Shown here: piece after piece, positions 1 to 33,711 of the stretch | How positions within the stretch are numbered: position 1 is the stretch's first letter | Layout: every line of letters starts with the position of its first letter | Source of the DNA: a virus | DNA: 33,711 nt | Reading direction: 5' to 3' (one strand) | IMG/VR virus record: IMGVR_UViG_3300021959_000193 | Coordinates: 1 to 33,711 of that record | Notes under the pieces: model-generated | Told to the model about the DNA's origin: nothing | The model's database searches: none | The model's input: the letters and a program-made list of their open reading frames with translations, nothing else | Position numbers and translations under genes: made by a program

Positions 1-1134
1 CAATTCCGTTCACTAACGAAAGAAATTGAAAATATTTCGGAAAAAAATAAAAAAATCTCACAAAATAATCAGTGCATCTCTTTGCTCAAGCAAATAAATA
101 TTCAAGAAATACAGAATATTGATGTACATGCAAAAGAGTCCTATGATACGCTACAATCAGAACTTGGTAATCTTACCGGGGTCGTAGCGGGGTCAAAGCG
201 GATGATGAAAAAATTGGAAGATTTGGAAGGTAGATGTCCGACTTGCGAGCAAAATGTTCAAGAGACATTCAAGCAAAGTCTAATTACGGAGGAAGCTACA
301 AAGATTTCTTTCGCAGAGGAGAAAATGCGTGAAATTACAACAAGAATTCAAGAAATTAAACGAAACAATGAACGTTTCGAATATAAAAACAAAATGCAAA
401 GAGAGTGGGAGGATCTTTATCGAAGCATTGATCGAGATCTGCCAGTGGCCCTCTTGGATAAAGGAGAGCTCGAAGAGCGCTTGGGAAGAGTACGAGCTGA
501 CTTGGTTTCGATCAAAAAGTCTGTGGCGGATGCAACGGCGGAAAATGAGAGAAGAACAAAGCAAAACACCCGAATCCAAGTAATTCAAGAACAAACAGAT
601 AGTTTTCTGGAACAATTAGAAGAGGCACAGGAGTCGTTAAATAAAGTAGAAAGTGTGTATTCTAATTTGGAAGTGCTGAAAAAAGCATTTAGCACAAACG
701 GCTTAATTGCTTATAAGATTGAAAATCTAGTAAAGGAACTAGAAGAATTAGTAAACACCTATCTTGGAGAGCTTTCAGACGGGCGTTTTACTCTTGAGTT
801 TGTTGTAAGTAATGATAAGCTAAATGTGCAAATTACAGACAATGGAAACATTGTTGATATACTTGCTCTTTCTTCTGGAGAGTTAGCAAGAGTAAACACC
901 GCTACTCTTATAGCAATTCGTAAGCTAATGAGTAGTATTTCAAAATCACGAATCAATATTCTCTTTTTAGATGAAGTGATTAACGTACTTGATGAAACAG
1001 GTAGAGAGAAACTTGTCGAAGTATTACTTGGAGAAGAAAATCTAAATACTTATGTAGTCAGTCACGGTTGGACACATCCTCTGCTAGAGAAGATTGAAGT
1101 CGTAAAGAGAGAAAATGTGAGTGCCCTTGAATGA
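1..1134 (+). CDS. SbcC/Rad50-like recombination ATPase subunit, C-terminal part (5' end outside window)
   Basis: The reading frame is open from base 1 with no stop. The first in-frame start-like codon is a TTG at 82 with no clear ribosome site, so the gene almost certainly begins before the window and the N-terminal Walker A half is missing. What remains is SMC-like: a charged coiled coil, a zinc-hook motif CPTC (cysteine codons at 235 and 244), a second coiled coil, then the C-terminal ATPase half. That half carries the signature LSSGELARVN, a Walker B ILFLDEV with a D-loop, and the H-loop VVSHGW. Rad50/SbcC and phage T4 gp46 proteins pair with an Mre11/SbcD nuclease to process DNA ends during recombination; the partner would lie upstream. 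It overlaps the next small ORF by 4 nt (ATGA). The family is clear; whether it is closer to SbcC or gp46 cannot be settled here. Confidence 0.88.
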   Translation, partial: QFRSLTKEIENISEKNKKISQNNQCISLLKQINIQEIQNIDVHAKESYDTLQSELGNLTGVVAGSKRMMKKLEDLEGRCPTCEQNVQETFKQSLITEEATKISFAEEKMREITTRIQEIKRNNERFEYKNKMQREWEDLYRSIDRDLPVALLDKGELEERLGRVRADLVSIKKSVADATAENERRTKQNTRIQVIQEQTDSFLEQLEEAQESLNKVESVYSNLEVLKKAFSTNGLIAYKIENLVKELEELVNTYLGELSDGRFTLEFVVSNDKLNVQITDNGNIVDILALSSGELARVNTATLIAIRKLMSSISKSRINILFLDEVINVLDETGREKLVEVLLGEENLNTYVVSHGWTHPLLEKIEVVKRENVSALE

Positions 1135-1286
1135 ATCGACTAGCAGCACAGCGTAGAATGTGGTTGTTAAAGAAAGCAAAAGAACAAGAGCTGCAACAAG
1201 AGCTCGAAGAACTTTCTAAAGTAGATAAAAAGAAGAAGTTAATATGGTTGATAGCAGAGCGAAAGGAGCAAGAGGAGAATACTTAG
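1131..1286 (+). CDS. Small charged protein of 51 aa, unknown function
   Basis: The ATG overlaps the stop of the SbcC-like gene as ATGA, the usual sign of translational coupling. The ORF runs 51 codons to a TAG, overlapping the next gene by 43 nt. The product begins MNRLAAQRRMWLLKKAKEQE and is almost entirely Lys, Arg, Glu and Gln with scattered Leu, so it should form one amphipathic alpha helix. I recognise no family. It could be a small partner of the recombination proteins on either side, or just a leader that carries ribosomes through to the resolvase start, which lies inside it behind only a weak AAGAAG site. Confidence 0.45.
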   Translation: MNRLAAQRRMWLLKKAKEQELQQELEELSKVDKKKKLIWLIAERKEQEENT

Positions 1287-1699
1287 TACGAGATATGTTA
1301 CGGGTCGCAACGGGGTTGCAGTTTGAAAGAGTCCCTAATTCAGGGGCTCTTGAGTATTTGAAAGGCGATCTCTACGTTCCGAATGAAAAAAATAGATTTT
1401 GTATTGAAGTAAAAAATTACTCTGAGTCTCCTCTTTCAGACAAAATATTTACTGCGAAAAAGACAAATAATCTTATTCGCTGGTGGAAAAAAGTACAAGT
1501 ACAAGCGAAAGGAGGAGATCAAGAACCTCTTCTTTTCTTTAAGTATAATCGTTCTCCTGTATTTGTTGTAACAAATTTACAGCCAAAACAAACTGAAGAA
1601 TGGATGTTCATACAGTTTCTTAACTGTTTCATTCTTCCCGCAGAAGATTGGTTAGAAAACGAAACAGTGGAGTTTTTAAAAAATGGCATTCAGTTTTAG
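1244..1699 (+). CDS. Holliday-junction-resolvase-like PD-(D/E)XK nuclease
   Basis: 151 aa. The N-terminus has the Hjc-like arrangement: SRAKGARGEYLVRDML (Glu12 in the first helix), then RVPNSGALEYLKGDLYV with Asp42, then CIEVKNY with Glu55 and Lys57. Together these form the E...D...ExK metal site of archaeal-type Holliday junction resolvases and related phage nucleases. Its place between an SbcC-like ATPase and a 5'-3' exonuclease fits a role in resolving branched recombination or replication intermediates before packaging. The ATG at 1244 lies inside the preceding 51-aa ORF behind a weak purine-rich AAGAAG stretch. The gene ends 17 nt inside the exonuclease. An alternative is a Holliday-unrelated RecB-like nuclease; the nuclease fold is more certain than the exact substrate. 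Confidence 0.72.
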   Translation: MVDSRAKGARGEYLVRDMLRVATGLQFERVPNSGALEYLKGDLYVPNEKNRFCIEVKNYSESPLSDKIFTAKKTNNLIRWWKKVQVQAKGGDQEPLLFFKYNRSPVFVVTNLQPKQTEEWMFIQFLNCFILPAEDWLENETVEFLKNGIQF

Positions 1700-2528
1700 T
1701 GAAAAAATTGTAAATCCAAGTGATAAAACCACACTTATAGTAGACGCGCTAAACTTAGCATTTCGATGGAAGCATCAAGGGCGTACAGACTTTCGATATG
1801 ATTATCAACGTACTGTAGAGTCTCTTGCAAAATCTTATGACTGTAAAAATTTAATTATTGCAGCAGACTGGGGTTCTTCTAGCTATAGAAAAGGTATAAA
1901 CCCTGAGTACAAGCAAAATCGAAAAGAAAAGTTTGCAGAGCAAACAGAAGAAGAACGAATCGCATTTGAAGAGTTCTTTGAAGAGTTTGAAGCATCCCTA
2001 GAAGTACTCGAAGAAGCAGGATATACTGTACTTCGATATAAAGGTGTAGAGGCAGACGATATTGCTGCTCATTTGGTAAAAGAAAGAAATAAGTATGGTT
2101 TAGAATATATTTGGCTTATTTCGAGTGATAGAGACTGGGATTTACTTATTCAAGAAAACGTCGGACGATTCTCATATGTGACGAGGAAGGAAGTCACGCT
2201 TGATACATGGTCTGAGCACTATGAATGTTCTCCCGAAGAGTATATCTCTCTTAAATGTCTAACAGGAGACAAGGGTGATAATGTCCCAGGCATACCTGGA
2301 ATAGGCCCAAAGAGAGCTGTACAGTTGATTCAAGAATATGGAGATGCAATGAGTATTTATGATGCAACTCCGATTGATAGTCGATATAAGTTTATTCAAG
2401 CATTAAACGAAAATGCAGAACAAATTTTAGAAAACTATGAACTTATGGATTTAATGACTTATTGCGATGATGCGATTGGGTCTGATAACATATCAGATAT
2501 ACAAGGGAGAATGTTAGGTGTCGTTTAA
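1683..2528 (+). CDS. FEN-1-type 5'-3' exonuclease (PIN/H3TH nuclease)
   Basis: 281 aa, the usual size of phage 5' nucleases such as T4 RNase H. Metal-binding acidic residues appear in the expected order: Asp21 in IVDALNLAF, Asp62 in AADWG, the VEADDIAAH cluster (Glu123, Asp125, Asp126), SSDRDWD (Asp149, Asp151) and GDKGDNVPG (Asp196, Asp199). The last opens a helix-three-turn-helix, GIPGIGPKRAVQLIQEYG (about 203-220), which grips duplex DNA. The enzyme would remove RNA primers and flaps at lagging-strand 5' ends. It overlaps the resolvase by 17 nt and nrdA by 11 nt. A GGAG about 9 nt upstream supports the ATG at 1683. Confidence 0.9.
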   Translation: MAFSFSEKIVNPSDKTTLIVDALNLAFRWKHQGRTDFRYDYQRTVESLAKSYDCKNLIIAADWGSSSYRKGINPEYKQNRKEKFAEQTEEERIAFEEFFEEFEASLEVLEEAGYTVLRYKGVEADDIAAHLVKERNKYGLEYIWLISSDRDWDLLIQENVGRFSYVTRKEVTLDTWSEHYECSPEEYISLKCLTGDKGDNVPGIPGIGPKRAVQLIQEYGDAMSIYDATPIDSRYKFIQALNENAEQILENYELMDLMTYCDDAIGSDNISDIQGRMLGVV

Positions 2529-4299
2529 TGTAACAGTAGATTATCGACGAGATCGGTATCTATCAGAGTTTAGTAAGAAAACTCTGCAAGACAGATATTT
2601 AATTGATGGAGAAATATCTCCTCAAGATGCTTTCGCACGAGCAGCAAAAGCTTTTGCGAATGATGAAGAACATGCACAAAGGTTATATGATTATGCTAGT
2701 AAACTTTGGTTTATGTTTAGTACTCCTGTGCTTTCTAATGGGGGAACTACCCGGGGCTTGCCTATTAGCTGCTTTCTTAATTTCGTGGACGACAGCCGTG
2801 AAGGGCTCACAAATCACTACACGGAGAATGCTTTTCTCAGTAGCGTCGGTGGCGGCATTGGTGGTTGCTGGAACGGTGTTCGAAGCGTCGGATCAAGAAC
2901 AAGTAACGGATCAGAAAGTACAGGTGTCATACCTTTTCTAAAAGTAGTAGATGCAGAAATGTTAGCTTTCAGCCAGGGTGTTACTCGTCGAGGAAGCTAC
3001 GCTGCTTATCTTGATATTTCTCACCCCGAAGTAGAAGAGTTTTTAGATGTTCGTAAGCCCACAGGTGGCGATGTAAATCGTAAGTCTGTAAATCTACATC
3101 ATGGAGTAATTATTCCAGATGAGTTTATGGAGCTTATCGAAGGTGCTACAAGAGAAGAGGGGTTCGATGACTCCTGGGACTTGATTGACCCTCATTCTGG
3201 TAGAGTTATAAAAACTGTATCCGCAAAAACACTTTGGGTAAAACTTATTCAGAATCGTGTAGAAACTGGTGAACCTTATATTATGTTTAAAGATACTGTG
3301 CAAGCCGCATTGCCTCAGTGTCAAAAAGACAAAGGATTAACAGTACATCACTCAAATCTCTGTAGTGAGATTACTCTTGCTACAGATGAAGAGCGTACAG
3401 CAGTATGTTGTCTATCAAGTGTAAATCTGGAAGAATTTGACGAATGGCAGCATGACCCTCATTTTATTCCAGACCTAATAGCAATGCTTGACAATGTACT
3501 TACACATTTTATTGACAATGCGCCTCGCGAGCTATGGAGAGCAGCGTATAGTGCAATGCAGGAAAGAAGTATAGGTCTCGGAGCAATGGGCTTTCATGCT
3601 TATTTGCAGCGACACCATCTGCCATTCGAAGGCGTAATGGCAAAGAGCGCAAACATGAGAATGTTTCGCCATATAAAAACGGAGGCACTAAATGCAACTC
3701 GTAAACTGGCTGAAGAAAGGGGTGAAGCTCCTGATGCATTGGGTTATGGAGTTCGTAATGTTCACCTTCTCGCTGTTGCTCCTAATGCTAGCAGTAGTAT
3801 TATTTGTGGCAATACTAGTCCTAGTATTGAGCCTTACAGGGCTAATGCATTTACTCAAAAAACTAAGTCAGGCTCAAGTCTTCAAAAAAATGAATATCTT
3901 GAACACATTTTACAAGAGATAGGAGAAGATACGGATGAAGTATGGAAAAGTATTGTTACAAACGGTGGCTCAGTTCAGCATCTTGACTTTCTGGACGAAG
4001 TTACAAAAGACGTATTTAAAACCGCAGTTGAAATTGACCAAAGATGGATTATTGATTTTGCAGCCGATCGACAGCAATATATCTGTCAAAGTCAGTCTCT
4101 AAATGTATTTTTTCCTGCCAATGTGTCAAAGCAAGAACTTCATGCAGTACATATGATGGCATGGAAAAAGAAAGTAAAAACTCTATACTATTTACGTAGC
4201 GAAGCGTATAAACGTGCTGAAAATGTATCTGACGAAGCTCTTCGACAGTATATATTCGAAAGCATGGATGAAGAGGGGTGTCTTGCCTGTGAAGGATAA
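2518..4299 (+). CDS. nrdA: Ribonucleoside-diphosphate reductase, class I large (alpha) subunit
   Basis: 593 aa. It reduces ribonucleoside diphosphates to deoxy forms together with NrdB. All catalytic residues are visible: the redox pair Cys85 (GLPISCFLN) and Cys297 (AVCCLSSVNL), the thiyl-radical loop Asn280-Leu-Cys282-Ser-Glu284, the radical-relay tyrosines 557-558 (TLYYLRS), and the C-terminal shuttle pair Cys588/Cys591 (CLAC) that glutaredoxin re-reduces. The protein starts directly at the region leading into the barrel, with no room for the roughly 90-residue ATP-cone of E. coli NrdA, so dATP feedback through that site should be absent. The start is GTG at 2518, preceded by AAGGGAGA at good spacing, and overlaps the exonuclease by 11 nt. 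Bases about 2735-2900 look richer in G and C than their surroundings. Confidence 0.96.
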   Translation: MSFNVTVDYRRDRYLSEFSKKTLQDRYLIDGEISPQDAFARAAKAFANDEEHAQRLYDYASKLWFMFSTPVLSNGGTTRGLPISCFLNFVDDSREGLTNHYTENAFLSSVGGGIGGCWNGVRSVGSRTSNGSESTGVIPFLKVVDAEMLAFSQGVTRRGSYAAYLDISHPEVEEFLDVRKPTGGDVNRKSVNLHHGVIIPDEFMELIEGATREEGFDDSWDLIDPHSGRVIKTVSAKTLWVKLIQNRVETGEPYIMFKDTVQAALPQCQKDKGLTVHHSNLCSEITLATDEERTAVCCLSSVNLEEFDEWQHDPHFIPDLIAMLDNVLTHFIDNAPRELWRAAYSAMQERSIGLGAMGFHAYLQRHHLPFEGVMAKSANMRMFRHIKTEALNATRKLAEERGEAPDALGYGVRNVHLLAVAPNASSSIICGNTSPSIEPYRANAFTQKTKSGSSLQKNEYLEHILQEIGEDTDEVWKSIVTNGGSVQHLDFLDEVTKDVFKTAVEIDQRWIIDFAADRQQYICQSQSLNVFFPANVSKQELHAVHMMAWKKKVKTLYYLRSEAYKRAENVSDEALRQYIFESMDEEGCLACEG

Positions 4300-4519
4300 A
4301 GTAACAATATGGGGTACTGAAGATTGCCGCTTTTGCCATTTAGCAGAAAAATTAGCAAAAGAAAAAGGATATGAAGTAGAGAGTATTGAAGCAAGCCATG
4401 ATATGTTAAAATTTAGTAAATTATTTCCCAATGTAAAAACAGTACCCCAGATACTTATTGGGGATACTTGGATTGGGGGATATAGCGACTTAAAAGAAGT
4501 CTTAGAGAGCGTTGAATGA
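4289..4519 (+). CDS. Glutaredoxin / NrdH-like redoxin
   Basis: 76 aa with the chosen GTG start. It begins with a beta strand (KVTIWG), then the redox motif Cys-Arg-Phe-Cys in TEDCRFCHLAEKLAKEKG, and later TVPQILIGDTWIGGYSDL, which holds the cis-proline and the GGY glutathione-side motif of glutaredoxins. It sits between nrdA and nrdB and would re-reduce the NrdA tail cysteines. Start choice: the frame also has ATGs at 4214 and 4268. GTG 4289 has AGAGGGG about 10 nt upstream, gives the usual domain boundary, and reproduces the same 11-nt overlap with nrdA that nrdA has with the exonuclease. Position 4268 remains possible. Confidence 0.88.
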   Translation: MKDKVTIWGTEDCRFCHLAEKLAKEKGYEVESIEASHDMLKFSKLFPNVKTVPQILIGDTWIGGYSDLKEVLESVE

Positions 4520-5475
4520 ATTTATTAACAGAAAGAGAATATTATAAGCCTTTTAATTATCCTTGGGCTTTTAAACACTATAAAACTCAACAGCATATGC
4601 ATTGGCTTCCTGATGAAGTAAATCTTGCTGATGATTTACGAGACTATCGTGATAAGTTGACACCTGAGAATCGTCGACTTATCAATCAGATTTTTCGATT
4701 TTTTACACAGGCTGATGTAGATGTTTGCTGTGGGTATGCGAAGCATTATCTACCAACATTTAAGCAGCCTGAAGTAAGAATGATGCTGTCTGCTTTTGCA
4801 GCAATGGAAGCAGTGCATCAAGAAGCATATTCACTCTTGCTAGAAACTCTTGGTTTTGGTGACGATGAGTACCAAAAGTTTTTTGAGCACAAAGCAATGA
4901 TGGATAAGCATGAGCATTTATCCAATTTTGGTATGGATACTCCAATGAATATCGCAAAAACTATGGCGATTTACTCTGGATTTACAGAAGGAGTACAATT
5001 GTTCAGTAGTTTTGCTATTTTACTTAACTTTCCAAGACATAACTTGATGAAAGGTATGGGACAAATTGTAACATGGAGTATTCGTGATGAAACTCTTCAT
5101 GTCGAAGGTATGAGCCAGTTGTTCCGAACTTTTATTAAGGAGAATCCAGAGTTGTGGAATGATGATCTAAAATATGAGATTTACTGTGCCGCAGAGCGAA
5201 CAGTAGAACTTGAAGATGCTTTTATTGATCTCTGTTTTGAAGGTGCGGAAGTACCTGATTTAACTGCGGAAGAAGTAAAAGAGTATATTCGATATATTGC
5301 AGATCGTCGACTTCTTGGTCTGGGAATGAAAAAAATCTTTAGTAGTGATAAAAATCCTCTACCTTGGCTTGACTATATGTTAAACGGTGTAGAGCACACT
5401 AACTTTTTTGAAAACAGAGCCACCGAGTATGCACGCGCGAGCACTACCGGAAACTGGCAAGATATATTTAAATAG
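4516..5475 (+). CDS. nrdB: Ribonucleoside-diphosphate reductase, class I small (beta) subunit
   Basis: 319 aa. It holds the diiron-tyrosyl radical used by NrdA. The ligands match E. coli NrdB in identity and spacing: Asp67, Glu98 and His101 with radical Tyr105 in FAAMEAVHQEAYS, Glu158 in GFTEGVQLF, and Glu192 and His195 in IRDETLHVEG. The radical tyrosine is present, so this is a conventional tyrosyl-radical enzyme. The C-terminal tail (TGNWQDIFK) is the type that docks into NrdA. The ATG overlaps the glutaredoxin stop (ATGA), and GAGAG lies just upstream. The nrdA-grx-nrdB order is common in lytic phages that make their own dNTP pool. Confidence 0.96.
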   Translation: MNLLTEREYYKPFNYPWAFKHYKTQQHMHWLPDEVNLADDLRDYRDKLTPENRRLINQIFRFFTQADVDVCCGYAKHYLPTFKQPEVRMMLSAFAAMEAVHQEAYSLLLETLGFGDDEYQKFFEHKAMMDKHEHLSNFGMDTPMNIAKTMAIYSGFTEGVQLFSSFAILLNFPRHNLMKGMGQIVTWSIRDETLHVEGMSQLFRTFIKENPELWNDDLKYEIYCAAERTVELEDAFIDLCFEGAEVPDLTAEEVKEYIRYIADRRLLGLGMKKIFSSDKNPLPWLDYMLNGVEHTNFFENRATEYARASTTGNWQDIFK

Positions 5476-5486
5476 GAATTTCTATT

Positions 5487-5657
5487 ATGGCAAATGAAAG
5501 TATTAAGTTGGATTTATCATTGCAAGAAATAAATGTTGTATTAGCGGCTCTGGGAGAGCTACCCGCTAAAACAAGTATTGCAGTGATAAATAAAATTCAA
5601 CAGCAGGCGCAACCACAAGTTACGCCAGAACCAGTTAAAGAGGAAGGGGCTGAATAG
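5487..5657 (+). CDS. Small conserved-looking phage protein, 56 aa, unknown function
   Basis: It starts at ATG 5487 with AGGAA about 8 nt upstream, 11 nt after the nrdB stop. The product starts MANESIKLDLSLQEINVVLA and continues through a 'LGELPAK...INKIQQQAQPQ' segment. It looks like one compact helical unit with a disordered Pro/Gln/Glu tail. I have the impression that short proteins with this 'LSLQEINVVLAALGELPAK' signature recur in marine phages, but no function is known to me. The stop codon lies inside the stem of the terminator that closes the plus-strand operon, so the gene and terminator evolved together. The good ribosome site and codon use like its neighbours make it a real gene. 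Confidence 0.72.
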   Translation: MANESIKLDLSLQEINVVLAALGELPAKTSIAVINKIQQQAQPQVTPEPVKEEGAE

Positions 5658-5667
5658 CCCCTTTTTT
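5646..5667. terminator. Rho-independent terminator between convergent operons
   Basis: GGGGCT (5646-5651), loop GAAT, AGCCCC (5656-5661), then six T (5662-5667). This is a perfect 6-bp GC-rich stem with a U tract for the plus-strand operon. On the minus strand the same stem is followed by a T/C-rich run (TTCCTCTTT), so it may also stop the late transcript. The stem contains the stop codon of the 56-aa gene, and the U tract abuts the stop of the minus-strand gene at 5666. Confidence 0.92.
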
Positions 5668-6157
5668 ATTCAGGTTTGGTAGGCCAAGTTATAGTATTTG
5701 GAAATCCAGATTGCTGAGGAACATCTCTTAATGCTTGCCTATATGTAGTCATTTCTGCTGACATAGTTACATCAGAAAGAGCAAAATGATCGGTATCTTT
5801 CAGAAGAGTGTCTCTTGTAGCACGTTCTGCAGCCTCTAAAGCAGCATTATCAGAAGCAGTCTTTGCATCTTTTTGAGCTTGTACAGTCACAGTATTTCCT
5901 TCTGGGTCAGTATACTCCGTAAACATATCTTGTATAACCCATTTTTCCTGCCAGACTCCATTCACTTGCTCTACACCATCTGCAACGACCATTTCAAATT
6001 CTCCAGGATTTGGCTTTGCAGTTTTTGCAACTGTTGTTACTCCTAGAGCCTCCATAGTGGCGGCAGTCCATGATTTCGGTAAAGACATATTTTTATTTTC
6101 TTGTTGTAACTGAACTTTTGTTTTTGGCGTTCCAGTGGCCACTTCAACAAATAACAT
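5666..6157 (-). CDS. Tail-fibre assembly chaperone (Phage_tail_APC-like)
   Basis: 163 aa. The C-terminal third has the signature of the phage tail assembly chaperone family (PF16778 type): ATRDTLLKDTDHFALSDV, then TTYRQALRDVPQQSGFPN and a closing ITWPTKP. Such proteins help adjacent fibres fold or attach. It is the last gene of the late operon, 12 nt after the LamG adhesin, which is the classic place for a fibre chaperone. AAGGAGA precedes the ATG at 6157. The N-terminal half contains a short beta-rich stretch and an Ala/Glu-rich helix (about 96-118) that resembles a linker. The C-terminal family call is good; the client is inferred from position. Confidence 0.75.
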   Translation of the reverse strand: MLFVEVATGTPKTKVQLQQENKNMSLPKSWTAATMEALGVTTVAKTAKPNPGEFEMVVADGVEQVNGVWQEKWVIQDMFTEYTDPEGNTVTVQAQKDAKTASDNAALEAAERATRDTLLKDTDHFALSDVTMSAEMTTYRQALRDVPQQSGFPNTITWPTKPE

Positions 6158-6169
6158 ATTTGTCTCCTT

Positions 6170-9019
6170 TTAAAACTTGGGCAGTGCCTCTGAAGAGGGG
6201 GTAAAGTTAGATGTATAGCGAGCTACACCATTTGTTATTCTTAAATCATCTATATAACCATTAAAATCCGAAGTCGAAGCAAGATTCCACGTTTCACCAA
6301 CTCTTAAAATACCTTCAGTAGAAGTAATCGTATTTGTGCCCAAACTATGAGCGGAACCAGAAGCAGTTCCATTAATATACCATTGTCCAGTGCTTCCGCT
6401 TCTTACAAAAGCCATATGAATCCAAGTATTTGTGTAGTTTGAAAGAGCAGTTGCTGCGTATACATTACCGTCCCATATAAAAGTAGGTGCATTAGTAATT
6501 AGTGCCATAGCCCAAGTCGTTTCCCCAGAAGCTCTTCTAGTTTCCAGCCAATATTGAACACTACTAGTAGAGTTTATATAGGTCCAGAATTCAATAGTAA
6601 AATCTTGTTCAAAATCAAATACAGTATCATTTGATGGTGGTGGAATAATTTCTAAACTATCAGCAGTTCCATCGAATTCAATAGAGGCTGTTCCATACTT
6701 CTTAGTACTAGTATCAAGTTGGGCTTGGTTTCGGGTTTGTATATTAGAAACTCCGGCAAGATCATAGATGCCAGAGTCTTCAAAGTTCATTAGAATATTC
6801 GAATTGTTAATTGTGTCATATTGATGAATACCCCAACCATGCTCTGCGAAATAAAATTTTGTACCATCTGGTTTGAAAAATACTTGATAGAAACCAGAAG
6901 CATCCCCGCCAAAATAATAACTTACGCCACTATAAGTGGCTGTATCGAGTTCCCAAGCGGTTGTTAAAGTATATTCGTATAGTCTATCATTCGCTAGGCC
7001 TGTTATATACATTTTAAGACCGTCGGGTTTAAAAGTTACTCCATACGGAGCAGAATCTACACTACTTGGTATAGTTAAACTTTTATTAGAATAAGATGCT
7101 GTAGAAATATCATAGTCTGTGTTAAGATTATATTGATGAACTTGATCGTTGGAAGTTGTAATAAAATAGAATCTATCGCCATCAGGAGACATTGCAGCGC
7201 CAATAGCATAACTTCCTCTAGCAGTGTAACTTATACTTTTAGAACTATAACTTCCTGTAGTAACATCATATGCTGTACTAAGATTCCATTGATATATCTT
7301 ACCATAAGTGATACTATTCGCCCAATTTACTGCATATACTTTCTTGCCGCTATCACCAAATGTAAATGATCTTGGGTAGGTCATAACGCTCGAGGAAAGA
7401 TTCAACGAACCTCCAGACGACCATGAAGAAAGGTCCCAAGCGGTGTCAAGATTATATTTAAGTAACCTACCATTTGAACCACTTGTACCTAAAGTTGCTA
7501 TTGTACCATCACTACTAAACTCTACTTGGTTAATCGTACCGTAAGTACTTGAGGCAAGATTTGGATCCAAATGGACCCCATCATTATATCCAGGGGTTTC
7601 AACAGACCACGCAGCCCCGACTGTATTTGGTATAGGCGAAGTAGGGGGGTCAAATTCGTCTTTATAAATTACACCTCGAATAAGTCTTGCATTAGTTACA
7701 TAACCTGGAAAATCAGATCCACTTGTTGTATCCCAACCCCCTATTCTATATCTAGCAATAGTGCTATTATTGTAGCTACCGCTGTGTGTGCCTACCGATT
7801 TTCCATTAACATAAAGCGTTTTAGTAGTGTCATCCCAGACTACAGCAACATGATACCATGCGTAGAGAGGAAAAGTTGTAGAGCTTGTTATTACATCACT
7901 CGTATTATTTACGTAATGCTTAAAATACCCTGCTCCACTAGTACTACCTCCAAAAGCTAAATTAGGAGCAGAATTAGTAGTGCCTCCTTGCGTAGAGAAA
8001 AAAGCTCCGTAAGATGAAGTACCTAAAGTTGGGTAAACCCAAGCTTCCATCGTATAATTGCCTGAATTTAGTGTAAATCCTTCACTTGATTGAAGATAGT
8101 TATTATTACCAGTGCCATCATTGTCAAAAAATGCAGATCCACCCTTTGTTGTTATATCTAGTGAACTTGTTTCTTTAAAAGGGCTTAAAGAACTAATCAT
8201 TATTCCTGTACCCACAATTGTAGCAGTAAAATCATTTGAACTATTATCTTTGTGGTGATTTGATTGACAAGTTAACAAAGCAGTATTTGTGATAGCTGTT
8301 AAAGCAGTTGTAGGTGGCGTAAAAGAAGAAGTATAAACAGCAGTTCCATTTACTATTCTAAAATTAGATATGTATCCGTATATTGGATAAGACCCGGATT
8401 GACTATTATCATTTCCTATACTTAATGTAGAAGCATTATTAAGATCTGAGCTATTAGTTCCTGTTGATGTTGCAACACCATTTCTGTACAATGTCATATT
8501 AGAGCCGCTTCTAACTACGGCAATATGATACCAAGTATTTGTATTTACAGTAACACTTGAAGGCTCTGAAAGAATTTCATACCCGCTGGCATGAAAACGA
8601 AGTCTACCAGTTCCACTTTCTGATTGAAGTAACATGCCCCCCGCATTTGTATATCCTTTTTCAAAAGGAGTTTGAACTCCTGTTAAGGCTGTATGATAAA
8701 TCCAAAATTCTATTGTAAAATTTCCAGTACCTGGATTTAATGCGGTATTATGTGAAAATGAGCTATAACTAGCTGTCCCATTACAATAAGTAGACCAATT
8801 AGTAAGATAAGGGCTAAAACTTCCTTGTACTACTGTACCGTTCTCAGTGATTGTAAGAGGCGAAGAAGAGGAGTCCCCAAAAGTATTATTATGCTGCCCT
8901 GTAGTGCCATCACCGTCCAGTAATAAAACTACATTCGAGAAATACTCGTCCCCCGTATCAATAGTAGGTCCTGCGGCCCCCGAGGCCGCTTGTATAGATT
9001 TTAAAGATGATCTACTCAT
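6170..9019 (-). CDS. Tail fibre/adhesin with three LamG (concanavalin-like) domains and a beta-propeller-like repeat region
   Basis: 949 aa from the ATG at 9019, which overlaps the upstream stop as ATGA. A longer frame using TTG at 9052 has no support. After MSRSSLKSIQAASGAAG there is a LamG/ConA-like sandwich at about 80-240 (TIEFWIYHT, WYHIAVVRSG, GYISNFRIVNGTAVYTSSF), a second at about 290-465, and a third at about 775-945. Between the second and third lies a run of about 45-residue units (about 485-745) repeating the pattern YxLxTAxDxxTxxYS followed by a 'PDGxKxYxx' strand, as in beta-propellers. LamG sandwiches bind sugars or peptides, so this is the likely receptor-binding adhesin, distal to the short fibre proteins encoded upstream. 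The chaperone gene follows directly. Confidence 0.82.
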   Translation of the reverse strand: MSRSSLKSIQAASGAAGPTIDTGDEYFSNVVLLLDGDGTTGQHNNTFGDSSSSPLTITENGTVVQGSFSPYLTNWSTYCNGTASYSSFSHNTALNPGTGNFTIEFWIYHTALTGVQTPFEKGYTNAGGMLLQSESGTGRLRFHASGYEILSEPSSVTVNTNTWYHIAVVRSGSNMTLYRNGVATSTGTNSSDLNNASTLSIGNDNSQSGSYPIYGYISNFRIVNGTAVYTSSFTPPTTALTAITNTALLTCQSNHHKDNSSNDFTATIVGTGIMISSLSPFKETSSLDITTKGGSAFFDNDGTGNNNYLQSSEGFTLNSGNYTMEAWVYPTLGTSSYGAFFSTQGGTTNSAPNLAFGGSTSGAGYFKHYVNNTSDVITSSTTFPLYAWYHVAVVWDDTTKTLYVNGKSVGTHSGSYNNSTIARYRIGGWDTTSGSDFPGYVTNARLIRGVIYKDEFDPPTSPIPNTVGAAWSVETPGYNDGVHLDPNLASSTYGTINQVEFSSDGTIATLGTSGSNGRLLKYNLDTAWDLSSWSSGGSLNLSSSVMTYPRSFTFGDSGKKVYAVNWANSITYGKIYQWNLSTAYDVTTGSYSSKSISYTARGSYAIGAAMSPDGDRFYFITTSNDQVHQYNLNTDYDISTASYSNKSLTIPSSVDSAPYGVTFKPDGLKMYITGLANDRLYEYTLTTAWELDTATYSGVSYYFGGDASGFYQVFFKPDGTKFYFAEHGWGIHQYDTINNSNILMNFEDSGIYDLAGVSNIQTRNQAQLDTSTKKYGTASIEFDGTADSLEIIPPPSNDTVFDFEQDFTIEFWTYINSTSSVQYWLETRRASGETTWAMALITNAPTFIWDGNVYAATALSNYTNTWIHMAFVRSGSTGQWYINGTASGSAHSLGTNTITSTEGILRVGETWNLASTSDFNGYIDDLRITNGVARYTSNFTPSSEALPKF

Positions 9020-9516
9020 CCGAGAGCTTGTCCTGCCGTGAAGCCATACCAAGTTGTACCACCATCGTGCGTAGTAAATACAAACATATCTACCGCATTA
9101 GCAGTGGAGGTTAAAGTTGGGGGAGATGCAGAAGGCCAATCAACTGCAGAAGGCCAAGTAATAACATAACCTGAAGCACTTGCATCTTGTACAATTTTTA
9201 AAGTAAATGCAGACACTTTACCACTAGACACTGCGTTACTAAAAGTAAATGTAGTGTTTTCTGTCAAAGTATGACTAAAATTTGTGGCTGCTTGAAGATC
9301 AATAGTTGTTGCATTTGAGCTAGAAGTAACTGTGCTATATTCTTCTGATATACCGTTGTCAAATGTTACCACACCATTGGCATCCGCTGTGACAGCTTTT
9401 GATGCTTCCGAAGTACCTAGCGTAGTAATATCTAAGTAATTAAGCTCCGTTGCGGTCGCAGTTACTCCAGAAATAGAGCCTGCAGATGATACAGGTTGTA
9501 CTCCAATAAAAGGCAT
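9016..9516 (-). CDS. Short tail fibre / appendage protein with 'ELNYLD' repeat and beta C-terminal domain
   Basis: 166 aa. The N-terminal part contains TATELNYLDITTLGTSEASK followed by AVTADANGVVTF, a repeat unit common in marine phage fibres that forms trimeric beta structures. The C-terminal half (FTLKIVQDASASGYVITWPS ... VFTTHDGGTTWYGFTAGQALG) is a small beta domain often found alone or at fibre ends in cyanophage and other marine phage fibres. It is coupled on both sides: the start overlaps the upstream stop as TAATG and the stop overlaps the LamG adhesin start as ATGA. It is probably a shaft or adapter for the LamG protein. Confidence 0.7.
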   Translation of the reverse strand: MPFIGVQPVSSAGSISGVTATATELNYLDITTLGTSEASKAVTADANGVVTFDNGISEEYSTVTSSSNATTIDLQAATNFSHTLTENTTFTFSNAVSSGKVSAFTLKIVQDASASGYVITWPSAVDWPSASPPTLTSTANAVDMFVFTTHDGGTTWYGFTAGQALG

Positions 9517-9851
9517 TATGTTATCTCCATCACGCCCAGAGTAACATCAAGAGCAGATCCAGTGCCTGCTTGTACTCGTAAAACGTCCGTTGCTTCTAAA
9601 ATGTATTTTTGTCCAGACATTACTTCAAGAGAAGTATTTCCAGGAATTGAAACATCTTCGATAATCTGAAAAGTTGCAGAAGATGCGGATGTATCTTGAA
9701 GTTGAACTTTTGCTGTTACAGCGCTCGCTGTTTTATTGCATATATTCAAGCCCAATATCACAGTCGTAGTTGAAGAAGGCACTGTGTAAACATCAGCATA
9801 AGAACTGTTGCTTATATCTGCTGAAAAAGCATTTTTAAAAGTATTTGCCAT
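9516..9851 (-). CDS. Small phage structural protein (marine appendage family)
   Basis: 111 aa, all beta: MANTFKNAFSADISNSSYAD, then TTTVILGLNICN, VQLQDTSASS and a C-terminal ...LEATDVLRVQAGTGSALDVT. This pattern is familiar from small structural proteins next to fibre genes in many marine phages, probably a jelly-roll-like decoration or fibre adapter. I know of no assigned biochemical role. TAGGAT inside the end of the preceding gene serves as ribosome site, and the stop overlaps the next start (TAATG). Confidence 0.65.
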   Translation of the reverse strand: MANTFKNAFSADISNSSYADVYTVPSSTTTVILGLNICNKTASAVTAKVQLQDTSASSATFQIIEDVSIPGNTSLEVMSGQKYILEATDVLRVQAGTGSALDVTLGVMEIT

Positions 9852-9855
9852 AATA

Positions 9856-10332
9856 TTATCCTAAAGCGATTGCCAAAGCCGTTGCGTCATCTACAGTAGC
9901 ATATCCTAGGCTTGTAAGATTTGATCCTGTACCCATATCAACAATATAATCTACTACATCTCCTGTTACAAGTGCAGGCGAAAACGTAATTGTAGATCCA
10001 GAAACAGTAAAAGAGTCGCCGGGCTCCTGGGTTACGCCGTTTAGGGAAACAATAAGAGCATTTTGATCAGAAGGGGTGTGAGCACTACTACTCGCAGTTA
10101 AAGAATAAGCTGCTTGACCATTCACAGTTGTAATTGCATCCATTTTTACAGGATTACTGCCAGACTGAGAAGAGCCTCCGATTTCTACTATGCTTTCTGT
10201 ACCACCAACACTTTTTTTGATGTACATTTTACCATCATAAGTGTTAATTGCAACTTCACCAAGTGCTAAATCGGATGTGCTGGGAGCAGCGCCCGACGTA
10301 GCCGAGCGCTTTAATTTGATCGTTTGTGCCAT
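9856..10332 (-). CDS. Tail fibre N-terminal-type protein ('IKLKRS' family)
   Basis: 158 aa. It starts MAQTIKLKRSATSGAAPSTS, followed by DLALGEVAINTYDGKMYIKK, the opening module of many phage fibres (attachment peptide plus a beta element, 'LGELAINTxDGKxYIK'). The rest is a beta domain with 'SLNGVTQEPGDSFTVSGSTI', resembling the small fibre domain that precedes knob regions. It ends with a short helix ('YATVDDATALAIALG'). A close paralogue of its first module opens the neighbouring 475-aa fibre gene, so the two probably arose by duplication. AGAGGAAG lies 5-6 nt before the ATG. Confidence 0.7.
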   Translation of the reverse strand: MAQTIKLKRSATSGAAPSTSDLALGEVAINTYDGKMYIKKSVGGTESIVEIGGSSQSGSNPVKMDAITTVNGQAAYSLTASSSAHTPSDQNALIVSLNGVTQEPGDSFTVSGSTITFSPALVTGDVVDYIVDMGTGSNLTSLGYATVDDATALAIALG

Positions 10333-10380
10333 ATGGCTTCCTCTTTAAATTGCGTATATACGCGAGGGTTTTTTATTTAA

Positions 10381-11808
10381 TTAGAAAGAACCGCCTTCGA
10401 GCGTTGGAACCAAAGTTTCAAAGTTTGTAGCACTTAGAATATCCTCTGCAGTTCCTGAGCTATCGCTGAATTGCCACTTATCTGAAGTTTCATTCCAACG
10501 GAAGTATACATTTGTAGCTGTGCCTCTTTCGATTTCAAGCCCGGCATTTTCAGTAGGACTACCAGTTACATTATTATTAAGAACAATAATATTATCATCA
10601 ACAGTAAGAGTTTCTGAATTAATTGTAGTCGTTGTACCACTTACAGTTAGATTACCGCCAATAGTTACATCACTTGAGAAAGCACCTGTTGTAGCGCCAG
10701 TCAAAGCACCGCTTGTAAACGATGCAGTGCCATCAGTAATTGTACCGCCTGTTACAGTACCGCTGAATGTGCCATTAACAGCACTTGTTATTGAACCGCT
10801 TGAAAGAGAAGCTGTACCATCAGTAATTGTACCGCCAGTAATCGTACCTGTAGCAGTTACATTTGTAAGACCTGCAAGACTTGCTGCAGTATCCCCAAGA
10901 GATACTGAAGTAGAGCCAAGAGTTACTGAAGAATTTGCAAGATTTGCATTTGGCAGAGCACCCGTTACATCAGTAGTAAGATCAATTTGACCTAATGTGA
11001 TTGCTTGACCACTGATAGTTAAATAGTCATATGATCCAGTAAGAGTTACATCTGTAGAGTTGTCAGTGCCTGAAGCATCTACACCGATCGCTGTTCGAAC
11101 ATCCGCAGCGGACAAATAAGTAAGAGTACCTGCTGAATCGTCCCAGCCGATAAGAGCATCAGAACCATTATCTACTGCTGAAATTTCTTGTCCGCTAAGA
11201 GACAGAACATCTGTTACAGCAGCATTTAAAGTTACAGGAGTTGAAGTATCAGAAGAAGCAATTGTAACTTCATCATCACTTACAGTAATTGAGATTCCTG
11301 TACCCGCTGTAAAGCTGAGAGTGCCTCCCGTACTAAATGTATCTGAGTTTGTGCCGTCCGAGATAGTAAATGAAGTAGTTACAGTATCCCAAGAAAGCTG
11401 TCCAGAGCCATCTGTTTTTAGATACTGTCCTGCAGTACCATCAGCTTGAGGCCAGTTAAGACCATCAAGTACAAGATCTCCCGTACCGTTTGGAGTAAGA
11501 GTAAGATTTCCATTTGTATCAGTAGATGTAATTGCATTACCATCAAGAGTAATATTGTCTACATTCAATACATCGATTTTGCTGCTTGAATCAACGACAA
11601 GAGCACTGTCTGCAGTAAGAGTACCCGCAGTATGATCGAGCATATCGACATACAGCTTTCCACCGATTACGATGTTACCAGTAGTCCCATCAGGATGTCC
11701 GAGAAAAAGCTTATCGGAATTACTTGAGTATGCGGGTTCGCCTGCGGCTAGACTACTGCTCGGGGCAGCGCTAGTTGTACTGCGCTTAATTTGAATTACT
11801 TGAGCCAT
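10381..11808 (-). CDS. Tail fibre shaft protein with 29-residue repeats
   Basis: 475 aa. It opens with MAQVIQIKRSTTSAAPSSSL, the same attachment module as the next gene downstream (LAAGEPAYSSNSDKLFLGH). The body is Gly/Thr/Ser/Asp-rich beta structure. The middle (about 330-385) has repeats such as GTITGGTITDGTASLSSGSI and GTVTGGTITDGTASFTSGAL on a 29-residue period, followed by a 'VTIGGNLTVSGTTTTINSET' segment (the classic 'TVDDNIIVLN' fibre module) near 390-415. The C-terminus (NVYFRWNETSDKWQFSDSS) is a typical marine fibre end. It is probably a trimeric shaft. GGAGAC precedes the ATG. Confidence 0.75.
   Translation of the reverse strand: MAQVIQIKRSTTSAAPSSSLAAGEPAYSSNSDKLFLGHPDGTTGNIVIGGKLYVDMLDHTAGTLTADSALVVDSSSKIDVLNVDNITLDGNAITSTDTNGNLTLTPNGTGDLVLDGLNWPQADGTAGQYLKTDGSGQLSWDTVTTSFTISDGTNSDTFSTGGTLSFTAGTGISITVSDDEVTIASSDTSTPVTLNAAVTDVLSLSGQEISAVDNGSDALIGWDDSAGTLTYLSAADVRTAIGVDASGTDNSTDVTLTGSYDYLTISGQAITLGQIDLTTDVTGALPNANLANSSVTLGSTSVSLGDTAASLAGLTNVTATGTITGGTITDGTASLSSGSITSAVNGTFSGTVTGGTITDGTASFTSGALTGATTGAFSSDVTIGGNLTVSGTTTTINSETLTVDDNIIVLNNNVTGSPTENAGLEIERGTATNVYFRWNETSDKWQFSDSSGTAEDILSATNFETLVPTLEGGSF
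10730..10836 (-). repeat. Exact 20-nt direct repeat in the fibre gene (29-codon period)
   Basis: The 20 bases at 10730-10749 recur exactly at 10817-10836, 87 nt or 29 codons apart, encoding the GGTITDG core of the shaft repeat. Flanking codons have diverged at the DNA level while the protein pattern is kept. Such repeats let shafts lengthen or shorten by recombination. Confidence 0.8.
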
Positions 11809-11828
11809 TTAAGAGTCTCCAGTAGCCT

Positions 11829-12200
11829 TTAAAAGGCTCCTCCGTCTAATCTACCTTCATCGGCAGTTGCAAGTAAAGGGTGCCAATCCAAGGTACCATT
11901 TAAAGTGCGATAGACATAAAAAATATCGTTTAGCGTGTCGTACCAAGTATCACCCTCTTCTACATTTGTAGTTGGGGCACTATTGCTACGAAAACTTTGA
12001 TCTGCAAGCTCTTCTAAAGCGTCTTGCAGGTTTGTTGATGAAATTGTGTTGTAAGGTGTTACAGTTATTGAAGATGCACTACCGCCTCCAGAACTTATAG
12101 AAAGAGTAGGAATAGTTGCAGAAACTTCAACTACTCTTGTTGCCTCTTGAGATACATCAACGGAGGTAACATAAGGAGCTATTGAAATACTTATAGCCAT
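11829..12200 (-). CDS. Small phage appendage/structural protein, 123 aa
   Basis: The product begins MAISISIAPYVTSVDVSQEA and has a beta N-terminus, a Gly/Ser linker (SSGGGSASS), the short motif 'TNLQDALEELADQ' and a C-terminal 'EGDTWYDTLNDIFYVYRTLN' element. That last element is common in phage fibre proteins (a 'GDxWyDtxtdxxyvy' hairpin). It is probably a fibre adapter; I cannot name a family. The start overlaps the preceding stop (TAATG), so it is co-translated with the BppU-like protein. Its stop codon lies inside a small palindrome (11824-11838). Confidence 0.62.
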   Translation of the reverse strand: MAISISIAPYVTSVDVSQEATRVVEVSATIPTLSISSGGGSASSITVTPYNTISSTNLQDALEELADQSFRSNSAPTTNVEEGDTWYDTLNDIFYVYRTLNGTLDWHPLLATADEGRLDGGAF

Positions 12201-12538
12201 TATCGCGTAACCTCTTGAGAGACAGTAGCTTGGCCTTCTAATATTCTAGTTACATAAGCATCACTTGCTGTATGTAACTCCAAATCATAATAATACACAC
12301 CAGGGGAAATGTCTTTTGTAACACTATTTCCAAGAGCCATTTTTATAATACCTCCTGACGCATTTGTAACTGTACACGTAAAAGTAGCTGTTACATCGGT
12401 TGCTGATTTTGTTGAGCGCAGCTGTGCACGAGCAGAGTAGCCCGTTAAATCTTTAGCAGATCCATTTTCCTTTACAGTAAGCTGAATCGCATAATCGGAT
12501 CCTTGGTCAATGAATAAGTTATAAGTACCTGCGCTCAT
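12200..12538 (-). CDS. Baseplate/appendage upper protein N-terminal-like (BppU-N type)
   Basis: 112 aa. The sequence starts MSAGTYNLFIDQGSDYAIQL, followed by KDLTGYSARAQLRSTKSATD and YYYDLELHTASDAYVTRILEG. This is the immunoglobulin-like N-terminal fold seen in lactococcal BppU and in many short marine phage proteins, where it anchors receptor-binding modules to the tail tip. It is the first gene after the giant J protein and directly follows a consensus promoter. GGAGAG sits about 7 nt before the ATG. Confidence 0.68.
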   Translation of the reverse strand: MSAGTYNLFIDQGSDYAIQLTVKENGSAKDLTGYSARAQLRSTKSATDVTATFTCTVTNASGGIIKMALGNSVTKDISPGVYYYDLELHTASDAYVTRILEGQATVSQEVTR

Positions 12539-12558
12539 TTAAATCTCTCCATGATGAA

Positions 12559-12587
12559 ATTATAACAAAAGGGACATTTTATGTCAA
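12559..12587 (-). promoter_or_regulatory. Consensus sigma70 promoter for the fibre cassette
   Basis: On the minus strand, TTGACA (12587-12582) is followed after exactly 17 bases by TATAAT (12564-12559), the perfect -35/-10 match with ideal spacing. Upstream is an A/T-rich run (about 12588-12602) like an UP element. It lies in the 67-bp gap between the J stop and the BppU-like start, so transcription would begin about 12552 with a very short leader before the GGAGAG ribosome site. Confidence 0.9.
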
Positions 12588-12605
12588 GTTTTATTTTTTT
12601 GGTGG

Positions 12606-15600
12606 TTATAGCTTTCCTAGTTTAACTCTTAAAGCATTACCGTCATAGATATAAATTGCATTCGCACTTCCTGAAGTATCTAATATAATTGCATTTTGAA
12701 CAACAGTGTGACTACTATCTGCATTGTCAAAAAGAACGCCAGATGTGCCAAGAGTAATCTTTCCTGCTTGTACAACTGTAGAGGAGAGACCTATAAAATC
12801 TAGATTTGCTTCATTTTGAGTCGCTAAATCTCCAAGACCTGTAATATAGCTACTAGTCGCGGAAATACTGTCCAGAGTGGCTAAATCTCCGAATGCAGTA
12901 GTCGCAGCTATTCCATTTGCTAAAGCCGTAAGATTACTGTAGCTATTTCCTGTGCCGCCGCTTGTAGTCGGTAGATTTCCTGATATATCATTTACTAAAT
13001 CAACAGTGTCTTGACTTGCTAAGCTTCCTAAGTCCTGAGTAAGAACTAACCCTCCTGCAGAGCTTAACTGAGCAGCAGAAATTGATGAGCCTGTTACACC
13101 AGCAACAGAAGTAACGGGAGTAAAAGCTAGCTTATTGGCGATAATTGTATTTGTTCTAATTAACCCCCCATCAATAGTGGTAGTATTACTTGTACCTGTA
13201 GTTGCTCCATTATCATTAATCCATTCTATAGGATTAAATCCATCAATATTATTTGTACTTGAAAAAGTTACTAATCCAGTAAACCCAATTCCTTGTATTG
13301 CTCCAGAGCCTGCGGAAGGACTAGAATTTTTAGTAACACTTGGATACCCATTATTATATGTACCACTCTCTGTAGCCGTAAATGTAAAATACCAGTACTT
13401 ATTCGTATTTCCGGCAACAAAAGTTGGAGTATTTGTACTCCAATTAGAATTACTACTGGATACAGATCCATTTGTAAAATTTGGAGTAAAAGTACTTAAT
13501 GCAGGAATGGTCGGTGCAGAAGTAGAGCTACTTTGATAATAAATATATGCAAAAACGGATCGAGGGCCTGGGTCTCCTGCTGTTCCATCTGCTCCATCAT
13601 CACCTACAAAAGGAACATAAGTTTGGCTAACCATTGCACTAGTAACAGAAGTTGGTTTTGTGCCTGTATACTCAAAAAATGTAATGTATTCTTGATTTGA
13701 ATAAGTTAAAGAAAGCTGTCCAGTACTGGTAGGACTAGCTACAGAAGAGTATACTGGAATAACTCCCTGCGTTTCGCCATCGTCACCTACAAAAAGAACC
13801 CAAGTTCCAGTTACACTACTTACACTTGGTTTTGTTCCTGTCCATTCGTAATATAGTACATAATTTTGATTTGCGCCTCTTGTAGTGGACTTGTTTGTTC
13901 CACTAGAGTCATCAGCATATACGACTAATACACCTTCTGAAGTTCCATCGTCTCCATCGGTTATAGTTATAGAAGTACCATCAGAAAAGTTAACAGTAGT
14001 AACTCCATTAGAGGTACTTGTACTCGTAACAGTAACAGAGGTTCCATCGTCTCCATCGTCTCCTACAAATTTTACATAAGTGAGTCCTGCAGGCACTACA
14101 GTAGGGGCGGAGCCTGTCCATTCATAAAAATTAACATATTCTTGATTTGAATACGTAAAAGTTGCATTTGTACCACTAGCATTATCTGCATAGATAGGTA
14201 TTACGCCTTGGTTATCGCCATCTTCTCCTATATATTTAACCCAAGTAAGATTAGACACAGGCAGGGTAGGTTTACTATTAGTATACTCATAGTAATTAAC
14301 ATAAGCTAAAGATCCTTGAGTATAACTTTGATTGTCTCCCGAAGAGTTACTAGCATAAATAGGTACCACACCCTTAGTATCGCCATCGTCTCCATCATTA
14401 ATTGTTATAGAAGTGCCGTCGCTAAAGTTAAGAGTTATTTCTCCTGCTACAGAAGTGTCTTCGGTAACTGTTAACGCATCTGCGTCTAAACCTTGTGGAA
14501 TAATAGGTACAGACTCAGTATCGACTAATTCAGTATAACTAGAGTCTAAATATAGCTTAGCAGTAATATTTCCAGAAGTATCACTAATTGTTCCGCTACT
14601 TACACTAGAAGCTTGGCCTTGGTTACTGTTATTTAATTTCCAATACCCAGAAGTAAATGAAGTAGAGCCGCTTGGAGTTATTTTTGACGCACTAAAAGTA
14701 ACACTGGTAGGAGACCAAGAAACAGGATCACTATTTGGATCATAGACAACGGCAGCTTGTGAAGGCGTAATGCGGTAAGAAACTCCATCCTCTCCATCCT
14801 CTCCATTTGCAACTTTTGTAACTGTAAAGTTTACACTTCTTGAAGCAGCTCCCGCATAGTTACCGTTGCTGTTCGCAGTTGCAGTTATCGAAACATTTCC
14901 GGATTGAAAAGCGGAAGAAAGATCGGTAACAGTAAAGGTATTTCCACTAGTAGTTACAGTGATACCAGTATCGGCAGTTGCGCTAAAACTCCAGTGACTA
15001 CTTATATCACTACCGCCTTGAAAAACTTTCGCAGTTGTAGTAATATTTAATTCATTTAGCTCAGTGCTCGAAGTAGCCGCTCCAACAGTTTCTGCGTCAT
15101 TTGTTAGTTCAAGAGTTATTCCATCTTCTACAAATTGAGCCACAAGAGCAGCATCTGACCATTCTGAATCCAGAATATCATCTTCATTATCTGTACTAAT
15201 TGCTGCTGCTGTTCTCTTCCAGATATAACGCTGACTTCTTGAAGGGCTGGGCTGGCTTGTTAGCCAACTATTTCTATTTGAAGTAGACAAAGAGCCATCA
15301 GCAAAAGTATAAGTTAGAGTCCCTGAAGGAACATCTGTTGTCATTGTACTGCTGCTTGTTTGCTTAAATATTTCTACAACGGCAGAATTAAAACCATTGG
15401 CGCCTGTAAAAGGTACTGCATTGGTCCATTCATTATACGAAATAAAATCAAAATCACCAGTACCATTTCCAGTTGCTGCAACTACATAAACGATTTGATT
15501 CCCAGTAGCAGCAGAGGCGGCACTTGTTAAACTGCTGTACCATACAGTACCGCTAGTACCACCATCATAGTATTCTTCTCCGTCAAATACAGGGGCGGGA

Positions 15601-18600
15601 GGGTTAGAATCATCATTTCCACTTGTACTAATTTGTCCGGTAGAAAGATCTACTTTAACTTTTGGAAAGCCAGCACTCGGACTACTTGGAACATTATTAC
15701 TATTTGTATCTGCCGGCCCTGGAGCGTACAAATACACCAAACTTGCAGAAGAGCCTACAGTTCCATTTTTTACTAAAGAAAATGTTTGAACTACAGAGAG
15801 AGTGGCCGCTTCCTCTCCATATTGAGGAATTGAAATATTATAAGTTATTGCTTCTGTTGTCTCAAATCCATTAGCTCCCAAAGCGCCTTTAAAAGTATGA
15901 TCAGCAATTGTTGCTACTATAGTTTCATCACTTAATGTTGTAGCAGTTATACCTCCTACAGTTATTCCTTGTGTTCCATTATAATCCTCTGTTGTGGAGG
16001 TTGAAGTAATTGTCCATTGTCCTTCGACAGGACCAGAAGCTACATAATTTAATGGTATTCCTGCTTGAAAAACTTTTAAAGTTCCACCAGATCGAAGGGT
16101 AGTTCCATTACTTTCTTCAATTACATTTCCGTCTGCATCACAAGCAATTACATGGCTATCATTTGTAAAACTTACACTAATACCTCCGGCGCCTCGACGA
16201 AATGCAATAATATTATCTACATCTTTTGCATCAATATCATTCTCAGGGGGTTCATTTGTATTGTCTCCAGAAGTAGGAACATTTGCAGTCCAATTTTCAG
16301 GTTTTTCTGCAACTTCTACTACTACTGTCTTGCTTCCACCATTTACACCGCCCCATGTAAAATTAGGACTAGTTCCTAACTCGGTGGGAACATCGAAATT
16401 TATAGTTGCAATATTACTTGCACCGGGGTCAAACCATTCAGCTCCAGGATAAGTAGTAGCATCTTTTATTAATGCAGTTCCTGCAACTTTAAATCTAAAG
16501 ATTGGATCGGTAAAACCATTCGAAGCAGTTGCAGTAAGAGTAATATCTCCGTCACTACTTCCAGTATAGCTTGGATTCTTACCTCTTTCATTGTAGACAA
16601 TATCATACGCTTCTAATTCAAGAAATACACTCTTAGTTCCTTCCCCTACGGCAACATCTCCGACTCGTGGAATAGTTATAGAGTCTGTTACAGACTTATT
16701 AGAATCACCTGGATCATCTTTCTCATGAACAGTAACATAAATATCTATTTGATTACCGCCAGAGTAGGGAATAGTTTCAAGCCCATCCCAAATTTCTTTT
16801 TCGTATTTATATAATCCTGAATTAGGATCTTGAAAAGCCGTATCCTCAGCAGCAAAAACATCATTACCATCTCCATCTATAGGAGCTGTAGAAGGATCTC
16901 CATAAGTTAGTTTAAATTGAGGGCTATCAAACCCCAAAGCAACTGCAGAAATATTAAGAGCTTCCGGTGCAAGAACAAGTTCTTCATCTACATTATATTG
17001 TAAAAAGGCAACATTTGTATCAATAATAACATCTCGATTCCCCCTAAGAGTCGGATCAAGAGTTAAAAAGTTTTGAAAATTAAAGGCGCCTCTTCCATTA
17101 TTTCCTACAGTAATTTGCCCTATAATTACATCATTGCGAAACTCTGGAGCGTATTTTTGAACATAAGCTGTTGTTCCCGAAGAAATTGCTGTTTCTGCTT
17201 TCCTATCGAGGTACATTACAGTGTCACTCTCAATATAAGCAACTCTAGCCGCAAAAGAACTAGAAAATCTTAATTTATTAAGATTATTTAAGTAAGAAAA
17301 ATAAGTCCCAGTACCAGTTACTTTATTACTTCCGGCTTCAATTTCTACGGTGCCAGAACTAGAACTAGAACTAGGTCTGGGTAATTCTTTCCAGTATTTT
17401 TGAAGATCCGTAGTATTGTCTTCATTCATTGCTTCATGAAGGTCGTACCAATAAAAAATATTTAAATCTTCGTCAAATCTTGCATTTATAAGTTTAAGAG
17501 CAAAAGTATCTAATCCATAATCATATTTGTCTAAAACTACATAAGCTATTCTAGTTCCATTTCCTGTCGTTGTTCCAGTCCAATTCTCGCTTCTAATTAT
17601 ATTTACATCAAAAGTATAATTAGAAGAAAAAGTAACACTATTAGCTCTTCTAAATCTACTTGGAGCTACAACAGTACTTACAGGTAGTCTGAATTTAAAA
17701 ATACCTCCTCTATGATCTAGCCAAGTTGTTAAGTCTTCTGCATCTCCGCCATCTGATTCACTCGGAAGATACTTATACTCACCTTGAGTATTGAGAACAA
17801 TATCTCCCGTTCTATAGCCTTCATCATTACTAATAGAGTCATAAGCACCTAATGCGGAATCAAAGTCTCCTCTAAATAGTCCGGAATTAGAGTTCGTTTC
17901 ATTTGTTATAAAAGGAAACTGAGAGGCAAGACCTTCAAGCTGTATGCCTTTATTTCTACTTACATTATCATCAAACGGGTCATCTACTATATATTTTGTT
18001 GAAGTCCACGCAGATTTTTTCTGAGAAACAGATATTGCTCTGACTCTAAAAGTAAAAGTACCGTTTGGTACATCCCGAATAGAAAGAGTTCTATTAGTAC
18101 TGTTTACCGTAAATATATTTTGTCTGTCGGGTAGAGTATGTAATACTTCAAAACTATCTAAAAATCTATTTGTAGGAATACCATTAGAATCAAATTCTGG
18201 ATAATCCCATGCAACTATAAGTTCCTCATTAGGCCTAGAAGCATTAGAGTTTTGTAGTATAAATACATCTGTAGGCGCTTGAATAATTTCGCTTTCAACT
18301 GGGTATACGTCTTCTGGAATATCTAAAATTGAATCAGGGTCATCTACAAAAGAATATTTACTATTATAGTGTTCTACTGCGGAAATACTATAAACATTGT
18401 TTTCTTCTTGGGCTATTCCTAAAATTTTATATAAGTCTGGAGAACCTGTAGTTTGATTACCATCATATATTTCTTCTAGCATCCATACGGAGCTAGAAGT
18501 AGGAGTTACTTCAAAAGTGTCTGATACAGTAATTCTTGCATTTCCAGAAGCAGATCCATTATCATACGAAGATACACTTTTACTTTCAACAAAAGAGTCT

Positions 18601-21539
18601 TTTTTCCAAGAAAGTTCTATCGGACGGTAAGTGCCACTATCATTATAGAAAGCATTACTTGCTCTTGCTTCTGTATTTATTTCTACAGAAGTATATGAGC
18701 TATTTTCATAAACATACAAATTTGTAGTTATTCTTTTACCTCTAGAGTATTCCGTTCCTCCAAGGGTTATTTCTCCATTTGAATCTAAATCAAGAGTGTC
18801 CTCTCCTATATAAAAAGCGGCAGGTTCTGTTATAAGAACATTAAGATTATAGCTATAGTCGGAATCAGAAGTATTTAAATTTAGTGGACGATCTACGGTT
18901 ATTACAGTTCCACTACTATCTACTTCTGCAATTCTACCACTAAGAGTGGCTCCGTATCTTGCAGAATCTTGTACTTCTATTATATCTCCAGGTTTAAGAA
19001 ATAAGCCCTCAAAAGATGTTTTAAAAGAAACAATCTCAGTTTGTTCTTGAGCAGTAAATAATTTCCATTTTCCATATCTGCGAGCCTGACCCTCAGAAGT
19101 GCACCCAAAAGCAACTGCTTCTTCTTTTATAATACGACCAGATTCTATAATATTTTGTCTATCTTCTACAATAAGAGCGGTAGGCTCATATCCTATTTCT
19201 GGATTATTCCAAGTTACTATAACTTGATTAGTTCTGGTTTTTTGTCCAGTGCTTTCATACGCAAAAGTACCCTCAATAACATTTGCCCGAGAAAAACTAT
19301 AAACTGGGTCTCCAGGAGCATCAAGTATTGTGCTCATCTTACCATCCATCCAGTACACTAAAGATGTAAAGATTGTGGCCATGTCTTTTACAACTTTATA
19401 AACATCAGTAGCTTTAGATAGGTATAAGTTTGCAGTAAATCGAGGTTCAAACCCTCCTTTACCATCTGGTACTAATTCATCACAATATTTAGACACTCTA
19501 TATAAAGAATATATATCTATATCTGATAAACTTACCCAGTCTCCTGCCCCAAATCTATTATTTGTAATAATATCTAAAAATATCCAGACAGGATTATCTG
19601 TATAGTATAGTTCTGTACTAAATGAGCCACTCCAAAAGTCTGGATAGATAGGCACAGTATAAGGTGAACTAACCCCGTTTAATGTTTTAGATTGAGTAGC
19701 AGTACTATATTCTCTGGGTAAGTATCCAGAAGGAACTTTTACTTTCATTCCACGAATTTCATAGCTTCTTTTTGGAACGCTAGTGTATTCCCTTGAATCT
19801 AAGAATAGGCCCGCGTGGGCAGTATAAGGATAGGAAAATTTATCAGTATTTATTGCAACTATATTAGAGATATTACTAGTAGAATCTCCTTGATCAGTAT
19901 CCCAAGCTTCAGCAGCATCTCCACCTCCTTGGGCAATCCCCACACCTTTATGCCGACTTAAACGAAAAATTCTTATTTTAAAATCTACAAAGGGTTTAAT
20001 TATCGACAAGTCAATATAATGCTCAAAGGAAATTGCACCATTATCATTTCCTGCGTGTTGTATAATACCTACTGAAGTTCCGTCAGCGGAAGTAAAAGCA
20101 TGTTTATAGGCTTCGAATCCTGTAGCCCCTGGAGCTTTTCTTGCTATTTGAATTAAATAATGGGCATAATTAGTAGTGTCATCACCATTATCTTTTCTTA
20201 TGGACTGCAATCGTGGATAGGCTATTGAGATTCTAACTTCATCTAAAGTTGGAACCACGGAATTAAGATCCCCAAAAATACTGGCAGAAAATTCAATAGG
20301 AGATATGGCACCTTCAGTATTAATATTTTGACTTTCTGGATAACCGTCTATTCCGAAATCTTTGAAGGCTATGTCATTTCTATCTAATATATCATCAGGA
20401 TTTTCGGTATTCCATACACTATAATTAATCTGTTTAAGCTGTGTAGTCGGAAGAGTATTAAGCTGTCCTGTGTAAGAGGTACCTCCTCCAACACCATTTA
20501 ACTCAACAATAGGATCTTGAAAAGTACTTCCACCTCTAAACTGAGCCACAAAATTATTGGAAGAAGATGGATTTTCAGCCTCAAAATCATCAGGACTAGG
20601 TGCAGTAGCTCCTGTTATTGTAAAACTAAACTCTGCAGGATCTGATGTACTCGGAGAGTAGAATCCAAGCATCCAAGGGGCCTGTTCAAGAGTAATAATA
20701 TTATTAATACTGTCTATCTGTGATATTTTTACGTTTTCTAATACTTGTACTTTGTAATTAATATTATTATTTACTAGCCATATATCTCTATCATTATAGT
20801 GTTTTATATAAGGTATAAATATTAATGAGGTTCCGGATACTTTTCCCTCCCCTACAGACATAACTTCATTTGTATTCGGATTGGCTAATACTATAAATCT
20901 ATTAGTTATATCTGTCGGGGTTTCTACTTCAAATATGTAGTTTCCTGCATCGGGAGTACCACTACTAAAAGTTACTCCAGTTACAGAACCATTGCTCACA
21001 GTCGTAGTAGCAGTTATTGAAGTAATAACTTCATAAGTAAGTGGACTAGCAGAAGTTCGTCTTTTAATAACAACTCCCGGGGCGCTTGTGTACCCCGAGC
21101 CGGAAGAAGCCACACTAGTAGTAAAAGTGCCGGAACCATTATAATAGATTCCTGTTAATGTCGCACTTTCTTTCGCCGTAACATGATAGTCACTAAAATT
21201 AGTACTACCAGTAATTGTAATAGTACCATTACTATTATATTGTGCACTGCTTTTTGTTATTCCTTCATCTCTTAATACTAAAAAATTATCATTTTTTGGA
21301 GTACCAGAAAAATTTGATGGAATATTTGGAAAAGTGACTGCTCCAGTTAAGTCGTTACTACTAGTAAATTTAATTTTACCTTCAGTAGGAGTCCATGGAG
21401 CATCTGGATCGAGATCTTTAACTCTATTTCCATTTAAGAATATGGAGGATTCTCCATATAAAAGCCCGTCTATAGGGCCTTCACAAATTGCATCATGAAT
21501 AAATATATGCTGCTGATTACTTTTTACAGGCGTGACCAT
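12606..21539 (-). CDS. Giant tail tip / host-specificity protein, lambda J-like (2977 aa)
   Basis: The N-terminus matches lambda J: HIFIHDAICEGPIDGLLYGE followed by SIFLNGNRVKD. The J core that closes the tail tube is at about 700-890, with VYKVVKDMATIFTSLVYWMD, TRTNQVIVTWNNPE, EGQARRYGKWKL and FLKPGDIIEVQDSARYG. A fibronectin III domain follows at about 1086-1185 (IVAWDYPEFDS ... GTFTFRVRAIS). The remainder is a chain of beta/Ig-like modules, a Gly-Glu-Asp linker near 2243, four about 55-residue repeats (about 2390-2650), a short collagen-like stretch, and a C-terminus ending ANAIYIYDGNALRVKLGKL. Lambda J is about 1130 residues, so this is more than twice as long. It follows gpI by 17 nt with AGGAA before the ATG. 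It probably forms the central tip fibre and contacts the host first. Confidence 0.88.
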   Translation of the reverse strand: MVTPVKSNQQHIFIHDAICEGPIDGLLYGESSIFLNGNRVKDLDPDAPWTPTEGKIKFTSSNDLTGAVTFPNIPSNFSGTPKNDNFLVLRDEGITKSSAQYNSNGTITITGSTNFSDYHVTAKESATLTGIYYNGSGTFTTSVASSGSGYTSAPGVVIKRRTSASPLTYEVITSITATTTVSNGSVTGVTFSSGTPDAGNYIFEVETPTDITNRFIVLANPNTNEVMSVGEGKVSGTSLIFIPYIKHYNDRDIWLVNNNINYKVQVLENVKISQIDSINNIITLEQAPWMLGFYSPSTSDPAEFSFTITGATAPSPDDFEAENPSSSNNFVAQFRGGSTFQDPIVELNGVGGGTSYTGQLNTLPTTQLKQINYSVWNTENPDDILDRNDIAFKDFGIDGYPESQNINTEGAISPIEFSASIFGDLNSVVPTLDEVRISIAYPRLQSIRKDNGDDTTNYAHYLIQIARKAPGATGFEAYKHAFTSADGTSVGIIQHAGNDNGAISFEHYIDLSIIKPFVDFKIRIFRLSRHKGVGIAQGGGDAAEAWDTDQGDSTSNISNIVAINTDKFSYPYTAHAGLFLDSREYTSVPKRSYEIRGMKVKVPSGYLPREYSTATQSKTLNGVSSPYTVPIYPDFWSGSFSTELYYTDNPVWIFLDIITNNRFGAGDWVSLSDIDIYSLYRVSKYCDELVPDGKGGFEPRFTANLYLSKATDVYKVVKDMATIFTSLVYWMDGKMSTILDAPGDPVYSFSRANVIEGTFAYESTGQKTRTNQVIVTWNNPEIGYEPTALIVEDRQNIIESGRIIKEEAVAFGCTSEGQARRYGKWKLFTAQEQTEIVSFKTSFEGLFLKPGDIIEVQDSARYGATLSGRIAEVDSSGTVITVDRPLNLNTSDSDYSYNLNVLITEPAAFYIGEDTLDLDSNGEITLGGTEYSRGKRITTNLYVYENSSYTSVEINTEARASNAFYNDSGTYRPIELSWKKDSFVESKSVSSYDNGSASGNARITVSDTFEVTPTSSSVWMLEEIYDGNQTTGSPDLYKILGIAQEENNVYSISAVEHYNSKYSFVDDPDSILDIPEDVYPVESEIIQAPTDVFILQNSNASRPNEELIVAWDYPEFDSNGIPTNRFLDSFEVLHTLPDRQNIFTVNSTNRTLSIRDVPNGTFTFRVRAISVSQKKSAWTSTKYIVDDPFDDNVSRNKGIQLEGLASQFPFITNETNSNSGLFRGDFDSALGAYDSISNDEGYRTGDIVLNTQGEYKYLPSESDGGDAEDLTTWLDHRGGIFKFRLPVSTVVAPSRFRRANSVTFSSNYTFDVNIIRSENWTGTTTGNGTRIAYVVLDKYDYGLDTFALKLINARFDEDLNIFYWYDLHEAMNEDNTTDLQKYWKELPRPSSSSSSGTVEIEAGSNKVTGTGTYFSYLNNLNKLRFSSSFAARVAYIESDTVMYLDRKAETAISSGTTAYVQKYAPEFRNDVIIGQITVGNNGRGAFNFQNFLTLDPTLRGNRDVIIDTNVAFLQYNVDEELVLAPEALNISAVALGFDSPQFKLTYGDPSTAPIDGDGNDVFAAEDTAFQDPNSGLYKYEKEIWDGLETIPYSGGNQIDIYVTVHEKDDPGDSNKSVTDSITIPRVGDVAVGEGTKSVFLELEAYDIVYNERGKNPSYTGSSDGDITLTATASNGFTDPIFRFKVAGTALIKDATTYPGAEWFDPGASNIATINFDVPTELGTSPNFTWGGVNGGSKTVVVEVAEKPENWTANVPTSGDNTNEPPENDIDAKDVDNIIAFRRGAGGISVSFTNDSHVIACDADGNVIEESNGTTLRSGGTLKVFQAGIPLNYVASGPVEGQWTITSTSTTEDYNGTQGITVGGITATTLSDETIVATIADHTFKGALGANGFETTEAITYNISIPQYGEEAATLSVVQTFSLVKNGTVGSSASLVYLYAPGPADTNSNNVPSSPSAGFPKVKVDLSTGQISTSGNDDSNPPAPVFDGEEYYDGGTSGTVWYSSLTSAASAATGNQIVYVVAATGNGTGDFDFISYNEWTNAVPFTGANGFNSAVVEIFKQTSSSTMTTDVPSGTLTYTFADGSLSTSNRNSWLTSQPSPSRSQRYIWKRTAAAISTDNEDDILDSEWSDAALVAQFVEDGITLELTNDAETVGAATSSTELNELNITTTAKVFQGGSDISSHWSFSATADTGITVTTSGNTFTVTDLSSAFQSGNVSITATANSNGNYAGAASRSVNFTVTKVANGEDGEDGVSYRITPSQAAVVYDPNSDPVSWSPTSVTFSASKITPSGSTSFTSGYWKLNNSNQGQASSVSSGTISDTSGNITAKLYLDSSYTELVDTESVPIIPQGLDADALTVTEDTSVAGEITLNFSDGTSITINDGDDGDTKGVVPIYASNSSGDNQSYTQGSLAYVNYYEYTNSKPTLPVSNLTWVKYIGEDGDNQGVIPIYADNASGTNATFTYSNQEYVNFYEWTGSAPTVVPAGLTYVKFVGDDGDDGTSVTVTSTSTSNGVTTVNFSDGTSITITDGDDGTSEGVLVVYADDSSGTNKSTTRGANQNYVLYYEWTGTKPSVSSVTGTWVLFVGDDGETQGVIPVYSSVASPTSTGQLSLTYSNQEYITFFEYTGTKPTSVTSAMVSQTYVPFVGDDGADGTAGDPGPRSVFAYIYYQSSSTSAPTIPALSTFTPNFTNGSVSSSNSNWSTNTPTFVAGNTNKYWYFTFTATESGTYNNGYPSVTKNSSPSAGSGAIQGIGFTGLVTFSSTNNIDGFNPIEWINDNGATTGTSNTTTIDGGLIRTNTIIANKLAFTPVTSVAGVTGSSISAAQLSSAGGLVLTQDLGSLASQDTVDLVNDISGNLPTTSGGTGNSYSNLTALANGIAATTAFGDLATLDSISATSSYITGLGDLATQNEANLDFIGLSSTVVQAGKITLGTSGVLFDNADSSHTVVQNAIILDTSGSANAIYIYDGNALRVKLGKL
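13585..14375 (-). repeat. Four-unit protein repeat in the distal J region
   Basis: Four tandem units of about 55 residues start with GVVPIYA, GVIPIYA, GVLVVYA and GVIPVYS. Each continues with a 'YxxYYEWTGTKP' core and closes with a 'WVxFVGDDGD' strand. They begin near 14374, 14205, 13945 and 13762. Between units 2 and 3 lies an 'NFSDGTSITI' insert that also occurs just before unit 1. The DNA shows recurring 'ccatcgtctcc' blocks encoding GDDGD. The units look like small beta modules stacked along a fibre. Confidence 0.78.
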
Positions 21540-21556
21540 TTATATATTCCTATTTA

Positions 21557-22294
21557 TTACCTAAGCACATACTGCGAATAATATGTTAAACTTCCTGGCG
21601 TATAAGGATAGCCCCCGTTATAGTAGTAATTACTAAAAACGTTTTCTTTATTTCGTAATTCAAATCCTATAGGCCTTCCAGGGACTCTAAGCTGTCCATA
21701 AACTACTGGTACAGGGTCGCCTTCTAAGACTGTTTGCTCAGACCCTTGAAATAAATAAGAATTTTCCGCAGCATTTTCAGGTATATCCAATGAAGGATCT
21801 GGAGCCATAATTTGTTGAAGTCCTGTTAGGGCTAAATTTACTGCTACTCCTAATGCTAAAAGTCCAAGAGTACTTCCAGCAGCATATGCTAATCCTGCGG
21901 ATAAGCCACTCATTATACCGCCGCCAAAAGCGCCCCCAGCTAAAGCTGTATTAGCCCCTAAAGCAATAGCGCCCCCAACAGCTACTAAAGCTACAATAGC
22001 TATTGCTGCCAATATTTTTCCTAAACCACTTTTTGAGCCTGCGGGCTGAGGAGATATAAAAATATCTCCTTCTCCTATTTTTAATAGCATTTCTTCTTCA
22101 TCATCTAGTCCTTTATCTCCTACTTGACAGAGAAATCCTATATTTTTTTCGTGACACTCAATAAGATATTGTCGAAGCTCGGGAAAATTACAATTTAAGC
22201 ATCTCCATACATCTGCTACAGATTCTGCATAAATTGTAAACTCAGAACCGAATTTTTTTGCTATTGCTCCTTCTAAATATACTTTACGCTCCAT
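21557..22294 (-). CDS. Tail tip assembly protein, lambda I-like
   Basis: 245 aa, close to the length of lambda gpI. The N-terminal part (MERKVYLEGAIAKKFGSEFT ... FPELRQYLIE) is a ubiquitin-like beta-grasp segment. It is followed by a hydrophobic Gly/Ala region (about 90-165) that could pass a membrane or pack in the tip. The C-terminal motif NSYLFQGSEQTVLEGDPVPV, followed by VYGQLRVPGRPIG, is characteristic of the family. It overlaps K by 11 nt and precedes J, exactly the lambda K-I-J order. In lambda it is needed to start tail tip assembly but may not stay in the virion. Confidence 0.82.
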   Translation of the reverse strand: MERKVYLEGAIAKKFGSEFTIYAESVADVWRCLNCNFPELRQYLIECHEKNIGFLCQVGDKGLDDEEEMLLKIGEGDIFISPQPAGSKSGLGKILAAIAIVALVAVGGAIALGANTALAGGAFGGGIMSGLSAGLAYAAGSTLGLLALGVAVNLALTGLQQIMAPDPSLDIPENAAENSYLFQGSEQTVLEGDPVPVVYGQLRVPGRPIGFELRNKENVFSNYYYNGGYPYTPGSLTYYSQYVLR

Positions 22295-22976
22295 ATCTAT
22301 AAACTCCGTCTAAACTTTTTACCCAGAACTCATTTAAAGGTTCTCTACAAGATAATCTATTTTCTGCATGATGAAAAAAATTATTATCTCCAATATAAAC
22401 ACCACAGTGATCTGGAACATCATGCTTTACTTTAAATATAAGAACATCATTTTTTTGTATTTGTTCTAAAGAGACTTTTATTCCTCCCCATTGTTTTATA
22501 GTTTCTTCTGAAAAATAATCTAATTCTCTATCCCACCAATTATCTTCAAAAGGTATTCTCGGAGGTATATCAATATTTTGACTCTTTAAGTAATCCCTCA
22601 TTGCTTCAAAACAGTCTTGTACTCCAAACTTATACTCTCTGCCAATTAACGGATGCGTTTTTTCTTCAGGTTCTACAATATTTAGTTCCATATCAGGGTA
22701 ACTAAAAATCCAGTATGGAATTCCCAGAGCATTACAATTATTTATATCAGAAACACTAGGCTCATTTGAAGTATCTGGGTGACTATGTACAATTGCAAAT
22801 ATATCGCATTTTTTTACAATATTAAAATAATCTTTGGAGGAGAGAATAAAATCGTCCTCGTCTTCTGCAACATTTGTACAAGGAAACCATTCTTTTTTTC
22901 CTTTTACAATTCCAATAACTCCACACGCTTCTCGTGGATATTCTTTTTCGAAATGTTTTTGTATTTCTTCAAGCAT
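22284..22976 (-). CDS. Tail tip protein, lambda K-like: JAMM peptidase domain plus NlpC/P60 domain
   Basis: 230 aa with two enzyme-like domains. Residues about 1-100 are a JAB/MPN fold with a complete JAMM metal site: Glu16 (YPREACGVI), then HSHPDTSNEPSVSD with His64, His66, Ser74 and Asp77. Residues about 115-230 are an NlpC/P60 papain-like domain with Cys122 (VQDCFEAMRDYL), His190 (DHCGVYIGDN) and His202/203. In lambda-like phages this protein may trim tip proteins and cut peptidoglycan during entry. The start overlaps the L stop as TAATG. All catalytic residues are retained, so activity is plausible for both domains. Confidence 0.9.
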   Translation of the reverse strand: MLEEIQKHFEKEYPREACGVIGIVKGKKEWFPCTNVAEDEDDFILSSKDYFNIVKKCDIFAIVHSHPDTSNEPSVSDINNCNALGIPYWIFSYPDMELNIVEPEEKTHPLIGREYKFGVQDCFEAMRDYLKSQNIDIPPRIPFEDNWWDRELDYFSEETIKQWGGIKVSLEQIQKNDVLIFKVKHDVPDHCGVYIGDNNFFHHAENRLSCREPLNEFWVKSLDGVYRYGA

Positions 22977-24109
22977 TACTTAAACTTACGGCTTCCTGGA
23001 AAGCCTCCAAAAGGAAGAGGTATCTCAGTATTTTGATGTGCTGAAAGAATAGTGTCGCCATTTGAATTTTGAGCGGTGCCTTTTGGATGAAATCTTAACT
23101 TACAAGCTTGAATTGTTTTACCGCAACTATCATTTGCCTCTGTAGTATTAGCATTATCAATATCAAACCAAGGTCCATGTCCCCAAGTGCCTGGATGGGC
23201 AAGATTATCTGCTGAAACAGACTCTTCGACACCGGCATTAGACGGGTCCCCAATTACATAGTATCTTCGACCATTATCTACTACAACATCATTACTAGAA
23301 TACGATGTGCCTTGGCTAAAATTACCTCTAGTAGTATAAATATCCGACTTCCAAGGACACCCAGACTTTACAGACCCCGCTACTGCTCCTTTATATTCCC
23401 AAGGGCAGTATTTACCAATAACATATCTGTTTGGTATTTTTAATCCTTGAACATCTAAAGGATTTGCTAATTCAAACTGAACGATTATGCTGGTTTCTGT
23501 AGCTATTCTATCAAGTATAAATCGCTGAGGAGAAAATTCTATCGAGGAGGGAATAGTATCATTTATGTCATAAATTCCGGCTCCGTCTCCAGTTTTTGTC
23601 GGGTGATCATAGGGGTACCATCTATCTACTGCAGGAGACCCTGCATCACTTGATTTTACAAATGTATTTTTTAATAAAGTTTTTCTATACTGTACTATAG
23701 AGCCAATAACATCTTCATTTTTTACTATATTCAACCCTTTTAATATTGCATCAATATTTGTTTCATTCTCGAAACCGTCACTATTCTCTGGGGTCGTTGC
23801 AGAATAGTCTGAAAGACTTCGAGCCATCGAAGCAATATTTGCAATACTAAGAGTAGGTCTAGAAATTGCTCCAGCACTATCTATTGATATTCCTTCAATA
23901 GCAATAGGACATGCTAAATATTCTGCCCAAATCCTTGTCCCATTACTTTGCTCATAAGGCATCCATATATTTAAACTATCCGGGTCTAGCCCGTCTATTA
24001 AATGTATATCTACGGATTGATTATTCCCATAACTTATTGTAATATCAAATAATTCTATAAAAGCATCGTCTAATGCTGTTTTTTGTACTGTATCTATTAA
24101 ATCGGTCAT
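22976..24109 (-). CDS. Tail tip protein, lambda L-like, with four cysteines and an inserted domain
   Basis: 377 aa, against about 230 for lambda L. The N-terminal beta domain (FDITISYGNNQSVDIHLIDG ... GISIDSAGAISRPTLSIANI) matches the L family. The C-terminal half carries four cysteines, Cys235 (GKYCPWEY), Cys251 (SGCPWKS), Cys329 and Cys336 (SCGKTIQACKLRF). In lambda gpL the equivalent cysteines were reported to bind an iron-sulphur cluster. Between the second and third cysteines is an extra segment (about 261-325, 'YSSNDVVVDNGRRYYVI ... PGTWGHGPW') that resembles carbohydrate-binding modules of the CBM5/12 type. It overlaps M (ATGA) and K (TAATG). It ends with 'LPFGGFPGSRK', typical of the family. 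Confidence 0.85.
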   Translation of the reverse strand: MTDLIDTVQKTALDDAFIELFDITISYGNNQSVDIHLIDGLDPDSLNIWMPYEQSNGTRIWAEYLACPIAIEGISIDSAGAISRPTLSIANIASMARSLSDYSATTPENSDGFENETNIDAILKGLNIVKNEDVIGSIVQYRKTLLKNTFVKSSDAGSPAVDRWYPYDHPTKTGDGAGIYDINDTIPSSIEFSPQRFILDRIATETSIIVQFELANPLDVQGLKIPNRYVIGKYCPWEYKGAVAGSVKSGCPWKSDIYTTRGNFSQGTSYSSNDVVVDNGRRYYVIGDPSNAGVEESVSADNLAHPGTWGHGPWFDIDNANTTEANDSCGKTIQACKLRFHPKGTAQNSNGDTILSAHQNTEIPLPFGGFPGSRKFK

Positions 24110-24567
24110 GCTGTAGGCTCGTATACTCGTCTAAAAGTTGTCTGAATAGAAACAGCAGAATCATTTACATAAACTAAATTATATCCGTCGCAAGTTACTT
24201 TTATAGTTTCTGTAGTTTCTGTTGGAGAAGAAGACTCTACATCTTTAGTATTAGTAACAGTCAAATTAAAATTAAGTCCTGCTTTTAAATCAAAAAAAGC
24301 TGCAATTAGATTACCCTCTTTATAATCTCTATTGTTAAAAGACACAGAAATTTGTTCCTGTTTTGTATTTATACCGTTTAAAGCTCTTTGCTCATATCCA
24401 TCACCAAATTTTGCAGTTAATAATGAGTTACTTATCTGTCTTGAAAAGCCTCTATCAACACTTACTGTAATATCTGCAGTGCCATCAGTAGCTCTCGGAG
24501 GAGTTGTAGCTCCTAATATAGAGTTTAAATCAGTATGAGTTATTTTGAATTGATACTGCTTAGACAT
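24106..24567 (-). CDS. Minor tail protein, lambda M-like
   Basis: 153 aa, beta-rich. Motifs such as DRGFSRQISNSLLTAKFGDG followed by YEQRALNGIN, and a closing 'TFRRVYEPTA', are those of the lambda M family. M caps the tape-measure/tip assembly where the tail tube begins. It is coupled to both neighbours: TAATG with the tape measure and ATGA with L. Order and length agree with lambda H-M-L. Confidence 0.85.
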   Translation of the reverse strand: MSKQYQFKITHTDLNSILGATTPPRATDGTADITVSVDRGFSRQISNSLLTAKFGDGYEQRALNGINTKQEQISVSFNNRDYKEGNLIAAFFDLKAGLNFNLTVTNTKDVESSSPTETTETIKVTCDGYNLVYVNDSAVSIQTTFRRVYEPTA

Positions 24568-27500
24568 TATGCAGCTCCATACGGATTAAGTATTCCGCCA
24601 GATCTTTTTTGGTTTTGAAGTTCTTTTTGTACCGCAAGTGCAATTGCATTTCCAAGACCCGCTCCTTGATTAGTTGAAGAAGAAGTATTTTGCTGCGCAT
24701 TTCCATTTGAGTCGACAGTTACATTTACTACAACGTTGTTAGTGCTCCCGGATCCTTTAGTCATTTGTACTGGAATTTCTTTTCCATTAGGAAGAGGTAC
24801 AACTGCTTCTGTACCGTGAAGAATTGCAGGATATCCTGCTTGTCGTCCTTTTGCAATTCCTCCTCCCGCATATGCTTGTACTTTTTCTGCAACCCCGCCG
24901 TAACGCATTGAAGGATCTTGCTCAAATATACCGCCGGTTCTTGCAGGAATTCCTAAAAAAGTTCCGAAAGAAGTACCCCCAAGAGCTGCGGTTAATAGTT
25001 TTGCAACAAGAAGTTCTGCAATAACCTTTGCAATTGCTTGCAACATACTTTTTGCCATGCTTGCAAAAGCCTCTTTTGCAGACATAGTTCCTTGAATAAG
25101 TCCCTCAAAAGCACTTTGCATACTTGAGGCCAAAGAATCTCCAACTGCATTTCCTAATTGTCCAATTTCAGTTAGATTTCTTTCTGCAATTCGTTTTGAT
25201 TCAGTTGCCAAAGCTATCGTTTGTTGTAGCTTTCTAATTTGATCTTCATATGCCTCAGGATCTGTCTCTATCAATCCGCCCTTTCCACTATTTGCCTCTT
25301 GAAATGCTGATAGTGAATTTTCTGCAAGTATTAATTCTTGCTGTGCTCTTTCCGTAGCGGTCTGTAAACTCGCTTGTCTTCCAACAGCTCCAGGAAGCTG
25401 TCTATTTGAAAGCTCTTTAACTGCTATGCTGTTGAGCGCATCTTGTGCGGCATTTTCTATTTTTTGTAACTCTTGTAATGTTTTTAGTAAAGTAGTCGCA
25501 TCTACGCCTAAAGCGTCATTTAATTCTTTTGTAGCGACTGAAAGCTCATCCACCGACATTGCCGCCCTATCTGCGGGTTTTACTAATTTATCAATCATAT
25601 CTGATAAAGATCTAGCAGCAGTATCTATGCTTCCACCTCTTAAATCTGTCATTAACTGAGGAAGGCCTTGTCTTATACCGCTTAATCCAGAAAGATATGC
25701 TCCAGAAATCACTTGACCTTTTTTCTGATACTCAGCTACTAACCGCTCGAAAAGCTCAGGATCTGCAAAAGCCTCCTCTAAGGAAACTCCATCACCTAAT
25801 TCTTTTAAAATATCTCGCTGTAGTTTTGGAAATATTGCTAAAGCTCTTCGAATATTATCTTCTGTTAGCGCAAGATCCTCTCTAAATTTTTTCAGCTCTT
25901 CATTTTCACTTATACCTGCTAAGCCTGCGTAGCCTGTTTGCCCAGGTACGCTTGTTTTAAGAGAGTTGCCTGCTTCTACTTCTTTTTGTATTCGTTCTTT
26001 TAAGTCTGTATAAGCTCGAAGCTGTTCTTGAATATCAATTCCAGATATAAAAGTTGCTTTTTGCTCAAAAGTTTCAAGAGTAGCATTTTCAAAATCGTTA
26101 GCTAAAGCTCTAACAAGATCTAGTCTTTGTTTGAATTTCTCATTAATTTCTTCTTGCAAAGCAATTTGTTCTCTTGCTTTGTTATTTTCATCTTCTCTTA
26201 CTTTAAGCTGTTCTCGACTAGTTCCAAGAGCTTCTAGTGCTTTGTCAGAGTAATTTTCAATATTATCCACTAAAAATTGTAAATCTGCTTTTGGTATTCG
26301 TATTTCTAGTCCTAATGCTTCCAATAGTTTATTTGCACCGGCTAATACAAAATTGATAATAGATTCAAAAACTTTTATTACCTTTTTAGCAACAGTTTCT
26401 ATATTTTTTAAAAAAGTATATGGAGTTTCAGAAAGTTTCAGAAATAATTCATAGGCTGCTTGAATTCCTGCAAGAATAAAAGTTCCTTTCATGGCAAGGC
26501 TCATTGCCTTATTAATAGCTCCACCGGCAATTTTAGCTCCTTTCCCTAAGTTTGCAAAAGCCAAGGAAGTAAGTGTTACACTTCCTCTAAGAAGTTTTAC
26601 GCCACCTACTCCAATTACTGCCATTCCTTTTTTAATTTTTTGTCCTGTAGTAAGACTTGTTCTTCCAAGAGTTTTTAACTCTTTTTCTACTGCTTCTATA
26701 GATTCTACTGTTGCTCCTTTGAATGCTTCGGAAGCCGTTTCTCCGGTTTCTTTAATTTCTTCTTTGACTCTTGCTAAATCTTTTCTTAACTTACCTAAGG
26801 CTTGAGGGGTTACTTCGATTCCTTCTGCAATTTTTTGTAAAGTTGTGCTTTTTGCACCCTGACCTACAAGATTTTTTGCGGCACTTCTAGCCTTACTAGC
26901 TGAATCTTTTGCGGCTTTTAGTAACTTGTCTTCCGCTTCTTTAATTTCTTCGATAACGGGATCCAAGGCTTTTCCAATAAGTTTACCTGTTAAAGACGCG
27001 GTTTTACCTACCAATCCCACACTTGAACCTGCAAATGTAAATATAGAGGCTAAAGCCCCTTTTACTCCTTGCGTTAATCCTGTAATATTTACTAATATTA
27101 ATGCTCCAAGAGCTGTAAATGCTACTGCGGCTGCATCAGCATTTTTATTTATAAAATCTGCTAAAGAGGAAAATAAAGGAAGTACTTTTTCAGTAATTTT
27201 TTGCTGTATTTCTTCTAGTGTTTTTAGTAGTGCTTGAAAAACATTGGCATCACTAGTTGATCCAACAGTTTGTCGATTCATCTGTTCGACTGCTTCATTA
27301 TAAACTGCTTGGCTTCGTTGAGCTTCTGTTAAAGTTTTTACATTTACTCCTAATGCGTCTGCATACTTTCGTGTTGCAGTTTCAAGCCGTAATGTAATTC
27401 CTAATTCATCAAGAAGTTCTGGTTCAGCTTTTGAAATACCTCTTACTAAACGATCATATGTATCTTCATAGCTTCTACCCAAACGATTAGATAGTTTTAC

Positions 27501-27980
27501 TGAGCCTTCTGCAAGTTTTTCTAGCTGTGAAGATGAAAACCCTTTTGCTGCTCCAATTGCAGCAGATTGAGCAGCTTCTTGAAATCCTAACATTCCTTGA
27601 GAAGCTTGCTGTAGTCTAGTTGTTATAGTATTAACTGCTGCACCTGTAGATTGCGAGTAGGCAACTTGAGATTTTCTTAAATTCTCTAAATCTGCCGCTC
27701 TTTTCAGAAAGTTAAATGCAGCACTTAAAGCAAAAATTTGTGCAGCAAAAGCAGCATATGCAGGCACAAGACCTCCTGAGATGCCTTGTGCCATTTTTGA
27801 AAAGTTTTTAGTAGAATTTGCAGAGGCTTGAGCAGTTCCTTTAAGCTGGCGATCAGTGCTTCTCGCAGACTTAGCAGTAGAATCTAGTGCCACGCCTAAT
27901 TTTTTAGCGTCAACAGCAACACGTTTTGTAGTACCTTTATCGTCTACAATTACGTCAATCATTACCTTATTTTTTGCCAT
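24567..27980 (-). CDS. Tape measure protein
   Basis: 1137 aa. It is largely alpha-helical and coiled coil with hydrophobic segments at about 66-96, 280-325, 470-530 and 970-995. These are the usual features of a protein that sets tail length and helps DNA cross the membrane. The C-terminus resembles lambda gpH: 'GGGIAKGRQAGYPAILHGTE', 'AVVPLPNGKEIPVQ', then 'NNVVVNVTVDSNG'. By analogy with known ratios the tail would be on the order of 170 nm (inference). It follows the chaperone GT frame with a TAATG overlap. Lys/Arg/Glu-rich helices dominate and codon use is strongly AT-biased. Confidence 0.92.
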   Translation of the reverse strand: MAKNKVMIDVIVDDKGTTKRVAVDAKKLGVALDSTAKSARSTDRQLKGTAQASANSTKNFSKMAQGISGGLVPAYAAFAAQIFALSAAFNFLKRAADLENLRKSQVAYSQSTGAAVNTITTRLQQASQGMLGFQEAAQSAAIGAAKGFSSSQLEKLAEGSVKLSNRLGRSYEDTYDRLVRGISKAEPELLDELGITLRLETATRKYADALGVNVKTLTEAQRSQAVYNEAVEQMNRQTVGSTSDANVFQALLKTLEEIQQKITEKVLPLFSSLADFINKNADAAAVAFTALGALILVNITGLTQGVKGALASIFTFAGSSVGLVGKTASLTGKLIGKALDPVIEEIKEAEDKLLKAAKDSASKARSAAKNLVGQGAKSTTLQKIAEGIEVTPQALGKLRKDLARVKEEIKETGETASEAFKGATVESIEAVEKELKTLGRTSLTTGQKIKKGMAVIGVGGVKLLRGSVTLTSLAFANLGKGAKIAGGAINKAMSLAMKGTFILAGIQAAYELFLKLSETPYTFLKNIETVAKKVIKVFESIINFVLAGANKLLEALGLEIRIPKADLQFLVDNIENYSDKALEALGTSREQLKVREDENNKAREQIALQEEINEKFKQRLDLVRALANDFENATLETFEQKATFISGIDIQEQLRAYTDLKERIQKEVEAGNSLKTSVPGQTGYAGLAGISENEELKKFREDLALTEDNIRRALAIFPKLQRDILKELGDGVSLEEAFADPELFERLVAEYQKKGQVISGAYLSGLSGIRQGLPQLMTDLRGGSIDTAARSLSDMIDKLVKPADRAAMSVDELSVATKELNDALGVDATTLLKTLQELQKIENAAQDALNSIAVKELSNRQLPGAVGRQASLQTATERAQQELILAENSLSAFQEANSGKGGLIETDPEAYEDQIRKLQQTIALATESKRIAERNLTEIGQLGNAVGDSLASSMQSAFEGLIQGTMSAKEAFASMAKSMLQAIAKVIAELLVAKLLTAALGGTSFGTFLGIPARTGGIFEQDPSMRYGGVAEKVQAYAGGGIAKGRQAGYPAILHGTEAVVPLPNGKEIPVQMTKGSGSTNNVVVNVTVDSNGNAQQNTSSSTNQGAGLGNAIALAVQKELQNQKRSGGILNPYGAA

Positions 27981-28827
27981 TAGCCACGCACATTATGGGT
28001 GTAATTTTTTCCACCTCCTGCAGACTTATTCTTTCTCTCTTCTGCTTTTCGTTTTCTATCTGCTTCTTCTGCTCTATATTTCATAACTACTCCTTCCCAT
28101 AATTTCATAATAAAAAATATATCTTTTGTATTACTTATTTTGTGTAGTTTAAAAATATATTCACAAGATGACCAGTCTTTCCCTAAGTAAGTTCCTGACA
28201 TTCCATCCCATTTATCGGATAGTAAGCTGAATACAAAAAATGCCACTTGAACTTCCTCTGGAAACTCAGAAGAATCGAGCGGCATTCTAGATGGGTCTGG
28301 ATCTTGTCCTAACTGTTCACAAATTTTTAGATACTTTTCAACATCTACATTAGAAGATGCCTCTTTTACATATCTTTCAAGTAGATGAAGAAGCTCTTCT
28401 ACTTGTTGCTGGTAAAATTTTCGAGGTCACCTACTGTTTCTGTTACCCAAGTATCAAAATTGTTTGCATTCTTCATTAGAAGTTCTGCATTATCTTTTGT
28501 ATAAGGCAGTTCATCATCGGGGTCAAGATTAGAAACATCTACCAAAAGAAGCTCTTCTAGGTATCGAAATTTTAATCCCTTCCAGCCTTTAATTACTGCT
28601 GCACAATACTCTACTAAAAATTTATCATCATCTATCTCTTCTTCAGGCTGTCTTGTTTTTCTATTAAATTTAGTGCTTAAACAACGCTTGCGAAGATTCA
28701 AAAGCTCTTCTCGAGCTAAATGGCATAAATTGACTGTAAATCCTTCGTATCCAGGAAAATCAATTGCTACTGTTTTACTTGGAGTCATAAGACTCGCGAG
28801 AGAGATAGGCTCTTTTTTGTCTGTCAT
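27980..28827 (-). CDS. Tail assembly chaperone GT, made by -1 frameshift (about 282 aa)
   Basis: The G frame (28827 down) and a second frame ending at 27980 are offset by -1. That second frame is open without a stop from 28414 onward. Slippage at A AAT TTT (28420-28414) gives 138 residues of G followed by 144 residues starting YQQQVEELLHLLERYVKEAS. The second part contains 'EVQVAFFVFSLLSDKWDGMS' and a basic tail ('AEEADRKRKAEERK'). An internal ATG at 28285 exists but would drop the first 43 residues of the T region. Lambda and many siphoviruses make a GT fusion in this way: G and GT wrap the tape measure before tube assembly and are absent from the virion. Proportions match lambda closely. 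The stop overlaps the tape-measure start as TAATG. Confidence 0.87.
28399..28827 (-). CDS. Tail assembly chaperone G (unshifted product)
   Basis: 142 aa, MTDKKEPISLASLMTPSKTV onward, ending ...VTETVGDLENFTSNK. It sits between the major tail protein and the tape measure, the invariant place of the G chaperone, and its length is nearly that of lambda gpG. It is acidic in the second half (EEEIDDDKF, DVSNLDPDDELPY) with hydrophobic helices (YLEELLLVDV). AAGGA lies 6 nt before the ATG. It is the first gene after a terminator and a consensus promoter, so it should be made in quantity. The unshifted protein is expected to be the major form and GT the minor one. Confidence 0.87.
   Translation of the reverse strand: MTDKKEPISLASLMTPSKTVAIDFPGYEGFTVNLCHLAREELLNLRKRCLSTKFNRKTRQPEEEIDDDKFLVEYCAAVIKGWKGLKFRYLEELLLVDVSNLDPDDELPYTKDNAELLMKNANNFDTWVTETVGDLENFTSNK
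28414..28420 (-). promoter_or_regulatory. Programmed -1 ribosomal frameshift site (A AAT TTT)
   Basis: On the minus strand the zero frame reads ...GAA AAT TTT ACC. The heptamer A AAT TTT fits the X XXY YYZ rule in exactly the reading phase needed for simultaneous slippage (AAT to AAA, TTT to TTT). It lies four codons before the G stop, and the -1 frame continues open for 144 codons. I do not see an obvious strong pseudoknot downstream by eye. Confidence 0.85.
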
Positions 28828-28865
28828 AGTTAGTCCTTAAAGGGTTTTATTGATTTATACCACAT

Positions 28866-28894
28866 ATTATATCGAAGGGAAGGAAAAATGTCAA
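28866..28894 (-). promoter_or_regulatory. Consensus sigma70 promoter for the tail operon
   Basis: On the minus strand, TTGACA (28894-28889), exactly 17 bases, then TATAAT (28871-28866): a perfect match in both hexamers and in spacing. An A/T-rich stretch upstream (about 28895-28908) could act as an UP element. It lies in the 133-bp gap between the major tail protein and the chaperone G gene, just downstream of a terminator. It would start the transcript for G/GT, the tape measure and the tip genes. Confidence 0.92.
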
Positions 28895-28918
28895 GAATTA
28901 TTTTTAACACCTGGAAAG

Positions 28919-28941
28919 AAAAAACCCGCCGAAGCGGGTTT
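28919..28941 (-). terminator. Rho-independent terminator after the major tail protein gene
   Basis: On the minus strand AAACCCGC (28941-28934), tetraloop TTCG, GCGGGTTT (28929-28922) continues into a run of T ending at 28919. The stem is 8 bp and perfect, closed by the extra-stable UUCG loop and followed by a U tract. It lies 20 nt after the major tail protein stop. Confidence 0.94.
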
Positions 28942-28960
28942 AGTAAAAAGTATTATTATA

Positions 28961-30538
28961 TTAAGGATAAGTCTCTTGATTTGCAGAAGCTGTATCACCA
29001 AAATAAGTAAGTACAAGCTCGTCGGCTTTATCAAAGTCGTTTGTATAAGCTCCGAATCCAGTTTCAACAGAAATAACATCTTCAACTGAGTGAACTGGTA
29101 CATCGATATGTACTCTCGGCATATTAATATACAACCGAGGAACATTTGCAGTAGCTCCTCCAATCTGGAAAGTAACTTGGAAATCGTTTACAACTTTATC
29201 TAAGCCTGCTCCAGATTCTGTCATGTCATTAAATAAATCTACTGAAGAGCCTTTATCTGCACCAGCAGTATCAAGAGTTAAGTAGCAAGTAAAGTTGCCT
29301 GTTACTGTTCGACCCCCGGTTACACCTTCAATTGGAATGTTAACATTGCCAAGCTCCTCTGGAACAAGATAAGTAATGTTATTTGAAACTGTAACATTAC
29401 CTCCGGTAAGAGTCAGATAATAATCTCCAGAGCCAAATGCACCAGTATCAGTAGTACTTACAATACACTGAGTGAGTCGATTTCGAATAAAGTTAGCAGT
29501 TGAATCTACGCCTGCGTCAATAGCAGTTACTCCAGTACCGGTACCCGTTGAAGTAAACAGAGAAAACTGCATATCACTATCTGTTTTTAAGTGAATTTGT
29601 CCTGCTGTTCCTGCTTGCGAAGCAAAAGCTGTAGTATTTGAAATTACATCACCAGCAGACTGTCTATCTACAATATTTTTTGCAAAACCAGACCAATTAA
29701 TTGTTGCGATGCCGTCTACATCGAAATCAATGGAAGCTTCATTAATTGCAGCGTTTTCAAGCTTATATACCATAGGCTTAGACGTACTTGTTTCCATCAC
29801 AAAATATAAGTTAAAATTAGCAAGTACTGAGCGATTCGACTGGCCAAAGTTAATAGTATTATTTGTATCAGTAGGCATTGAAACAAATTCGCCAAAATCT
29901 GAATTTGCGTCTACATTTGCATTTCTATAAAAAGCATAGCTACTTCCTGCGTCAACTGTACCAATCGTTACCGTTGCGTCTCCAGTTCCGTCTCCTATTA
30001 GAGATCCTGGAACTACAAAAGTTTCTGAAGCAGTATAATCAGTACCTCCACTAACTACTTGTACAGCAGTAACTCCGCCCCCAGTACCCACAGTTAACTG
30101 AAAAGTTGCCCCTGTTCCTGCGGAGCCGCTATAAGTAGTATCATCGGCGTCTACAATATAAGTGCCCGCAGTGCGATCCGTAGCAGAATCAGATACAGTT
30201 GCCGTATCAATAGACCCTGCAGAAGATACAGTTCCAAACTTATCAGCACCCGCCATAGCAGCCCATAATACTTCTTCTACTGCATGGTGTTCCGAACCTG
30301 AATAAAAAGGACGCACATAAGTACTAAAAGACCACTCTGCCGGAGCAAGAGAGTCAGTAAAAAGTCGTCGACCTCGACGGCTAATTCCATCTGATCCTTG
30401 CATTTCTGCAAGAGTAATATCAGAGGTGTTAGTAGACTGTGAGAAACTAAATCCGTCAAGTACAGGAATTTCCCATACTTGATTATCGAATTCTACATAG
30501 AGTTTCGAGTCTCTACTAAAGTATAATTGTTGAGCCAT
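28961..30538 (-). CDS. Major tail tube protein with an inserted domain
   Basis: 525 aa, larger than the usual 150-350. The N-terminal motif (MAQQLYFSRDSKLYVEFDNQ, then VWEIPVLDGFSFSQSTNTSD and AEMQGSDGISRRGRRLF) is that of siphovirus tube proteins, and the residues after about 200 continue the same fold. Residues about 111-198 look inserted: a Gly/Thr-rich beta module (TGATFQLTVGTGGGVTAVQV, SGGTDYTASETFVVPGS) that would decorate the tube surface. AGGAGA precedes the ATG. A strong terminator follows, as expected for a gene needed in hundreds of copies. The gene lies directly before the G/GT chaperones, as in lambda V-G-T. Confidence 0.85.
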   Translation of the reverse strand: MAQQLYFSRDSKLYVEFDNQVWEIPVLDGFSFSQSTNTSDITLAEMQGSDGISRRGRRLFTDSLAPAEWSFSTYVRPFYSGSEHHAVEEVLWAAMAGADKFGTVSSAGSIDTATVSDSATDRTAGTYIVDADDTTYSGSAGTGATFQLTVGTGGGVTAVQVVSGGTDYTASETFVVPGSLIGDGTGDATVTIGTVDAGSSYAFYRNANVDANSDFGEFVSMPTDTNNTINFGQSNRSVLANFNLYFVMETSTSKPMVYKLENAAINEASIDFDVDGIATINWSGFAKNIVDRQSAGDVISNTTAFASQAGTAGQIHLKTDSDMQFSLFTSTGTGTGVTAIDAGVDSTANFIRNRLTQCIVSTTDTGAFGSGDYYLTLTGGNVTVSNNITYLVPEELGNVNIPIEGVTGGRTVTGNFTCYLTLDTAGADKGSSVDLFNDMTESGAGLDKVVNDFQVTFQIGGATANVPRLYINMPRVHIDVPVHSVEDVISVETGFGAYTNDFDKADELVLTYFGDTASANQETYP

Positions 30539-30599
30539 AGTCTATCTCCTATGAACTTTGAAAAGGCTTGGACGTGAACGTTTGTTCGTGCCAGCGGTT

Positions 30600-31052
30600 T
30601 CAGTATCGAACCTCAATGAGAATTTCTCCAACTCCTAAAGGCTCTAGTACACCCTCATCAGTATCAATACTAATGATTGTGATTTGTTGAGTAGTTTGCT
30701 GTAACCCCATTCTATCATAGTAAGCAAATCTACTATTTTCTTCTAAAAGTGTCTCGACGTCTTCTATTAATTCATCTAAAGCGTCTACCGCATCTTCTTG
30801 ATTTACATAACATCGAATTGTTATATTTAAAAAACGATCTTTATAGCCCCCGCCTTGATACTCTCTTGTTTCTGATCCTGCATTTAAATGTATAGCGGGA
30901 AACTCTTCTACTTCATCCCAAAACTTTAATCGTGGACTTACTTCCGCAACTGCAGTATGGTAGGCTCCTTGCCCATTAATAAGAGCAAGTTTATTTGCAA
31001 GTTCTTTTGTAATGGCAGCTCTTCGGCTAGTATACTGTCTTTCATTCGCCAT
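30600..31052 (-). CDS. Tail terminator protein (lambda U-like)
   Basis: 150 aa of alternating helix and strand. Features include an N-terminal helix (RAAITKELANKLALINGQGA), 'FPAIHLNAGSETREYQGGGY', 'ITIRCYVNQEDAVDALDELI' and a C-terminal strand pair ending 'GVGEILIEVRY'. This pattern and its place just before the major tail protein match the tail terminator family, which stops tube growth and joins the head. The start overlaps the preceding stop (TAATG). The stretch 30539-30599 that follows it holds only a ribosome site for the tube gene; I see no promoter there. Confidence 0.75.
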   Translation of the reverse strand: MANERQYTSRRAAITKELANKLALINGQGAYHTAVAEVSPRLKFWDEVEEFPAIHLNAGSETREYQGGGYKDRFLNITIRCYVNQEDAVDALDELIEDVETLLEENSRFAYYDRMGLQQTTQQITIISIDTDEGVLEPLGVGEILIEVRY

Positions 31053-32443
31053 TACAATCTCCTAGTAAAAAATCTTCCTAAAGCTAATTCCGCTGCGACT
31101 TCTCTAATAGACTTATCAATTAAGCTACGAGGGTCTCTGTCTGGGGTTGCCCAAGGCGCTGCCCCTCTTCCTACTTCGAATACTTGATATGGTTCTTTAT
31201 CATAAGTGTACCCAAAACTTGGAAAACTTTTTCGCGTTTCTACTACATCCAAAATTCTAACACTATTTGCGAATCTTCCACTTCTATTCTCTAATCCGGG
31301 ATACCTCATATTTTTTTGTATAGTTGCTGGCAATTTTCTGTTAATCATTGCCATAATTGAAAACATAGATCTTTGAGTATCTTTAGCAGGTTTTCTAGTA
31401 AAAGATTTTTTTGCAGCTTTTCTTTTTGCTGCAATAACTGCTGTCCCTGCCTTTAACTTTTTACTAGGAGCCTTTTTTCTTCCCGTTTTCCCGGATAGTC
31501 TTGGCTTTTTAATATTACTTTTTATATTCGTATTTTTTAAAGCAACAGTTACAAGAGGGAGAGCTATTACTTCCTCTATCTGTTCTCTCAAGCTTTTGGA
31601 GCCTTCCATATTTACTAGATTATCAGCAGATACGGTTTCCGTAAAAAATTTTCTTACAATTTCTAATATTAATTTTTCTTCGCGAGCATCTATCCCTCTA
31701 TTTGCATAAAAGTCTTGAAAAGTAATTATTGGAATATATTGTCCTTTTAAGTCACCTTTTGGAGTTACTAAAGATTCATATTCAACTAATACTTCTTTTA
31801 TTATTTCTATGTTTTTTAAACTAATTCCATACTCTGTGAATTGATTTACTAAATAATCATCAAGACCAGGAGTTGCAGCTAAGTCTATCCCTTTAGAAGA
31901 TGCCAAAGAAGCTGCAGAAGCTATTTGTAATGAAGAAACTGCCGTACCCCCTGCAGCGCCATGTCCTCTGTCTATTTTTGCTCTTACTCTTGCTCTTAGT
32001 GATTTACTTTTGTCTTTAAGAACAAAATCTACTATTTGTTTTTTAATTTCCCCAGTGATAGAAAAACTAGAGACAATAAAACTTTTTCCCTGTACTATAT
32101 CTTTTGCGACATTAGGTAAAACTTCTTGAATATGTGCAAATTCTAAAGTTTCAGTAACATCTTTAAATTTTCTAGAACGAACAAAATTTGCTTGATATTT
32201 TTTTGCAATATTTCTGGCTTTAGTTACATCACTATTTGTGATAGTAACATTTTTTATTTGTTTGCTTCCTTTTCCTCGTTCAATAAATTGATCTAAAGTT
32301 TCATTTATAAAGTTTAAATTATGAAGCTGTAATATCTGTGGTCTTTTACTTTGTGCCTCTTTTCTAACTTCTTTGTTATACTCTGAAGATAACTTTTTAA
32401 GAAGTTGATTAGATATTCTTTTAGATACAGTTGCTTTACTCAC
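31052..32443 (-). CDS. Neck protein: HK97 gp10-like C-terminus on a long basic extension
   Basis: 463 aa. Only about the last 105 residues look familiar: INRKLPATIQKNM, then NRSGRFANSVRILDV, then YQVFEVGRGAAPWATPDRDP and 'SLIDKSIREVAAEL'. This is the shape of HK97 gp10 / lambda Z tail-completion proteins, in the right place between connector and tail terminator. The N-terminal ~310 residues are helical and charged with no family I recognise. A very basic linker (about 311-353, with GRKKAPSKKLK and KRKAAKKSF) separates the two. The start is GTG, overlapping the connector stop by one base, with no clear Shine-Dalgarno. Structural role in the head-tail joint is inferred from position. Confidence 0.62.
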   Translation of the reverse strand: MSKATVSKRISNQLLKKLSSEYNKEVRKEAQSKRPQILQLHNLNFINETLDQFIERGKGSKQIKNVTITNSDVTKARNIAKKYQANFVRSRKFKDVTETLEFAHIQEVLPNVAKDIVQGKSFIVSSFSITGEIKKQIVDFVLKDKSKSLRARVRAKIDRGHGAAGGTAVSSLQIASAASLASSKGIDLAATPGLDDYLVNQFTEYGISLKNIEIIKEVLVEYESLVTPKGDLKGQYIPIITFQDFYANRGIDAREEKLILEIVRKFFTETVSADNLVNMEGSKSLREQIEEVIALPLVTVALKNTNIKSNIKKPRLSGKTGRKKAPSKKLKAGTAVIAAKRKAAKKSFTRKPAKDTQRSMFSIMAMINRKLPATIQKNMRYPGLENRSGRFANSVRILDVVETRKSFPSFGYTYDKEPYQVFEVGRGAAPWATPDRDPRSLIDKSIREVAAELALGRFFTRRL

Positions 32444-33030
32444 TAAAAATTCTTATACAAATCAAGTACACGCTTAATATGGTCAGGAAATGCCACATTA
32501 TTACGCTGACTTGAACTTGCTTGATTCTGAATACTAGCGCCTGCAATTGTACGTCGCTCTTTGTGCTCATCTTTCAAGTAGTATGTAACTAAATCAAATA
32601 CTGCTAGGCGCAGATCAGACGGTAGTACAGAGTATCCCGCAGTATAAGTTACTCGAACTGCTCCTGGGCCGCGACGCCAATTTTTATAGCTTCCATTTGT
32701 TGTACGAATTACACTATCAGTAGCACTATCTAAATAATACTCATAAGCACCTGTAGTAAGAGTAATATACGAACTTCCATACGAGTCACGCTCCTCTACA
32801 GAAACTATTGTATTTACAGGGCTTTCTGTTAATTGTATAATATGCGTATCCCAATCAATATTAATTGCTTCAACTTTATTTGTAGAATAATAATCTACAA
32901 AACTATTACCACAGTAAGTTTTTACTAATTCACTCACAGAAGGAATAAGAAAATTTAAACGAGCATCGTCCTTCGGGCTACTAATCCCTTCGGCGGCTTT
33001 ATAATCATTTAAAGTAGTTAAATCTGCCAT
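32443..33030 (-). CDS. Head-tail connector protein (HK97 gp6 / SPP1 gp15 type)
   Basis: 195 aa. The N-terminal helices (TTLNDYKAAEGISSPKDDAR, LNFLIPSVSELVKTYCG) and the central beta part (PVNTIVSVEERDSYG, AVRVTYTAGYSVLPSDLRLA) match the adaptor family that sits under the portal. 'VFDLVTYYLKDEHKERRTIA' is the conserved helix near the end. It is the first gene after the capsid terminator. No Shine-Dalgarno is visible before the ATG: the 20 bases upstream are T/A-rich. Expression should therefore be far lower than that of the capsid. Confidence 0.85.
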   Translation of the reverse strand: MADLTTLNDYKAAEGISSPKDDARLNFLIPSVSELVKTYCGNSFVDYYSTNKVEAINIDWDTHIIQLTESPVNTIVSVEERDSYGSSYITLTTGAYEYYLDSATDSVIRTTNGSYKNWRRGPGAVRVTYTAGYSVLPSDLRLAVFDLVTYYLKDEHKERRTIAGASIQNQASSSQRNNVAFPDHIKRVLDLYKNF

Positions 33031-33042
33031 AAGTCAATTAAT

Positions 33043-33068
33043 AAAAACTTGGGGAGGAAACCCTCCCC
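33043..33068 (-). terminator. Rho-independent terminator after the major capsid gene
   Basis: On the minus strand GGGGAGG (33068-33062), loop GTTT, CCTCCCC (33057-33051), then AAG and five T (33047-33043). The 7-bp GC-rich stem with a U tract sits about 22 nt after the capsid stop and about 13 nt before the connector gene. Confidence 0.9.
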
Positions 33069-33089
33069 AGTTTATAAAAAGCGTTTCTA

Positions 33090-33711
33090 TTAAGCTGCGA
33101 AATCGATCTTAACAGAAGGCTCGTTACCTGCACCATCACCAGGCAGAATTTCTTCGAAGCCAAGTGACTGAGAAGCTACGATTACACGACGCTGGTTCAT
33201 GACTTCGTAGTCTTGCTCAACTGATACACCTCGGAGTCGAGGAGTAACGTAGTTACGGGTATTAACTGCGAAAGCAGCCGGAGCGCCTGCAGCTTCTGAC
33301 GGGAACTCTTCAGATACAACTACGGGAGTACCGTAAACTGCACCGATAGTGCCCACTACTCGTGCTGCCAAATCAGAACCAACTTCATCCAGAGTCTGGA
33401 AGTTAGCATCATTCAACAGGTCAAAATAGCTATTCTGGCTAACAACGAAAGCCATATCAGCAGGGTTCAAACCATACTTACCCATGTCTTCGCGAGCTGC
33501 GAGCAGAACGCCTGAAGTCAGTCGAGTTGCAGAACCGATTGACAGGGTAGTAGCATGCGCAGCTGCATAGTTGTCGAGACCAGAAATAGTACCGTTACCA
33601 TTTAGGATAACGTCTTCTACTGCACGACCATGAGCACGAGCTACTGATTCGATCAGCATAGGCATCAAGTTGATGAGTACCTGCTCGTCTACGTCATTGT
33701 CCATAAAGGTG
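33090..33711 (-). CDS. Major capsid protein, HK97 fold, C-terminal part (cut by window edge)
   Basis: At least 206 residues. The frame stays open to the last base of the window, and the ATG at 33704 has no ribosome site, so the N-terminus lies outside. Typical HK97-fold features include 'EQVLINLMPMLIESVARAHG', 'AFVVSQNSYFDLLNDANFQT', the P-domain strand run 'VGTIGAVYGTPVVVSEEFPS', and an A-domain end 'VNTRNYVTPRLRGVSVEQDY' leading to 'VIVASQSLGFEEI'. G+C and codon use are clearly higher and more balanced than in the tail genes, as expected for the most expressed virion gene. A terminator follows directly. Confidence 0.9.
   Translation of the reverse strand, partial: TFMDNDVDEQVLINLMPMLIESVARAHGRAVEDVILNGNGTISGLDNYAAAHATTLSIGSATRLTSGVLLAAREDMGKYGLNPADMAFVVSQNSYFDLLNDANFQTLDEVGSDLAARVVGTIGAVYGTPVVVSEEFPSEAAGAPAAFAVNTRNYVTPRLRGVSVEQDYEVMNQRRVIVASQSLGFEEILPGDGAGNEPSVKIDFAA

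Follow-up and report, generated by a model that had tools for sequence, protein, structure and literature searches.

Bacteriophage T5 is the precedent against which the locus described here is best read. In T5 the host sigma70 polymerase transcribes all gene classes, strong sigma70 promoters stand ahead of early and late genes alike, and RNAs from PJ5 and PG25, two late promoters, are not seen before 30 min after infection; the mechanism of the early-late switch is stated as unknown, and the discriminator as the main difference between early and late promoters (PMC7472727). Both late promoters, PG25 (AY543070, 92013-92087) and PJ5 (99910-99984), lie in the tail region. Terminators followed at once by a promoter are annotated in T5 as well, for example at P10a (27162-27251) and in several further pairs of the same record, but these belong to the early region.

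We analysed a stretch of viral DNA of 33,711 nucleotides (IMG/VR record IMGVR_UViG_3300021959_000193, positions 1 to 33,711; hereafter the window), in which a terminator and a promoter stand between the gene of the major tail protein and the genes of tail assembly.

The cassette between the tube and chaperone genes

The elements of the cassette and their order can be read directly on the minus strand: tube gene, hairpin, A-block, promoter, leader with AAGGA, chaperone gene. The gene of the major tail (tube) protein (28961..30538, 525 aa; phrog_3575, E 3e-41) is followed by an intrinsic terminator (28922..28941), which reads from 28941 to 28922 as AAACCCGC-TTCG-GCGGGTTT, an 8-bp stem closed by a UUCG loop, and continues into the T-rich tail TTTCTTT; the hairpin folds with -12.7 kcal/mol (z = -4.3 against shuffles). 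The UP-like block AAAAATAATTC (28895..28905) abuts the -35 hexamer TTGACA (28889..28894), and a spacer of 17 nt leads to the -10 hexamer TATAAT (28866..28871), so that the A5T block and the hexamers span 28905-28866 with a 12/12 match to the consensus. The first-pass annotation had reported precisely this, a perfect TTGACA-17-TATAAT behind an 8-bp UUCG terminator, and its coordinates were right. Judging by its position, the A-tract may act as an UP element, i.e. a binding site of the polymerase alpha subunit, and the position of the -10 hexamer would place the transcription start near 28860-28858. The short leader of the chaperone gene carries the Shine-Dalgarno sequence AAGGA (28834..28838) and is unstructured, its fold being no more stable than those of shuffles (z +0.75); a structured or frameshifted leader controlling the chaperone was rejected on this ground. 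A Rfam search of the window matched no family, and a DNA-level search of the cassette region against phage records gave no match.

The unit that would be restarted here begins with the tail assembly chaperone gene (28399..28827; phrog_313, E 5e-13), also on the minus strand, as are all of its genes. A second chaperone frame (27980..28285; phrog_3914) is probably expressed via a -1 frameshift, and the -1 frame stays open between the end of the first chaperone gene and this second frame. The heptamer A AAT TTT at 28414-28420 (minus strand), in the chaperone frame and 7 codons 5' of the stop, would fit a programmed -1 frameshift of this kind. The tape measure gene (24567..27980; phrog_3779, E 2e-39) comes next, and the rest of the unit consists of the tail-tip genes (12606..24567; phrog_14, 18, 30, 32 and 31) through the J-like gene (12606-21539), which encodes a J-type protein of 2977 aa of a lambda-like tail tip.

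Directly behind the J-like gene stands another member of this promoter class, AAAAAT-AAAAC-TTGACA-17-TATAAT (12559..12598, minus strand; hexamers at 12587-12559), which is conserved behind J in relatives. The window thus holds two perfect sites with a 17-nt spacer, where base composition predicts 0.02; its 300 order-2 Markov copies contained 3 such sites in all. When the A-block is included and up to 3 mismatches are allowed, three sites are observed, two of them exact, against 0.28 expected per shuffled window. As far as sequence can tell, the cassette at the tube junction is a real regulatory element.

Conservation at the tube junction

A search with the tube protein yielded 73 related viral contigs from IMG/VR, 67 of which had enough downstream sequence to be analysed. 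Here, too, conservation is a matter of direct observation: a hairpin is present in the gap between the tube gene and the next gene in 67/67 junctions and a promoter in 51/67. The hairpin precedes the promoter in 44 of the 67 junctions and follows it in at least 7 (5 by the automatic rule, L060 and L061 by eye). The remaining arrangement, a hairpin without promoter, occurs in 16/67 junctions, so that the window's phage family can do without the cassette.

The block AAAAAT-ANTTC-TTGAC is kept where the tube proteins are only ~45% identical. AAAAAT is invariant in 22/22 nonredundant junction promoters and was not a selection criterion; TTGAC and TATA are invariant in the same 22 sites, both being in, or nearly in, the selection criteria, and the spacer between -35 and -10 drifts. 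The first-pass annotation had called the site a sigma70-type promoter of the strongest class with an A/T-rich upstream element, a view that gains support from this family-wide conservation, which goes beyond a match to the consensus. In a tree of 37 tube proteins, whose deep branches are uncertain, the window belongs to a large clade in which the hairpin precedes the promoter. In L036, L037, L052 and L060 the gene after the junction, as seen by eye, resembles a second tube-like protein (start MYNFKKNAKL.. or similar) and not a chaperone.

The reversed order deserves attention of its own. At the tube junctions of several lineages (L037, L052, L060, L061, L066/L067, L072, L122 3669, L133 2881, L185 345 and L187 284) a strong hairpin with a U-run lies right after the promoter's start site and not ahead of the promoter. 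Among 218 nonredundant promoter sites, terminator-like hairpins lie upstream of 24 and at the transcript start of 14, and none were found in two control stretches; the reversed order is thus not due to chance. In these lineages the simple model of stop and restart does not hold, and one has to assume a leader hairpin that is leaky, stabilising or gated.

A different kind of pairing was noticed at one early promoter, L337 941-1010 (plus strand), the spacer of which, ACTCCTGC, is complementary to the Shine-Dalgarno region GCAGGAGT just before TTTTTTATG. The same complementarity recurs in L349, L351, L354, L366, L367, L372, L375, L378, L379, L382, L397, L101 5979 and L108, with compensatory changes such as ACTCCCGT/ACGGGAGT and AATCCC/GGGATT. 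Readthrough RNA would be predicted to fold, around this early promoter, into a hairpin with a U-run, ending the RNA or masking the ribosome site, and an RNA started at the promoter itself could presumably not form it. Complementarity between spacer and leader is absent at the tube junction.

Distribution of the promoter class

Repeated use of this promoter class along the genomes is equally evident. A matrix built from the tube-junction sites and run on the window and eight relatives found 1-4 sites per contig, all intergenic or at a gene edge and co-directional with the genes; three Markov copies made of the full contig set gave a single match. The pattern AAAAT-N5-TTGAC-N18-TATAMT occurs in 4-11 copies in each of ten larger contigs, and the reversed control pattern in none of them. 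In a close relative, contig G011, whose SbcC-like protein is 99% identical to that of the window, the late copies stand behind the terminase region (assigned from the equivalent site in contig G001), the tube gene and the J-like gene; four early copies are on the other strand, and two of these precede the ligase genes. A search of IMG/VR with the motif returned 104 loci, and since 90 of them encode a relative of one of the window family's proteins, the motif comes close to being a hallmark of this phage family, even if Clostridia genomes contain similar blocks. The trinucleotide ACC (or GGT) is weakly enriched 16-19 bases before the -35, most strongly in late copies: ACC is found there in 7/7 sites behind J, 6/9 head sites and 8/16 sites at tube junctions.

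Affiliation of the phage

The tail tube, tail terminator and tape measure proteins belong to T5-type families (phrog_3575, 3907 and 3779). In tblastn the tube and tape measure proteins match about 900 mainly Demerecviridae records at ~30% identity across part of their length, and the best matches of the tube protein are Demerecviridae major tail proteins, again at ~30% identity. The plus strand of the window (82-5475) carries replication and nucleotide genes (SbcC-like, RusA-like, exonuclease, ribonucleotide reductase); upstream of the corresponding genes, in sequence that lies outside the window, G011 encodes a split NAD-dependent DNA ligase in two adjacent genes (phrog_3359 and phrog_3498; PF01653/PF03120). 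In place of the T5 tail tip (pb3/pb4/pb5) the window encodes a lambda-J-type tip and L/K-type proteins. Because of this tail tip we regard the phage as a T5-like relative and do not place it as a member of Demerecviridae. Demerecviridae have genomes of ~110-120 kb with long terminal repeats and a two-step DNA entry; all records used here are fragments of 20-95 kb, the window's record being a virus fragment of 33.7 kb.

The large subunit of ribonucleotide reductase (2518-4299, plus strand) is 64-66% identical to proteins of Pelagibacter podoviruses despite the T5-like tail. The enzyme might point to a Pelagibacter host, but the promoter motif is absent from two Pelagibacter phages. Bins that contain contigs of the family range over Gamma- and Betaproteobacteria, Bacteroidetes and an archaeon. 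In view of the missing motif and the mixed binning, no host is claimed. CTTGAC as a mark of an alphaproteobacterial host was dropped as well; most genome matches came from Clostridia.

Probable stop and restart at the tube junction

We consider it likely that the locus is a T5-type cassette of terminator and promoter, which stops transcription after the tube gene and lets host polymerase restart it for the tail-assembly unit. Most polymerases that pass the tube gene would stop at the UUCG hairpin, and the host's RNA polymerase, presumably carrying sigma70 as its main sigma factor, would restart ~60-80 bases further on at the consensus promoter, presumably strengthened by contact of the alpha subunit with the A-tract. 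The restarted unit would run from the chaperones over the tape measure and tail tip to the J-like protein, and its purpose may be to set the levels of tube and tail-assembly proteins separately. There would then be about three late promoters, behind the terminase, tube and J-like genes, and the tube-junction promoter would be the one in the middle of this list. The proposal of the first-pass annotation that the chaperone/tape-measure operon starts from a host-type promoter of its own and is thereby uncoupled from the tube gene is well supported by the conservation and by the T5 precedent.

Another terminator stands behind the gene of the major head protein (33050..33069, minus strand, -16.7 kcal/mol), and no promoter follows it. 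T5 likewise has a terminator behind its head protein gene. Terminators of this kind thus probably leak, and transcription of the connector and tube genes seems to depend on readthrough past 33050-33069.

When would the promoter fire? Of 110 nonredundant early sites, 98% have A immediately downstream of the -10, as against 32% of 57 late sites, 61% of which have T there; the three bases ATA stand behind the -10 in 69/110 early and 7/57 late sites. Sites at the same position are related by descent, so a p-value overstates this difference, but the trend holds across positions. The post-J promoter of the window has the discriminator TTCATC, with T first. The tube-junction promoter has ATGTGG, and because this discriminator starts with A, sequence alone assigns no timing to the promoter. 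As the first-pass annotation suggested, it could be active early or throughout infection, unmodified host polymerase making tail-assembly RNA as the DNA enters; the A-first discriminator agrees with such a use, and A5T-ANTTC-TTGACA-17-TATAAT also precedes early genes of close relatives, so that the core does not distinguish the classes. We hold early activity to be unlikely, given that PJ5 and PG25, strong sigma70 promoters too, are silent until the late stage of T5 infection and that the other late copies in the family, mostly with T after the -10, hint at a class distinction. For the tube-junction promoter late timing is favoured by the analogy with T5.

It is quite unlikely, in our judgement, that one host-type consensus with the invariant A5T serves early and late genes with the timing set outside the core, be it by the base after the -10 or by a gated leader terminator like lambda PR'/tR'; the gated terminator would concern only those lineages with a hairpin just downstream of the tube-junction promoter.

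The invariance of the A5T block, equal to that of the hexamers, together with the weak ACC enrichment 16-19 bases before the -35, may suggest that a phage activator or specificity factor reads an extended motif, of which the sigma70 look would be a partial signal. The A-tract just 5' of the -35 is, however, where an UP element is expected, PG25 of T5 has a similar tract, and a near-identical block also occurs in Clostridia genomes, which makes it a general feature of strong promoters. Moreover, a search of six relatives, all fragments, for a T7-like RNA polymerase or sigma-factor domain (PF00940, PF04542, PF04545) found none, although the RNA polymerase search works on Pelagibacter phages, which served as positive control. 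We therefore regard a dedicated phage factor as very unlikely. Finally, a chance consensus match without function has a practically negligible probability: the sequence is AT-rich and 9/12 matches are common in the window (14000-33711 being no richer in them than shuffles), but a 12/12 match with an A-block is conserved at the same junction beside tube proteins of ~45% identity.

Stop and restart by host polymerase, as we read the locus, implies that the T5 style of late region, with strong host-type promoters insulated by terminators, extends to many widely divergent uncultured marine phages. The promoter matrix offers a cheap annotation of transcription units in the window's family, which provides hundreds of aligned early and late promoters for finding how late sigma70 promoters stay silent; one difference, A against T after the -10, is already visible.

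Comparison with known systems

The T5 regulator gp026 (gpT5.026) gave no tblastn match in four relatives, where a homologue may be too divergent. The promoters themselves can be compared more closely. Run over the T5 late region, the family matrix has PJ5 as its sole match above 9 bits, and it gives one match each in Providencia phage PR1 and Vibrio phage PG07, behind the tape-measure gene. PR1 (KY363465) has an annotated promoter behind the terminase gene, as in the window's family, and another, ATTATTCTTGACATTT...TATAAT, behind a terminator after the tape measure; unlike the window, it has no annotated promoter between the tube and chaperone genes.

The promoter of the window resembles PG25 in standing directly behind a hairpin terminator in the tail region, with an A-rich block and a CTTGA.. 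-35, TATAAT and the orientation of the tail genes; PG25 differs in following the tape-measure gene instead of the tube gene and in its -35, TTGATA. PJ5 shares the sigma70 type, but it is located inside the gene that precedes the tube gene, has no terminator directly before it and carries TATACT as its -10. The first-pass annotation had taken a host-type promoter at this place for a departure from the usual practice of phage late regions, which was mistaken here, as PJ5 and PG25 are themselves sigma70 late promoters in a tail region; the surprise is mostly removed, for T5-type phages run their late region likewise. The window's promoter shows the sequence features of a late promoter of the T5 type: a tail-region position, co-directionality with the genes, both hexamers complete with a spacer of 17, an A/T upstream element and, as in PG25, a terminator directly upstream. 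The cassette appears to be a conserved T5-like arrangement, located at a junction where T5 has none.
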